Virus record (IMG/VR): IMGVR_UViG_3300025110_000019
Coordinates: 1 to 51,303 of that record
Strand: one strand, 5' to 3'
DNA: 51,303 bases
From: a virus
In this document: positions 1 through 51,303 of the stretch, piece after piece
Position numbering within the stretch: the stretch's first letter is position 1
How the letters are laid out: each line of letters begins with the position of its first letter
Notes under the pieces: model-generated
Databases searched by the model: none
What the model was told of the DNA's origin: nothing
Seen by the model: the letters and a program-made list of their open reading frames with translations, nothing else
Program-made: the position numbers and the translations under genes

Positions 1-3000
1 CCTGTACCATCAACAACTATACCCTTACCTTGACCTTGGAATTTAATTCTTTTTCTTTGAGCTATACCTCTAGCTTGATGACCAATTTTCCCTAACGTAC
101 TTCTTTGTTCTTTTGTCAATGTTCTCATATCCTCTGGCACACCCTCTTGTTTCTTTAACCACTCTAAGGATATATCTTGATTTACTATTTCAAAACCTTG
201 ATCTCTTAAGTTTAACTTTTTAATAACATTACCCTTACCACTACCAGCTCCACCAGCTAGGAAAACAACTTTTTTACCAGGATTTGTTTCGTAATTTTTA
301 ACAAACTCTCTACCTTGCTTAGTTGTAACATCAACAATGTATTTACCTATCTTAACATTGTTTTTAGCCTGCATGACACTGGATTTAACATCTAGTTTAT
401 TTAGTACTTCTTTAACAGCTTTAACATTAGATAGAGCGTCATCAACAAAATACATGTCGTTATAACCTTCTTCGAACTTCTTCATCATCCATTCAGCTTT
501 AGCTAAGCCACTACTATTACCTAAACCGGTTATGTTTTTCATCTTTATATCTATGCCCTTTGACTTCAACCATTGTTGTATAGCATAAGCAGACGCTTGT
601 GGTCTAGCGGTTAAAACAAAAACATTATCTACCCCATACTTACTTATTTGATTTTTCATCTTTTGTAACAACGGTCCATCAACACCACCCTTAACGTTGA
701 CAAAATCACCAAAATCAAACTCAAATCCTTCCCGTGCTAATCTTTCACCTTCTATAGGCCAGGCTTCAGAACTTACTTTTACAGTACCCTTAACTGGATG
801 CGTTGCTTTAATAAAGTTCTTACCTTTAATTATAAGTGTTTCGTCAAAATCAAAGGTTGACATACCTTTCTTTTCACCACTTATACTGTATTGTTTATTG
901 AGATCTTTTATCTTCTCATTAGTGTTCATTCTATCTTTTCTAGCAGTAGACTTCTCTAGCGCTTCTTTTTCCCATTTACCTAATTCTTTACCAGATAGAA
1001 ACTCCATGTACTTCTTCCCACCAATCGAATACATGTTCTCAATCTTACCTTTACCTTTAGCAAATTGATTTAAAAACTTAACTCTATGAAAATCTAATGG
1101 ACTATTTTTACCACCTTTGTCTATAATATCTGTTATATATTTGTTCGTTAGTAACTGCGAATGTCCTTCTAGTATCTCTCTTATTCTAGTTTCTTTTTGT
1201 AAATCAGTTTTGTATTTACCATTTCTAGAAACCTCCATCATAAACTCAACTAGCTTGATGTTTGTGTTTGCGCTAGGAGCTAAGTGTTCCCCTTTGGTTG
1301 TCCAATTTTTATTTAAAGCATTAGCTTCTGATCCATAAAATTCAACAGCATCTTTCCAATCCGGGTGACTCTTATTTACACCACCACCATTTTTATAAGC
1401 TAAACTAGAATTGTTTGTGTATATTGTTTCTTTACCTTTTTTATATTTAAATAAAGCTTGAGAACCATTTCTAAGATCAACTAACTCAAATCTACTTAAT
1501 GCTCTAAAACCAGAAACAACATTGGTTTGCGCTTGTAGTAGATTGATAAAAGATACTTCTGATATTTTACCACTCTCAACTAGCTTTGTTAATCTCTTTA
1601 TAACCTCAGTGTGTAGACTTATATTAGCCTCACTACCATTTATAATTTCTTTTTCTATTTCTTTTAGATAATCCTTCTTACCTTTTATATATTTACCACC
1701 AACTGTCCTTCCTTCAATACTTATGTTCATGTTTTGGATGGCTTCGACTTTCTTGAATACATCAAACTGCTTATTGAATAACCTAGCATTCTTAACTAAT
1801 TCAGCCATAACTGGATCAGACTTTGAGTTTTTAATTTGTTTCTGGACTTGTAGTTTTAATTTATAGTATTTACCACTCACAAAACTTCCATCAGCATTTC
1901 TTTGATACTTAAAGTCTTCACCGTATTTTTCTTTTAATTCAGCTTGTTGTTTTTTAGTATAAGATTTCCATTCTGGCTTTACTTTTCTAGCCGCAGAATC
2001 CATTATTCTTTTTTGAAAACCTATTAAGTCATACATACCTCGTATACCCATCATTTCTTTACCTAGAGCTTTCGCGATTTCTGGTAAATCAAGGGTGTAG
2101 TTCTTAATTACATTTTCATTTTCCATTTTAAGGGTGTTTTTACCACCTCTAATGGCTTTTCTTATGTCTTCTGGTATAAGACCATAGTCTTTATGTTTTT
2201 CTATTCCCTCTTTAAACCTTAGTTCTTTAGATGAATCTATCTTTCCAGTCTCCCAAAGCTCAGCAACCTTATCTATCGTATATTGAGATATCTCCTTATC
2301 TCCATATTGTCTTAATAATATATTCTCTCCTGCTTTATTTTTCCCTATGATATCTCCAATGTTACCATTTTCCCATATGTCTTTTAATATCGTTTCAGCG
2401 TTTTCAATGTGTAAGACTTTTTCGCTTATAGAAAAGTTACGACCTTCTACACCACCTAAAGCTTGTATAACTTTTTCCATCGCTTTATTAACATTCTCTC
2501 CAGTTGCGGTGGTTATTTTATTTTCAGCTAACACTTGTGGCACCGCGTCTGCTAATAATTGTTTGGACATAAACCTAGCAAGCGCTTCTACTTTTCCAGC
2601 GTAATAGTTACTCGGTCTATTTACCGCTTTGTATCCTAATATGTCTACAGCATCAATCATCTCACCCGTCTTTGGATCTTTATATTTACCAAGTAGAAAT
2701 GCCTCAAGTCCTCTTTGTCCACCCATCTGCTCCCAGGTTTTAACTTTCCAAACTTGATTACCAGCAGTAGCAGATGTTGTTTTTCTAAGTTTCTCAACAC
2801 CTTGAAGAGCTAACGTCTCCTTAACACTTGCTCTTTCCTTTAACTCTTCAACCCCAAACCTCTCCATGTTTGGATATGTTTTTAATATACTTTTAGTTAA
2901 TTGACTAGTAGCAACAATATAATTTTGCCCATCTAAGGATTTCATGATATATTCTTCCCATAGAGTTTTACCATGTTTCTTTAAGAAGTTGTGTTTGTCT

Positions 3001-6000
3001 TTTCCCATCAACTGATTCTTAACCTCTTTGTACATTTGGTCAACCATGTTTTTCTCCACGGCTTTAACAAACTCTGGTCTAACAACGCCCTTAGCATCAA
3101 ATATCGCTGTGTTAGTTTTCTTAAATGCTTCTATTGTAGTATTGAAAACAGCACTTTTAAGTTCAGTATATTTTTTAGTACCTTCTCCAGCACCAATATC
3201 TCTCTTGAATTGAGATGTTTCTGTTTCTACCTTCGCCGCTTGATTTACTTCAAATAATCTTTTTAAAGCAGCGTCTTCCCCACCTAGTTGTAATTCAAAG
3301 GTATCCTCTCCAAACTTTTGTTCTCGTCTAATCTCTTTACCACTCTGTTCTACACCGGGTATACCTAGTTGTTCAGCTAGCTTCATTGATCTAAGCCAAA
3401 GTCTACTACTTATAAAATCATCTATTGTTTGATTCTTACCTAGTTTTTCCTGTTTAAATTCTGATCTAACTATTGTAGCGGCATTAGATATAATGTCCTC
3501 TTGGAACTTCATTCTTCTCTCCCTGTGATTACCACCCTCTATAGCTCTTTCAACTATATTCTTAGGAATAGGATCAAATAACTTTTGAGTGATTGATTCT
3601 ACTATTGGCATTATCTCTTGACCAAAAGCACTTTTTCTTAACATAAACTCTTCACCTCTAGCCCAAACAGAGTGACCGTCTCTATCATGTACTAATTCGC
3701 TCTTAGGACCATCGAACATTCTCCTAACATTACCACCATGTTTTTCTAACATAGTCGCAACATCACTTCTTGATTCAGCTACTTGCTTAACTTTACCAAG
3801 TTGTTTTGGTTCTCCTTCTATTTTAATTTCTTTAGCTTCTATCTTAGTACCTACTTCACCTTCTTTTTGTATTGTTTCTATTAGATTAAAAATATCTTCA
3901 GCTGCCTTCTTAGAGTTAACACCATTAAGCTCAAACTTATACATGTTTGGAAAAGGCTTTTTAGCAAACGGCCAAATTACTTGTCCTAGTTTTCTACCCG
4001 TTATAAAATCTCTATCGATCTCTTTGTTTTTTATTAAATCACCTAAAGCTGTTAGATACTCCTCGTAGTATAATTTAGGATCTCTTTTTATATCTCTATT
4101 GTCAGCTGTCTGTTTCCTAAAACTCTTGTACATGCTTAGATCGATCTTTATTTCAACAACTCCTTTTTCACCGGTCTTTTTATTTTTCTCCATAACCGGT
4201 TCTCCCTTTTCGTCAACCTTTATAAGCCATCTAGGTTTAGTTGGGTGCTCAGCCCAGCCCTCTGGAATAACAAGTCTTTGTTCCATTTCATACTTATAAA
4301 ACTTGTCTATTCTTTTTTCAATTTTTGCTCGATCTTTACGGTGCAACTTTTCCATCACCAAGTCGATAATTTTTATTCCGTCTTCTGAAACCCTTCTTGA
4401 TAAGTCTCCATTTTCCATCAACTCCTTATGAAGTTTTTGATCTTTTTCGTTTTTAGAATTTTCTAATTTTTTCAATTGTTTACTATCGTAAACCTTACCT
4501 TTGTATTCTACTCTATAAGTTTCTTTTAAATGATTCCACAATACCTTATGTGTTATCTCATGTAGTCCAACACCGAGATTCCTAACAGCTAAAGCTCTAT
4601 CTCTATTTATGTATATCCTTTTACCCTGAGAGATAAAAGCTTCACCTTCTTTATCGAAACCTTCTTTTTCTGCAGCTGATTGATACATTTGGTCGTTCAG
4701 TATATTGAATTGCACACCTAAACGTTCTGCTATTTTTTTATCATGAGCTAGTTGTTTGTCTAATCTTTTAGCCCACTCCGCCTCGTAATGCTTATACTGT
4801 TCTTTTATATTTGCTTCTAATAATTTATTATCTGCCTCTAACTTCTCAATCTCATACTTTACCTTAATATCTAGCGGATTCTCCTTCTGCATGTTCTTTA
4901 GGCCTTTCACCCTAGCTATATTATGAGCTAATTTGTACTTACTCTCCATGAATACTTTTCTAGCTTCAGATCCTCTCTCTAGTTTAGCTGCATTAGCGAA
5001 ATTATAAGAACTTTTAACAACCTCGTATAGCGATGATAAATACTGACCTTGTTCACTGTTTTTCTCAACACCTAAATGATCTAAATACAATTCGAATTCA
5101 TGTTTTTTAAATCCACCAAGTCTATCTAATTCATTTAACTTTAAAAGTCCTCCCTTTAATCCATTAGCTACATTGTATTGATCGTAAAGATATTTCTCAT
5201 ACTCACCATTAGCTTTGAGACCCTTCTTCATTGCTATAACTTCATTTCTTCTATTTAAGTTTTTAGCGTGAATCTCAAATTCTTTTATACTTTTTTCTTT
5301 AGATTTGATTTCATTTTTTATTTTATCAATTCTATTTTCAAACTTACCACCTTCTAAAATATCAGCTCCTCTGGCCCAAAAATTACCGCCTTGTTCTTTT
5401 TCTAATTTCTCTAACTCCTTTTTTAACTTATCTATTTCTTTAGTTGCCTTGTGGATTTTTAGTCTTTTAGCTAAATCTATCTCGTGATTATTCCAACTTT
5501 TATCACCATTCTTCTTGAATCTCTTATACATCTCTAGCTTCTTGGCAGCTAATTCAGATTCTGCGTTTTCAATTTTAAACTTCATCGCATCTCTGTATAT
5601 AGCTTTCTTAAGCTTCACTGGCAGCTTTGGAACACCGATTGTCAACATGGCTATTGTGGTAGCTATAAAGTGGTCTTTATTGTTAAAAGAATCCCACTCT
5701 TCTTTTCTAGCTTTACCTTCTTCAGAAAATGGATCTAAATCAGTCCAAGGCCACCAACCACGTTGAAAGTCTTTATTAATTTGATCCACAACACTAGATA
5801 CATATAGTAATCCAGAAGCAGTAACACCTTGAGCTCCCCATTTAGAAAAGGCTCCTGCAACTGCTGCTCCAGGAGTATCCATTAATTTTAAATACGTTTG
5901 CCCTATAACAGATTGTTTCTTCATCCTAGGTTTAATAAACATATCGTGAAACCCTTTTGTTCCAATACCCAGTAAACCACCACTAATACCCATAGCTATT

Positions 6001-9000
6001 GGAAACGCTAAGTTTGTTTTCATCTCACCAGTTTCGTGATCAAAGTGAACCGTGTGAGCATCCCAAACACCACTACCATCTGCTAATAGCATTTCACCCA
6101 TATTTTCAGCTATACCCCACTCTAGTGGTGTTATTATAGCTGGTGCGACTATTTTATTTACGAATGTTTGATAGTATTTACTATTACTAAGTTTAGTAAA
6201 ATGTCTACCTAAATATGGTATACCCTCAATCATTCTACCGGTTCTTCCAACTAAACCTGTACCAGCTTGTGGAAGATGACTCATAGCGTGACCCATAGTG
6301 GCAGATCTTCTAGCTGTACCAACAGTTTTTTGTAAAGCCCCTAATCCTCCTAATTTTTTAAATACAGCGAGCTCTAACAGTAATGGTGCTAGTGATGTCA
6401 CGGTGTTACTAGCTAAATTAGCAATATGCCTATTATTGTTACCTCTACCATTCCATCCATCATTCGCTACGTCAGGTACATAAAAACCACCCTCTTGTAG
6501 GGTTTGTTCAAACGATGTTGCAAGTTCATCATGAGTTATTTTATAAGATCCAGCGCCTCCAAATGATTTAGCTAATCCATCTCTCCATGTTGATGTTTCA
6601 CCTGTTCTTACCACGCTATCCCAATTACCCTTCCAAGCTTCCCCAAAGTTTAACCACCCGTCTCCAAAGACCCAGTTCTCCATGTTAGACTCCATCGGGT
6701 TTATATTAGCATCGACAGCTAGCGCTAGAGTTTTGTATTTAACAAGTGCTTTATTAAACTCTGTTGCTATTCTACTACCACCAGGTAATTTTGTTAAAAA
6801 CCGTTGGTCTTCTCCTTCACTCTTATCCCAATCGGGATTGTATTTTACATCTTTATCAAACCCTTGTTCAAATGACAATCCACCCATTGTTTTGCCACCC
6901 AGCTCGAATGGGTGTCCTTGATTATACGCTTTTGTGAGTTGACTCAAGTCGTTATCTAATCCATCTTCTCTAGCGTCAAATATATCATGCAAGCCAGTTA
7001 GTATATCTTTCGTGCCATCTATAATAGCCCCTTTATTTTCATGCGCGATCCTTACCCAAGCCATTAAATCGTGATACGCTTTTATTCTTTCAGACTTCAA
7101 CCAGTTTATATCTTTACTTCCAGCCATTTCATCAACCAAACTCTGGATATCTATCTCCATCCTGTCAGCATCGTTCATCTCTCTAGTTTCCCCTGTTGCA
7201 ATACCATTTTTATCCAACTTTATCATCTCGTTAGGATCTAAAGAACTAGGAATCCACTGAACTTGTTTTATTTGTTCTGCAACCCACTCTCCATTTTCGT
7301 CTACACTATCTTCGAAACCATACCTTGTTGCCATCATACTTGCTTCAAGTTTTAATTCCTTTATCAAGTCTTGTGGGTTCTCTAAGCCAGCTTCTTCAAT
7401 GCTGATTATTTCTCCGCTATCACTTCTTGTGTGTCCACTTTTTAGTAGTTTTATTTTATCATTTATCTTTTTATATTTTTCTGGTTGTATGCCAAGAGCA
7501 CTATTCCCCAGAATACCAATAGCATCATCTAAGTCTCCATCAAACTGCTCTCCAGTTAAATCAACATCAATTAAGTTTTTTCCTATTTGCTCTTTTGATA
7601 TACCGAGAGATTCATAGTCCAATACCATTTCAGGACTACCAGCATTATTACCAGTATGTTTGTCTTTATAAAAGTCTTGCAACTCATGTCTATGATCCCA
7701 CAAATACTTATAGGATAATTTTGTCCCGTCCTTTAATTGAATGAAACCGGTCATATCAACACTCTCTTCATCCCACCCCATTAAGTCGTGGATAAATTTA
7801 CTAAACTTTTCCATTTCAGGCATAGCCGCATCTTCACCCGCTTGTTGAAGAAAATTTGATGTCTCTCTACCTTCACCAATCATATTAATCGCATTAAAAG
7901 CAGTCTCGTGTTCAGCAAAATATATTTTACCGTCTTCACTATTGTACTTTCCCTTTCTCCCGTCTTTATCTACAACAAAACCATCTTCATCTTCCACATA
8001 CTCGTTACCGTCAGCATCAGTGTGTACGAATGGTGTTCTCACCCCATCATTAACATCCCAGTCTGTGTCTACTATTTCAATAGCACTTATTGACTTATTA
8101 TCCAAGTGTTCAGTATGAGCTAAAGCTGGAACATGTGTGTTTTGTTTTGCGCCCTTGTGATGAATGGTTTTAGAATCACCCAACCAGTCGTCGTATATCT
8201 CTTGAAACACTTCTTCTTTTTTACCAGCCGTTGTTTGTATTCTTATATCCTCTAATATATCTCTAAGTATATTTTTATCTATAGCCCCACCACCACTTTT
8301 TACGTCATCAGCCCATCTAGTGTTTCCAGTTAGATGATGTATATCAGATGTCCAATCACCAATTTTAATTTTAACTGCATCTCTTCCACCAATAGCTTCT
8401 ACTACCTCAATGTTTTCTCCTTCAAATAAATCTTCAAGATAACTTTTTAATCTCTTTTCTCTTTGGCTCTCTCCACTATATTTTTCTCTTAATTCCTTAT
8501 GTCCAGTACCAAGAACCGGAGGTCGGTAGACTCCCGTACTGTAATCAAGTATGTTATCGTGCTCCGTGACTTGATACATTTCTTCAACTATATCTTCATT
8601 AGCAGTTCTATTTCCACTTTCATCTTCTGGATATAATCTATTGAGATTATCTTCACTCAATTCATTGTTGTCTAAAACATCTCCAGATTCTGGATTAGGA
8701 CTAAGTAAACCTGATACAAAATTCCAAGCTCTACCCGGGGCTGTTGCTGTTTGCTCAAGAGTGTGTGACATATCTTGTTGCCGCTTTAAATCCCCAGTCC
8801 ACCATTTTTTATTACCTATAAGTTTTTCTAGTTCCGCTTCGAATGTATCATCGTTCTCGACGTTTATTTTTAGTTCTCCGCTTTTTAATCTCTTTACATA
8901 ATCTCTACCAACGTTTTTATCATATAAAGCGTTTAAGATGTCTCTTTTTGAAACCTCTTGCATTCCACCTTCTATACCTATTTTATACTTAGGTTTAAAC

Positions 9001-9215
9001 TCAGGTGAGCTTAATTTCTTTGCGTTCTTATTTATTTTAAGGAATTGTTCATTTTCGTCTTTGGTGACATTATAGACTGAATCACCGACTTGATATTGAT
9101 ATTGCTCGCTCATAGGCGGCACTTCTTTTGCATTGGGATGCAATTCTAAAAAACCTGCTAGTTCGTGTGGCGCGACGCTGTATCTCTCACCGTCGACCAT
9201 GTATACTTTTTTCAT
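1..9215 (-). CDS. Giant multidomain virion-type protein (polyvalent protein), C-terminus cut by window edge
   Basis: An open frame of at least 3071 residues starts at ATG 9215 (MKKVYMVDGERYSV) and runs off the left edge without a stop. It is last in the leftward block, after the tail genes, as expected for an ejected internal virion protein. Visible domains: a zincin-type motif HEITH at about 1552-1556, preceded by KRIYINRDRALAVRNLG; a HAD-phosphatase motif DFDET at about 2789-2793, followed by FVLTARP and YFVDDALSNV; and a P-loop GGAGSGKG at about 2988-2995 with IVVDGTG further on, like zeta-toxin/nucleotide kinases. Long lysine/glutamate-rich helical stretches fill roughly residues 1200-2700, and there are Gly/Ala-rich hydrophobic segments around 900-1150. 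The HAD-plus-kinase order recalls polynucleotide kinase/phosphatase. I infer a protein packaged in the virion and injected with DNA (large polyvalent protein class of Iyer, Burroughs and Aravind). The domain motifs are seen; the role is inference. Confidence 0.85.
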   Translation of the reverse strand, partial: MKKVYMVDGERYSVAPHELAGFLELHPNAKEVPPMSEQYQYQVGDSVYNVTKDENEQFLKINKNAKKLSSPEFKPKYKIGIEGGMQEVSKRDILNALYDKNVGRDYVKRLKSGELKINVENDDTFEAELEKLIGNKKWWTGDLKRQQDMSHTLEQTATAPGRAWNFVSGLLSPNPESGDVLDNNELSEDNLNRLYPEDESGNRTANEDIVEEMYQVTEHDNILDYSTGVYRPPVLGTGHKELREKYSGESQREKRLKSYLEDLFEGENIEVVEAIGGRDAVKIKIGDWTSDIHHLTGNTRWADDVKSGGGAIDKNILRDILEDIRIQTTAGKKEEVFQEIYDDWLGDSKTIHHKGAKQNTHVPALAHTEHLDNKSISAIEIVDTDWDVNDGVRTPFVHTDADGNEYVEDEDGFVVDKDGRKGKYNSEDGKIYFAEHETAFNAINMIGEGRETSNFLQQAGEDAAMPEMEKFSKFIHDLMGWDEESVDMTGFIQLKDGTKLSYKYLWDHRHELQDFYKDKHTGNNAGSPEMVLDYESLGISKEQIGKNLIDVDLTGEQFDGDLDDAIGILGNSALGIQPEKYKKINDKIKLLKSGHTRSDSGEIISIEEAGLENPQDLIKELKLEASMMATRYGFEDSVDENGEWVAEQIKQVQWIPSSLDPNEMIKLDKNGIATGETREMNDADRMEIDIQSLVDEMAGSKDINWLKSERIKAYHDLMAWVRIAHENKGAIIDGTKDILTGLHDIFDAREDGLDNDLSQLTKAYNQGHPFELGGKTMGGLSFEQGFDKDVKYNPDWDKSEGEDQRFLTKLPGGSRIATEFNKALVKYKTLALAVDANINPMESNMENWVFGDGWLNFGEAWKGNWDSVVRTGETSTWRDGLAKSFGGAGSYKITHDELATSFEQTLQEGGFYVPDVANDGWNGRGNNNRHIANLASNTVTSLAPLLLELAVFKKLGGLGALQKTVGTARRSATMGHAMSHLPQAGTGLVGRTGRMIEGIPYLGRHFTKLSNSKYYQTFVNKIVAPAIITPLEWGIAENMGEMLLADGSGVWDAHTVHFDHETGEMKTNLAFPIAMGISGGLLGIGTKGFHDMFIKPRMKKQSVIGQTYLKLMDTPGAAVAGAFSKWGAQGVTASGLLYVSSVVDQINKDFQRGWWPWTDLDPFSEEGKARKEEWDSFNNKDHFIATTIAMLTIGVPKLPVKLKKAIYRDAMKFKIENAESELAAKKLEMYKRFKKNGDKSWNNHEIDLAKRLKIHKATKEIDKLKKELEKLEKEQGGNFWARGADILEGGKFENRIDKIKNEIKSKEKSIKEFEIHAKNLNRRNEVIAMKKGLKANGEYEKYLYDQYNVANGLKGGLLKLNELDRLGGFKKHEFELYLDHLGVEKNSEQGQYLSSLYEVVKSSYNFANAAKLERGSEARKVFMESKYKLAHNIARVKGLKNMQKENPLDIKVKYEIEKLEADNKLLEANIKEQYKHYEAEWAKRLDKQLAHDKKIAERLGVQFNILNDQMYQSAAEKEGFDKEGEAFISQGKRIYINRDRALAVRNLGVGLHEITHKVLWNHLKETYRVEYKGKVYDSKQLKKLENSKNEKDQKLHKELMENGDLSRRVSEDGIKIIDLVMEKLHRKDRAKIEKRIDKFYKYEMEQRLVIPEGWAEHPTKPRWLIKVDEKGEPVMEKNKKTGEKGVVEIKIDLSMYKSFRKQTADNRDIKRDPKLYYEEYLTALGDLIKNKEIDRDFITGRKLGQVIWPFAKKPFPNMYKFELNGVNSKKAAEDIFNLIETIQKEGEVGTKIEAKEIKIEGEPKQLGKVKQVAESRSDVATMLEKHGGNVRRMFDGPKSELVHDRDGHSVWARGEEFMLRKSAFGQEIMPIVESITQKLFDPIPKNIVERAIEGGNHRERRMKFQEDIISNAATIVRSEFKQEKLGKNQTIDDFISSRLWLRSMKLAEQLGIPGVEQSGKEIRREQKFGEDTFELQLGGEDAALKRLFEVNQAAKVETETSQFKRDIGAGEGTKKYTELKSAVFNTTIEAFKKTNTAIFDAKGVVRPEFVKAVEKNMVDQMYKEVKNQLMGKDKHNFLKKHGKTLWEEYIMKSLDGQNYIVATSQLTKSILKTYPNMERFGVEELKERASVKETLALQGVEKLRKTTSATAGNQVWKVKTWEQMGGQRGLEAFLLGKYKDPKTGEMIDAVDILGYKAVNRPSNYYAGKVEALARFMSKQLLADAVPQVLAENKITTATGENVNKAMEKVIQALGGVEGRNFSISEKVLHIENAETILKDIWENGNIGDIIGKNKAGENILLRQYGDKEISQYTIDKVAELWETGKIDSSKELRFKEGIEKHKDYGLIPEDIRKAIRGGKNTLKMENENVIKNYTLDLPEIAKALGKEMMGIRGMYDLIGFQKRIMDSAARKVKPEWKSYTKKQQAELKEKYGEDFKYQRNADGSFVSGKYYKLKLQVQKQIKNSKSDPVMAELVKNARLFNKQFDVFKKVEAIQNMNISIEGRTVGGKYIKGKKDYLKEIEKEIINGSEANISLHTEVIKRLTKLVESGKISEVSFINLLQAQTNVVSGFRALSRFELVDLRNGSQALFKYKKGKETIYTNNSSLAYKNGGGVNKSHPDWKDAVEFYGSEANALNKNWTTKGEHLAPSANTNIKLVEFMMEVSRNGKYKTDLQKETRIREILEGHSQLLTNKYITDIIDKGGKNSPLDFHRVKFLNQFAKGKGKIENMYSIGGKKYMEFLSGKELGKWEKEALEKSTARKDRMNTNEKIKDLNKQYSISGEKKGMSTFDFDETLIIKGKNFIKATHPVKGTVKVSSEAWPIEGERLAREGFEFDFGDFVNVKGGVDGPLLQKMKNQISKYGVDNVFVLTARPQASAYAIQQWLKSKGIDIKMKNITGLGNSSGLAKAEWMMKKFEEGYNDMYFVDDALSNVKAVKEVLNKLDVKSSVMQAKNNVKIGKYIVDVTTKQGREFVKNYETNPGKKVVFLAGGAGSGKGNVIKKLNLRDQGFEIVNQDISLEWLKKQEGVPEDMRTLTKEQRSTLGKIGHQARGIAQRKRIKFQGQGKGIVVDGT

Positions 9216-9268
9216 ACTGTATCGTTAGTTACCCGTTATTATTTGTTCTTGTTTAATTCTCTTTGGAA

Positions 9269-10945
9269 TTATTTTTCTTCATTAACTCTCGCTTGTGCGT
9301 CTTGATAGTCTGCCCACTGTTGATATGAATAGCTGTCGTCTAAACCTACCCAAGTATTTCTATATTTCTTGGATCTTGTCCAACTTGCAACACCAGCTTC
9401 TTTTCTAGTTTGTAAACCATGAGCTTTCATAAATGCCTGCTTTTCTTCTAGTGGTATATTCGGATCTGATAGTATAGATTTATATAAAGTCCATCTTTGC
9501 TTAAGCGAATAGTGTTTCACATCTTCTAGGTTTAATTTTTTGTACCTGGCTGCATCCGCACTTATATCAACTTTATTTTTTGTTGTTGTTTCACCAGTGT
9601 AATTTGGACTATCAGGATTGAGTGGAGAATCGGCCCATGAAGTAACACCTGAATTCTTTTTAGTGTTTATTTGGGTTTTTGTAAACTCTTCATCTGATTG
9701 CCCTAGTAATATATCTGCTTTTCTACCCTCGACAGTTTGATTCCTAGCACCTACACCTCTTTCAAATTGTTGATTTAAAAAATTATTAAAAAACGTGTTA
9801 ACATATCCACCTCTACTCCATAAAGCTGGGTCATCATTTTTTATTAATTCATCAACAATTCCAGCAGCGTCAGCTTTTATTATATTTATATCAACCTCAG
9901 TTACAAGGCCATCATTATCCATGTCTACCGCTATACCTTCACCAAACGCGTCTTCGATATTAACATCAGGTGTAGCTGGATCTGAATCGTGATCTACCAT
10001 TATTCCAGCTTCAGTATAAGTCATGGTTTGAATAGCTTGAGTTAATCCATCTCTAAAGCTAACATCAGAGCCTAACGCGTGATTTAGCATGGAATTTTTA
10101 TTACCCTTTTGCATCCAAGCGTACACGGTGTTTTGCCCCGCGACATTATCATACTTCTCATTAGTACCATAAGCTAAACCCTTTGAGTATGTATATTGAT
10201 TATTTGCTTCATCTAATATTGAAGTAGAAAAAGTGTTGTCTTTAACATTATTGTTAATTATCTTTTCTATATCAGAAAATTTCATAAACTTCTTACTCCA
10301 TCCACTTTCCACTTTTCCTTTTAAATCCTCTACGTTTTTATTATGCTCTTCTAATTCCTTCTCGTTCATCTCACCGGTTGGTAACGCTAGTAGTTCATTG
10401 TATGTGTTTTGTAATTCAGGTAGTACACTATCGTCATGAATCATGTAGCCAGATTCACCTGTTCCATCTTCATTTTCAGTAACTAGCGGGTTTGATCCAT
10501 TAGTTATTCCAGCAACATCAATACCCACCAGGCTACTACCAAATCCCTCAACATAACCTCCTTCGAGTTCTGATAGTTGAGCAGTATTCTTTATATTAGT
10601 TTTTAGCTCTTTATTCTTTTCCATGGTGGTTATATCTCTATTGAGATCTTGCATTATTAGAGCTTTACCCTTTGGACCTGAAAAAATATATTTATTACCT
10701 AACTTTTCAAATTTATTTAAATACACCTCATATTGATCTGGAGTTAAATCCTCCCCATAATCAAGACCCTCCTGTATCTTCTCATTGAATACATCTTTTT
10801 GCTTTCTATACCATCCAGCAACGTCCTCCATTCCTTCAGCCAATGACTTTTGAATAGCTTGAATACCCTTAGAGAAAGTAAGAGGTCTTTCGAATCTTTT
10901 TACCGCCATTCCGGCGCCTTGTACTAATGTTGGATCTGCTGCCAT
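9269..10945 (-). CDS. Virion-region protein with EF-hand-like loop
   Basis: 558 residues, ATG at 10945, in the tail/ejection part of the leftward block between a 240-residue Ala/Gln-rich protein and the giant protein. The N-terminal third is charged and helical. An acidic calcium-loop-like stretch DMDNDGLVTEVD lies at about residues 341-352, preceded by another acidic run VDHDSDPATPD at 317-327. There is no signal peptide or membrane segment. I do not recognise the family; position suggests an internal virion or ejection protein. The EF-hand reading rests on the D-x-D-x-D-G spacing only. Confidence 0.75.
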   Translation of the reverse strand: MAADPTLVQGAGMAVKRFERPLTFSKGIQAIQKSLAEGMEDVAGWYRKQKDVFNEKIQEGLDYGEDLTPDQYEVYLNKFEKLGNKYIFSGPKGKALIMQDLNRDITTMEKNKELKTNIKNTAQLSELEGGYVEGFGSSLVGIDVAGITNGSNPLVTENEDGTGESGYMIHDDSVLPELQNTYNELLALPTGEMNEKELEEHNKNVEDLKGKVESGWSKKFMKFSDIEKIINNNVKDNTFSTSILDEANNQYTYSKGLAYGTNEKYDNVAGQNTVYAWMQKGNKNSMLNHALGSDVSFRDGLTQAIQTMTYTEAGIMVDHDSDPATPDVNIEDAFGEGIAVDMDNDGLVTEVDINIIKADAAGIVDELIKNDDPALWSRGGYVNTFFNNFLNQQFERGVGARNQTVEGRKADILLGQSDEEFTKTQINTKKNSGVTSWADSPLNPDSPNYTGETTTKNKVDISADAARYKKLNLEDVKHYSLKQRWTLYKSILSDPNIPLEEKQAFMKAHGLQTRKEAGVASWTRSKKYRNTWVGLDDSYSYQQWADYQDAQARVNEEK

Positions 10946-10965
10946 ATTATTTTATTTTATATTAA

Positions 10966-11688
10966 TTACCCCGTTCTAACATAAGAATCAGAAGTCTTAT
11001 CCCATTCGAATCCTTTTGGAGCAGAAGCACTCGCACCGGCACCAATACCAGCTACCGCCATACTAGTAGCACCTTGAATACCACCAGCTAAAGCATCCCA
11101 ACCAGCTTGACTAGCGTCTTGAGCTTGTTGTGCGTACGCTGCTGTTTCCTGCTGTGACATACCTAATAGAGTAGATTGTTTATTTAACTCCATTTGTCTA
11201 GATGTTACCTCACCTTGTCTCTCCATACCTTGTATTCTACTAGCCTCCTGTTGTTTTAACATTTGGTTTCTTTGTTCTTGAGCACCTATGTCAGCTGCAG
11301 CTTTTTGTGAAGCTAGTTGACCCTGTTGAGCTAAAGACTGAGCAAGCGAAGCTATACCACTACCTCCAGCAGCACCTCTAAGTTCACCTAATATATTGGC
11401 TTGACTTTGTTGGAATTGTTGCCTTTGAAAATCAGCGGCTTTCTGATTAATAGTTAAATCTTCAAACTTATTTTCCATATTAAGAAATGGATTACTAGTA
11501 TCTAGATTTGCATAGATATCTTTCAATCTATTCATCTCTTCTCTAGATTCTTTCTCTTTTTCTCTAGCTTTCTCTGCAGCTTTGTCAGCTTTAGATTTAC
11601 CCCATATACCTAAACCTAAATTAACAGCAGCACCAACAGCTAAGGCAGCTCCAGCAAAATTTAATGGACTATCTTCCTTGTTGCGCAT
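10966..11688 (-). CDS. Putative internal virion / DNA-ejection protein
   Basis: 240 residues starting at ATG 11688. The N-terminus has a hydrophobic Gly/Ala segment (about 10-30, FAGAALAVGAAVNLGLG), then a Lys/Glu-rich helix, then a long Ala/Gln-rich helical region (about 75-200), ending in a second Gly/Ala patch. This composition resembles podovirus internal core proteins such as T7 gp14, but there is no motif that fixes it. It lies 1 bp after the 98-residue gene upstream and 20 bp before the 558-residue virion-region gene, suggesting one ejection-protein cassette with the giant protein. Confidence 0.65.
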   Translation of the reverse strand: MRNKEDSPLNFAGAALAVGAAVNLGLGIWGKSKADKAAEKAREKEKESREEMNRLKDIYANLDTSNPFLNMENKFEDLTINQKAADFQRQQFQQSQANILGELRGAAGGSGIASLAQSLAQQGQLASQKAAADIGAQEQRNQMLKQQEASRIQGMERQGEVTSRQMELNKQSTLLGMSQQETAAYAQQAQDASQAGWDALAGGIQGATSMAVAGIGAGASASAPKGFEWDKTSDSYVRTG

Positions 11689-11689
11689 G

Positions 11690-11986
11690 TTAAGATTCGT
11701 TAGATTTTCTTAAAGCATCGAGATACTTTTGTCTCATTTCGTTTTGTTTCTTTTCAAACGCTCTTTGACTCTCAACCCAACCTGGATTTCCAACCACGCT
11801 ATCCATATTTACAGCTTTAGATTTAACTTCTTCCCAAACATTACTAGCTTTATCTTTCACGTTCTCCCATTTTTCCTTTAACCAGCTTTTCTTCTCCTCC
11901 TCCTCATTTTTCAATGGTGAATTATAAGACTTTTTTTGTAATGGTGAATTTGAGTGAGCTTGCCACCCTTTCATTTTAAATGCCAT
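11690..11986 (-). CDS. Small charged protein with MAFKMK N-terminus
   Basis: 98 residues, ATG at 11986. It starts MAFKMK, as does the separate HExxH protein at 35916-36251, and has a repeated short motif (NSPLQKK, NSPLKN) in residues 13-27, then a charged helical body with three Trp residues. It is first in a leftward sub-operon after a 53-bp gap that carries a candidate promoter (12009-12029). Function unknown; location suggests a virion component. Confidence 0.65.
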   Translation of the reverse strand: MAFKMKGWQAHSNSPLQKKSYNSPLKNEEEEKKSWLKEKWENVKDKASNVWEEVKSKAVNMDSVVGNPGWVESQRAFEKKQNEMRQKYLDALRKSNES

Positions 11987-12008
11987 GTTTTAAATTTTTA
12001 AATTATTA

Positions 12009-12029
12009 TTTACTAATATATAGTTACAT
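12009..12029 (-). promoter_or_regulatory. Candidate late promoter upstream of ejection-protein genes
   Basis: Read leftward, the gap holds ATGTAACTATA, three variable bases, then TAGTAAA. The same arrangement is found at 23080-23100, and in both places the 9-mer ends 35 bases from the start codon. Eighteen of 21 positions are identical between the two sites in otherwise unrelated gaps. Looser copies (RTGTAAYTA then GTA after 8 bases) precede the genes at 33955 and 37300. The promoter role is inference. Confidence 0.4.
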
Positions 12030-12039
12030 TTTTTACCAA

Positions 12040-12474
12040 TTATTTACTACTCCCAACGATCTCAGCTGAAACATTAAACAACTCAGCTTTATCAATAGCG
12101 TTATTCCTAAGTGATAATAAACCATAATATCCTTTTAATGATGATGTGTTAGCCGAATTACTCTTAGAGAAGAAGAAATAAATATTGAATAAATCTACAC
12201 TATCAATTTGCATAGTACCGTCAACACTCACGGTAACACCAATTAAATCACTAGCTTGTATTTCTAGAATATCTCCATTTATAGCTGTAACACGACCAAG
12301 ATATTGACAGTTGTTCGTATTAGACGTTTCACCACCACTTTCAATAGAATACCCAATTCCAACTTGTGATTGAAAGTTAATACCCGCCAAGGTGTTAGAG
12401 TAAAAAATATCATCACCTACCTGTAGTGATATATTTAGTCCCGTGTTCGAAAAAGATAAAGCTATTAATTGCAT
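12040..12474 (-). CDS. Small beta-rich structural protein, unknown role
   Basis: 144 residues, ATG at 12474. Mostly short polar/hydrophobic alternation typical of beta sheets, with the stretch IYFFFSKSNSANTSSLKGYY (about 98-117) and a C-terminal ELFNVSAEIVGSSK. No signal peptide. It follows the 604-residue protein by 10 bp, so the two are probably co-translated; a tail or head appendage component is plausible but not shown. Confidence 0.65.
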   Translation of the reverse strand: MQLIALSFSNTGLNISLQVGDDIFYSNTLAGINFQSQVGIGYSIESGGETSNTNNCQYLGRVTAINGDILEIQASDLIGVTVSVDGTMQIDSVDLFNIYFFFSKSNSANTSSLKGYYGLLSLRNNAIDKAELFNVSAEIVGSSK

Positions 12475-12484
12475 GTTATTTTAA

Positions 12485-14299
12485 TTAAGGTGTATATATT
12501 CCTGTTATTTGATCAAGATCAAAATCCATTGCTACATCTGCATTTCCCCACTTTTTTATCTGTCCATAAATTGTCATCGATATAGTATCATTAGTTGTTG
12601 ACGTGGTAGATCGACTTGCTTGAATATTAAACAACACAACTTCAGTGCCACCGTTACTTGATGGTAAAGAGTTGGTCCAGTGAGAAGCTGCTGAATCCGT
12701 ATTTGAAAAAAGAGGTTGACTAGGGGTACCGAATCCACTTGGAGCTGCGATCTTAAATATAACATTTATTCTAAATTGTCCTAATTCATTAGTGTTGACC
12801 ATAGCGTCTGATGATGTAATTCTAGAATCTCTTGCTGTTGCGTTTATTTTACCAACAGCTGTCACGGTACTAGGTAGTGTTATTGTGCCACCAAGACCAC
12901 CAATAGACCAAGTGAAAGATAGTGTTGGTGGGTTATCTTGATTTATCGTGTACAAGTACTCTCTACCATCTTCACCTACTTGTTTCTCCGGTATATTGGA
13001 TGAGAATACTGTTTGAGTAAATTCCGATGGAACAACATTCACATCATACTTGTCAGACCTAGTAAATACAACTTTTTTATCATCAAGAATACTGACATTT
13101 CCGTCTAATGTAACCTGCTTGGTACTAGTGTTAACTGATAGTACTTTTCTTAATGTTGCACTATCAATTTGTGTTTTATCAAGTGTTGTTATTTTATCAT
13201 CTTTCATAACACCATTAACACTGTCTAGTGTTAACGTTGAGGCACCACTAATAGCACCATTCATTTTGGTAACTAATATTACTGATGGTGGTATTTTCAT
13301 TTTAACAGAATAGACACCATTTCTTTCACAGTGAATTAACTTAGCTGGTGTACTTCCATATATCGGGTCAGCATATGTTGAATTAGTTCCCACCAGTGTT
13401 GACTTACCGGTACTTCTTCTTGTTGCCACAACTTTAAACTCAGAACCTCTAGTTGCGTTTATACTTATAGTTTTTGTTCCACCAAGAGTACCAACTCTAT
13501 CAGATCCAACACTTATAGCATTTATAACTCGTGTTTCAACCTTCTCCGCTATAGTTTCGCAAACAAACTCGATGTCCACGCCTTCTGTAATATTAACATC
13601 CTCCTTAGCTGTTATGTATAATACAGCGCTAAACACCTTTGGATAACCCACAGCGGCCTCACTACTATTCTCTATGTGGATTTTTATTTTACTACCAACT
13701 GGATTTGTAATTTTTAAATAAGGCTTTTTTGCGAACTTATACCCAGCAGATGGTTGCATGTAGAACCATAAGGCTTGTTCTTTTTCATTTGGATCACCAT
13801 AACCTTTAATTATTGATTCCTTATAGTCAGGTCTAGTAGTACTGAGTACGTCACTTGTCTCTAAAGACGTTAGTTTCCTTGTTGTCAATAATGGATAAAC
13901 TCCCCAACCATAGTTAGCTGCACTATGTTTCCTACTTACATTAAACTCCCAGGATGTTGTTTGCTTACTAGCTCTAGATAAACGCCTAGCAATACCTTTT
14001 ATTGGTAATAATATTTTAATATTACCTTCTGTAACAACGAAGTCTTTTTTAAAAGTAAATGTCGCCACAACCTTATTGTCAGCATCTCCATGAGATGTTA
14101 CAACTGTAGAGGTGTTTGTAAATACGACGCTTTCTATCTGAGGTGGTAATTTTGTTATAGAAAAATCACCAGCAACAACACTATATCCAGGCTCAGGTGT
14201 TATATTTAGTGCACCTGTAGTAACCTCATTTCCAGCTCCATCGCTATATCCAATGGGTTTAACTATTTTAAGTTTTGATATTTTGTATTTTTTAGCCAT
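12485..14299 (-). CDS. Beta-rich structural protein (appendage candidate)
   Basis: 604 residues, ATG at 14299. Rich in Thr, Ser, Val and Ile with few long helices, consistent with repeated beta domains. It begins MAKKYKISKLKIVKPIGYSDG and ends in a domain around 440-600 with GGLGGTITLPSTVTAVGKIN. It is only 5 bp downstream of the 2342-residue tail protein and 10 bp upstream of the 144-residue protein, so it belongs to the tail cluster. I cannot place it in a family; receptor-binding or fibre proteins commonly occupy this position. Confidence 0.65.
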   Translation of the reverse strand: MAKKYKISKLKIVKPIGYSDGAGNEVTTGALNITPEPGYSVVAGDFSITKLPPQIESVVFTNTSTVVTSHGDADNKVVATFTFKKDFVVTEGNIKILLPIKGIARRLSRASKQTTSWEFNVSRKHSAANYGWGVYPLLTTRKLTSLETSDVLSTTRPDYKESIIKGYGDPNEKEQALWFYMQPSAGYKFAKKPYLKITNPVGSKIKIHIENSSEAAVGYPKVFSAVLYITAKEDVNITEGVDIEFVCETIAEKVETRVINAISVGSDRVGTLGGTKTISINATRGSEFKVVATRRSTGKSTLVGTNSTYADPIYGSTPAKLIHCERNGVYSVKMKIPPSVILVTKMNGAISGASTLTLDSVNGVMKDDKITTLDKTQIDSATLRKVLSVNTSTKQVTLDGNVSILDDKKVVFTRSDKYDVNVVPSEFTQTVFSSNIPEKQVGEDGREYLYTINQDNPPTLSFTWSIGGLGGTITLPSTVTAVGKINATARDSRITSSDAMVNTNELGQFRINVIFKIAAPSGFGTPSQPLFSNTDSAASHWTNSLPSSNGGTEVVLFNIQASRSTTSTTNDTISMTIYGQIKKWGNADVAMDFDLDQITGIYTP

Positions 14300-14304
14300 T
14301 ATAT

Positions 14305-17300
14305 TTAACCTTCTAATTCAGGGAAGTGATCCCAAGATGAATAACTCATTGTCCCATTAACACTATGTTCTCTCCAACCGTCTATCCAAACCTCATCATT
14401 TGTTCCAGTGACAACCGTGTTATCTGGAACATTAAACCACTGACTTGTTCCGCTCCCGCTTCCATATGGCTCTAACTCTGATTGTATAGTACTAAGAACA
14501 CAACCGCTGAAAGTTCCTGAAACTACCATCTCATGGTTAACATTTAATAATTCAACTGCATCTGAATTCATCACCATAATCGACGGTTGAGCCATGTATA
14601 TGGAAGCACCCGCCATTGGTGCTCCACCATTTTCTTCAGCATCTATATATACCTTCATCTGATTACTCCAATCAGCGTTAGTTGTTACACGAACTTGTTG
14701 TATTAAAAATAGCTCTCCTTGTGGCACTACTACGGTGCTAACCTCATCACCAAAATCAAATTTAACTTGAGTGGTTGTTCCAGGCATATTGTCTAAAGGT
14801 ATCCATAAAGAACACTCGAACAAAATAAAATCGCCCTCGGACCTCGCGAATCCATCAAACATGGTTTTATGTTTTATACCACCTACTCCAGTTTGTTCTT
14901 CATCAAATGTAAATTTAGCCCATGGAGCCATTGCGTCTATAGCAGCAACATCAACCCAACCATCTGGAACTGTATCTGAACTAATAGCTGTCGCAAACCC
15001 AAGCCCTTGTGTATTAAAAGCACTTGTATCTATATTATCTCTCCAGTCTTCAGTTGTAGAACCTCCATCATCACCAACTGCTAATAGTTCGTTACCTATA
15101 ACGTGATTAAACCACTTGCCCTCTTTGTTTAGAAAATCTTTTACAGTACCAACATCTAAATCTGTATTAAATGACTCAACCCACCATCCAAATTTATCAG
15201 AAATATTTTGACCATCAAAAACACCACCCATAAAGCCATTTACAACATCTATAACAGTTCTAGCTTGTGAACCTTCGTAATTAATAGATTTAAAAGACTT
15301 AACAACATCCATTGTGTCATTGAATAAAACGTCAACTCTAGACTCGTATTGATTTCCGTAAAATGTATTACTTGGTATAGATGTGACATCAGCGTAGTGT
15401 TTCCATATGTTTCTATCCTTGACAGTTATGTAGTTACCAGTTATTGAGATACCAGTTTCAGGTATAAAAGACTTAAAACTAACCCAACCTTTACTAGCTT
15501 CGTTAAAAGATACTGTTGTGTCCGTTAACGTTGAGAAGTTTTCATTAGCTAATATATTCTCACTATAGCTTAAGGTTAAGTTGTATTCACCGTTAACAAT
15601 ATCAAATGTACCTAGTAGTGATTTAGATAACTTTAGATTATCTCTAAACCACTCTCTCATACCAACGTTTGATATTGGCGTTAAGCCATCTCCAGATAAT
15701 CTTAAAACCGCACCTCTTTGTTTATCTGTAAAATATAATCTAAATTGATCCCACGCTAGTGATTCTGGATTTTTAGATATACCGTAGTCACCAGCAAATG
15801 GAACAGCTGTCCCAAGAACTCTATTTGTGGAAACAAGTTGAGAATTACCATCAGCATTATACATAGCGTCTTTATTTGCTATCACCTTTAACACTTTGTC
15901 CTCACATAACACAACCACGTCCGTGTTTCTCGTTTTTAACGACTGTATAGATCCATAAGCTGGATTTAAATCCTTAGTTATCTTCTCAGACATATTAAAC
16001 TCATTTAGATTATTAGTGCTACTTATTGAGTTGTATAATCCAGAATATATTAATCCACTACCTCTTTCTTCATACGTATAATCTAAAAATGTTGTAGAAA
16101 CCTTAATACCATTATCTATAGTAGGCGCATTATAATCGTCTCTTATTCTATCTGACTCAACTCCATTTCCAAATGAATAGCAATTAAACCACGCTAAGTC
16201 AATTGGATACTGCCACACGTCTGGATCAAGTTGATACCAAGGAGCACTATCTGATACCTCTGGAGGAGTAAATGTTACTTCAAATTCTAATACCTGCATT
16301 ATATCATTTCCAAGCCCATCCCAAGGACCTACTCCATTTACTGAAGCCGCTTGAGCGTCTACATTACTAGTACTAAATGAGCTGTAAATAAATGAACTAA
16401 CATCGCATTGGATTAGAACATATAATCCACTCATAAATTCCATTCCACCAGCAGTTTCCTCAGACGATGCCGTAACTGAGCTGTATGTGACTTCATTATC
16501 ACTACCCGAAACGGAGGATCCAGATACTGTCCAACCTTGCGTAGGAAGCCAGCCATCAGCAGCGGCAATCGCCGCAGCGTTATTTGTTTGAGTCGGGATA
16601 ATATAAAATACATTCGTACCCATATGAATACCCCGAAGTGTTATTGGTTGAGCTCCAGTTGAAGGAACAAAGTCAATAACATTCATGTCACTATCTACCG
16701 TGACTTCCTTTACTATCTTTGACCTTGTTATCGTTCCATTGGGATGATGAAACTTAAGTATATCATCAGCTTGTAGGATACCACTAGATAATGATGCGCC
16801 CTCGGTGTTTGAAGAGAAGATCTGAATGGCTAATCCAGAGACGTTATTAACAAATGCTGTTATTGGTAAGTTGATTGGCGTGTAAACAATTTCTCCATTT
16901 ACTTCAGACACTCTATCTTCTACACTAACTTTATAAGCATCACCAACTTTAGATGATGGACCAACATATGGTATTATACTATTACTATTTAATCTTATTG
17001 GCCACTTACTAGATCCCTCGTAATATATATCTAATCCAGCGTCTTCTTTTGGTTCTGTCTCCCAACACGCTGATGATGGTACTTGCTCTTGTTCATTTAA
17101 ATCCTCTGAAGCTGGAACTGATTTTAACATCTCTATTGACATAGACGTGGAACCATTGTGAGCAACAGCAGATCTAGGATCCCATATATCTGTTTCAACA
17201 CCATATCCTCTCCAGGGTCCAGAATCACCAGACACGAAATCTTTTCTAAAAACTCCGTTTTCTATCTGTCTAAACCAAATAACAAAAGATGTTCTTTTAT

Positions 17301-20300
17301 TGTAAAAATCATCATTCTCTGGATTGATATCGTAGTTTGTTTGTTGACGGCCGTTCCACGTCATCGCTCCACCAATACCCATACCTGGATCCATCGTCAT
17401 GTTTGTGCCACTATCCACCACATCCCCCTCAATCCACTGCTCTCCGGTACCTTGGGATTGGTTAGGTATCAAACTGCCAATAAAAACACAGGCTTTTAGA
17501 GGAATTGTTTTATATACTGTTTTATATGGATCGTCTTTAAATCTAAAATAAGTACCACCAGTTGCTAGTGCGTTTCTAAGTTCATAAAAAACCCCAGGAA
17601 CATCACTACCAGAACCCAAACTAGAGAATGTTAAACCACCCAGGGTTCCATCAACAATTAGAAATCCAGGATTTTCTCCAACCCCACCAGATATGTTTGC
17701 GTCCATTAAATCGTAACCAGGATTATGTGAAGATGATATGTCTCCTTTGAATAATCCAGAGTTCTGTCTTTTACCACTATTCCAAAAATGTGTACCATAA
17801 ATTGAACCTGATGATGAGGGACCCATGGATATAGCCTGCGTTTCAGATGTTTTCGAAATACTACCAGGTTCAATCATACCGTGATGCACAGGTGTGTTAT
17901 CTATGAATACTTTAGTAGCTCCCTGTGAGTCAAATGCCATCCAAAAATCTTGTATAATACTTGAATTATCCGATTCACTATAAGGTTGATCGTTTTGCTG
18001 GTTAAACAACTCTTGCCATGTTATTCCTCCTTGATAATAAGCAGGGTAGCTGCTAGATTGAATCAGCATTAAAGATCCCTCCCCAGAAACTTCCCACCAT
18101 GTGTAGTTATAATCGCCGTTTGGTGGAGGTTGATTGTAATTATTACCATCAACACTAAGTGGGTCAACTGGTTCTAAACCGGTGTGTTGAAAACCTCTAA
18201 CCCAATTGGTTGAATCTAATCCAGTTCCATAACTACTCCATTCTGTGTTAGTATAGTTAACACCACCTAGATTACCTTGTGATTCCGCACTTGGATTAGC
18301 ATTGTTTACACTTGAATCATAGTTAAGATATGACTCGCTGTTTATATTTTCAAAAAATGGATCAGGATCCATAGATATATAAGATACATCAAATTGACCA
18401 GTTACTAAATAGTCGGTGTTAGATTGTTTTGTTATTTTACTTGTTATTATTCCATCATTTTCAATTTTAACAAAAAACCTACCGTCGAATTCGGGTTTAG
18501 TTTCTATAACATCATCTCTATATTCAAGGAACCATTCTATATAATTATATGGATCCTGAGAGTAATCAACCGTAATATTCTCTTGTGCAAACTCGTCTGC
18601 GAAATCTATTTCATCACCAAATGGTTTTGTTATAAATGTAGAAGTCGCGATATCAAAGTCAATAAAGGCCCACGTGCTACTCGACTGAATATCCGCTCCA
18701 AAATCAAATCTAGACACCTTGTGCCATTTACTTTTTTTCTCCACACCCGAAGCTTTAGCTACTACTCTAACCCACTTAGTATTACCCTTAAATGATTCCT
18801 CATCTGCGCGAAAAGGTTGATCCGGGTGGAAAAGTTCAGTCGTGTGCTTTAAACTGAATGGCGTCCCGTCTGCGGACGAGCCATTATTACCCTGCATAAG
18901 ACCCGTTGTGGGAGGATCTGTTGTCCAATCAGTATCATATACATTAATGTTAGAAATAGCATTCGTTCTACCCATGATTCTACCATCCATTTTAACATAA
19001 TCTGGCACATCATTTGATATAGATATTATTTTATAACGAGCTTCTTCTAAAACGGCATTTTGATTACCATTCTCATTTTTTAAAATTAAATAAGTATCTT
19101 CATCAACCTTGTTTCTGTCAGCAGATGGAAAAGATAACCACACGTTACCATCTTCAGCATCATACCACCTATCCATTACCAAATTATAATACTCACTAGA
19201 TGTTTCTTTAACGTAATAGCTAACGTATTCTAGTTCTAATGGTGGATCTTCACTCCACTGTTGTTGTAGTCTAAAGTAATTTTGTTTGTCACAGTAATCT
19301 TTTGGTACCACTATATCTCCAGTAACCGAAGAACCGTCACCAAACGATGAGAAGCTATAACTGGAAGACAGCACGGGTGTTTGTCTTCCATATAGATCAG
19401 AGAAGACCATACCCCATTTATAACTTCTAATAGATTTTACTGATTTATGTGGGCTTAGGGTTTGTATAGAATTAGTCATTATCTGCTGCGTAAGTCCCAC
19501 ATACTGATCAACATTGTAACCTTGAGTATAATTAGCAAAAATCAACCTATTACCAACCATCTCTTGAGCAACCGCCGTTCTTGGCACGTTATCCCAACTT
19601 CTTAATGTTTGATCTGAGGATATAACCTTATGAATTAACTCAGATGTTAAAATTATTCTACCCGTGTTAGCTCCCCAACTCTCGACAAAATTTTCCCATT
19701 CTGGGTCTATTTCTCTAGTTATTGTTTTTATAATATAAACATTCTGATTATCAGTTGTTTTAAATAATATATCTACAGCTTTAACATCCCAAGGACGAAC
19801 ATCAACGCATGGAATAAAGTCTTCTACAACTATTTCTCTAACGTTATTTGTCATACCAGTATTGTAACCAGTACTTGGAGTGTATCTAAAAGCTCCAGGT
19901 TTAAAAACTAATTCTGACCAAGGAGAAAACGTTGAATACTCTCCATCGTCATATTTATATCTATAACCTATTCTACCCAACTTTAATTCAAATAGGGGCT
20001 TTCCTTGATTTAGTGATATATTCCAATTTACGTTTTGTTGAGTTAAGTCGGGGTCAATAGATGTTAATTGCACCGTTATTGTTGTATTGTCGTTAACGTC
20101 TGTTTCAGATTGTGTTACAGTCGCTGTCACACTAACTATCCCAGCATCTCCATCACTTATGTCAGAGAATGTTAAAATATCATTTGGTAAATAATTATAC
20201 TGTCCACCTAGTGGTATTATTCTAGTATCACCTATCTCAGGATTTCCACCACCGTAAAATATATCTCCACTAACCCAACAGTTTATATTACCACTACGTC

Positions 20301-21333
20301 TAGACGTGTTCATTGTCAATGTTGGTTGATTTGTTGGAGGCTTTTTTATAACAGTTATGTGTTCTTTTTTAAGATCTTGATTTGGAACACTCTGTTCAAC
20401 TGATTGTATCGAAACGTAATCACCACTAGAAGGATTCGTAACAAATAGCTTTGTGTGTCGGTAAGGTGGCGTAAACTGCTGGTCAGCTACTGCTGATAGC
20501 TTACATCTATCTAAATTTATTTTTTTAGGCTCGTTATAGCCATCTGTCCAGAATAAAAGATTATCTATAATATTTATTCCTGTTATTTTTTTATCAATAC
20601 CAAAATTTAAAACTCTATCTTCTTCAAGCGTGTAAAAAAGAAAGGCGACGGTTGAGGCACCTACATTGCCACTAGGAATCTGCCTATCTAACGTTATGGT
20701 TGTACCACTAACTGATTTTATTTTAGGAGGATTAGTATATCCTAAAACGTTATATGATGATGTTGATTCAAATGCTGCTACCACCATCCCGACTCTTGGC
20801 ATAAAACCTGACATGCCGGTTAAGTTTATTGTTGAAAAATCTCCAGATGGAGTAGGTGAACCCGCGTCAGCATAAGTACAAGCTATAGCCCACCAATCAA
20901 CACATACTGGTATTACGTTGTCTTGTATTGGTTCAACAAATGATTTCTCTATAATGGAATCATAAAATATTCTTATACCACTACTAGCAACAATTTGCTC
21001 TTTAGAGGGTAGATTTCTACTTGTTCCAACGAAGAAATAAGCAGAGTCGTTCCTCTCATCAGCTATAGATCCAACACATTTTTGCACACCTGCAACTGGA
21101 GAATCGTCTAACGCTTCATACAAAGTGTTTGTTGTTTGGTTGACAACCCCAAACCTAGTAATCTCACCAATGTTAATATTACCCTGAAGGTTTTGAACTG
21201 TGCCTGCAGCTCCTCCATCAGTTGTTCTAACTTGTATGTTCTCCGCGTGTCTATATTCACCATTTGGCACAAGTCTCTCGTCGAGATCTTTATTCATTTT
21301 CCCACCAGTGAATGAGTGTTTAATTTCAGCCAT
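14305..21333 (-). CDS. Large tail protein (nozzle / tail-stabilisation type)
   Basis: 2342 residues, ATG at 21333. The N-terminus, with GGKMNKDLDERLVPNGEYRH (about 10-29) then AENIQVRTTDGGAAGTVQNLQGN, is the signature seen at the start of podovirus tail stabilisation or tail-tube B-like proteins, where an N-terminal beta-propeller builds the tail nozzle. It is much longer than T7 gp12 (about 800 residues), so extra beta domains must make up the C-terminal two thirds; the last residues (GWREHSVNGTMSYSSWDHFPELEG) look lectin- or sandwich-like. It follows two connector-type genes by 6 bp, the usual order connector then nozzle. Family from N-terminal pattern; C-terminal role unknown. Confidence 0.75.
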   Translation of the reverse strand: MAEIKHSFTGGKMNKDLDERLVPNGEYRHAENIQVRTTDGGAAGTVQNLQGNINIGEITRFGVVNQTTNTLYEALDDSPVAGVQKCVGSIADERNDSAYFFVGTSRNLPSKEQIVASSGIRIFYDSIIEKSFVEPIQDNVIPVCVDWWAIACTYADAGSPTPSGDFSTINLTGMSGFMPRVGMVVAAFESTSSYNVLGYTNPPKIKSVSGTTITLDRQIPSGNVGASTVAFLFYTLEEDRVLNFGIDKKITGINIIDNLLFWTDGYNEPKKINLDRCKLSAVADQQFTPPYRHTKLFVTNPSSGDYVSIQSVEQSVPNQDLKKEHITVIKKPPTNQPTLTMNTSRRSGNINCWVSGDIFYGGGNPEIGDTRIIPLGGQYNYLPNDILTFSDISDGDAGIVSVTATVTQSETDVNDNTTITVQLTSIDPDLTQQNVNWNISLNQGKPLFELKLGRIGYRYKYDDGEYSTFSPWSELVFKPGAFRYTPSTGYNTGMTNNVREIVVEDFIPCVDVRPWDVKAVDILFKTTDNQNVYIIKTITREIDPEWENFVESWGANTGRIILTSELIHKVISSDQTLRSWDNVPRTAVAQEMVGNRLIFANYTQGYNVDQYVGLTQQIMTNSIQTLSPHKSVKSIRSYKWGMVFSDLYGRQTPVLSSSYSFSSFGDGSSVTGDIVVPKDYCDKQNYFRLQQQWSEDPPLELEYVSYYVKETSSEYYNLVMDRWYDAEDGNVWLSFPSADRNKVDEDTYLILKNENGNQNAVLEEARYKIISISNDVPDYVKMDGRIMGRTNAISNINVYDTDWTTDPPTTGLMQGNNGSSADGTPFSLKHTTELFHPDQPFRADEESFKGNTKWVRVVAKASGVEKKSKWHKVSRFDFGADIQSSSTWAFIDFDIATSTFITKPFGDEIDFADEFAQENITVDYSQDPYNYIEWFLEYRDDVIETKPEFDGRFFVKIENDGIITSKITKQSNTDYLVTGQFDVSYISMDPDPFFENINSESYLNYDSSVNNANPSAESQGNLGGVNYTNTEWSSYGTGLDSTNWVRGFQHTGLEPVDPLSVDGNNYNQPPPNGDYNYTWWEVSGEGSLMLIQSSSYPAYYQGGITWQELFNQQNDQPYSESDNSSIIQDFWMAFDSQGATKVFIDNTPVHHGMIEPGSISKTSETQAISMGPSSSGSIYGTHFWNSGKRQNSGLFKGDISSSHNPGYDLMDANISGGVGENPGFLIVDGTLGGLTFSSLGSGSDVPGVFYELRNALATGGTYFRFKDDPYKTVYKTIPLKACVFIGSLIPNQSQGTGEQWIEGDVVDSGTNMTMDPGMGIGGAMTWNGRQQTNYDINPENDDFYNKRTSFVIWFRQIENGVFRKDFVSGDSGPWRGYGVETDIWDPRSAVAHNGSTSMSIEMLKSVPASEDLNEQEQVPSSACWETEPKEDAGLDIYYEGSSKWPIRLNSNSIIPYVGPSSKVGDAYKVSVEDRVSEVNGEIVYTPINLPITAFVNNVSGLAIQIFSSNTEGASLSSGILQADDILKFHHPNGTITRSKIVKEVTVDSDMNVIDFVPSTGAQPITLRGIHMGTNVFYIIPTQTNNAAAIAAADGWLPTQGWTVSGSSVSGSDNEVTYSSVTASSEETAGGMEFMSGLYVLIQCDVSSFIYSSFSTSNVDAQAASVNGVGPWDGLGNDIMQVLEFEVTFTPPEVSDSAPWYQLDPDVWQYPIDLAWFNCYSFGNGVESDRIRDDYNAPTIDNGIKVSTTFLDYTYEERGSGLIYSGLYNSISSTNNLNEFNMSEKITKDLNPAYGSIQSLKTRNTDVVVLCEDKVLKVIANKDAMYNADGNSQLVSTNRVLGTAVPFAGDYGISKNPESLAWDQFRLYFTDKQRGAVLRLSGDGLTPISNVGMREWFRDNLKLSKSLLGTFDIVNGEYNLTLSYSENILANENFSTLTDTTVSFNEASKGWVSFKSFIPETGISITGNYITVKDRNIWKHYADVTSIPSNTFYGNQYESRVDVLFNDTMDVVKSFKSINYEGSQARTVIDVVNGFMGGVFDGQNISDKFGWWVESFNTDLDVGTVKDFLNKEGKWFNHVIGNELLAVGDDGGSTTEDWRDNIDTSAFNTQGLGFATAISSDTVPDGWVDVAAIDAMAPWAKFTFDEEQTGVGGIKHKTMFDGFARSEGDFILFECSLWIPLDNMPGTTTQVKFDFGDEVSTVVVPQGELFLIQQVRVTTNADWSNQMKVYIDAEENGGAPMAGASIYMAQPSIMVMNSDAVELLNVNHEMVVSGTFSGCVLSTIQSELEPYGSGSGTSQWFNVPDNTVVTGTNDEVWIDGWREHSVNGTMSYSSWDHFPELEG

Positions 21334-21339
21334 TTGATA

Positions 21340-22269
21340 TTACTTTATTGGTTTACTTAATCCCTTGAGTACTTGAGTGAACTCTTCTATTTTTATACTA
21401 GATAATCTTATCTTAGCTTTTCTTGTTTCAGCAAACTTTTCTTTTTTAAATCTTTGTACTACATATTCTGGTATTCTAGATCTAGATGATAATATACCAT
21501 ACATAATCCATTTGTATACAGCTTCTTCACAAAACTTATGCACAACCATCTCAGCATCTGTACCCAATCCATCACTAACGTATTTAAGTACAATTGTTTT
21601 TCCAGCTAATGAAGATCCAAAATGTATATAACCTCTTTGATAATCTATATAAAACGTTCCATTAGCTTGAGCGTATTGAGGATCTAATCCATATCTTCTT
21701 CCTTTATTATCTATTTCTAAAATAGTAGAATCATCATCATGTGAACTTGAATTATCGTGTGATTGGTAATTTTGCCATGAATCACTAGGGCTTTGCTCTA
21801 TTAATGTGTCAGTACCTGTTGTTACGTCACCATCACCATCTGCATTATCAGTATCAGTAAATTGATAGCTACCATCAGCATTTTGATTTATAGCAAAAGG
21901 ATTAGATGTTTTACCTGTTGGATACAAAACCCTCTCTATACCGTCACTGTCAACTCTAGCTAACTTAACGTAGTTAACATAGTCTTGTGGTAGTGGCATA
22001 ACTAAAGTGGGTGGAATTTCTATTTCTTGAGATTTAATAGATCTAAATACATCATAAGATAACTCCTGTATAGCTCTCATGGCATGAAACTGAACATCAG
22101 TTCTATTAACTTTAGATATAAATTTCCCCTCTCCAACATGAACAATCATAAAGGCGTTAATTATATTATCTAATGTTACAAATTGATAACCACCCAAATT
22201 ACCAGTTCCTTCACCACCAAAAGCGGTTGGATAATATGACCATTGAGTTTGTCTGTCTAGTAATCCCAT
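21340..22269 (-). CDS. Head-tail connector / ring protein
   Basis: 309 residues, ATG at 22269. It starts MGLLDRQTQWSYYPTAFGGEG; the central part has helices (FHAMRAIQELSYDVFRSIKS) followed by PQDYVNYVKLARVDSDGIER, a pattern typical of podovirus adaptor or tail-tube A-like (T7 gp11-type) proteins. A C-terminal helical part has KFCEEAVYKWIMYGILSSRS. Only 2 bp separate it from the upstream 261-residue connector-like gene and 6 bp from the nozzle gene. Assignment rests on pattern and gene order. Confidence 0.65.
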   Translation of the reverse strand: MGLLDRQTQWSYYPTAFGGEGTGNLGGYQFVTLDNIINAFMIVHVGEGKFISKVNRTDVQFHAMRAIQELSYDVFRSIKSQEIEIPPTLVMPLPQDYVNYVKLARVDSDGIERVLYPTGKTSNPFAINQNADGSYQFTDTDNADGDGDVTTGTDTLIEQSPSDSWQNYQSHDNSSSHDDDSTILEIDNKGRRYGLDPQYAQANGTFYIDYQRGYIHFGSSLAGKTIVLKYVSDGLGTDAEMVVHKFCEEAVYKWIMYGILSSRSRIPEYVVQRFKKEKFAETRKAKIRLSSIKIEEFTQVLKGLSKPIK

Positions 22270-22271
22270 AA

Positions 22272-23057
22272 TTAAGTATTTTGTTCTTGTTTAGTGTTCT
22301 TTTTATCGACCATTATCGATTGTTGTAGTTCTTGTTTCCCAAGTGTTATTCCAGATAGTTCTAATATTCTAGTAACTAATGCTTCTTCATCAGATCGATG
22401 TAGTGTAAAGTGAGTAGAGGTGTTAGGGTTGTAGAGCGGTTTATCGTTAACCATCACGTAACCCCAAGTGGGATTTTCTGGCACTCTCCAATAATCAGCA
22501 GCAAACGTACTACCAGCTATAAAACCCCAAATCCAATCAGTGCCATTTAGATAGCCACTACCAACTGGTTTTAGCATAACATCACCAAAACCTCCATCTG
22601 TTCTATAAAAAACAGGTCTATCATCGCGTGGAGATGTCAAAGGGTTTTTAATCATCTTTCTAAATTCTGATTGAGTAACCTCGGTTATTAACACGGGGTC
22701 AAACTGAAGGGCACCTCCAACACCGAAGTATAACAATGAATCTAATCTATACATTTCTGGATCAAAATCTGTTGTATCTATCAAAGCACCTTGAGCCGTT
22801 CCACCAGCGTTGATACTACTGATTTCAACTCTAAATGGGTGGAGCTTTTCTTCTAGCATGCTAACCTCATCATAACCAGGTTCTTCATTACCAAACTGCT
22901 TGTGTTTAGCCATTTTAAGATTATGAAACAAGTTATCATAAACATCCATTTGCGCTTTATTTGCCAGTAAATTAAACTCTTGAGGTGTTATATATCCTCT
23001 TTGTTCTTTATTAGCTAGAGTCAAAACCTTTTGATATGCTGTATCTATGTTAATCAT
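22272..23057 (-). CDS. Connector-type structural protein
   Basis: 261 residues, ATG at 23057. Begins MINIDTAYQKVLTLANKEQR then GYITPQEFNLLANKAQMDVY, a helical N-terminus shared with small phage connector or ring proteins of Bacteroidetes podoviruses. It is the first gene after a terminator (23124-23156) and a candidate late promoter (23080-23100), opening the tail operon. It is probably a second ring of the head-tail interface; the exact ring cannot be told from sequence alone. Confidence 0.6.
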   Translation of the reverse strand: MINIDTAYQKVLTLANKEQRGYITPQEFNLLANKAQMDVYDNLFHNLKMAKHKQFGNEEPGYDEVSMLEEKLHPFRVEISSINAGGTAQGALIDTTDFDPEMYRLDSLLYFGVGGALQFDPVLITEVTQSEFRKMIKNPLTSPRDDRPVFYRTDGGFGDVMLKPVGSGYLNGTDWIWGFIAGSTFAADYWRVPENPTWGYVMVNDKPLYNPNTSTHFTLHRSDEEALVTRILELSGITLGKQELQQSIMVDKKNTKQEQNT

Positions 23058-23079
23058 TATTATTATTTTTATAATATAT

Positions 23080-23100
23080 TTTACTATATTATAGTTACAT
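23080..23100 (-). promoter_or_regulatory. Candidate late promoter of the tail operon
   Basis: Leftward reading gives ATGTAACTATA, three bases, TAGTAAA, nearly identical to 12009-12029 and ending at the same distance (35 bases) from its start codon. It lies directly downstream of an intrinsic terminator, which is where a new transcript should begin. No host-type TAnnTTTG box is evident. Confidence 0.45.
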
Positions 23101-23123
23101 AATAAAGTGGAAGGTTAGCCCCT

Positions 23124-23156
23124 AAATAAAAATAGCCACCCGAAAGGAGTGGCTAT
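23124..23156 (-). terminator. Intrinsic terminator after the 277-residue gene
   Basis: On the minus strand, ATAGCCAC pairs with GTGGCTAT across a short CT-rich loop closed by extra C/G pairs, followed by TTTTTATTT. It sits 20 bp beyond the stop of the 277-residue gene. This is a textbook rho-independent terminator separating the head genes from the tail operon. Confidence 0.85.
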
Positions 23157-23175
23157 CTTTATATATTAAAGAATG

Positions 23176-24009
23176 TTATTTTATTCTTTTTTCAATTGAA
23201 GATAAAACTTCCATACCTTCATCGGTTTTAAACCAAGCAGCTAACGCTGAATATGGATGTTCATCAAATGGAACTGTCATAAGTTTTCTATCATTAGATC
23301 CCCACATAAAAGTTCTTTGATCAGAAGATAATTTAATAACCTTCATCTCTGTAGCTTTAATACCAATATTTCTTAATCTAATATTAGGATCGTTTGCTAA
23401 GTCAATGAATAAAGATGGATTTCTTCTAGACATAACTAAAGCATCTCTCTTTATCTCAGCTGTAGACATGTCAGAAACTCTACTTCCAACCTCAACTCTC
23501 ATTATAGCCTCTACATCTTCAAAGCTTAATGATTTAGCTAAGTTCATAGCCTCTAGTTCTAATTCGATATTATCAACCTCATAACTAGCATTCTTTTGCT
23601 CATCTACCTCATAATATTTCTTATTTTTGTAAGGGTGGTATATTGATAGAAATTTTTGTAAAGTTACCTTTTCTTTTGGAACCATTAAATAACCATCCTT
23701 AAACCAAATGTGAGCTGGTCTTTTAACACCTTGCATCTCATCAACAAACACCGTTCTTTGATTTCTTGAATACCCAATCTCCCTTTCATACCCCTTCTCT
23801 TCATCGAACCAAAATATACCTTTTGATTTCAAGTGGTAAGTTAAGGGACTTGATTTACCCCTTAATACATACGCTCTATCTTTAATCTCCCAAGTGTCTC
23901 TTGTTTTAGCTTTTGTTTTAGGAGCCTCAACCTTAGGTTGTTCTTTAACAACCACTGTTTCTTCAACTATAGGTTCTTCAACTATAGTTTCTTTCTTTTT
24001 GTTTGCCAT
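23176..24009 (-). CDS. Conserved phage protein of the head region, function unknown
   Basis: 277 residues, ATG at 24009. A disordered Lys/Glu/Val-rich N-terminus (MANKKKETIVEEPIVEETVV, to about residue 35) precedes a folded part starting WEIKDRAYVLRGKSSPLTYHL; HPYKNKKYYEVDEQKN follows at about 125-140 and a helical region with FEDVEAIMRVEVGSRVSD. It lies between the capsid terminator and its own terminator, so it is a separately bounded unit just after the capsid gene. A capsid-associated role is possible but unproven. Confidence 0.65.
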   Translation of the reverse strand: MANKKKETIVEEPIVEETVVVKEQPKVEAPKTKAKTRDTWEIKDRAYVLRGKSSPLTYHLKSKGIFWFDEEKGYEREIGYSRNQRTVFVDEMQGVKRPAHIWFKDGYLMVPKEKVTLQKFLSIYHPYKNKKYYEVDEQKNASYEVDNIELELEAMNLAKSLSFEDVEAIMRVEVGSRVSDMSTAEIKRDALVMSRRNPSLFIDLANDPNIRLRNIGIKATEMKVIKLSSDQRTFMWGSNDRKLMTVPFDEHPYSALAAWFKTDEGMEVLSSIEKRIK

Positions 24010-24032
24010 AATATAATATAATAAAAATTAAT

Positions 24033-24075
24033 AAATAAAAGAAAAGGGCGGAGTGCTTTTACATGCATGCCGCCC
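24033..24075 (-). terminator. Intrinsic terminator behind the major capsid gene
   Basis: Leftward reading: GGGCGG (24075-24070) pairs with CCGCCC (24051-24046) over an 18-base loop, followed by TTTTCTTTTATTT. It starts 18 bp after the capsid stop codon. The stem is short but all G/C in an AT-rich genome. It would cap the capsid transcript and attenuate downstream expression. Confidence 0.75.
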
Positions 24076-24093
24076 AAATCTTAATTGTTGTTA

Positions 24094-25617
24094 TTAGTAA
24101 GAACCCTCACCTTCTAACAGCACAAAGTTATTAGCACCTTGAGTAATTAAACATCTTTCAGTTAAGAAGTTCATTCTCATTGCGTCAATGTCATTTGTTG
24201 TTGCTCCAACAGAACCAGTAGTCCAAGTTTTGAATCTTCTGTCTTCCATTTGAGAAGTTCGGTATCTAACGTGTAAAAACGGTCTCTTTAAGTTTTTACC
24301 TAAAGTTTGATCGTACACACTAGTTACACCAGCAGGAACCATAACACCTCTAACGTGGTTTTCTACATCTAGCATACCACCTCTTGTAGATACGTCATTT
24401 AAGTATTTCCAATCTGTTTTATAAAAGTCATAAGAACCTCTTCTAAAACCATTGAAACCTAAATTTAATGCCATGTCTTCAGAGTTGTCAAATACACCGT
24501 AAGATGTACCACCAGCACCATAAGCACTTTGTCCAGCTAACATTTCATCTATTCCTAAAGAAAGATCTCTATTGCAGAACATCATGTATTCCTCAATAGC
24601 GCCTTGAGTGTCAAGTTGTTTTAATATTTCATCAAAATCATCTAACATATTAGCTGTTGACCAAGATCCAGCCGCTGTATCTAAAAGACCGTCATAAACG
24701 TTTCCTCTAGCTCTAAGTGCTGCAAATAAACCTTCAGTACCTTCGATTGTAGTGTTTGTACCATAACCAGTTAAGTGATCAGTTGTTGTTCCATCAGCGT
24801 TAGCGTCAGTTAACTCGTGTTCAACTAAAACCATTTCACAGTAATCAGAGAAACGAGATCTAGTGTCACCAGCTGATTTTAAATACCACATGTAACCATT
24901 CTGTCCGTCTTCACCTGTAACTTCAACCCAACCAATTTGAGCAGCATCAGATCCTGAGATCTCATACATATCTTTAATTATAACTGGTTTGTTACCGTAT
25001 GATTTGAACTGAGGCTTTAAAGCTTCTGTTCTACCTGTAGTACCTTTTGAATACTCAGATCCAAAAACAAACATATTAGTAACCATCGTAAGATCAGCTG
25101 TACCAACATCTACCATGCCTGTAAGTGCTGCACTTAAAAGAACACCAGTAGCTTGAGTTACCGTTTGACCACCTACACTTGCTGTTGCTACTGCGTTAAC
25201 ATAACCTTTAACATTAGAATTAACATCTGATAAAATTACCAAATCACCTTTTCTAACACCAGCTGCAGTTGAACCATACATTGTGTTACCATCAATATCT
25301 TGTACTATTGTAAATACAAACGTATCAGGTGTTCCAGCAGTATAATTACAGTTACCTTTAAAATGCAAGTGTAATCTACCCTGCTCTGACCAAACTACTT
25401 GATCTGAACTCATTGGTTCTTCTGCGCCAACCATTTCTAAGAAGCCTGAAACTGTTCTGTTACCAAATACCTCAGCTTCTTTCTCCATAAGGTCTGGTAA
25501 ATATTGTTGCCCCCAGTCGTTCCCTGCACCACTAGTAAAGTCAATGTAATTTGACGATAACGTTTGTTGTAATGGTGAAGGATTCGCGTTAGCGGCACCT
25601 GTCATTGTTGTTGCCAT
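24094..25617 (-). CDS. Major capsid protein
   Basis: 507 residues, ATG at 25617. It follows the acidic scaffold-like gene by 6 bp and precedes a strong terminator, the usual setting for the most highly expressed head gene. The N-terminal arm (residues 1-35, SPLQQTLSSNYIDFTSG) is followed by WGQQYLPDLMEKEAEVFGNR and a domain with VSGFLEMVGAEEPMSSDQVV, consistent with an HK97-fold capsid protein of Bacteroidetes podoviruses; late residues LKRPFLHVRYRTSQMEDRRF also fit. It ends LLEGEGSY. The call rests on order (TerL, portal, scaffold, capsid), size and sequence character. Confidence 0.85.
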   Translation of the reverse strand: MATTMTGAANANPSPLQQTLSSNYIDFTSGAGNDWGQQYLPDLMEKEAEVFGNRTVSGFLEMVGAEEPMSSDQVVWSEQGRLHLHFKGNCNYTAGTPDTFVFTIVQDIDGNTMYGSTAAGVRKGDLVILSDVNSNVKGYVNAVATASVGGQTVTQATGVLLSAALTGMVDVGTADLTMVTNMFVFGSEYSKGTTGRTEALKPQFKSYGNKPVIIKDMYEISGSDAAQIGWVEVTGEDGQNGYMWYLKSAGDTRSRFSDYCEMVLVEHELTDANADGTTTDHLTGYGTNTTIEGTEGLFAALRARGNVYDGLLDTAAGSWSTANMLDDFDEILKQLDTQGAIEEYMMFCNRDLSLGIDEMLAGQSAYGAGGTSYGVFDNSEDMALNLGFNGFRRGSYDFYKTDWKYLNDVSTRGGMLDVENHVRGVMVPAGVTSVYDQTLGKNLKRPFLHVRYRTSQMEDRRFKTWTTGSVGATTNDIDAMRMNFLTERCLITQGANNFVLLEGEGSY

Positions 25618-25623
25618 AATTTA

Positions 25624-26823
25624 TTATTTTAAATTTTTTCTATTTTTAATTTTTAACTTTAAACCGTCAGTAGAATCTCCTAGTACTTTATATTTAATTC
25701 CTCCAACATTAACCTCTCCATGAGTTTTACGTGGATCCATATCTATATTCTTGTCTTTAGCAACTTGTCCCTTGATAGCATCTGCTCTCCCTTGTTCATA
25801 AAAATGTTTAGCGACAGCATCCGCATTCATGGCTGTGAATAAAGACTTATGATAACCCGCTGCGTCATTAATAGTTTTTGATTCTTTGTCAACAAACTTA
25901 TTGACAAAATTATTAATATCACTTTGATTTGTCTTTACCTCATCTGCATTTTTAACATTAAACCTAAATCTCTTGTCTCCAACTTGATAATCAAAACCTT
26001 TGAAATCTTTATTAAAGACACTATCAGTTTTTAGTTTAAATTGCTTTTTGTTTGCTTCAGTTAGTTTCTTCTGCTTTTCGGTATCTTTATTGTATCTATT
26101 AAAAAAATCCATAGCTTTTTTAGCTTCAGGTGTTAACCTTTCGCCAGCTCTAATTTCTTCATAGTATTTAGACTTTTGCCCGTCTAAGTGGGCTTTAGCC
26201 TCGGCAACTTGCTCTTTGAGGGCTATTTTTTTTCTTTGTATTACCTTAGGATCATCTTCATCTTCATCGAATCCGAATTTATCTTCCAGTAAATAATTTC
26301 TTTCTTCTGGACTTAAATGAGATTTTGTATCTCTATAGTACTCATCTAGTACTTCAGAGTCATCCATTTTAGAGATATCTCTATTTAGTTTTACGTAGTC
26401 ATTTAAATCACCACCAGTCTCTTCCATAAACTTAATTAGTTTCTCTACTTTTTCAGGTAGTGGTTGACCTGTTTGTTTAGCTTCAGCAATAGCTTCTTCT
26501 ATCTTTTCTTCAGTTTCAACAAGATCTTCTTCTGTTATCTCCTCTAATACTGGAACATCATTATCTTGTTTAACCTCCTCTTTTGCTTCAACCTTATTGT
26601 CCTCAACCACATCTTCTTTAGTCTCTGGTTCTGGATTGACTACGACCACATCTTCGTCAACGGGTTGTTTTTCAACCTCTTCATTTTCGAATTGTGGTTT
26701 TGAAAGATCAATTTTAGTTGGTTCATTATTCTTTTCGTTTGAATAAGTTCTTTTTTTGATTTTTAGTTTTCCAACTTTATCGTCTATTTTAGGTTCTTCA
26801 ACCTTTTTTGTTTCTTCTGCCAT
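25624..26823 (-). CDS. Capsid scaffolding protein candidate
   Basis: 399 residues, ATG at 26823. It is highly charged: a Glu/Val/Lys-rich, low-complexity first third (to about residue 120), then helical coiled-coil-like sequence (KIALKEQVAEAKAHLDGQKS), and a basic C-terminus (LKLKIKNRKNLK). There is no hydrophobic core typical of an enzyme. Position between portal and capsid genes, acidity and basic helical tail match scaffolding proteins, whose C-terminus binds the capsid shell. Inference from composition and order. Confidence 0.7.
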   Translation of the reverse strand: MAEETKKVEEPKIDDKVGKLKIKKRTYSNEKNNEPTKIDLSKPQFENEEVEKQPVDEDVVVVNPEPETKEDVVEDNKVEAKEEVKQDNDVPVLEEITEEDLVETEEKIEEAIAEAKQTGQPLPEKVEKLIKFMEETGGDLNDYVKLNRDISKMDDSEVLDEYYRDTKSHLSPEERNYLLEDKFGFDEDEDDPKVIQRKKIALKEQVAEAKAHLDGQKSKYYEEIRAGERLTPEAKKAMDFFNRYNKDTEKQKKLTEANKKQFKLKTDSVFNKDFKGFDYQVGDKRFRFNVKNADEVKTNQSDINNFVNKFVDKESKTINDAAGYHKSLFTAMNADAVAKHFYEQGRADAIKGQVAKDKNIDMDPRKTHGEVNVGGIKYKVLGDSTDGLKLKIKNRKNLK

Positions 26824-26849
26824 AATAAAATTTTATAAAATATTAAATA

Positions 26850-29240
26850 TTAGAGGTCGAATCTTTCCATGTTCGCTCCTCCCGTTAGTATATCATTACC
26901 TGAAGATTCAAATTTATTAACAGAATCTTCCTCTTTTCTTTTGTTTATCATATTCATCTGATGCGCAGCCTGCATGTCTACTCTTTGATCTCTTCTATTT
27001 TCTCTAGCATTTTCTAGTTCAGTGTTTGTTTGTCTTTTAGAGTTTTCTAACTGCGTGTTTAAATCAAATTCAAATTGCATTAAGTCTTTTTTAACAGCCG
27101 CTTCTTGTTGTAAGTATTGTATCCTTAATTGATTCTTAGCCTGTTCTAATTGTGTTTCACTTTCAGTTTTAGCTTGATTCTTCTGAACTTCAGCTTGAGC
27201 TGCTGCCTGCTGTTGTTGAGCGTTAGCTTGAGCTTGAGCTTGAATATTTTGTTGCTGCATTCTTTGATCTCTCTCTATCTTCTTCTTTCTTTTAACTTTA
27301 AGTAGTTTATTAGCCAACTTAGTATTCCTTATTTCTCTAAGATCAATAGCATCATCTAAATCTATTGTTTGTTGTTGGAGTGCTGCTTGTATGTTATTCT
27401 CTAACATAGCTTTCTCTTCCTCATCTGGTAGTAATTCTATAAATATACCGAAGTCATGAAGATGTAATTCCGTTAACTCACTTAACGTAGCTACATTATG
27501 AGCACCAATAGCTCTAATAAAAGCTTCTGCTGTAGGTGAGTATTCAATTATATCAGCTATTCTTAAAGATAAACACTCTGCTCCTTTTGCTGTTAAGAAC
27601 AACATTGACTGTAATATATGTCTAGTAGCTGTATTTGAATTAGCTGCCGCCATTTTTTGAATACCAACTAAAGCGTGTCTATCAGGAGTACTAGCATCTC
27701 TAGCTTCATTTAACCCGGTTACATCCCTTATCATTTGCATATAATAATTATAAGTTGTAATAAGACTTTGTATTTTGTTTCCTCCCGCTCCATTTTGTAT
27801 TTGTTGAATTGGCACTTTAGCTGGATTTTGATCTCCTTCAGATGTGAAACTTCTACCAACAACACTACCAGTTTGGAAAAACATATTTAAAGCTTCTTGC
27901 GGATTGTAGTTTGTTCCATTACCAAGATCAACCTCAGCTAAACCATCAACATCTAAGAATACTCCATCTGGAACCATTCTAGCCATTACTTGTTGTAGTT
28001 TCAAGTGGGTTAATTGAATCATATCAGCGAATCCCGTTATTCTACCAACTAGAGATTCAATTTTACCATTGTACATTCTTGGTGCAACAATTTGATAATT
28101 CATTTTAACTTTAGTAAAATCTGAATCACTCCTCATCATATTAGGCGCCATTTGCCATTTCAACAACTTATCACAACCCAATATATAAACCCCCTCGTAT
28201 AAACACTCTATAACTCTTTCTAGTTTTTTATAATCTCCATCTTTTCCCTCAGGAGGATTAAATGTATCATCTTTTTGTAATACTTTTTCTGCACCAGTTC
28301 CAGTTGTCTTTAATTTATAAACATCATTTGCGTGAGTTTTAAAGTTAAAATATAGAACACTTACTTTATTTTTATCTCTATTTGCTCTGCTATTAATAGG
28401 ATCTACAGATTTCTTAGTTATTTCTTCAATTTCTCTTTCTGATAAGTCATGAAACTCTTTAGCTAATTCGTTTATAGGTATCTCTTTCACCTCCCCAATA
28501 TAATATATATCTTCAAAATAAGGTGATTCAGTATAAGAGTAAATTAAATTAGCTGGATCAACATATTGAACCCTCGCCCCACTGCTCCAATCAAATGTAG
28601 TTTTTGTTGCTCCTATACCTATAGTAGTTAAATCATATAAACATCTACGTCTTATTAAATCATAATCGCTACCTTCTAATAAAACATTGATAGCTTGTTC
28701 TTCTGCTAATTCAACAGCTTGCTTATACTCTAGCTGCATGTGTAATTTTAATTCTTCTTCAGTATCTGGTAGTGTCTCAGGATCATTTTCATATAAATCT
28801 ATACCTGTTCCACCTTTAACAGTATCTTTAAAATCTTTAGAACGCATATCACGAAGCATTGACTCCATGTACTCTGTACGTGCACTAACACCAAATTGAT
28901 CCTGTGAGAAGCAGTTAACTTCATAAGCTCTATTAGCCATTCCATTTACAACTATGTCTACAAACTTTGGAATAATTGGTACAGGTTTCCAATCTAAGTT
29001 CAAGTAAGATAAGTCACCATTTATTGATAACTCATTCTTATATTTTTGAACAGATTGTTCTCCTCTAGCATATAATCTTAAATTATGAAAGTTATTTATA
29101 TGACCACTATATTTGGATGTGGCTCCAGTAAACCATTCGTGTCTTATTGCTCTAGCTACCTTTAAACCATAGTCATGGCTCATTTTTTCAATATCACTAA
29201 CCGCTTGAGACGGGAAATTTTTTACGATAGACTCTATCAT
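26850..29240 (-). CDS. Portal protein
   Basis: 796 residues, ATG at 29240, overlapping the TerL stop by 4 bp (ATGA). It starts MIESIVKNFPSQAVSDIEKM and has portal-like features: LRLYARGEQSVQKYKNELSI, a PIIPKFVDIVVNGMANRAYE segment and a TGLNEARDAST crown-side motif. The C-terminus (about 640-770) is a long Gln/Ala-rich coiled coil (QQQQAAAQAEVQKNQAKTES) that would form the barrel. It is larger than the T7 portal (536 residues) but similar to those of Bacteroidetes podoviruses. It is the dodecameric ring through which DNA is packaged. Confidence 0.85.
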   Translation of the reverse strand: MIESIVKNFPSQAVSDIEKMSHDYGLKVARAIRHEWFTGATSKYSGHINNFHNLRLYARGEQSVQKYKNELSINGDLSYLNLDWKPVPIIPKFVDIVVNGMANRAYEVNCFSQDQFGVSARTEYMESMLRDMRSKDFKDTVKGGTGIDLYENDPETLPDTEEELKLHMQLEYKQAVELAEEQAINVLLEGSDYDLIRRRCLYDLTTIGIGATKTTFDWSSGARVQYVDPANLIYSYTESPYFEDIYYIGEVKEIPINELAKEFHDLSEREIEEITKKSVDPINSRANRDKNKVSVLYFNFKTHANDVYKLKTTGTGAEKVLQKDDTFNPPEGKDGDYKKLERVIECLYEGVYILGCDKLLKWQMAPNMMRSDSDFTKVKMNYQIVAPRMYNGKIESLVGRITGFADMIQLTHLKLQQVMARMVPDGVFLDVDGLAEVDLGNGTNYNPQEALNMFFQTGSVVGRSFTSEGDQNPAKVPIQQIQNGAGGNKIQSLITTYNYYMQMIRDVTGLNEARDASTPDRHALVGIQKMAAANSNTATRHILQSMLFLTAKGAECLSLRIADIIEYSPTAEAFIRAIGAHNVATLSELTELHLHDFGIFIELLPDEEEKAMLENNIQAALQQQTIDLDDAIDLREIRNTKLANKLLKVKRKKKIERDQRMQQQNIQAQAQANAQQQQAAAQAEVQKNQAKTESETQLEQAKNQLRIQYLQQEAAVKKDLMQFEFDLNTQLENSKRQTNTELENARENRRDQRVDMQAAHQMNMINKRKEEDSVNKFESSGNDILTGGANMERFDL

Positions 29241-31471
29241 GTTTTTTGTTTTATTATTGTTGATTGAAATCCTTTATTACTATACTTGGATATGTTTAGG
29301 TTTATTGGTTCTTTTTTTATCTCTGGATTTGGTCTATACAAATGTCTATTACAAGCCATTATAGCTAAACCAGAACTTATTGTTGCATCATGCTTTGTTC
29401 TCTTGTTTATGTCAAACCTACACCAATCATTTAATGTTTCATTAAAATACATTGCCCCGTATGTACCATCTTGTAGTAATCCTACGTGATCATTGATATA
29501 CATTTCGATTGCTGCAGCATGTGCTTGTTTTATGTCTTCACTAGAGTTTGGTATTCCACCAACCTCTTTCTCTGCTACAGATAGTTTATTCCAAACTTTA
29601 TCTGGTCTATTCATACTAAACCCTCTGTACCCTCTTCTTCTAAGATAATATAAAAGTCTAGGTTTATTATTCTCAGCAAGTATTGGCATTCCATAAAACA
29701 CTAGTGCCATTAAAATATCTTCAAAGAATATCTCAGCTGTTTGTGGTCTAGCTATATATTCTAAAAAGAATGTATTAGCTGGAGCGTCTTCCATTGAGAA
29801 TTTAGTTAATCCATGTAAGGCTCCTTTAGAACCTCTATTGTCTACTGTTCCTGATATATCATATGAATCACATCCGAATGCTCCCATATGTTCGTTACCT
29901 GGATATTTTACGCCATTCTTTAATATAACGTTGTTTTGTAGTTTACCATTTGGAACCCAACTAACTTTGAATCTACCATTTGGGTCTGGGTTAAACACCA
30001 CTTGAGTATCTTTAACACCATTAGTCCATTGAAAGTTTCCAGTTGTTAATACAGACGAATTTCTATTACCTTCATTATAGTCTATTTGTTCATATATCTT
30101 CACTAAATTAAATAAACTATTCTTCGTCTCATCTCTAAAAGCGTGCTCTTCTGTTCTTGGAAACTGACGGTAAAATTCATTTAAAGCATCTTGATCGTCT
30201 TTTAATCCTTCAGCTTCATTATTCCAGTGGTTTATAACACCTTGATCTATATCTACTCCATGTGGATCGAATCTCTCGTGTTCAGGATCATTAAATACTG
30301 GTTGTCCATATTCATCAATGAAACCTTCGTAGTTCCATTCCATAGGTATAAAAAGGGAGTATAACCCTGATTTTGTTTGTCCGTTTCTATTTCTTTTTGT
30401 AACATCTGAGTTATAGTATAAGTTTTTAAAATTATCTCCTCCTTTATCTAACGCGTTACTTGTTGATCCCATCATACACTTACCAACTATTCTACTACCT
30501 AATCGTAAACAAGTTTTTGTAACTCTCCAGTTGTTTTTTATATTATCAGGTCTCTCCCATTTACCACTCTCATCATGCACTAATAAAGAAAGTTTTTCAC
30601 CGTCATAACTATTATCACCTGTATTCTTCCAGTCAATAGTTGTATCTAATCCTTCCATATCATCTTGCTCCTCTCGTTCCCTCATTTTCTTTCGAGTAAA
30701 CTTTTTAGCAGGAATCCTATAAGCTAGTTCGGACTTTGGTCGATCCATACCATCTTGTATAGGTTTGAAGAAAAATGGGTAATTCAAACTAATCGGTACT
30801 ACCTTGTCTGTAAACATTTTCTTTGCATCACCACCGGTTTTAGATAATATCCCATATCTACTATCACTTGATATTGTGGCTAGGTTTACAGTTTCAGCTG
30901 AGCTCATAAAAGAAAATCCAGAACGTCTATTTTTTAAATAACACATCCCATAACATCTCTTATCCGCTTTGCAAGCCTCCCAAAATATAAAGAACAATCT
31001 ATTAGCCTCTCTAAAATCGGGAGCTCCAACATCTATCTTACTCCACTGTAAATACATATAGTGCGTACCTGTTATGTAGGTTGGTTTACCATTATTCATA
31101 AACCAAAATCCTTCTTCTCTTCTCCTAAACTCTTCGTCTATATATCCATAATGTTTTTCTTTAAAATCATCTGGATACTCTTGCCAATCAAACACCGTTT
31201 TAATTCTTTTAAAATCAGGGTTAGTAGGGAATTGTCTCCATTTTTGTTCTGATTTTATTTTACTATAAGAATATACTTCTTTTGGTTGTTTTGGTAAAGC
31301 TATTTGAAAACCCTGTATTTCTAATATCTCACCTATCATTCCAGTTTTAGATATAGAAACTATATTGCTCTCTTTATTATATCCATACTCCCATTTCTTA
31401 GACTTATTAAGTCTTTTAATGGTATTTAATTTTACAGGTTCCACAACCTTGTATAGAGTTTGCTCGTACAT
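29237..31471 (-). CDS. terL: Terminase large subunit
   Basis: 744 residues, ATG at 31471, the packaging motor. The ATPase part has a variant P-loop KNRRSGFS at about 180-187 instead of GxxxxGK, and Walker B LLVHDE at about 296-301. The C-terminal nuclease domain shows acidic residues in FGCDSYDIS (D535, D538) and EIFFEDILMALVFYG. The replaced P-loop with arginines is the form seen in crAss-like and other Bacteroidetes phage terminases. It starts next to the TerS candidate and overlaps the portal start, a standard packaging operon. Confidence 0.9.
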   Translation of the reverse strand: MYEQTLYKVVEPVKLNTIKRLNKSKKWEYGYNKESNIVSISKTGMIGEILEIQGFQIALPKQPKEVYSYSKIKSEQKWRQFPTNPDFKRIKTVFDWQEYPDDFKEKHYGYIDEEFRRREEGFWFMNNGKPTYITGTHYMYLQWSKIDVGAPDFREANRLFFIFWEACKADKRCYGMCYLKNRRSGFSFMSSAETVNLATISSDSRYGILSKTGGDAKKMFTDKVVPISLNYPFFFKPIQDGMDRPKSELAYRIPAKKFTRKKMREREEQDDMEGLDTTIDWKNTGDNSYDGEKLSLLVHDESGKWERPDNIKNNWRVTKTCLRLGSRIVGKCMMGSTSNALDKGGDNFKNLYYNSDVTKRNRNGQTKSGLYSLFIPMEWNYEGFIDEYGQPVFNDPEHERFDPHGVDIDQGVINHWNNEAEGLKDDQDALNEFYRQFPRTEEHAFRDETKNSLFNLVKIYEQIDYNEGNRNSSVLTTGNFQWTNGVKDTQVVFNPDPNGRFKVSWVPNGKLQNNVILKNGVKYPGNEHMGAFGCDSYDISGTVDNRGSKGALHGLTKFSMEDAPANTFFLEYIARPQTAEIFFEDILMALVFYGMPILAENNKPRLLYYLRRRGYRGFSMNRPDKVWNKLSVAEKEVGGIPNSSEDIKQAHAAAIEMYINDHVGLLQDGTYGAMYFNETLNDWCRFDINKRTKHDATISSGLAIMACNRHLYRPNPEIKKEPINLNISKYSNKGFQSTIIKQKT

Positions 31472-31743
31472 TACTTAGATCTACCTTCCGCGAATCCCTT
31501 AAACTTATTTTCTTTAGCTTCCACCACCTTACCATCTAGCATGGCTTCTTCTTCTTGGATTCTGTTTAATATTTCGAATGCATCAAATATTGCTAGTTTC
31601 TTTGTAGCTGCAGCATTCTTTAATCTATCTGCTGATATATCTTCATCTGAATCTACTATTTCTTCTCTAGCTACTTTAATTAGCTCTTCAACTGCCTTGT
31701 GCCCAGCTTGGATTATATTCTTCTTCGTTTCCTTGATATTCAT
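31471..31743 (-). CDS. Terminase small subunit candidate
   Basis: 90 residues, ATG at 31743, all helical and charged (AGHKAVEELIKVAREEIVDS, RLKNAAATKKLAIFDAFEIL). It ends exactly at the TerL start and its first 56 bp overlap the upstream gene in another frame. Small size, helical content and place directly before terL are what a TerS should show, but no DNA-binding motif is clear. No internal Met offers a later start before residue 68, so the long overlap is probably real. Confidence 0.55.
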   Translation of the reverse strand: MNIKETKKNIIQAGHKAVEELIKVAREEIVDSDEDISADRLKNAAATKKLAIFDAFEILNRIQEEEAMLDGKVVEAKENKFKGFAEGRSK

Positions 31744-32275
31744 ATTTAATTGTAATAAATTTATTCATGACTCTATATAATCTTTCACTATCAACAATAA
31801 ACTCAAATTCATCATTAGGTGAAAACCCTACTAGTTGATCTTTATTAAAAGATCCATCGGAGTATTTAATAACCCCTATCAAAGGTCTCTCCTTTCTATC
31901 ACTTAGTTTGTCTATAGATTTTAGTGGTTTTAAAAACGAAAATCCAGGTGTAGCAATCCAATCTTTTCTTTTATACAAGTATATTTGATCTCCTGATACC
32001 ATATACTTATCATCACCAAGATATGATTTACTATTCTTTTCTCTACCCTTAACATCATGCCATCTTCTAAATACATTATGATGAACTATTACTTCATCAC
32101 CTACATTTAAAGGTGATTGAAATAATAGTGGAGTAGCGATTACTTTTGCTAATCTATTTATATACTGATGATTAAACACTTCAGTATTAACTATTAATTC
32201 TCGTTTTCCAACTTGTACACTATTATTATAACGACTACCCACAGGAGAAATAATAAAGTCTTTATAAGCATTCAT
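31688..32275 (-). CDS. Tandem GroES-like protein (predicted)
   Basis: 195 residues, ATG at 32275. The first half reads like a GroES barrel: DFIISPVG, a flexible RYNNSVQVGKRELIVNTE, then AKVIATP, VGDEVIVHHNVFRRW and DKYMVSGDQIYLYKR. These align with ISVG, KEGDVIYYNKHAG and KSYKVIRAQDIILVE of this phage's own GroES. The second half repeats the pattern weakly: FSFLKPL, GVIKYSDG, QLVGFSPNDEFEFIV and RLYRVMNKFITIKYE. It may be a duplicated co-chaperonin analogous to T4 gp31, or a different beta-barrel packaging-region protein. The sequence pattern is visible; the function is inferred. Confidence 0.55.
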   Translation of the reverse strand: MNAYKDFIISPVGSRYNNSVQVGKRELIVNTEVFNHQYINRLAKVIATPLLFQSPLNVGDEVIVHHNVFRRWHDVKGREKNSKSYLGDDKYMVSGDQIYLYKRKDWIATPGFSFLKPLKSIDKLSDRKERPLIGVIKYSDGSFNKDQLVGFSPNDEFEFIVDSERLYRVMNKFITIKYEYQGNEEEYNPSWAQGS

Positions 32276-32499
32276 TAATACTCTAGGTTATATTCAACTG
32301 ATATAGCCATGTTTTTATTGAAGTCTTTCCATGGTATAACTATATCCTCCTTTTGTATATAAATAGAGTATTTATCTTCCTCCTCTATTATATCACAAAT
32401 TTTATGACCTCCATATACCTCTTGATTAACAGCGTAGTGCATGGAATCAGTTTTATAATCTTTACCTATAGTAATTTTTCTTATTATACTATTTTCCAT
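32275..32499 (-). CDS. Small hypothetical protein
   Basis: 74 residues if started at ATG 32499, which overlaps the preceding stop codon by 11 bp (ATGGAAAATAG), a common coupling arrangement here. The longer reading frame from 32580 would lie inside the 89-residue gene and add an unlikely hydrophobic N-terminus. Sequence MENSIIRKITIGKDYKTDSM, then HKICDIIEEEDKYSIYIQKE, suggests a compact beta protein. Function unknown. Confidence 0.6.
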   Translation of the reverse strand: MENSIIRKITIGKDYKTDSMHYAVNQEVYGGHKICDIIEEEDKYSIYIQKEDIVIPWKDFNKNMAISVEYNLEY

Positions 32500-32758
32500 C
32501 TTTATCCCAGTTAATAGTACCATCATTAATATTGATGTCACAAGTACCATATTCTTTCTCCAGCGTACCTTGCATATCACTTACATTTTTCTGCTCTATA
32601 AACAGCTCGTGTAGCGCCGCGTGTTTTTGAGATTCTAGCTTTCCAATGTTGAATTGTATTTTATTAACATTATTTACAATCTTTTGTAGTTCTAGTAAAT
32701 GTTCTTCTGAAACCTTTTCTGCCTTAGTTTTCAGTTCTACTGTTTTATTTTTTGCCAT
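32489..32758 (-). CDS. Small coiled-coil protein
   Basis: 89 residues, ATG at 32758. Residues 10-65 form one long helix with heptad-like Leu/Ile spacing (LLELQKIVNNVNKIQFNIGK), followed by the tail YGTCDININDGTINWDKDGK. It lies 13 bp after the holin candidate. A virion or assembly helper is possible; nothing decides it. Confidence 0.65.
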   Translation of the reverse strand: MAKNKTVELKTKAEKVSEEHLLELQKIVNNVNKIQFNIGKLESQKHAALHELFIEQKNVSDMQGTLEKEYGTCDININDGTINWDKDGK

Positions 32759-32771
32759 ATTAAATTAAATT

Positions 32772-33191
32772 TTATTTTTGTTGTTCTTGATTCTTTTTTG
32801 ACGATCCGCCGAAAAAGAAATCGACTACCGTGTTAACTTTTGCGCTCATTGCGCCAAATATTGTAGAGATAAAACTTATCTCAAATTCTCCTAGTTCTAG
32901 ATCTCCCGTTACGAAGTATCTAAACATCATGAAGCTTAATCCAAAGTACGCGATTGTAAATAACGTCGCAAGTATCTTCTGAATGATTGCATCGTCCTTA
33001 TACATATCGCGAGCGCTCTTTCTGTCTTCGACTTCTTTAGCGAAGGCTTTTTGCTCTGCTTCAAGCAATATTCTTTTAATAGCAAGCTTTGCTTCATCTC
33101 GCTCTTTGTCTGTTGTAATAACCTTGTCAAGTATTCCTTCTGCATTTTCTACTACTTTGCCGAATAAGCCACCTAGTACTTTTCCTATCAT
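32772..33191 (-). CDS. Holin candidate
   Basis: 139 residues, ATG at 33191, overlapping the winged-helix gene by 4 bp. The N-terminus is an amphipathic Gly-rich segment (MIGKVLGGLFGKVVENAEG), then a charged helix (KLAIKRILLEAEQKAFAKEV), then two membrane segments at about 70-91 (IQKILATLFTIAYFGLSFMMF) and 104-128 (ISFISTIFGAMSAKVNTVVD). The tail is charged. The layout with EVEDRKSARDM before the membrane part matches the 3-TM holin family of phages and gene transfer agents. No endolysin is visible beside it. Confidence 0.65.
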   Translation of the reverse strand: MIGKVLGGLFGKVVENAEGILDKVITTDKERDEAKLAIKRILLEAEQKAFAKEVEDRKSARDMYKDDAIIQKILATLFTIAYFGLSFMMFRYFVTGDLELGEFEISFISTIFGAMSAKVNTVVDFFFGGSSKKNQEQQK

Positions 33192-33628
33192 CTTTCATTA
33201 TCTTTTATCATATCATCGATAGACTTATTCATTACCTTATCGGTGTATGATTTATTATTAAAAAATATACTCTTCTCTGAAGTTGGTATATCCTCTTCAC
33301 CCAAGAGTATTCTATATATTCTACTTATTAAGTGTGAACACTTAAAGGAGGTTTTGAATACAGAGTATTTGATGGTTGTTCTATTTCTATGTCTCCAAGT
33401 CTCTATCCAACCATTCCTCCTTAATTTCTCCCAACGGTTCTTATCCCAACTCATAGTATATGTTCCGTCGATAAATTCATTTCTTGTAAAACGTCCCTTG
33501 CAATCTAAATATATTAAGAGTTCAAGATCCGCGTCTGTTAACCCATAAGTTTTACAGGCCCATTTTCTAACGAGCCTGTAATACTTAAGGATTTGTAAAT
33601 CACGTAGATCGTGACTAGTTAATCTCAT
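33188..33628 (-). CDS. Winged-helix DNA-binding protein (MarR-like)
   Basis: 146 residues, ATG at 33628. Residues about 30-100 fit a winged helix: GLTDADLELLIYLDCKGRF (helices), WDKNRWEKLRRNGWIETWRH (recognition region) and RNRTTIKYSVFKTS (wing). The C-terminus is helical and charged. It is in the late block between the small beta protein and the holin, so it may tune late or lysis gene expression, but its target is unknown. Confidence 0.65.
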   Translation of the reverse strand: MRLTSHDLRDLQILKYYRLVRKWACKTYGLTDADLELLIYLDCKGRFTRNEFIDGTYTMSWDKNRWEKLRRNGWIETWRHRNRTTIKYSVFKTSFKCSHLISRIYRILLGEEDIPTSEKSIFFNNKSYTDKVMNKSIDDMIKDNER

Positions 33629-33637
33629 TTATTAAGA

Positions 33638-33955
33638 TTAAGTAGCATCTATCGTCATAGTAACAGTCGTGATTCCAGCGCAAATATACTCGTCTCCAGC
33701 GTCATCAGCTACAACAACTAGTTTATCTTTACGCTTAGCGTAAGGTAAGCCAGACATTGCTGCTGCTAAAACTTTAAGTACATTTTCTGATTCCCCATCA
33801 TCGCATCCTAACACGATAACACTGGCATTTCCAGCTCCACCTTTAACCATAAGCGTGATAGTTTGATCACCAGCTGTTATAGCGTCAATCTTATCCATTG
33901 TTATCGCGCAAGCTACCTCATCAGTTGCTGAGCGGAAAAAAAGTAATGGTCCCAT
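33638..33955 (-). CDS. Small beta-rich protein, possible structural
   Basis: 105 residues, ATG at 33955. It has a regular beta-strand pattern (ITLMVKGGAGNASVIVLGCD, DKLVVVADDAGDEYICAGIT) and ends in TTVTMTIDAT. A 119-bp gap upstream separates it from groES and carries a candidate late promoter. It may be a minor capsid or decoration protein; unrecognised. Confidence 0.6.
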   Translation of the reverse strand: MGPLLFFRSATDEVACAITMDKIDAITAGDQTITLMVKGGAGNASVIVLGCDDGESENVLKVLAAAMSGLPYAKRKDKLVVVADDAGDEYICAGITTVTMTIDAT

Positions 33956-34034
33956 AATTTTAAATTTTAAAGATTAATAATTAATTGATTTTGATTTTAT
34001 GTTTCTTGTTTATGGACTATGGTTTACGTATAAT

Positions 34035-34055
34035 CTACTTTAATAGTAATTACAC
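34035..34055 (-). promoter_or_regulatory. Weak candidate late promoter
   Basis: Leftward GTGTAATTA, 8 bases, GTA. It matches the RTGTAAYTA motif of 23100 and 12029 less closely and lies 92 bp from the next start codon in the 119-bp gap after groES. Rated low because similar AT-rich words occur by chance. Confidence 0.25.
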
Positions 34056-34074
34056 GTTTCTTGAAATAATAAAT

Positions 34075-34332
34075 CTATTCCACTAAAATGATATCCTGAG
34101 CACGTATCACTTTGTATGACTTATCATCATACGAAATACCATGACCAGCATGCTTATTATAATAAATAACATCTCCCTCTTTTATTATTTCTACTAAATT
34201 ACCAACAGATATAACATTTGCTTTTTTGAATGTACTATCCTCATTAACATTATCTGTTAATAGTAAACCACCAATTTTCTTTGGTTCTTCTTTTACAACG
34301 TCTATTACGACGTAATTATTAATTGCTTGCAT
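34075..34332 (-). CDS. groES: Co-chaperonin GroES
   Basis: 85 residues, ATG at 34332, overlapping the end of groEL by 14 bp. It forms the lid of the chaperonin chamber. Visible: strand NNYVVIDVV, mobile loop EEPKKIGGLLLTDNVNEDST (about 15-34) with hydrophobic tripeptide LLL in place of the usual IVL, VISVG, KEGDVIYYNKHAG and the C-terminal KVIRAQDIILVE that matches the bacterial LRESDILAV ending. It is about 10 residues shorter than bacterial GroES. The order groEL then groES is the reverse of the bacterial operon. Confidence 0.9.
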   Translation of the reverse strand: MQAINNYVVIDVVKEEPKKIGGLLLTDNVNEDSTFKKANVISVGNLVEIIKEGDVIYYNKHAGHGISYDDKSYKVIRAQDIILVE

Positions 34333-35887
34333 TTTCTACCCTCATGTTTGATATTACACAATCCGCTGACATTATAGTCAATGCTACACTTACAGCGTTT
34401 TTAAGTGCAGATTTAGTTACTAACACTGGGTCGATAATACCAGATTCAACCATGTTAACTTCTTCACTAGTTACTACATTAACGCCTAAACCTTTAACAG
34501 GTCTTGGTGCCACTTGTTCTAAACCAGCATTATCTAATATAGTATTAAACGGTGACGATAGCGAATTAAGTAGTACTTGACCACCTACACCAGCTTTTAA
34601 CTCTTGGCTAGCATTTAATAAAGCTACACCACCACCAGGTACAATACCCTCTTGTAAGGCAGCTTTGGTCGCATATATAGCATCTTCTACTCTATCTTTC
34701 TTTTCTTTTAGTTCTACCTTAGATCCAGCACAAACCTTTATTATAGCAACACTTCCAGATAACATAGCTAGTCTTTGTTCTAGTTTCTTTTTAATAAACC
34801 CATTCTTTTCATTTGCTAATTTACCATTCAACTCATCTATCCTACCCTCAATACCATCTGTCATGCCTTCTAGCGTTAAAACAGTATGTCTATCATCTGT
34901 CACAGCAAATTCAGCTTCACCTAAATGTTCTGGTTTCATAAGATCTAAATCATCACCCAGCTCTTCATTTAGCACTGTTGCACCTGTTAATATAGCTAAA
35001 TCCTCAGTTGTATCTTTTTTAGTAGGACCAAAGCCTGGTAAGTCTATTATATTTATTTTAATATTACCTTTAACCTTGTTCATCATAAGCGCAGCTTTTA
35101 CTTGTTGTGCCACTGGAGCTACAATAAGTAGAGATCTATTAGATTTTATAACATGTTCTAGTATTGATTGTATCTTTCTTACATTTGGTATCTCAGAAGA
35201 ACATATGAATACTAGAGGATTATCTAGTTCGCATGTGTGTTTTTCTGTGTTTGTTACAAAATGTGGAGAAGTTAGTCCGCAGTCTAATTGTACACCATCT
35301 ACAATATCAACATATGTATCTTCCATTTCTCCCTCCTCCATTAGTACAACACCGTTTTTTCCAACTTTATTATAAGCATCAGCTATAATACTACCTAATT
35401 CATCATCATTATTACACGATATAGAACTAACTGATTCAAGCATATCACCTTCGACATCAATTGCTATATCATTTAAATAGCTAATGACACTATCTAGTGT
35501 TTCATTTACTCCATCTTTAATTTCTCTGATTGTAAGATTATCCGCGAGTGCGGTATCTATTTGTTTGATTAGTGCTTCAGCTAAAACTGTAGCAGTTGTG
35601 GTTCCATCCCCAGCTTCTTTAACCGTATTTCTAGCAGCTTCTTTTATGAGCGTTGCACCCATATTCTCAACCGGATCATTTAAGACTACGCTTTCCGCAA
35701 CGGTTACACCATCTTTTGTTATGACCGGTTTGCCCCTCCCGTCCTCGTAGACTACGCACCTTCCTGATGCACCTAAAGTGGACTTTACGGCTCGGGCTAA
35801 TTTATTTACTCCAGTGATGATCCTATCTTTAGCTGCCCCACCAAAGTCAAGATTCTTCACCAATTCACTTGGTAAGTTGTATTCCAT
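34319..35887 (-). CDS. groEL: Chaperonin GroEL
   Basis: 522 residues, ATG at 35887. It is a clear Gro[22 protein letters not shown] near the N-terminus, ATP-binding GDGTTTAT (DGTTT at 94-98), hydrolysis aspartate in [17 protein letters not shown] (D402), [10 protein letters not shown] at 414-423, and apical-domain LPGFGPTKK at 283-291. It lacks the Gly-Gly-Met tail of bacterial GroEL and ends MRVENASN. It lies early in the leftward morphogenesis block with groES, so folding of the phage's own capsid or giant tail proteins is the likely job. Phage GroELs are known (for example Pseudomonas phage EL), but few phages carry both partners. Confidence 0.95.
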
Positions 35888-35915
35888 AATGTATTATATT
35901 TTATTAAATTAAATT

Positions 35916-36251
35916 CTATTTTTTCTCAGCTCGTATAGCTTCTGCTTCCCACGGGTGGTTAGGGTGCCCTTCTGGTAGTTTACCTTCTGGACCATATATG
36001 TAACCATTATTTCTAATGTACAATTTCCCTTCCCATTGGACATAATTGTCCCCGTATGAAGCTCTACCAGACCTTATTTGGTCAATATGAGCTTTTTCGT
36101 GCTTAACAATTCTCTTATATAGAGAACTATTCTTTTTTATAGATGGATCTATCACTATACTTCCATCCATTCTAGCTTCTCCCATGCTACCATCTTCCAT
36201 ACTTTGCCTAAGTATAGGCGTTCCTGAAGATCTTTTCATTTTAAAAGCCAT
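35916..36251 (-). CDS. Small HExxH protein with MAFKMK N-terminus
   Basis: 111 residues, ATG at 36251. HEKAH at 51-55 lies in a helix (LYKRIVKHEKAHIDQIRSGR), the motif of minimal zinc metallopeptidases, and HPWEAEAIRA near the C-terminus (E102, E104) offers a third ligand. The N-terminus MAFKMKRSSGTPILRQSM shares MAFKMK with the 98-residue protein at 11690-11986. It may be a prohead-maturation or peptidoglycan-related protease, or an inactive structural relative. Motif seen, activity inferred. Confidence 0.65.
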   Translation of the reverse strand: MAFKMKRSSGTPILRQSMEDGSMGEARMDGSIVIDPSIKKNSSLYKRIVKHEKAHIDQIRSGRASYGDNYVQWEGKLYIRNNGYIYGPEGKLPEGHPNHPWEAEAIRAEKK

Positions 36252-36259
36252 AATTGTGT

Positions 36260-36553
36260 TTATTTAAAGGTTTTAACCACTTTTGGTCCCTTAATGTATT
36301 CTAATTTTTTGGAAAAATGCTCAACACTACCCTCAATTGCAGCTTCTGCGCCTTCTATTGTCTCTCTTCGCGTTACATCAACCCATCTTTCTTCGTTATT
36401 TGAGTCGTTTACCTCTGTTTGGTAGTAACCGTTGGGTAATTGTGTGATTCTCCAGTTCTTTTTAGCAGCTAAATGCTTCCATTCTGCTATTGTTTTCTCT
36501 GAAATTTTCGGTTCTGTAGTACTCGTGGTACTTTTATAGTATAAGTATGTCAT
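36260..36553 (-). CDS. Small hypothetical protein
   Basis: 97 residues, ATG at 36553. A Ser/Thr-rich start (YYKSTTSTTEPKIS) precedes a small domain with EWKHLAAKKNWRITQLPNGY and EERWVDVTRRETIEGAEAAI. Basic C-terminus. It is 8 bp upstream of the HExxH gene. Function unknown. Confidence 0.6.
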   Translation of the reverse strand: MTYLYYKSTTSTTEPKISEKTIAEWKHLAAKKNWRITQLPNGYYQTEVNDSNNEERWVDVTRRETIEGAEAAIEGSVEHFSKKLEYIKGPKVVKTFK

Positions 36554-36601
36554 TGTTTTTGGTTTTATTAATTAATTGGTATAAGGATTTTCCTTATTTT
36601 A

Positions 36602-36997
36602 TTATGTTTTCTGGAATATAAAGTATTCCAACTTTTTTGTTCCACTACCAGTGTGATCCAAGAATATATCTCTTGTTCCAGACCATGGGAAATAGGCAAA
36701 TTCAGCGGGACCTATAGACATAAATCTATTACCTGCAGTACCTGCGTCACCAGAACACAAGAAAATCTCTCTATCAGATATGTTGTTCACGTATATGTAA
36801 GCATGTCCCATTGTAGATTGGTCGAATATCTTATGATCTGTGTGAGTTGTTGTAACTCCCTCTATTTCCGCTACCACTGCTCCATCAACTGTTATTGAAT
36901 CAGTTGCAGATAGTGATAAAGCAAAGCTCAATGGTCCTGGTGTCGAAGCGCTACTTGCGTTCGCCGTTATTTTTAACGTTGGTGATATAGTTGCCAT
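36602..36997 (-). CDS. Small beta-sandwich-like structural protein
   Basis: 131 residues, ATG at 36997. Strongly beta-like sequence: LKITANASSASTPGPLSFAL, HAYIYVNNISDREIFLCSGD, FMSIGPAEFAYFPWSGTRDI and the end KKLEYFIFQKT. Such proteins are common as capsid decoration or tail accessory proteins, but the family is not recognised. Confidence 0.6.
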   Translation of the reverse strand: MATISPTLKITANASSASTPGPLSFALSLSATDSITVDGAVVAEIEGVTTTHTDHKIFDQSTMGHAYIYVNNISDREIFLCSGDAGTAGNRFMSIGPAEFAYFPWSGTRDIFLDHTGSGTKKLEYFIFQKT

Positions 36998-37009
36998 ATT
37001 ATTTTATTT

Positions 37010-37300
37010 TTATGATAATTTGTCTTGAAATTTTTTAGTAAACATTTCTGAAAATGTCATTTCCTCTGGATGAGCTAAACCCTCGTGTGCATCACCTCTA
37101 TGTAGAGACATTGCATCTTTACCGTGTCTAGGGTGAACTCTTCCCTCCATAGCTTTATTTACTTTGCCTTTACCTTTACCTTTTCCACGTCTAGTGTCAG
37201 TTGTATCATGTATAGAAGCTGACAGCGTGTTTTGTTGAGGTGCTGGTTTTTTGTCTTTCTTGTCATCCTTTTTTGGCGGATCCCCTTTTCCTTTGCTCAT
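37010..37300 (-). CDS. Lys/Gly-rich small protein, first gene of the leftward block
   Basis: 96 residues from ATG 37300 (MSKGKGDPPKKDDKKDKKPA). An upstream in-frame TTG at 37339 would add 13 residues but has no support; the ATG follows an A-rich leader like its neighbours. The N-terminal half is disordered and very basic (RRGKGKGKGKVNKAMEGRVH), and the C-terminus is helical (FSEMFTKKFQDKLS). It could bind nucleic acid or be packaged with DNA; that is inference. Confidence 0.6.
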   Translation of the reverse strand: MSKGKGDPPKKDDKKDKKPAPQQNTLSASIHDTTDTRRGKGKGKGKVNKAMEGRVHPRHGKDAMSLHRGDAHEGLAHPEEMTFSEMFTKKFQDKLS

Positions 37301-37345
37301 TTTTGTATAATTTAAATTACTAATTCCTTTATCGTACAATTAAGA

Positions 37346-37354
37346 TAATTACAT
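37346..37354 (-). promoter_or_regulatory. Weak candidate late promoter of the leftward block
   Basis: Leftward ATGTAATTA followed after 8 bases by GTA, a loose match to the motif at 23100 and 12029. It lies 46 bp from the ATG at 37300, the first gene of the leftward block, where a promoter must exist. Confidence 0.3.
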
Positions 37355-37374
37355 GGAAGTATAGATATTTACTA

Positions 37375-37418
37375 TGACACGTACCAGTTACTATAGGTAC
37401 CCTTATAGGTATATGTCA
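37375..37418. repeat. Imperfect inverted repeat (TGACA/TGTCA stem)
   Basis: TGACA, two bases, TACC on the left mirror GGTA, two bases, TGTCA on the right, with CTATAGG and CCTTATAG nested inside around 37397. It could be a cruciform, operator or bidirectional terminator between the divergent blocks. The same TGACA/TGTCA closing pair recurs at 38221-38265 and 46972-47017. Confidence 0.5.
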
Positions 37419-37433
37419 CATATTATAAATATT

Positions 37434-37512
37434 GGGGTGAAATGTAGCCCCCTCCCCCCTGGCCCGCCCCCCTAATAGTAAAACCCAAATTGTTTCCCCG
37501 GGCCCCCACATA
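37434..37512. other. GC island with potential G-quadruplex on the minus strand
   Basis: In a very AT-rich setting the + strand has C5, T, C6, TGG, C3, G, C6 at 37448-37472; the minus strand thus reads G6-C-G3-CCA-G6-A-G5, which meets the four-G-run rule for an intramolecular quadruplex with loops of 1, 3 and 1. GGGG at 37434-37437 can also pair with the first C run, and a CCCCGGG palindrome follows at 37496-37502. No coding function. Confidence 0.55.
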
Positions 37513-37639
37513 TATCCCCTTATTTAAATTTTGAATATCATTAACTCACATTCTAATTACGATTACTATTTGATTATAATACTATAATAACTTAATAAAA
37601 TAAAATACTATGATTGCTTCTTTAATAATATATACTATG

Positions 37640-37672
37640 TACAAAGTAATTACGAAGTATACCAGATAATAA
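37640..37672 (+). promoter_or_regulatory. Rightward 33-nt element, copy 1
   Basis: Block 1 TACAAAGTAATTACGA (13 of 16 to the consensus CACAAACTAAATACGA), 8 bases, block 2 AGATAATAA. It is the first copy after the divergent hub and lies 45 bp before the first rightward start codon at 37718. Block 2 looks like a -10 box. Predicted phage-type promoter. Confidence 0.7.
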
Positions 37673-37717
37673 ATATAAATAATAACTTAATAGGTTGTGG
37701 CTCACCACAAATATAAT

Positions 37718-37951
37718 ATGTCAAATAATAATTTAACAACGACTCGATTCGTAATAAGAAAATCCTTAATAGGTAAGAATGTAGTAATATCTTTCATCAA
37801 CAAGAAAGGTGATAAGATGAAGTATAACCATGATGAAGTATATAATACTTATAAAGATAGATTTGAATCTATGAATTGCTTCGCTAAGTATAAGTCTTAT
37901 ACTAATACTAACACGATGCCAGCATTCTGTCGAGACTTAGCAATAGTCTAA
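37718..37951 (+). CDS. Small early protein, paralogue of 38676-38906
   Basis: 77 residues from ATG 37718 (MSNNNLTTTRFVIRKSLIGK). A GTG 21 bp upstream would add seven residues but the ATG fits the paralogue. It aligns over its whole length with the 76-residue protein at 38676: RFVIRKSLIGK/RFVVRQSLVGK, YNHDEVY/YNHDKVF, FAKYKSYT/WAKYKSYT. Function unknown; first rightward gene, so probably an immediate-early host-modifying protein. Confidence 0.7.
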   Translation: MSNNNLTTTRFVIRKSLIGKNVVISFINKKGDKMKYNHDEVYNTYKDRFESMNCFAKYKSYTNTNTMPAFCRDLAIV

Positions 37952-37958
37952 GTCTTTA

Positions 37959-37991
37959 CACGATGTGAATACGATGCTGAATAGATAATAT
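37959..37991 (+). promoter_or_regulatory. Rightward 33-nt element, copy 2
   Basis: Block 1 CACGATGTGAATACGA (13 of 16), 8 bases, block 2 AGATAATAT. It fills the gap between 37951 and the start codon at 38008, which is 17 bases beyond block 2. Confidence 0.65.
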
Positions 37992-38007
37992 AATAAAGAT
38001 TAATAAT

Positions 38008-38223
38008 ATGAAAATAGTTTTAAAATATAATAGGAAAATGTATGAGAGTAATGCTAACATCGTTGCTCTATGTGAAGAGTGGTATGTAATGTTCCACAAG
38101 TGTCTCGATGCTCAGTTGTATACTGCTGCTAAGATGTACAAAGACGATCTAAGCAATTTTGTGTGTACTAAGTATATGGAATATATCGAAGATGATGCAT
38201 TTCAGAATAGAGTAAAAGTGTGA
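38008..38223 (+). CDS. Small early protein, unknown
   Basis: 71 residues, ATG at 38008, preceded by element copy 2. Helical, with several Cys and Met (VALCEEWYVMFHKCLDAQLY) and an acidic end. No recognised family. It ends in a TGA that is part of an inverted repeat (38221-38265). Confidence 0.6.
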   Translation: MKIVLKYNRKMYESNANIVALCEEWYVMFHKCLDAQLYTAAKMYKDDLSNFVCTKYMEYIEDDAFQNRVKV

Positions 38224-38265
38224 CATTTACCTACTACTCTTCTTAGTGTTATATAGCTAATGTCA
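38221..38265 (+). repeat. Inverted repeat TGACATT/AATGTCA
   Basis: A perfect 7-bp stem closes a 31-base loop, starting at the stop codon of the preceding gene. AT-rich sequence follows (ACTATTTTAAAATAA). It could be a weak terminator or an RNA processing hairpin; no clean T run. Confidence 0.4.
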
Positions 38266-38373
38266 TACTATTTTAAAATAATATGATATTTAGTAAAATA
38301 TAATTGTGAGTAGAGAGAAGTGGTGGAATATCTGCTAACTAATTTTAATAAGTAAACGATTATACCACTTTTA

Positions 38374-38406
38374 CACAAACTAAATACGATGTAGTAAAGA
38401 TAATAA
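38374..38406 (+). promoter_or_regulatory. Rightward 33-nt element, copy 3
   Basis: Block 1 CACAAACTAAATACGA (consensus), 8 bases, block 2 AGATAATAA. Start codon 23 bases beyond block 2 (38429). Confidence 0.75.
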
Positions 38407-38428
38407 TAATGTAATAAAAATTAATAAA

Positions 38429-38587
38429 ATGGCTGAAAAAGATTATTTAAGTAAAGACCCAAGACAAAGAATGCAACAACTTGCACTAATAATAACTAAC
38501 GCAAGAATATATAATGTTGAAGTGAAGCCAGAATGGCTTGAAGAATATAGTCAATTACACGAAGAAGTTCTTGGTGAAAAATGGTAA
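38429..38587 (+). CDS. Small early protein (52 residues)
   Basis: ATG at 38429 to TAA at 38587: MAEKDYLSKDPRQRMQQLAL, then IITNARIYNVEVKPEWLEEY and a Glu-rich end. It has its own upstream element (copy 3) and is immediately followed by copy 4, so the gene is bracketed by regulatory sites. Helical, no membrane segment, function unknown. Confidence 0.65.
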   Translation: MAEKDYLSKDPRQRMQQLALIITNARIYNVEVKPEWLEEYSQLHEEVLGEKW

Positions 38588-38600
38588 ATTGTGAGTCGTA

Positions 38601-38633
38601 CACAAACTAAATACGAAGACAAAAAGATAATAA
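38601..38633 (+). promoter_or_regulatory. Rightward 33-nt element, copy 4
   Basis: Block 1 CACAAACTAAATACGA (identical to copy 3), 8 bases, block 2 AGATAATAA. The start codon is 43 bases further (38676). Confidence 0.75.
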
Positions 38634-38675
38634 ATGTAGATAAAATAAATTAATAACTAATAAAAATGAATAATT

Positions 38676-38906
38676 ATGGCAAATGTAATTCAAAGTAAAA
38701 GATTCGTAGTGAGACAATCACTTGTTGGAAAAGATACAACTATTGAAGTGACGTTTAAAAATGGCAAAACTGCCACTTATAATCACGACAAAGTGTTCGC
38801 TATCATGAAAGATAAGTTAGAAACTATGGCTTGCTGGGCGAAATACAAGTCTTACACTTCAAGCAATAACTTACCGTTATCTGTAAGAGGAGAAGATATT
38901 TCGTAG
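38676..38906 (+). CDS. Small early protein, paralogue of 37718-37951
   Basis: 76 residues, ATG at 38676: MANVIQSKRFVVRQSLVGKD, then TTIEVTFKNGKTATYNHDKV. It shares the order RFV-R-SL-GK, YNHD-V and AKYKSYT with the protein at 37718, so the two arose by duplication. Probably a small alpha/beta domain. Function unknown. Confidence 0.7.
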   Translation: MANVIQSKRFVVRQSLVGKDTTIEVTFKNGKTATYNHDKVFAIMKDKLETMACWAKYKSYTSSNNLPLSVRGEDIS

Positions 38907-38918
38907 TGAATCTTGAAT

Positions 38919-38945
38919 CACCTCGCGAATAATAGTACCGAGGTG
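38919..38945 (+). repeat. Hairpin CACCTCG/CGAGGTG
   Basis: A perfect 7-bp stem with a 13-base loop directly after the gene ending at 38906. No T run follows, so it is more likely an RNA-stability or processing hairpin than an intrinsic terminator. Confidence 0.45.
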
Positions 38946-39002
38946 GTATGTAAAACAGAGAAAACTGTGGGAAATCAAAGTAAATTTATAAAATTAAATA
39001 AT

Positions 39003-39122
39003 ATGAGAAATTTTAATCACACACAAGTGTTGAAAGTAGCGTTCAACGTATTATATATAGCATGTGGAATAGCTTTGTTTGGTTTCACTATCTACTGTGC
39101 GCTACAAGGACCACAGTTTTAA
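39003..39122 (+). CDS. Small membrane peptide (39 residues)
   Basis: ATG at 39003, MRNFNHTQVLKVAFNVLYIA then CGIALFGFTIYCALQGPQF. One membrane span at about 11-33 with a short basic cytoplasmic N-terminus. A longer frame from a TTG at 38913 would read through the hairpin region and is unlikely. One of several tiny early membrane peptides; role unknown. Confidence 0.55.
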   Translation: MRNFNHTQVLKVAFNVLYIACGIALFGFTIYCALQGPQF

Positions 39123-39162
39123 GTGTAAATAACAAAAGTATAACAAACTGAATCGCTAAATA

Positions 39163-39446
39163 CCTATAACGAAGTGCTGAGTAATTATAGGTGATTCGAG
39201 ACGTAATTCGAAGCGCGTTGAGCGTCTTATAAAAAATGGGAACGAGCGTAGGTCAATTTGCCTACAAAAAGGATGTAGTTTCACTTGTTTAGCATCTATA
39301 AATAATACGAATGAGTAAATCAGAGGCGATACTGATAGCGACCGAATGCGCAGAAAAGCCTCTAATAAGGTAATTGAAGCCGAAATGGCGAAATGGACTG
39401 TCGAGTGATAGCAGCAGACAAGTGGGTTCGATTCCCATCATTACCA
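39163..39446 (+). ncRNA. Predicted structured RNA with tRNA-like 3' end
   Basis: No open frame lies between 39122 and 39461. Several local stems are present: CCTATAA/TTATAGG (39163-39191), AGACG/CGTCT (39199-39227), GTAGG/CCTAC (39248-39265), GATG/CATC (39272-39296) and AGAGGC/GCCTCT (39322-39363). The 3' end looks like the T-arm and acceptor of a tRNA: GTGGG-TTCGATT-CCCAT (39422-39438) and GGTAAT (39369) facing ATTACC (39440-39445). No canonical anticodon arm with T33 can be drawn, so it is not called a tRNA gene. Confidence 0.5.
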
Positions 39447-39461
39447 CTAAAATATAAAATT

Positions 39462-39542
39462 ATGATAGTAGAATTAATAATGATATGGTTAACACTTGGT
39501 ATATTAAAATTAACAGTGTTGATATTAAAAGAAATAAAATGA
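39462..39542 (+). CDS. Possible 26-residue membrane peptide
   Basis: ATG at 39462: MIVELIMIWLTLGILKLTVL then ILKEIK and TGA. Its stop overlaps the next start (ATGA), the coupling found throughout this block. Very short, so it could be chance, but hydrophobic peptides of this type recur nearby. Confidence 0.4.
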   Translation: MIVELIMIWLTLGILKLTVLILKEIK

Positions 39543-39817
39543 TGGATAGTATAATGAGAAATACATATGGAGTGTTGACTAATCGATGCTCGATAGAGGA
39601 TATTCTTGAGCAATACAAAGGTAAAGATGCTATGTTTTATGGCAATCCGCTTGATATCACTAACGATGATATTCAAGAGGTGATCGAATACTTTGAAACT
39701 ACTGAAGAATACGAAAAGTGTAGTGAGTTGTTAGAATTATTAGAAGCAAAAAGAGATGCAGATTTCGATATGTTTTTAGATAATCTAGCTAGTAATAATG
39801 GAATAACAATGTATTAA
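39539..39817 (+). CDS. Small acidic protein with EYEKC helix
   Basis: 92 residues from ATG 39539 (MMDSIMRNTYGVLTNRCSIE). A longer frame from 39485 would overlap the preceding peptide; the ATGA overlap favours 39539. The C-terminal half is a helical hairpin EVIEYFETTEEYEKCSELLE, similar in character to UVR-type helix pairs and to EEYEKCAIMKLRI in the protein at 45152. Function unknown. Confidence 0.6.
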   Translation: MMDSIMRNTYGVLTNRCSIEDILEQYKGKDAMFYGNPLDITNDDIQEVIEYFETTEEYEKCSELLELLEAKRDADFDMFLDNLASNNGITMY

Positions 39818-39819
39818 TT

Positions 39820-40137
39820 ATGAAGAAGAAATTTATAATGATGGGTTTAGTAATGAGTGGATTTGCTTTTAGTCAAAGCGCTGAATATGCGCCATTACCA
39901 AATATACAAGAAGTTTCAGCTGTTTTAGGTGATGAAACTGAGAAATATGTGGTATCTTTGACTTGGGATGAGTATTACGACCCTTATGCAAGTAATTTTA
40001 TTGGTGATTATGAAGGAAAAATTGAACGAGATACTTTCAAAGTTAAATTAGAATACCCAATAGGACACTTAATTGATGAAACTGAGTGGGAAAACTTCGA
40101 ATGGGTAGAGTGTCAAAATTGTGATGAAGTAGATTAA
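39820..40137 (+). CDS. Small exported protein
   Basis: 105 residues, ATG at 39820. A signal peptide is clear: MKKKFIMMGLVMSGFAFSQS, with probable cleavage after SQS. The mature part is acidic with aromatic residues (TWDEYYDPYASNFIGDYEGK) and ends ECQNCDEVD. An exported early protein could act on the cell envelope, for example in superinfection exclusion; that is inference. Confidence 0.65.
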   Translation: MKKKFIMMGLVMSGFAFSQSAEYAPLPNIQEVSAVLGDETEKYVVSLTWDEYYDPYASNFIGDYEGKIERDTFKVKLEYPIGHLIDETEWENFEWVECQNCDEVD

Positions 40138-40139
40138 TT

Positions 40140-40256
40140 ATGAGAAATTACAACATGATACCAATAATTCTAGCACTGTTATGGGTAATAGCAGTGTTAG
40201 CAAGTGGAGTTATACTAGTGGTTTTAGATTATATCTTTAACCTAGGTTTAACTTAA
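40140..40256 (+). CDS. Small membrane peptide (38 residues)
   Basis: ATG at 40140, two bases after the previous stop: MRNYNMIPIILALLWVIAVL then ASGVILVVLDYIFNLGLT. One long hydrophobic segment (about 7-30). It ends just before tRNA-Arg. Role unknown. Confidence 0.55.
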   Translation: MRNYNMIPIILALLWVIAVLASGVILVVLDYIFNLGLT

Positions 40257-40257
40257 T

Positions 40258-40331
40258 GGACGAGTAGCTTAACTGGATAAAGCAACGCCCTTCTAAGGCG
40301 TAGAGTGTGAGTTCGACTCTCACCTCGTTCA
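40258..40331 (+). tRNA. tRNA-Arg (anticodon TCT)
   Basis: A canonical 74-nt cloverleaf: acceptor GGACGAG/CTCGTTC, D-arm GCTT/AAGC with GG in the loop, anticodon stem ACGCC/GGCGT with loop CTTCTAA (anticodon TCT), T-arm GTGAG-TTCGACT-CTCAC, discriminator A. CCA is not encoded. It reads AGA codons, which are frequent in this AT-rich genome, so it probably supplements the host. A copy of the 33-nt element begins at its 3' end. Confidence 0.93.
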
Positions 40332-40362
40332 CAAATTAAATACGATAATAGAAAGATAATAA
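40330..40362 (+). promoter_or_regulatory. Rightward 33-nt element, copy 5
   Basis: Block 1 CACAAATTAAATACGA, 8 bases, block 2 AGATAATAA. Its first two bases are the last two of tRNA-Arg, and the next start codon (40367) is only 4 bases after block 2, which would predict a nearly leaderless transcript if block 2 is a -10 box. Confidence 0.75.
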
Positions 40363-40366
40363 TAAT

Positions 40367-40492
40367 ATGAAAATACGAACAAAAGATATAAGAAAACGCG
40401 ACCCATTTTGGAAACTCGCATCTTTTAAGCGTGTTCATAAGAGTAAGAAAACATATAATAGAAAGAAAAAACATAAAAATAGCAATGGATAA
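40367..40492 (+). CDS. Small basic protein (41 residues)
   Basis: ATG at 40367: MKIRTKDIRKRDPFWKLASF then KRVHKSKKTYNRKKKHKNSN and a final G. Almost half its residues are Lys or Arg, so it probably binds nucleic acid. Its stop overlaps the next start (ATGGATAA). Confidence 0.6.
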   Translation: MKIRTKDIRKRDPFWKLASFKRVHKSKKTYNRKKKHKNSNG

Positions 40493-40757
40493 AGTAAGAA
40501 TACATAGAGAAATGCTTAAACGCGCTTGGTTTTCAATACCAAGAGACGAAGACAAAGTAGAAATCAGAGAGATTACTGTTAAATCACATCAAGATGATTG
40601 GCATGTAGTAAAGATTATCACTGATGTTAAGTCGCACTATTCTAGTAGCTCGCAAGGTTTTCGCACTTTATCTGAAGCTATAAAACACGCTAAACAGCGA
40701 AATAAAGAAAAAGATGGTGTAAATGATTACACTAAATATAAATTAATAATAAATTAG
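40485..40757 (+). CDS. Small alpha/beta protein, unknown
   Basis: 90 residues from ATG 40485 (MDKVRIHREMLKRAWFSIPR). A GTG upstream at 40431 would bury the start inside the basic peptide gene; the 8-bp overlap supports 40485. Strands around KVEIREITVKSH and WHVVKIITDVKSHY and a helix LSEAIKHAKQRN suggest a compact domain. Function unknown. Confidence 0.65.
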   Translation: MDKVRIHREMLKRAWFSIPRDEDKVEIREITVKSHQDDWHVVKIITDVKSHYSSSSQGFRTLSEAIKHAKQRNKEKDGVNDYTKYKLIIN

Positions 40758-40759
40758 TA

Positions 40760-41011
40760 ATGAAAGATAATAAGAAATTAGCAAAAGTAATAGCATATTT
40801 ACTAGAAACTCATGAAGATTCTAGAGAATATATGGATAGTTTCTATGAAGATTGCCAAAATGGTGAAATAGAAGACTTAGATTGGTTAGCGAGCGATGAT
40901 GAAATGAGCGATTTTATAAACGCTTGTCCAGTAGAATACGTAAGAATCTATGATTTTGCTCTTTTAGAAATATCTCGTAGATTACTAAAAAAATTAGATG
41001 TAGAAATATGA
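40760..41011 (+). CDS. Small acidic helical protein
   Basis: 83 residues, ATG at 40760, 2 bp after the previous stop. Glu/Asp-rich helices (LLETHEDSREYMDSFYEDCQ) and a final basic helix (ALLEISRRLLKKLDVEI). It overlaps the next gene by 4 bp. No family recognised. Confidence 0.6.
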   Translation: MKDNKKLAKVIAYLLETHEDSREYMDSFYEDCQNGEIEDLDWLASDDEMSDFINACPVEYVRIYDFALLEISRRLLKKLDVEI

Positions 41012-41226
41012 GTGAAACAGAATACATAACAGTTTTAAACCATATAGATGGTAGAATTTATCAATATGAGAATTTGGAACACTTAACGGGTGGTTGGAAT
41101 GGAGTCAAAGAACTAGATGATGAGAATGTAGAATGGTATTTGAGTGAAATTCTTGGACATAATTTAGCAAATTGTCAATGGATGGTTCATTCTAATCCTA
41201 AAATAATAAGAAAATATGAAGAATGA
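41008..41226 (+). CDS. Small hypothetical protein
   Basis: 72 residues, ATG at 41008. MSETEYITVLNHIDGRIYQY followed by a Trp/Gly segment (LTGGWNGVKELDDENVEWYL). It overlaps the next gene by 11 bp. Function unknown. Confidence 0.6.
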   Translation: MSETEYITVLNHIDGRIYQYENLEHLTGGWNGVKELDDENVEWYLSEILGHNLANCQWMVHSNPKIIRKYEE

Positions 41227-41830
41227 AGTAAAAACAATGCAAGAAGCATACCGAGTATTTGATTTACTTGGTATTAAAGACGTCACTAAACAGTGGCAAA
41301 AAGCTAAAGGTACAGAAGTATGGGAATTACCATTTAAAACCATGTACTACAATGGTAGTAAGGAAACTAATAGATTCTCGATCTACAAAAGTGGTTATGT
41401 ACGTAAAATGGTGGTTCACCCAACTTCTAATGCAAGTTATAGTTGTTATCAACTAAATAGAGTGCGTAAAGTACCCAACTATGTTAAAGACTACAAGTGG
41501 AATGATAGTAAAAGTGACATGATTTGGACTGGTAAATACCGTAAAATATACAATAACGAGCGAATCTTGATAGATAATCATAGAGATCGAGTAGTGTATT
41601 TATGTAATTACATACTAAAAAACTACTATAGAAATAGTAAGTGTGGTTTAGTTGGTAAATATACTATGGAAAGAGTAGCAGAAGTACATGGTGAATGGTG
41701 GAGACAAAACTCAGATTACCTAAAAAGTAAGCAAGAATTACCATTTGATGGACATTACGCTAATCCTGTTCACCCAGAACCAGAAGATGTACAAGTAATA
41801 ATTAACGGGCACCGTTATAATTTAAGTTAA
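41216..41830 (+). CDS. Hypothetical protein (204 residues)
   Basis: ATG at 41216. Basic, Tyr/Asn/Trp-rich: FDLLGIKDVTKQWQKAKGTE, YKSGYVRKMVVHPTSNASYS, and a helical middle (VVYLCNYILKNYYRNSKCGL). It ends with VQVIINGHRYNLS. No catalytic motif stands out. The spacing of aromatic residues suggests a nucleic-acid or protein binding fold, but this is not decided. Confidence 0.65.
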   Translation: MKNEVKTMQEAYRVFDLLGIKDVTKQWQKAKGTEVWELPFKTMYYNGSKETNRFSIYKSGYVRKMVVHPTSNASYSCYQLNRVRKVPNYVKDYKWNDSKSDMIWTGKYRKIYNNERILIDNHRDRVVYLCNYILKNYYRNSKCGLVGKYTMERVAEVHGEWWRQNSDYLKSKQELPFDGHYANPVHPEPEDVQVIINGHRYNLS

Positions 41831-41941
41831 ATGACTGATAAAGAATTAAAAGAATGGGAGGAAGAATATAAAGAAGCTGAAAAAGATATTCGGTGGATAC
41901 TACCCTTAACGTTAATAATAATAATTTTAGCAATAATATGA
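41831..41941 (+). CDS. Small membrane peptide (36 residues)
   Basis: ATG directly after the previous stop: MTDKELKEWEEEYKEAEKDI then RWILPLTLIIIILAII. A charged helix precedes a single membrane span of 14-16 residues, a layout of small phage membrane anchors. It overlaps the next start by ATGA. Confidence 0.6.
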   Translation: MTDKELKEWEEEYKEAEKDIRWILPLTLIIIILAII

Positions 41942-42153
41942 ATAAAATAACAAAAGAAAAGTGGAAAAGAGATTTAATCTATTACCAAAAATCAGTTGCT
42001 TGGATAGCTCCTGATGGGATAAAATACTCTCTATGGAGTAAAGTACCACACCAAGATAAAAATGGAGAATTGGTTATGGTAGATAATGAGAAAATGTCCA
42101 ACATATATTATGATTGGATTAGTGAAAATAAACCAGAATTACTAATGATATGA
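41938..42153 (+). CDS. Small hypothetical protein
   Basis: 71 residues from ATG 41938 (MNKITKEKWKRDLIYYQKSV). A GTG further upstream lies inside the membrane peptide and is not used. Contains AWIAPDGIKYSLWSKVPHQD. It overlaps the next gene by 4 bp. Function unknown. Confidence 0.6.
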   Translation: MNKITKEKWKRDLIYYQKSVAWIAPDGIKYSLWSKVPHQDKNGELVMVDNEKMSNIYYDWISENKPELLMI

Positions 42154-42416
42154 TAGAAAAATTAAAAGAACTAGAACAAGAAGCAATGGATTACATTGAC
42201 CCAGAAGTATATGAGTCAATAGTATGTAATGTAATGGATGAAGGTGAACAATGGATTTACCAAGCGGGATATATAGATGGCTTACAAACAGCAATAAATA
42301 TGTTGGCTGAAGAATCAGAAACAATGAGTTATAGTGTAGAAATGGAAGATATATTTCCTGATGATGATGAAGAAGAAGATATAGCTCAAGAATACCCAGA
42401 TATATATGACAACTAA
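42150..42416 (+). CDS. Acidic small protein
   Basis: 88 residues, ATG at 42150. Helical N-terminus (EKLKELEQEAMDYIDPEVYE), middle EQWIYQAGYIDGLQTAINML, and a strongly acidic tail (DDDEEEDIAQEYPDIYDN). A DNA-mimic or inhibitor role is conceivable given the charge; no direct evidence. Confidence 0.6.
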   Translation: MIEKLKELEQEAMDYIDPEVYESIVCNVMDEGEQWIYQAGYIDGLQTAINMLAEESETMSYSVEMEDIFPDDDEEEDIAQEYPDIYDN

Positions 42417-42627
42417 TAAGATCATAATAGTAGCATTAGGAGTATCTATATGGTACTCTGCTACTTTAAATAAAAAGTACAACAACATATCTAAAAAACT
42501 AGATATGATTGTGGAAAATAGTGAAAAAGGAAAAATAGATTCCTTGCAATTTGAAATAATGAATTTAGGATATAAACTAGATTCTATGATATTAGAACAT
42601 GATTATGGATTTAGTTTCACAAACTGA
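42406..42627 (+). CDS. Small membrane-anchored coiled-coil protein
   Basis: 73 residues, ATG at 42406. Residues 5-20 (KIIIVALGVSIWYSAT) form a membrane anchor; the rest is a helical, coiled-coil-like stretch (YNNISKKLDMIVENSEKGKI, then FEIMNLGYKLDSMILE). The layout resembles Rz-like spanins or small anchors, but it lies in the early block away from the holin candidate. Confidence 0.55.
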   Translation: MTTNKIIIVALGVSIWYSATLNKKYNNISKKLDMIVENSEKGKIDSLQFEIMNLGYKLDSMILEHDYGFSFTN

Positions 42628-42650
42628 ATACGATTTGAGAATGATAATAA
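42618..42650 (+). promoter_or_regulatory. Rightward 33-nt element, copy 6
   Basis: Block 1 CACAAACTGAATACGA (one change, T to G side of the Y/R pair), 8 bases, block 2 TGATAATAA. It begins within the last codons of the preceding gene and the next start (42657) is 7 bases past block 2. Confidence 0.75.
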
Positions 42651-42656
42651 TAATAT

Positions 42657-42872
42657 ATGAATAAAAAATGCAAATGTAATAAAATAATACCAGTAGAACG
42701 TCTGCGACTTGGCTTTAGAGTCTGCGTGGATTGCTCAACAGTATCAAGATACGGTTGTGCTCCAGTTATAAACCATAAAACTGGCAACACTATACAGATA
42801 ATGTCTAGTGAAGATGCGGAGAAAGTTTACAAACTATTTCGCAGGCGTGGCTACGGTACAATGTTAAGATAA
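42657..42872 (+). CDS. DksA/TraR-type zinc-finger protein
   Basis: 71 residues, ATG at 42657. Pattern CKCNKIIPVERLRLGFRVCV followed by DCSTVSRYG matches the C4 zinc finger of small DksA/TraR proteins (C-x-C ... C-x2-C), followed by NHKTGNTIQIMSSEDAEKVY and a basic end RRRGYGTMLR. Phage TraR-like proteins bind the RNA polymerase secondary channel; here the finger is clear but the coiled-coil acidic tip is missing, so that effect is inference. Confidence 0.7.
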   Translation: MNKKCKCNKIIPVERLRLGFRVCVDCSTVSRYGCAPVINHKTGNTIQIMSSEDAEKVYKLFRRRGYGTMLR

Positions 42873-42877
42873 ATGAT

Positions 42878-43273
42878 ATGAATAAAGAAGAATTAAACCT
42901 AGAAATAGGTAAGTTAAAAGCGTCCCTAGAGGCGCACGAAAGCCAAGTGAAAGATCTTCAGCAAGATTTAAAAGTTGCTGAAAAGAAATTAGCAAATTCT
43001 AATAAACCACAGTTGACTATAAAACAACTTAATACAATAGAAGACGCTATAAGAAGCTCAGTAGATAATTATAGATTTGACGAGATTGACCAATATGAGT
43101 ACGAATTCGGTTTAGAATACGATAATAGAGTAGAACTAAACCACATCGAATTCAGAGACCATGATGATTTATCTAGTGAAATCTACGCAAAAGTTGAAGA
43201 TCTATTTGGTATAGCTGATGAAAGTGACGATAAACCAATAGGAGTAGACTCCAATGGTGTACCAAGCGAATAG
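42878..43273 (+). CDS. Acidic coiled-coil protein
   Basis: 131 residues, ATG at 42878. Residues 1-45 are a coiled coil (IGKLKASLEAHESQVKDLQQ), then a linker, then an acidic domain (FDEIDQYEYEFGLEYDNRVE). It is the last gene before the large non-coding RNA region. Function unknown. Confidence 0.65.
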   Translation: MNKEELNLEIGKLKASLEAHESQVKDLQQDLKVAEKKLANSNKPQLTIKQLNTIEDAIRSSVDNYRFDEIDQYEYEFGLEYDNRVELNHIEFRDHDDLSSEIYAKVEDLFGIADESDDKPIGVDSNGVPSE

Positions 43274-43349
43274 TCAGTTATAAACACGGAATATCAAGGT
43301 CGCTGGCCACACAAAGTAGCCCAGTAGTAAAACGTACCTTGTATTCCAT

Positions 43350-43413
43350 GGAGTGTCCGGCTTAAATGCAAACCACTAATAGGGTCTGGACGGCGAAACC
43401 ACCCTAGCACTCC
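43350..43413 (+). repeat. 64-nt direct repeat with pseudoknot potential, copy A
   Basis: 62 of 64 bases identical to 44037-44100. GGAGTG (43350-43355) pairs with CACTCC (43408-43413); TAGGGT (43380-43385) with ACCCTA (43401-43406); CCGG (43357-43360) with CTGG (43386-43389). The last two interleave and form an H-type pseudoknot inside a closing stem. It follows the 43288-43347 stem after the bases AT. Confidence 0.8.
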
Positions 43414-43939
43414 AAAATATAGTTGTATTCTTTGCGCGGAATGAAAATGAGTGTCCGCGGTTTACAACTCGAGAGATTGATAGTCAAGAAAGTGAGGATA
43501 AAACAGTTTGCTATCCCTCACCTCTCAGCCTAGACGGGAATACACGGTTGCGCTCGTGCTGAAAACAAGTCTAGGTCACGTCTCCAGAGATAATAACCTT
43601 TACGTGGTTGGAGATATAAGTAAATATATAAATTTGAACAGCGAAGTCAATGAAGTATATTGAAACTAATAATTATCAAACGTTAGCTATGTTAAACTAT
43701 TAGCTACGTGTCTGTGAGCTGGTGAGGGATCGTTATGAACTCAGGGAGCAGACTAAATGTGAACTAGGTGGTAATGTGTGAATTGGTACGATGAGTTTAT
43801 ACTCGAAGGATGCAACGAAACACAAATGTAGGATAAAGCGATTAAAGCAAACTCTAAGGTTCGCGATGGAATAGTAGTTAATTCATGCTATAGAAGTCGA
43901 AGGGATAAGGTTTTATAGAACCACACCTACGGTTCACAA

Positions 43940-44033
43940 CAGCTTGAAATGGAAAAACATCCGCGTCTTGGTACCCAAAGTACGCCGGTGTGTTGCCTGA
44001 CGAGGTGGGAGGTTCGATTCCTCCCTAAGCTGC
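43940..44033 (+). ncRNA. tRNA-like domain near the 3' end of the large RNA
   Basis: T-arm GGGAGG-TTCGATT-CCTCCC (44007-44025) and acceptor-like pairing CAGCTT (43940-43945) with AAGCTG (44027-44032). Between them are TTGG/CCAA and GCGT/ACGC pairs but no anticodon arm with T33 and no proper D-arm. It may be a processing substrate for RNase P/Z, a tRNA mimic, or an eroded tRNA. It is followed by AT and the second 64-nt module. Confidence 0.45.
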
Positions 44034-44036
44034 AAT

Positions 44037-44100
44037 GGAGTGTCCGGCTTAAATGCAAACCACTAATAGGGTCTGGACGGCGAAAACACCCTAACACTCC
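44037..44100 (+). repeat. 64-nt direct repeat with pseudoknot potential, copy B
   Basis: Differs from copy A only at 44086 (C to A, predicted unpaired) and 44094 (G to A), the latter turning a predicted G-U pair at the end of the closing stem into A-U. The closing stem is thus kept. Copy 7 of the 33-nt element starts 4 bases later. Confidence 0.8.
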
Positions 44101-44103
44101 TAT

Positions 44104-44136
44104 CACAAATTAAATACGAATAAAGTAAGATAATAA
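44104..44136 (+). promoter_or_regulatory. Rightward 33-nt element, copy 7
   Basis: Block 1 CACAAATTAAATACGA (same as copy 5), 8 bases, block 2 AGATAATAA. It lies directly after the large RNA and the next start codon (44141) is 5 bases past block 2. Confidence 0.75.
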
Positions 44137-44140
44137 ATAT

Positions 44141-44371
44141 ATGAAGACAATATATGAAAGACTCAACCCAGATATTCTGGCGAGTATAAAAAAAGATAAA
44201 CAAAAATATCCTTATACAACAAGAGCTTTAGTTTTAAAGCTTAAATCCACCGAATATTGGGACGATTTAACTGTAAGTGATATTAGAGCAGTATTAATAC
44301 ACTCTCATGTAAGTATGATCGACATTCAACAAGATATACTATGGGGTGATAAATTTTTAACAAATGAGTAA
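44141..44371 (+). CDS. Small hypothetical protein
   Basis: 76 residues, ATG at 44141. MKTIYERLNPDILASIKKDK, helical, with ISDIRAVLIHSHVSMID-like hydrophobic helix near 46-60. Overlaps the next gene by 8 bp. Function unknown. Confidence 0.6.
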   Translation: MKTIYERLNPDILASIKKDKQKYPYTTRALVLKLKSTEYWDDLTVSDIRAVLIHSHVSMIDIQQDILWGDKFLTNE

Positions 44372-44621
44372 AAAGAAACAAGTAAAACCTGAATGGTTTA
44401 ACGGTGTTGTATACGAAAAAGGTACAACAGTACAGAATAGATTCGGAGGAGAATCTTATGAGTTAAACGCACTAGAACTTAGTATATATGATTTTATTAT
44501 AGGCGCTAGTGACATGATAGAATTAGGTATGCACCACGATAAACTAATTATAGATCTTAGAAAAGGTTTAGACTGGTTTAAAGAGCACAACGCGAAAGCA
44601 TATATGGTTTTATTGGATTAA
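44364..44621 (+). CDS. Small hypothetical protein
   Basis: 85 residues, ATG at 44364. MSKKKQVKPEWFNGVVYEKG, then TVQNRFGGESYELNALELSI and YDFIIGASDMIELG. Similar small NALELSIYDFIMG-type proteins occur widely in T4-like and marine phages, without known role. Confidence 0.6.
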   Translation: MSKKKQVKPEWFNGVVYEKGTTVQNRFGGESYELNALELSIYDFIIGASDMIELGMHHDKLIIDLRKGLDWFKEHNAKAYMVLLD

Positions 44622-44623
44622 GT

Positions 44624-44737
44624 ATGTTAAGTGGAAGTGAAGTAATAATAGCTTATATAATATTCTTTATATTAGCTACAATAAATGTAAAAAAGTGGAA
44701 AAAATATGGCAACAAGAGCAATGATAAGCATAGCTAA
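44624..44737 (+). CDS. Possible small membrane peptide (37 residues)
   Basis: ATG at 44624, 2 bp after the previous stop: MLSGSEVIIAYIIFFILATI, then a basic tail NVKKWKKYGNKSNDKHS. One membrane span. It overlaps the next gene by 32 bp, so the true end product is uncertain. Confidence 0.5.
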   Translation: MLSGSEVIIAYIIFFILATINVKKWKKYGNKSNDKHS

Positions 44738-45128
44738 ACGTGAAGAAGGAGTATCGTTTAGTGAAATACCAGAGAGGACAATTGTGGACATTTACCACCA
44801 TTGGGATGGATATCCTGAAGGATTAGGTGTGACACTAGGGTGGTATCTCAGTGGTAAAAAGATAGTTAATGGAATAAGTAGCGCAATGAACGAAGATTTA
44901 GTACACAATGGTATGGGTTGCCTAGCGGCGGCACTTGTGGCTCACTTGAAAGATGGCCCAGGTAATGTATATATAGAACCTAGAGAATCTCATGGTTGGA
45001 TAGATTATGAGTACTATATATGGGGAGATGAAGGAAAAACTATATATATTAGTATATTTAGTAATGATAAGTGTATATTTGTTGGTGAACCTGAGGATTT
45101 ACTAGATAAATATGACAGTAATTACTAA
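44706..45128 (+). CDS. Conserved phage protein with HWDGYPEG motif
   Basis: 140 residues, ATG at 44706. MATRAMISIAKREEGVSFSE, then IYHHWDGYPEGLGVTLGWYL (about 30-49) and GWIDYEYYIWGDEGKTIYIS. The pair of an N-terminal TRAMI and a HWDGYPEG motif is widespread in phages of many hosts; its function is not known. Probably a single alpha/beta domain. Confidence 0.7.
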   Translation: MATRAMISIAKREEGVSFSEIPERTIVDIYHHWDGYPEGLGVTLGWYLSGKKIVNGISSAMNEDLVHNGMGCLAAALVAHLKDGPGNVYIEPRESHGWIDYEYYIWGDEGKTIYISIFSNDKCIFVGEPEDLLDKYDSNY

Positions 45129-45129
45129 T

Positions 45130-45162
45130 CACAAACTAAATACGAACACTTATGGATAATAT
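45130..45162 (+). promoter_or_regulatory. Rightward 33-nt element, copy 8 (overlaps a start codon)
   Basis: Block 1 CACAAACTAAATACGA, 8 bases, block 2 GGATAATAT. Block 2 lies inside the first codons of the gene annotated from ATG 45152. The element still keeps its spacing, so if it starts transcription the product must begin at a later codon (TTG 45185 or ATG 45227). Confidence 0.65.
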
Positions 45163-45436
45163 AAAAGATGAAAATTTACAACGATTGGGTAAATATATAG
45201 CTCAAGAGCTTATTGATCAAGCGTTGATGACGGAACGTGGGGATTGGATAGAAACCAACATTAAAGACCACGCTATAGGAGAATTAGCACGATGTATGAC
45301 TCTTCAAAACCTATACCTAGACCGTGAAGAGTATGAAAAATGTGCTATAATGAAGTTAAGAATACAAGATATAAAGTCTATGTTAAAAATAGATGGAGAT
45401 CTTGACATAAATTTAGAAGAAGATGATGAAGATTAA
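45152..45436 (+). CDS. Small acidic protein with EYEKCA helix
   Basis: 94 residues from ATG 45152 (MDNIKDENLQRLGKYIAQEL). The start is uncertain because element copy 8 runs through it. A helical part EELARC-like, LYLDREEYEKCAIMKLRIQD, resembles the 39539 protein; the C-terminus is acidic (INLEEDDED). It overlaps the ligase start by 14 bp. Confidence 0.6.
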   Translation: MDNIKDENLQRLGKYIAQELIDQALMTERGDWIETNIKDHAIGELARCMTLQNLYLDREEYEKCAIMKLRIQDIKSMLKIDGDLDINLEEDDED

Positions 45437-46292
45437 ACCAATGTTAGCTTACCCAGTGAGTAAGAAACCAATAGATTATAGTAAACCAGTGTTTATGCAA
45501 CCAAAGATGGATGGTGTTAGATGTATTATACAATACGAGAAAACAGGTCCTAACTTTATGGATAAAGGAAAAGTTGTAGCATATTCTAGAACAGGTAAAG
45601 AATGGAAGAATATCGACCATATACTTGAAGAATTGCATACATTTTTCTGTTATAACCCTACTGTCATATTAGACGGTGAACTGTATAATCATGATTTTAA
45701 GGACAATTTTGAGGAAATCATATCTATGGTCAGAAAAACAAAACCAACTGACCAGGACCGTCTTAAATCACGCGATAACGTACAATTTCATTGTTATGAT
45801 ATAGTGAATAGACGAATGAAGTTTAGTACACGTGATAAATGGATTGCTGGTAAATTACCAACAAGTTATTGTGTAAAACATGTGATTACTTTGCACGTAT
45901 CTGATGAGTTGAGTTCCAAAACTGGACACCAGATGAATTTAGATGCAGGTTACGAAGGTTCTATTGTAAGACTAGATGGTCCTTATGAATGTAAGCGTTC
46001 ACATAATCTTAGAAAATTCAAAGATTTTCAAGACGCGGAAGCTACGATAGTTGGTTATGAAGAAGGTAAAGGCAAAAGAACCGGTACGCTGGGCAAGTTT
46101 TTAATGCAAGATGATGATGGAAACAAATTCGGATGTCCACCAGGGAAAGGTCATAATTATAAAGATCTTGCGGTAATGCTTGCTAATATCCACGAATACA
46201 TGGGTCAGCGTGCTACCTTCTACTTTTTCGAAAGAACTAAGGCGGGATCGTACCGCCATCCACTATATAAATGTATAAGAAATTATGAATGA
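45423..46292 (+). CDS. ATP-dependent DNA ligase
   Basis: 289 residues, ATG at 45423 (a second ATG follows at once). Nucleotidyltransferase motif I is KMDGVR with catalytic K28; motif III-like LDGELYNHDF is at about 80-89; motif IV EGSIVRL; motif V KFKDFQDAEATIVG; then an OB-fold part with GTLGKFLMQDDDGNKFG. Smaller than T4 ligase (487), near the T7 size class (359) or below. It seals nicks during replication and recombination, alongside the Erf/RecE genes downstream. Confidence 0.92.
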   Translation: MMKIKPMLAYPVSKKPIDYSKPVFMQPKMDGVRCIIQYEKTGPNFMDKGKVVAYSRTGKEWKNIDHILEELHTFFCYNPTVILDGELYNHDFKDNFEEIISMVRKTKPTDQDRLKSRDNVQFHCYDIVNRRMKFSTRDKWIAGKLPTSYCVKHVITLHVSDELSSKTGHQMNLDAGYEGSIVRLDGPYECKRSHNLRKFKDFQDAEATIVGYEEGKGKRTGTLGKFLMQDDDGNKFGCPPGKGHNYKDLAVMLANIHEYMGQRATFYFFERTKAGSYRHPLYKCIRNYE

Positions 46293-46389
46293 AGAGTATA
46301 AATGCGCATTCTGCGATAAGAATATGACAGAAGAAGATCATCACTTTTGTGAGATCTGTGGGGAATGCAGAGAAGATAATGAATTATGA
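46285..46389 (+). CDS. Mini zinc-finger-like protein (34 residues)
   Basis: ATG at 46285 overlaps the ligase stop by 8 bp and the stop overlaps the next start by ATGA. MNEEYKCAFCDKNMTEEDHH then FCEICGECREDNEL: two CxxC pairs plus an extra Cys and two His, enough for one zinc site. The coupling on both sides supports that it is translated. Confidence 0.65.
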   Translation: MNEEYKCAFCDKNMTEEDHHFCEICGECREDNEL

Positions 46390-46622
46390 GTAAAATTTTA
46401 GATGTGTTATACACAGCAGATGATAGAGAAATATACTGGATACACGAGAATGGTCCAGAAGATAGTTTAAGTCCTGATGATTTATATGTAGATGAATATG
46501 CTTTTTTAGATGAAGTAGAACAACTAGTGGCATCAGGTGAAATAACAAGAGATAATATAACAAATTATACTTGTTTTGAAGAAGAAATTGAAGAATATTT
46601 TAAAGAATACGAAAATGAATAA
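46386..46622 (+). CDS. Acidic small protein
   Basis: 78 residues, ATG at 46386, highly acidic (ENGPEDSLSPDDLYVDEYAF and a Glu-rich end CFEEEIEEYFKEYENE). Function unknown. Confidence 0.6.
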   Translation: MSKILDVLYTADDREIYWIHENGPEDSLSPDDLYVDEYAFLDEVEQLVASGEITRDNITNYTCFEEEIEEYFKEYENE

Positions 46623-46731
46623 CCCTTGGAAACAAATGACACCTATGTTAAAAAAATATGGGTATACAACAGAACAAATTAACGAAATGACTATGGAAGA
46701 GTTGTTTGAAATACTAGCACAAGATGAATAG
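46615..46731 (+). CDS. Small helical protein (38 residues)
   Basis: ATG at 46615, overlapping the previous stop by 8 bp: MNNPWKQMTPMLKKYGYTTE then QINEMTMEELFEILAQDE. A two-helix peptide. The coupling supports it. Confidence 0.55.
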   Translation: MNNPWKQMTPMLKKYGYTTEQINEMTMEELFEILAQDE

Positions 46732-46891
46732 AGATTATAAAACTGAATTACAAAGAATAGCTGATTCACTAGAAAAATTAGTAAAAATACACGGAGAACA
46801 TATGAAGGTAAGTGTATATAATAATAATGGATCTTGGACAGGAAATAAAGAAAACGGATGGTATGAGAAAGAAATTAATACTAAGGATTGA
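46724..46891 (+). CDS. Small hypothetical protein (55 residues)
   Basis: ATG at 46724 overlapping the previous stop by 8 bp: MNRDYKTELQRIADSLEKLV, then a GSWTGNKENGWYEKEI part. Helical N-terminus, polar C-terminus. Function unknown. Confidence 0.55.
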   Translation: MNRDYKTELQRIADSLEKLVKIHGEHMKVSVYNNNGSWTGNKENGWYEKEINTKD

Positions 46892-46991
46892 GAAACAAAA
46901 CTCAATTAACAAATATAAATATAATAAAGATGATTCTAAAAGAATCATTATAGGAACATTAAAACCAAACTGTGACAAAAGCCTTAAATAA
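46863..46991 (+). CDS. Possible small basic protein (42 residues)
   Basis: ATG at 46863, overlapping the previous gene by 29 bp: MRKKLILRIEKQNSINKYKY then NKDDSKRIIIGTLKPNCDKS. Basic and plausible, but the overlap and a perfect hairpin inside it (TGATTCT/AGAATCA, 46931-46947) leave doubt. Confidence 0.4.
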   Translation: MRKKLILRIEKQNSINKYKYNKDDSKRIIIGTLKPNCDKSLK

Positions 46992-47017
46992 TACTATTAG
47001 TAATAGGCTAATGTCAC
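46972..47017 (+). repeat. Hairpin GTGACA/TGTCAC with inner AGCCT/AGGCT
   Basis: Outer 6-bp stem and inner 5-bp stem (46980-46984 with 47005-47009), separated by AA on each side, topped by an AT-rich loop. It lies between the small-gene cluster and the helix-turn-helix gene. Possible terminator, processing site or operator; same TGACA/TGTCA ends as 37375-37418 and 38221-38265. Confidence 0.5.
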
Positions 47018-47029
47018 AAACAACACCAC

Positions 47030-47644
47030 ATGGATAGAAGATTTAAGTATTTATGGAATAAACAGGTAGTGTATAGACGCTATCCTATAACCGATGTGCC
47101 CGATGAGGAAACCGAACATTATATGTTTTATAAATCAGGCACATATGAATGTTATGATTTATTTAGAAGTAAAGCTAAGATCACAACATGGAAATCATTT
47201 TATTGGCACATGATGGTATTATGGCATCTAAATCCTGAATGGGAAGATGCTGACGCTATGGAAGTAGCAACATATTTAGCGTATAAACCAAATGGTTTCA
47301 CCACGTTTAATATGAATAAGTGGAATTTATCTAGACTAGTATATGAAGTGTCTGTATTGGATCTAGATAAACCTCCACGAAATAAACTTAGAAAAATTAT
47401 ATTTAAACCAGATTGTGGATTAGATAAGACAGAGAAATTACGAATAGTAGGTAAATTAATAGGTAGATTAAGAGGTGTGCAAAAGGAAGATTTATATGAA
47501 GCTATGATACAAACTAATTACGAGGGTGATAAGATAATAATATCAAAGCTTGCGAAAATGTTAAATGTGACACCAAGAACAATACATCGTCATATGTGTG
47601 ACGAATTAAAGAAAGAAAAAGAAATATTAAATGAACAAATATAG
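47030..47644 (+). CDS. Helix-turn-helix protein, candidate regulator
   Basis: 204 residues, ATG at 47030. The C-terminus (about 166-200) fits a helix-turn-helix: KIIISKLAKMLNVTPRTIHR then HMCDELKKEK. The N-terminal part (YYR-type aromatic, KITTWKSFYWHMMVLWHLNP) is not recognised. It may control transcription or initiate replication. Element copy 9 lies inside its 3' part, and its stop overlaps the nucleotidase start by 14 bp. Confidence 0.7.
   Translation: MDRRFKYLWNKQVVYRRYPITDVPDEETEHYMFYKSGTYECYDLFRSKAKITTWKSFYWHMMVLWHLNPEWEDADAMEVATYLAYKPNGFTTFNMNKWNLSRLVYEVSVLDLDKPPRNKLRKIIFKPDCGLDKTEKLRIVGKLIGRLRGVQKEDLYEAMIQTNYEGDKIIISKLAKMLNVTPRTIHRHMCDELKKEKEILNEQI
47508..47540 (+). promoter_or_regulatory. 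Rightward 33-nt element, copy 9 (inside a coding gene)
   Basis: Block 1 TACAAACTAATTACGA (14 of 16), 8 bases, block 2 AGATAATAA, within codons for the HTH domain of the 47030 gene. It lies 91 bp before the nucleotidase start and ahead of the sigma factor gene, so it may be an internal promoter for that pair. Confidence 0.65.
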
Positions 47645-48074
47645 AATATTTATAGACATGGACGGAGTTATTGCTGATTTTGAAAAAGGTCAAGAGTGTC
47701 AAGGCTATAAACTTAGTAAGAGACCAGATCTTTTACTAGATTACAGAACACTACCAGTAATAGATGGTGCTATAGAAGCTGTAGCCAAGCTAAATGCAGA
47801 CCACGAGGTTTTTATAGCATCAACTCCTCCTTGGACTAGACCTGATGTATGGGGTCATAAACGTGAATGGATTGGAGAACATTTTCCATATTTAAAACGT
47901 AGAATCATACTAACACATAGAAAAGATTTATTAATCGGAGACATTTTAATTGATGATTCCAGGTATAGAGGACAACCAGACTTTCAAGGTGAATGGTTTT
48001 GGTTTAACAAAAACTGGAATAATAAGAATTGGGAAGCATGCATAAAATGGATCTATAAAGAATATAAGAAATGA
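47631..48074 (+). CDS. 5'(3')-deoxyribonucleotidase (HAD family)
   Basis: 147 residues, ATG at 47631. HAD motif I is FIDMDGVIADFE (about 7-18), motif II-like VFIASTPPW, and a late DILIDDSR (about 105-112). This matches the NT5C-type 5'(3')-deoxyribonucleotidase family, common in phages, where it trims dNMPs and balances pools or recycles host nucleotides. Its gene overlaps both neighbours (14 and 4 bp), so it is made together with the sigma factor. Confidence 0.88.
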   Translation: MNKYRIFIDMDGVIADFEKGQECQGYKLSKRPDLLLDYRTLPVIDGAIEAVAKLNADHEVFIASTPPWTRPDVWGHKREWIGEHFPYLKRRIILTHRKDLLIGDILIDDSRYRGQPDFQGEWFWFNKNWNNKNWEACIKWIYKEYKK

Positions 48075-48826
48075 AGAAATATCACGTACAAAACTATGTA
48101 AGGTGGAAAATGGATATGAAAGCTTCTATAGCTAGATTACCAAATTTTCCTTACGAAGATTTAAGTAGAGATCAATTGATAACTAAATTTTTACCATTAG
48201 TAGAAAGTTTATCAATGAAATTCTCCACAGCTCAATCAGCCAGTGGAGTTATGAGTATAATGGATTTAATACAAGAAGGCAATTACGGTTTATGCGCTGG
48301 AGTCGATAGAATAGATTGGGATACAATTCTAGCGTCTAAAGATCAAGAAAAAACATTAAAATCATTTTTAGCAAAAAGAATTAAAGGAGCTATAAGAAGA
48401 GGAATCGACACTAATAGAGGTAGCATGAGAATACCGGAGCATAAACTCAACGAGATACGTAAAGATTTTGGTGAAGACCGCAAAGCAGTAGAGTTGTTTT
48501 TTAATTCAGTGTTTACAAGTTTAGATGCTGGTACACCAGAACAACAAAACGCTGCTTATAATATACCTGAAGTAAAAGAATATAATAAAGAATTATTATC
48601 AGCTTATGTTAGAAGCTTAATGTTGCAATATTTAAATCATAGAGAGTTTCAAGTGTTAAGATTATCTTATGGACTTGATTGTGAAAAACACTCAGCTAAA
48701 GAAATTGCCGAAATATTAGGTATAAAAGGTAGTAGTTCTTATGTGCGAATTTCACAGCTGAAAAAGCAAGCTATAACTAAATTAATAAACAACGTTAAAC
48801 ACTCGCAAGTAGTTGACTACCTGTAA
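48071..48826 (+). CDS. Phage-encoded sigma-70-family factor
   Basis: 251 residues, ATG at 48071, overlapping the nucleotidase stop by ATGA. Region 2: LITKFLPLVESLSMKFSTAQ, SIMDLIQEGNYGLCAGVDRI (core binding) and FLAKRIKGAIRRGIDTNRGS (DNA melting and -10 contact), then RIPEHKLNEIRK at the region 2/3 border. Region 4: LNHREFQVLRLSYGLDCEKH and SAKEIAEILGIKGSSSYVRI with the HTH that reads -35 DNA. It would redirect host RNA polymerase to phage promoters. Which motif it reads, the 33-nt element or RTGTAAYTA, is not known. Confidence 0.88.
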   Translation: MKKYHVQNYVRWKMDMKASIARLPNFPYEDLSRDQLITKFLPLVESLSMKFSTAQSASGVMSIMDLIQEGNYGLCAGVDRIDWDTILASKDQEKTLKSFLAKRIKGAIRRGIDTNRGSMRIPEHKLNEIRKDFGEDRKAVELFFNSVFTSLDAGTPEQQNAAYNIPEVKEYNKELLSAYVRSLMLQYLNHREFQVLRLSYGLDCEKHSAKEIAEILGIKGSSSYVRISQLKKQAITKLINNVKHSQVVDYL

Positions 48827-48899
48827 GTTACAAGTGATTCACCGATGTAAATAACGATTTTCTCGTGTGATTATATATATAGACCAAATAATTAAACCA

Positions 48900-49496
48900 A
48901 TGAAGAAATTAAACCAAAAATTAGCAGTCATACAGACTGAATTAAAAGCAAAAAAATCTTCGTATAATTCTTTCGGGAAATACTATTTCCGAAAAGCCGA
49001 AGATATACTCGAGGCAGTAAAGCCTTTCTTACTACGGGAAAGTGTGTCAGTTAGAGTCGATGAAGAATTGATTCACGATACACCACCTACAATTAAATCA
49101 ACAGCCACCATTTCTGATGGCGAAAATTCAATACAAGCTACAGCAATAGTCGGTGTAGACCTTCAGCAAAAAGGTATGCAAACGGCTCAACAATTTGGAG
49201 CGGCTTCATCTTATGGAAAGAAGTATGCGTTAGGCAACTTATTTCTAATTGATGATACAGCTGATGCTGACTCGACTAATGGTCATGGGAAAGCAGCCCA
49301 ACTTGTGAGTAAAAAGAAAGTATTTGAAAATGGAGCTGAACTTCCAAAAGCAAATAAACATTCTATGACTAAACCCAAGTGGGAGAAGGCTATTGAGTTT
49401 GTAAAAGGAGGAGGAAGTATTACTGCCATCGAGGCTAAATATCATCTCACAGAAGGGGAGATGAAACATTTAAAAGAAATAAAAGTCAATGTATAA
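48900..49496 (+). CDS. Erf-family single-strand annealing recombinase
   Basis: 198 residues from ATG 48900 (MKKLNQKLAVIQTELKAKKS); the GTG at 48867 would add 11 residues and has a poorer context. The ERF core is FGKYYFRKAEDILEAVKPFL followed by LQQKGMQTAQQFGAASSYGK (about 91-110). The C-terminus holds a small helical domain (KWEKAIEFVKGGGSITAIEA). It anneals complementary single strands in recombination-dependent replication, with the exonuclease gene directly downstream (8 bp overlap). Confidence 0.88.
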   Translation: MKKLNQKLAVIQTELKAKKSSYNSFGKYYFRKAEDILEAVKPFLLRESVSVRVDEELIHDTPPTIKSTATISDGENSIQATAIVGVDLQQKGMQTAQQFGAASSYGKKYALGNLFLIDDTADADSTNGHGKAAQLVSKKKVFENGAELPKANKHSMTKPKWEKAIEFVKGGGSITAIEAKYHLTEGEMKHLKEIKVNV

Positions 49497-50238
49497 AAAA
49501 GAAATACTAAAAAAATTAAAACAGGACGAACATTACTATGGAGAATATGGTAAGCGTTTCTTGAGTAATTCAGATATATCTATATTACTTAAAAATCCTA
49601 GAAAGCTAAAGGAAGATAAACCAAAGACATCAGCAATGGTGATAGGAGGCTATTTTCACACAGCAATACTAGAACCCCATAAGCTAAAGAGTTTTAAGAT
49701 TATAAAGTCTAGTACTAGGAATACTAAAGTATATAAAGAGATGTCCGGAGGAGAGATCTGCTTACTTCAACATGAGGTTGATAAAATAGAATTAATGAAA
49801 GAAGCTGTTATGGATAACAAGATTTGTAGAGAACTAATTAACGGTCCAGATCCTTATAGCGATGGTACTATTGAATACGAAGTACCAGGAGTCGCCGATC
49901 TACTTGGAAACATGTGGAAAGGGAAAGCAGATATTGTTAACCACGATGAGAAACTTATAATAGACCTTAAAACAACTAGTGATATTGATAAGTTTAAATG
50001 GTCAGCTTCTAAGTTTAACTATGATAGTCAAGCTTATATCTATAGCAACCTATTTGGTTACGAGATGTTGTTTATGGTAATAGACAAAGAAACATTACAA
50101 ATAGGTTTGTTCGACTGTTCTCCAGACTTTTATTCTTCTGGTGCAGAAAAAGTACGTAAAGCTACTGACGCGTACGAGCTGTTTTACAAGACAGATGATT
50201 TTGACAGTAAGCAATATTTAATAACCAAAACCTTATAA
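49489..50238 (+). CDS. RecE-like 5'-3' exonuclease (PD-(D/E)XK)
   Basis: 249 residues, ATG at 49489. Conserved order H57 (GGYFHTAILEP), D148 (GKADIV), D159 and K161 (IIDLKTTSDI) and Q181 (DSQAYIYS) matches the active site of the RecE/PDDEXK exonucleases. It resects double-stranded ends to give 3' tails for Erf. The pairing with an annealing protein is the classic phage recombination module. Confidence 0.88.
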   Translation: MYKKEILKKLKQDEHYYGEYGKRFLSNSDISILLKNPRKLKEDKPKTSAMVIGGYFHTAILEPHKLKSFKIIKSSTRNTKVYKEMSGGEICLLQHEVDKIELMKEAVMDNKICRELINGPDPYSDGTIEYEVPGVADLLGNMWKGKADIVNHDEKLIIDLKTTSDIDKFKWSASKFNYDSQAYIYSNLFGYEMLFMVIDKETLQIGLFDCSPDFYSSGAEKVRKATDAYELFYKTDDFDSKQYLITKTL

Positions 50239-50241
50239 ACC

Positions 50242-50433
50242 ATGAGTAAATATAAGATGAAAACCTGTAGTATATCAGGTAGAAAATTTAGAGCAAATAA
50301 TAAAAACTTTTACGTCAATAATAGCTCTAGTGACGGATTACATCCATACTCCAAGCAAATGGATAACTTAAGAAGAACATTAGGAGTATCTGTAAACAAA
50401 GTAAAAGATTTAGTTAACTTAATAAATGGATAA
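50242..50433 (+). CDS. Small protein resembling a zinc ribbon that lost its ligands
   Basis: 63 residues, ATG at 50242: MSKYKMKTCSISGRKFRANN, KNFYVNNSSSDGLHPYSKQM, DNLRRTLGVSVNKVKDLVN. The frame recalls phage zinc-ribbon proteins of the form CxxC ... FYKN ... DGLYPYCKEC, but the metal-binding cysteines are changed to CSIS and YSKQM. It lies between the recombination pair and the SSB-like gene, 3 bp and 2 bp away. Confidence 0.6.
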   Translation: MSKYKMKTCSISGRKFRANNKNFYVNNSSSDGLHPYSKQMDNLRRTLGVSVNKVKDLVNLING

Positions 50434-50435
50434 AT

Positions 50436-50744
50436 ATGGCAAGTATAATAAAAACTTCTATAAATCTTTCTGAAATACCGAAAGATAAAATATTCGTAGG
50501 GAAGAAAGGAAAGTACCTACCAATAACAATAACACTAAATGACGAGGTTGACCAGTTTGGTAATCAAGGTCCAGTGGTTGTTGAGCAAACTAAAGATGAG
50601 AGAGAGGCTAAACAAGCTAAAACTTATTTAGGTAACGCTAGAGTAATTTGGACGAACGGAGACAATGTAGCTCCAGCCCCAAGAGATAATCAACCAGCAG
50701 CGGCTGCACCGGCACCTGTTAAACCAGAGGATTTACCATTTTAA
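50436..50744 (+). CDS. SSB-like protein with acidic DLPF tail
   Basis: 102 residues, ATG at 50436. An N-terminal OB-like strand pattern (MASIIKTSINLSEIPKDKIF, YLPITITLNDEVDQFGNQGP) is followed by a Pro/Ala-rich linker (NVAPAPRDNQPAAAAPAPVK) and a C-terminal PEDLPF, like the DDDIPF tail of bacterial SSB that binds partner proteins. It lies next to replication and recombination genes. I call it a single-strand DNA binding protein with moderate confidence. Confidence 0.65.
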   Translation: MASIIKTSINLSEIPKDKIFVGKKGKYLPITITLNDEVDQFGNQGPVVVEQTKDEREAKQAKTYLGNARVIWTNGDNVAPAPRDNQPAAAAPAPVKPEDLPF

Positions 50745-50745
50745 T

Positions 50746-51303
50746 ATGAATATAGAAAACACAGAGATCAATGGATTCTTGATTGACCAATTCAATCAAT
50801 ACAGTCTAAAACCTGGAAGTACTCAGGGCGTTTGCCCTTTGTGCTCTCACACTAGACAACCTAAAAATAGGAAAGCACAATGTGCTTCTTATGATTGGGA
50901 ACGTGGTCTCGGCACTTGTCACAACTGTGATACTAGTTTTCAATTACATACTTACCAACGTAAGGGTAATGCAACTAGAGAATATGTAAAACCAATACCG
51001 GTTGAAGTATTCGAACCAGTTAAAGACAAGGCTGTTGAATGGTTTAAAACTAGAGGTATATCTCAACAAACGTTAGATGACTTAAGTGTTACAACGGGTG
51101 AAGAGTTTATGCCTCAAACAGGCCAGAAAGAAAATACTATACAATTTAATTATATTATGGGTGATGAACTCGTTAATATAAAGTATAGAGATGGCCGAAA
51201 GAATTTTAAACTATATAAAGGTGCTGAAAAGATATTCTACAATATTAATAGTATTGTAGGATATGACTGGTGCGTTATCACTGAAGGTGAAATGGATGCT
51301 TTA
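50746..51303 (+). CDS. DNA primase/helicase (T7 gp4-like), N-terminal part, cut by window edge
   Basis: 186 residues visible from ATG 50746, open at the right edge. An N-terminal zinc finger CPLCSHTR ... GLGTCHNC (about 30-62) precedes the primase core: WFKTRGISQQTLDDLSVTTG, INIKY-like YRDGRKNFKLYKG, and a TOPRIM start WCVITEGEMDAL at about 175-186. The helicase part must lie beyond the window. It follows the SSB-like gene by 1 bp and belongs to the replication cluster. Confidence 0.88.
   Translation, partial: MNIENTEINGFLIDQFNQYSLKPGSTQGVCPLCSHTRQPKNRKAQCASYDWERGLGTCHNCDTSFQLHTYQRKGNATREYVKPIPVEVFEPVKDKAVEWFKTRGISQQTLDDLSVTTGEEFMPQTGQKENTIQFNYIMGDELVNIKYRDGRKNFKLYKGAEKIFYNINSIVGYDWCVITEGEMDAL

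What the first reader, a model, noticed from the sequence alone, without database searches (positions are those of the whole stretch)
43274..44140. 867-nt gene-free region with an elaborate RNA architecture
In a genome where genes normally overlap, this region has no frame but at least six strong stems, a tRNA-like 3' part, and duplicate pseudoknot modules. Length, phage location and tRNA association recall GOLLD and ROOL RNAs, which form large RNA-only assemblies. It may be a divergent member or a new class.
Basis: partly seen in the sequence, partly recalled or inferred. Interest (0 to 1): 0.85.

Follow-up and report, generated by a model that had tools for sequence, protein, structure and literature searches.

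The report
Phage array of swappable structured RNAs
An uncultured marine phage carries a gene-free stretch that reads as a string of separate folded RNA pieces ending in a tRNA-shaped RNA without an anticodon arm, and related phages swap these pieces like cassettes; no catalogued RNA family matches it and its function is unknown.

Summary
Window 43274-44140 has no reading frame above about 59 codons, carries at least nine folded elements, a 66-nt pseudoknot-capable repeat near both ends, and a tRNA-like structure (TLS, 43940-44032) with acceptor and T arms but no anticodon arm. GOLLD and ROOL are not supported: no Rfam hit, and the RNA is a chain of independent beads, not one ornate fold. Related IMG/VR contigs keep RNA arrays at the same place, and a second one after gene 38676. 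They are built around anticodon-less tRNA-like scaffolds: a roughly 41-nt mini-TLS (24 covarying acceptor types) and larger ones whose anticodon region is replaced by any of about 37 insert clusters. Inserts recur on different stems and nested in other modules. A contig 99.94% identical beside the array differs inside it by about 91 nt of extra hairpins. In one TLS type pair 3-70 stays G.U (31 of 34) with A73 while 4-69 covaries, predicting alanylation; the window's own TLS lacks it. Best reading: tRNA-processed, stable phage RNAs whose exchangeable tips act on fast-changing host targets. The architecture is well supported; processing and effector function are inferred. No expression data.

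The parts
43288..43347 (+). Bead 1: hairpin GGAATATCAAGG/CCTTGTATTCC with conserved tip GGTCGCTGG..CCCAGTAGTAAAACGTACC
   Evidence: z -2.9; same tip on stem GGAGTATCGTGG/CCACGTACTCC in L067, and at the other end of the array in L020
43350..43413 (+). Bead 2: pseudoknot-capable module copy 1 (outer GGAGTG/CACTCC; GTCCGG/TCTGGAC; TAGGG/CCCTA)
   Evidence: 66-nt direct repeat; pseudoknot from inspection, not covariation-tested
43421..43469 (+). Bead 3: hairpin AGTTGTA/TACAACT with inner GCGCGGA/TCCGCG
   Evidence: z -2.4; L004 has an added diverged copy with compensated inner stem GCGTGAG/CTCACG
43471..43526 (+). Bead 4: GAGAG..CTCTC with inner GTGAGGATA/TATCCCTCAC
   Evidence: identical bead in L010 next to different neighbours
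43529..43575 (+). Bead 5 (module P): stem CCTAGAC/GTCTAGG, tip GGGAATACACGG..GTGCTGAAAACAA
   Evidence: 4 sequences, stem 100% paired, 3 of 7 pairs changed on both sides with tip nearly invariant; a related tip sits inside a TLS in L019
43580..43679 (+). Core element GTCTCCAGAGATAATAACC..GGTTGGAGAT plus variable hairpin plus ATTATCAA
   Evidence: kept in 7 related contigs; one compensatory pair; GATAAT/ATTATC long-range pairing proposed, invariant so untested
43680..43709 (+). Hairpin ACGTTAGCTA/TTAGCTACGT
   Evidence: sequence inspection; z -0.9 on the inner part
43710..43753 (+). Bead with tip G (GGTGAGGGATCGTTATGAACTC) on stem GTCTG/CAGAC
   Evidence: same tip at 93-97% identity in distant relatives on other stems, including inside TLS-B of L023 and L341
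43759..43937 (+). Module X: outer GTGAAC/GTTCAC enclosing pseudoknot S1 GTGGT/ACCAC, S2 TGTAGG/CCTACG, conserved GGATAAAGC
   Evidence: outer stem, S1 and S2 re-formed with different bases among L226, L190, L014, L020, L023 (stems parsed by hand)
43940..44032 (+). tRNA-like structure type C: acceptor AGCTTGA/CTAAGCT plus C-1:G73, AATGG element, insert, CCTGACGAGGTG, T-arm GGAGG-TTCGATT-CCTCC; no anticodon arm
   Evidence: z -3.2; not called by ARAGORN or the Rfam tRNA model; acceptor and T stems vary with pairing kept in relatives
44037..44100 (+). Pseudoknot-capable module copy 2
44105..44136 (+). Motif ACAAATTAAATACGA-N9-GATAATAA before the next gene, promoter-like
   Evidence: six matches of the first box in the window, all on + strand before genes
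42619..42650 (+). Same motif; presumed start of the unit 42657 - 42878 - RNA array
   Evidence: promoter role inferred
39322..39363 (+). Region A: stand-alone hairpin with tip B (GCGATACTGATAGCGACCGAATGCGCAGAAAAGC)
   Evidence: z -2.9; identical 34-nt tip inside the TLS of L010 on another stem
39369..39446 (+). Region A: TLS-A, acceptor GGTAAT/ATTACC, T-arm GTGGG-TTCGATT-CCCAT
   Evidence: relatives have TLS-A at the same place after the same gene
40258..40331 (+). Ordinary tRNA-Arg(TCT), contrast case
   Evidence: ARAGORN and Rfam

Best explanation
The region is a phage-encoded array of independent structured RNA domains, presumably transcribed as the distal part of the unit 42657-42878 and ended by an anticodon-less tRNA-like structure. 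I infer that host tRNA enzymes (RNase P at the 5' side, tRNase Z and CCA addition at the 3' side) recognise the acceptor/T-arm fold and release a stable non-coding RNA. The beads and tips are exchanged between related phages as whole cassettes on a constant scaffold, which is expected if each tip binds a fast-changing or host-specific target, such as a defence or host-takeover factor. Shown by sequence: non-coding, structured, TLS anatomy, synteny, covariation, cassette exchange. Inferred: transcription unit, tRNA-type processing, stability. Conjectured: what the tips bind.
For: No coding frame in the window, same position in relatives. TLS-A acceptor stem: 16 sequences, 100% paired, 39 cells changed on both sides, covariation 0.615 vs 0.140 shuffled, 0/500; 24 acceptor types pair in cis, only 21 of 552 crosswise combinations do. 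TLS-B insert closing stems: helix of 5 bp or more in 58% cis vs 10% crosswise. Module P: 3 of 7 stem pairs changed on both sides, tip nearly invariant. Module X pseudoknot re-formed with different bases. Cassette exchange: tip G, tip B, module P, and other tips in different scaffolds; a contig 99.94% identical over 1,620 nt differs by about 91 nt inside the array. In 200 Flavobacteriaceae genomes only T-arm-like and weak hits. RNase P cleaves acceptor/T-arm hairpins (PMC11143913).
Against: No expression or processing data. CCA is not encoded, and cleavage by RNase P or tRNase Z was not tested. Rapid exchange could be neutral recombination at repeats. Several beads do not fold better than shuffles by energy. 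Much of the TLS evidence comes from relatives, not from the window. The L004 difference lies at a contig end and could be an assembly join.
Confidence: 0.5

Rival explanations
1. Punctuation or UTR element: the TLS and hairpins only process or protect the mRNAs of 38676 and of 42657-42878, or regulate the next gene; the beads carry no function of their own.
For: TLS-A follows gene 38676 in its relatives and sits within tens of nt of the next start codon; a promoter-like motif follows array B directly; an acceptor/T-arm hairpin is a minimal RNase P substrate.
Against: A processing mark does not need many insert types of tens of nt with conserved tip sequences that recur on different stems.
Confidence: 0.25
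2. Aminoacylated translation decoys: TLS-B RNAs are charged with alanine and act on the ribosome-rescue or EF-Tu/AlaRS pathway, like the tRNA-like half of tmRNA.
For: G3.U70 in 31 of 34 elements from scans not keyed on TLS-B, while 4-69 covaries A-U/C-G/G-C, and A73 in 32 of 34; alanine identity rests on G3.U70 and minihelices are charged (PMC9976931).
Against: The window's own TLS types lack G3.U70; no message domain; the tmRNA model matches only the T-arm, 12 bits.
Confidence: 0.13
3. A divergent GOLLD/ROOL-type ornate RNA that self-assembles.
For: Length, phage origin, a tRNA gene 3 kb away, elaborate folding.
Against: No match to RF02032 or RF03087; beads on a string with independent gain and loss of domains.
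Confidence: 0.04
4. Decaying tRNA cluster invaded by hairpin insertion elements, without function.
For: Near-clone difference; tRNA D-loop-like GGTTAG and T-arm sequences; real tRNAs nearby in relatives.
Against: Compensatory changes in acceptor, closing stems and pseudoknots; conservation of T-arm and position across relatives.
Confidence: 0.08

Closest known systems
tmRNA tRNA-like domain (Rfam RF00023)
   Same: acceptor plus T-arm, no anticodon arm, GG-containing D-loop remnant; TLS-B of relatives shares G3.U70 and A73
   Different: no tag reading frame noticed, no match beyond the T-arm (12 bits vs 47 needed); the insert is a swappable module instead of the pseudoknot/message ring
GOLLD and ROOL RNAs (RF02032, RF03087)
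   Same: large phage-encoded non-coding RNA, near tRNA genes; GOLLD linkers can hold tRNAs (PMC12286853)
   Different: no sequence-structure match; independent beads, variable number and order; the tRNA-like domain is integral
tRNA-like structures at the 3' ends of plant RNA viruses (from own knowledge)
   Same: upstream pseudoknots followed by a tRNA mimic
   Different: dsDNA phage, different folds, repeated and recombining; not compared by tool
Stable RNAs C and D in the T4 tRNA cluster (from own knowledge)
   Same: small phage RNAs of unknown function beside tRNAs
   Different: no demonstrated module exchange; not compared by tool

Membership tests
GOLLD (RF02032) | covariance-model match above 150 bits | tested here: not met
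   no match at E<=10, none on the region at E<=5
GOLLD (RF02032) | conserved 3' domain, homo-oligomeric cage | not testable with these tools
   needs in vitro RNA and cryo-EM
ROOL (RF03087) | covariance-model match above 99.1 bits | tested here: not met
   no match (one search had no positive control)
tmRNA (RF00023) | full covariance-model match above 47 bits | tested here: not met
   12.1 bits over 15 nt of the T-arm of region A only
tmRNA (RF00023) | G3.U70 and A73 alanine identity in the tRNA-like domain | tested here: not met
   window TLS has C3-G70 and G73 (sequence); met only by TLS-B of relatives, 31 of 34
tmRNA (RF00023) | tag-peptide reading frame ending in a stop between pseudoknots | not tested
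   no such frame was noticed
tRNA (RF00005) | cloverleaf with anticodon arm | tested here: not met
   ARAGORN and Rfam call only tRNA-Arg at 40258
tRNA-like structure in the broad sense | acceptor/T-arm pair with consensus T-loop TTCGANT and a GG partner element | tested here: met

The most novel reading that the evidence does not exclude
These phages run a combinatorial RNA effector system: a constant tRNA-like scaffold, processed and in some lineages alanylated by host enzymes, displays interchangeable RNA tips that are traded between phages to counter changing host defences or hijack host factors.
Probability: 0.3. Interest if true: 0.95.

Novelty: categorically new. Interest (0 to 1): 0.85.

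Why it matters
It adds a new kind of phage RNA: anticodon-less tRNA-like scaffolds carrying exchangeable structured inserts, shared over many uncultured marine phages and not matched by Rfam. It gives natural examples of about 41-nt minimal tRNA mimics, a sharp prediction of alanylation for one type, and a catalogue of recurrent small RNA modules whose targets can be fished out. If the tips are effectors, RNA would play the role that small variable anti-defence proteins play elsewhere.

Tried and rejected
Rfam at gathering and permissive thresholds on the window, regions A and B, and relatives' loci: only true tRNAs, one 157-nt tRNA-model match spanning a module plus TLS, one borderline tRNA match, a T-arm-only tmRNA match and chance hits. 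Blastn of the region against 50,697 phage records: none. The stretches read from two named phages with related terminases (MW202828 and an elemo phage) show no such T-arms, and gene 38676 has no relative among named phages. Host mimicry: 200 Flavobacteriaceae genomes gave only T-arm-type and weak hits. A CRISPR-repeat decoy idea for bead 3 (47 nt, GTTGTA..TACAAC) had no support there. The fold of protein 38676 (pLDDT 92) has no structural match; 42657 is a cysteine-rich zinc-finger-like protein by eye, no convincing Pfam match. A first automatic cis/trans stem test used wrong tip borders and was uninformative for some tips. Literature searches in an open-access library found no description of this RNA; subscription papers and preprints were not searched. 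Counts of inserts 'outside TLS-B' include duplicate loci and were not used as numbers.

Full report
Setting. The window is a 51,303-base IMG/VR virus record. Portal, large terminase, GroEL, Erf, exonuclease and DNA ligase genes mark it as a tailed phage; its nearest named terminases are from a Manatee Spring phage (62%) and from Flavobacterium and Cellulophaga phages. Genes run on the minus strand up to about 37 kb and on the plus strand from 38 kb; the region lies among small plus-strand genes.

Observation. 43274-44140 is non-coding, more structured than shuffles and contains the repeated 66-nt module. The end is a tRNA-like structure: acceptor AGCTTGA/CTAAGCT with an extra C-1:G73 pair, an AATGG element, an insert, CCTGACGAGGTG, and a perfect T-arm. 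It has no anticodon arm and is not called a tRNA.

Relatives. Ligase-based scanning fetched 62 loci. Where flanking genes are present, there is usually a stretch of about 200-1700 nt without long conserved genes between homologues of 42657/42878 and 44141/44364 (one has almost none, and the longest also hold small open frames). Sequences differ strongly, yet those I read are strings of closed stems. A second array follows gene 38676.

TLS families. Type A is a mini-TLS of about 41 nt: 6-7 bp acceptor, AATGGTTNNT, T-arm, acceptor, A. A pattern scan found 105 stretches (a minority are ordinary tRNAs or chance). In 79 of 94 elements the acceptor pairs, with 24 different sequences; crosswise pairing works in only 21 of 552 combinations, and the tool-based test gives 100% paired cells with 39 double changes. 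The T-arm itself was fixed by the search pattern, so it is no evidence there. Type B (112 elements) keeps GGG[A/C/G]GTG..GGTNAG and AAC-T-arm-CAC[T/G/C]TCC-A around inserts falling into about 37 similarity clusters, the largest of which merges several types. In the 34 elements from scans not keyed on type B, 3-70 is G.U in 31, while 4-69 is A-U 15, C-G 14, G-C 5, and A73 in 32; this is the alanine signature. Type C is the window's own.

Module exchange. Tip G of the window recurs at 93-97% in distant relatives on other stems, inside type B TLS or stand-alone. Tip B is stand-alone in the window and inside the TLS in L010. Module P is stand-alone next to a TLS-B in L174 with a fully compensated stem. 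Some inserts contain other inserts (L295, L333, L371). L004 is 99.94% identical over 1,620 nt next to the array but has about 91 nt extra inside it, including a diverged copy of bead 3 with a compensated stem; since this is at a contig end, a join error is possible.

Covariation in the window's own elements is weaker than in the family: the core has few close relatives and one double change, module X is supported by hand-parsed stems, and the 66-nt module cannot be tested.

Mechanism. Promoter-like motifs precede 42657 and 44141, placing the array at the end of one unit (inferred). An acceptor/T-arm hairpin is a sufficient RNase P substrate, so tRNA-type release is plausible. The modular turnover of tips on a constant scaffold suggests selection for variable binding, but the targets are unknown; 200 Flavobacteriaceae genomes gave no host counterpart of the window's beads beyond T-arm-like and weak hits.

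Verdict. A real, recurrent, so far uncatalogued class of modular phage RNA. Not GOLLD, ROOL, tmRNA or tRNA by the tests made. Function open.

Noticed in passing
38375, 38602, 40331, 42619, 44105, 45131: Motif ACAAANTRAATACGA, mostly followed after 9 nt by GATAATAA (the last copy differs), before plus-strand genes, with ATG often 8-14 nt after GATAAT: likely a phage promoter, possibly leaderless mRNAs. The same first box occurs in relatives.
   Followed up: partly
38676-38906: Small protein, 44-87% identical over relatives, confidently folded (pLDDT 92) without any structural or family match; in relatives its gene precedes the mini-TLS.
   Followed up: partly
37717-37950: A second protein resembling 38676 (TRFVIRKSLIGKN...) seems encoded just upstream.
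   Followed up: no
42657-42872: Cysteine-rich zinc-finger-like protein (resembling the DksA/TraR motif by eye) upstream of array B in most relatives; no convincing Pfam match.
   Followed up: partly
39190-39320: Two copies of a pseudoknot-like element (GTCGTAGTTCCACTTGTTTAGCGAC..GAACAAGT in relatives) upstream of TLS-A, widely conserved with stem changes.
   Followed up: partly
L376-L379: Bacterial MAG contigs of four different assignments hold the mini-TLS; two of them also carry the promoter-like motif or a TLS-B, so these look like phage contigs binned with hosts.
   Followed up: partly
L024:6900-7056: Rfam tRNA model matches 157 nt (37.5 bits) spanning a tRNA-5'-half-like module and a TLS, hinting at an origin from tRNA pieces.
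   Followed up: no

Follow-up and report, generated by a model that had tools for sequence, protein, structure and literature searches.

Introduction

Phage-encoded sigma factors with their own middle and late promoters have been described for Bacillus phage SPO1 (gp28 and gp34; PMC4496689), and T4 middle promoters combine a MotA box with a -10 element (PMC4496689). In the Bacteroidota, promoters of the primary sigma factor carry TTTG at -33 and TAnnTTTG at -7, and 5' UTRs under 10 nt account for 3.7% in B. thetaiotaomicron (PMC7366714).

We analysed a 51,303-base IMG/VR virus record (the window), which contains copies of a bipartite element with the consensus YACAAAnTAAATACGA-N9-GATAATA. As in SPO1, a phage product would replace the host sigma factor and steer the host core RNA polymerase to one promoter class; however, the host group here is the Bacteroidota, the promoter has an unrelated sequence with a wide 16-bp block in place of the -35 hexamer, many messages would be leaderless, and one copy is intragenic, ahead of the sigma gene itself. 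With T4 middle promoters the element shares a -10 hexamer and a longer phage-specific box upstream of it, but length and place of the box differ, and a phage sigma factor is present here, whereas T4 middle transcription depends on AsiA and MotA with the host sigma70. The primary sigma promoters of the Bacteroidota are comparable in the presumed host group and in being AT-rich, but the element lacks TAnnTTTG, and short 5' UTRs, rare in B. thetaiotaomicron, would be common at it. A phage sigma factor with its own promoters is a known general mechanism. The literature searched yielded nothing usable on promoters of this phage group; as far as could be searched, neither its promoter class nor the leaderless geometry nor the intragenic copy has been described.

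Results

Element copies in the window

The window terminase is akin to those of MW202828 (62%), Elemovirus, Maribacter phage Panino and Cellulophaga phages, and the host is therefore presumably a Bacteroidota bacterium. Elemovirus, Pachyviridae (phi18:3), Panino and MW202828 have terminases 39-62% identical to that of the window and a related virion gene block, but differ in having neither a sigma factor of this family nor a copy of the element. Two large proteins are encoded on the - strand. The first is an open-ended giant protein (3-9215, >3071 aa) that carries a HAD-like DxDxT motif close to the C-terminal part and whose orthologue in the relative G009 had no Pfam or PHROG match. For the second (14305-21333, 2342 aa), Pfam returned the crAss muzzle C-terminal domain below threshold (E 1.3e-5), a hint that the phage may be akin to crAss-like phages.

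Nine 32-nt copies of the element, every one on the + strand, lie between 37640 and 47539, in a block of small genes that ends with genes for a helix-turn-helix (HTH) protein, a nucleotidase, a sigma factor, an Erf-like annealing protein and an exonuclease:

37547-37578, + strand: weak tenth copy (GATTATA)
37640-37671, + strand: copy 1, predicted +1 at 37677
37959-37990, + strand: copy 2, predicted +1 at 37996
38374-38405, + strand: copy 3, predicted +1 at 38411
38601-38632, + strand: copy 4, predicted +1 at 38638
40330-40361, + strand: copy 5, directly 3' of tRNA-Arg, predicted +1 at 40367, the A of the next ATG (leaderless)
42618-42649, + strand: copy 6, predicted +1 at 42655, ATG at 42657
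44104-44135, + strand: copy 7, predicted +1 at 44141, the A of the next ATG (leaderless)
45130-45161, + strand: copy 8, holding the conserved start codon of ORF 45152-45436
47508-47539, + strand: copy 9, with upstream box 47508-47523 (about -37 to -22), spacer 47524-47532 and the -10-like GATAATA 47533-47539

Copy 9 had been described in an initial annotation as the sole copy within an upstream gene. It is the only one deep inside a gene, but copies 6 and 8 also touch coding sequence, copy 6 overlapping the final 10 nt of ORF 42406-42627. Copy 8 covers the conserved ATG of ORF 45152-45436, at element position 23, together with its first codons (M-D-N-I), and the same overlap was found in 15 copies. 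As copy 8 contains its start, this ORF would not be translatable from copy 8's own transcript, and its message would come from further upstream; the first complete gene downstream of copy 8 is that of DNA ligase (45423). About 800 nt of little coding content hold a pair of 66-nt repeats (43348-43413 and 44035-44100, 97% identical), for which no Rfam match was found and which folded no better than shuffles.

The genes around copy 9 are arranged as follows:

46971-47018, + strand: conserved inverted repeat / RNA hairpin, just 5' of the HTH start
47030-47644, + strand: HTH gene, 204 aa, C-terminal residues ~148-204 modelled as a helix-turn-helix domain
47545, + strand: predicted transcription start of copy 9, an A, third base of codon TCA 172
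47558-47560, + strand: in-frame ATG (M177), 13 nt after the predicted start
47631-48074, + strand: 5' nucleotidase (NT5C / phrog_2643-like), 147 aa, overlapping the HTH stop
48071-48826, + strand: phage sigma70-family factor, 251 aa, regions 2 and 4 (Pfam/PHROG, PDB profile search, model)

A start-site signature in the element family

From related phage contigs 395 distinct copies were collected, of which 245 remained after clustering (65% identity, variable bases). In the search, TACGA and GATAATA were fixed and the upstream half was weakly filtered, so that the bases further downstream, including +1, were unconstrained. Position 38, 6 nt past GATAATA, was a purine in 393/395 distinct and 244/245 clustered copies, and in 202/204 once those that have an ATG at position 36 or 38 had been dropped. 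Position 37 (-1) was a pyrimidine in 84% of the copies, and an ATG begins exactly at position 38 in 90 of them, including copies 5 and 7 of the window. The pattern was confined to one strand in 39 of the 40 element-bearing records, the remaining record having a single opposite-strand match.

Sigma70-type promoters typically have, about 7 nt past the -10 hexamer, a purine at which RNA is initiated, in most cases preceded by a pyrimidine. The GATAAT element has this arrangement of bases, and taking GATAAT as the -10 hexamer makes position 38 the +1. The expected picture would be a sigma70-type promoter whose 16-bp block forms a recognition region from -37 to -22 and whose RNA starts at the purine 6 nt past GATAATA, yielding many leaderless mRNAs. 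At the distance of a -35 element (16-18 nt from the -10) there are CAAACT-like bases, but they belong to an uninterrupted conserved stretch that extends down to -22. The TTTG of the Bacteroidota housekeeping promoter (TAnnTTTG at -7) is absent from the element. The nine or so copies in the window would represent a phage-specific promoter class serving the rightward gene block of a Bacteroidota phage.

Candidate readers of the element

The putative sigma factor was matched by phrog_351 (8e-21) and, above the cut-off, by Sigma70_r4 (1.8e-7), with Sigma70_r2 (4.6e-4) below the cut-off, and a PDB profile search led to SigA (3.2e-9). Comparison of its AlphaFold model with E. coli sigma70 (VIA-align) gave Z 13.4 and an rmsd of 19.8 over 175 aa, the high rmsd being due to a different placement of the two domains; domain 2 alone aligned with Z 13.0 and an rmsd of 2.4 over 98 aa. 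From the profiles of regions 2 and 4 and the modelled fold of domains 2 and 4, the protein was assigned to the sigma70 family. In E. coli sigma70, Q437 and T440 meet base -12, and W433 and W434 are the melting tryptophans. Their counterparts in the phage protein are G and R, and K and R, respectively, invariant in the alignment, and we infer that these substitutions fit the unusual G at -12 of the element.

The sigma factor is encoded by 34/40 element-bearing records, including every record of at least 59 kb, and the six without it are fragments of 48-56 kb. Conversely, 4/4 sigma-less relatives are free of the element, namely elemoE, Panino and phi18:3, which are complete, and MW202828, complete except for the giant-gene end. 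Element and sigma factor are thus jointly present or jointly absent, as counted across related phages that are not phylogenetically independent. In one record (G019, the record of L047) the sigma gene is split over two frames with internal stops (55767-56520), representing a pseudogene or an assembly error; 11 element copies are kept in this record.

This co-occurrence makes the feedback proposed in the initial annotation plausible, and the sigma factor likely reads its own promoter, copy 9. However, the HTH gene adjoins the sigma gene in relatives, co-occurs with it and is likewise missing from the reference phages, and the HTH protein might read the wide upstream box. Structural comparison of the HTH protein gave generic HTH matches only (Z below 7), a sequence search returned no match worth naming, and no relatives of the sigma and HTH genes were found in named phages. 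As an alternative, the promoter could depend on a host sigma factor, or on the host RNA polymerase together with the HTH protein, with the phage sigma factor serving late genes. Beside the company of the HTH gene, this would agree with the sigma gene coming last in the block driven by the element, as expected of an early product, and with an upstream box (-37 to -22) wider than the usual -35 hexamer. However, the element lacks the TAnnTTTG of the Bacteroidota primary sigma factor (PMC7366714), the phage protein carries both region 2 and region 4, and its gene comes and goes with the element; we therefore consider a reader other than the phage sigma factor rather unlikely, while ranking it first among the alternatives.

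Copy 9 as coding DNA

Copy 9, with the sequence TACAAACTAATTACGA-GGGTGATAA-GATAATA(AT), occupies codons 160-171 in the 3' third of the HTH gene. The initial annotation had reported it as hidden in a coding gene ahead of the nucleotidase and the sigma factor, with 14/16 and 9/9 element positions kept, and both statements were confirmed on the sequence. Copies deep inside an ORF of at least 80 aa are found in 7/395 cases, five of which are this HTH site, while the ORFs of the other two look doubtful. Copy 9 scored 32.5 bits with a weight matrix built solely from 56 intergenic copies in relatives, the window and all copy-9 orthologues being left out. The best non-copy position in the 51 kb reached 5.7 bits on the - strand and stayed below 0 on the + strand, and the top score in 40 Markov-shuffled windows was 14.5. 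When the HTH protein was kept and its codons were drawn anew according to the codon usage of the phage, the score of copy 9 was reached in 0.7% of the draws (P=0.007). A chance coding match was ruled out from the weight-matrix score and the recoding. In addition, copy 9 bears the -1/+1 pyrimidine/purine pair (C47544, A47545).

Synonymous divergence, expressed as the share of differing codons among codon pairs for the same residue, was determined for seven nucleotidase-positive genomes with the same gene order:

HTH codons 1-159: 0.374
copy 9, HTH codons 160-171: 0.088
HTH codons 172-181, ten codons beginning at the predicted start: 0.153
HTH codons 182-204: 0.203
nucleotidase: 0.317
sigma factor: 0.358

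Out of 193 twelve-codon windows of the HTH gene, five were as low as the element window, all of them overlapping it. Synonymous sites of the element codons are therefore unusually conserved among relatives, as had been predicted for a DNA signal at this site. Most synonymous changes within the element affect the N9 spacer or the variable position 7/8, and the codons AAG ATA ATA ATA TCA, from GATAATA to +1, are unchanged in 9/9 sequences with the allele described below.

Residues ~153-204 of the window HTH protein form an allele distinct from that of L126-L128, three relatives with a close sigma factor. The allele has Q161, mostly Y164, and I170, where the rest of the family has mostly D, mostly D, and T, respectively. 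T170 is present in 40/40 relatives without the allele, and its exchange for I allows GATAATA to be spelled in frame. Residue 177 is M in 9/9 sequences with the allele; among the 40 others it is M in 2 and L in 27. The gene is a mosaic, since window residues 1-152 match L126-L128 (mostly 74-90% nt) and residues 153-204 match L215, with the match to L206 covering 153-187; an N-terminal tree with the allele as a single clade gave an AU p=0.055.

Since codons 172-181 are also fairly conserved, recent shared ancestry of the segment accounts for some of the trough, and some of the low divergence may reflect its recent exchange. Taken further, the HTH C-terminal allele and the nucleotidase could have been exchanged recently as one coding segment, the element-like DNA being a by-product of the protein sequence, as the mosaic gene would suggest and as TACGA...GATAATA, which arises in 3% of recodings given the protein, would allow. 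However, the nucleotidase as the would-be co-mover is itself diverged (71.5% mean amino-acid identity, in addition to its synonymous changes), HTH residues 182-204 are diverged as well, the trough lies at the element, and the -1/+1 pair is kept, all of which renders a mere by-product improbable. From the diverged nucleotidase and HTH tail we argue instead that copy 9 is selected as DNA within the reading frame. An internal promoter, as postulated in the initial annotation, is thus well supported by the +1 purine signature of the family, the synonymous trough and T170I.

A function of the repeat as an RNA-level or recombination signal would fit copies located between exchangeable small genes and copy 9 near the left edge of the exchanged segment, but is very unlikely given the strict strand bias, the -1/+1 signature and the ATGs exactly at +1. 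Least probable of all is a promoter for a T7-like single-subunit polymerase. TACGA-N9-G does resemble TAATACGACTCACTATAGGG in a spacing that we take to be the same as in the T7 promoter, but the start signature is at position 38 and not at the G of GATAATA (position 26), PF00940 matched in 0/17 records (as in the control genomes, which also gave none), and the large ORFs of G009, a terminally redundant relative, matched no RNAP family.

Distribution of copy 9 and the upstream hairpin

The product of the first gene behind copy 9 matched the NT5C deoxyribonucleotidase profile PF06941 with 51.7 bits (cut-off 24.8), and its gene was found only in the lineage with this HTH allele. It lies between the HTH and sigma genes in seven genomes (the window, L204, L130/L213, L129/L214, L131/L055, L132/L210 and L215), while two sequences (L206 and L207/L209) have the allele without it. 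All other relatives have neither copy 9 nor nucleotidase, including L126-L128, though their HTH N-terminal part is close to that of the window. TACGA is intact in 6/7 nucleotidase-positive genomes, with CACGA in L204, and is mutated in both nucleotidase-less allele sequences (AACGA, CACGA); copy 9 of L215 has a change at position 8. AACGA and CACGA are also found at intergenic copies, so that such mutated copies may be weak rather than dead. Copy 9 is clade-restricted, and its association with the nucleotidase is suggestive; the tree contains no more than two to three independent changes, which do not suffice for a test. A perfect link is contradicted by L204, which combines the nucleotidase with a mutated TACGA core.

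Because copy 9 and the nucleotidase are missing from L126 (sigma factor 89% identical), L127 and L128, the sigma factor does not generally need copy 9. In relatives without copy 9 the nearest element is ~1.5-2 kb before the HTH gene, and their sigma gene must therefore be transcribed from further upstream. The separate timing of the sigma factor suggested in the initial annotation is thus not a conserved trait; it may apply to the lineage with copy 9, where the gene served first is that of the nucleotidase.

The other signal ahead of the HTH, nucleotidase and sigma genes is the hairpin at 46971-47018 (fold z -4.96; no Rfam family), an inverted repeat TGTGACA-nn-AGCC ... AGTAAyAGGCTAATGTCACA kept in >40 relatives. 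In many of them the HTH start codon apparently lies inside its right arm. The repeat is a candidate operator or translational switch for the HTH and sigma genes. No host-type promoter was identified in the window ahead of the HTH gene, 7 exact matches across the window being not convincingly above chance.

Discussion

From the start-site signature, the constraint on synonymous sites and the joint occurrence of element and sigma factor, copy 9 is probably a phage-specific sigma70-type promoter for a second transcript with nucleotidase and sigma factor, read by core RNA polymerase and the phage sigma factor. In this one lineage, the promoter inside the HTH gene would start the transcript at A47545, and the holoenzyme would most likely consist of the host core enzyme and the phage sigma factor. 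With the sigma gene as the final one of the unit, copy 9 would then be a promoter under direct positive feedback. The overlap of the HTH and nucleotidase frames together with the in-frame M177 suggests that a 28-aa peptide of the HTH C-terminus could be made from this transcript and that ribosomes may couple from it into the nucleotidase, with translation of the sigma factor following that of the nucleotidase by overlap. Copy 9 would hence add a shorter, possibly self-amplifying transcript that skips the hairpin.

With the element, a promoter class is defined by sequence, including a predicted start base, in a large, mostly uncultured group of marine phages for which no account of a transcription programme was found. 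The pair of sigma factor and promoter would be directly testable in Flavobacterium and might serve there as an orthogonal expression tool. Copy 9 would be a clear natural example of how a regulatory signal can be written into a coding sequence in spite of protein conservation. For this large, uncultured group of marine Bacteroidota phages we tentatively propose, as a reading that may well prove too broad, that promoters read by the phage sigma factor drive early and middle genes, largely from leaderless messages, and that the intragenic copy enabled by T170I, at the cost of an otherwise invariant residue in a conserved DNA-binding gene, would give a self-amplifying nucleotidase-sigma transcript that bypasses the hairpin.
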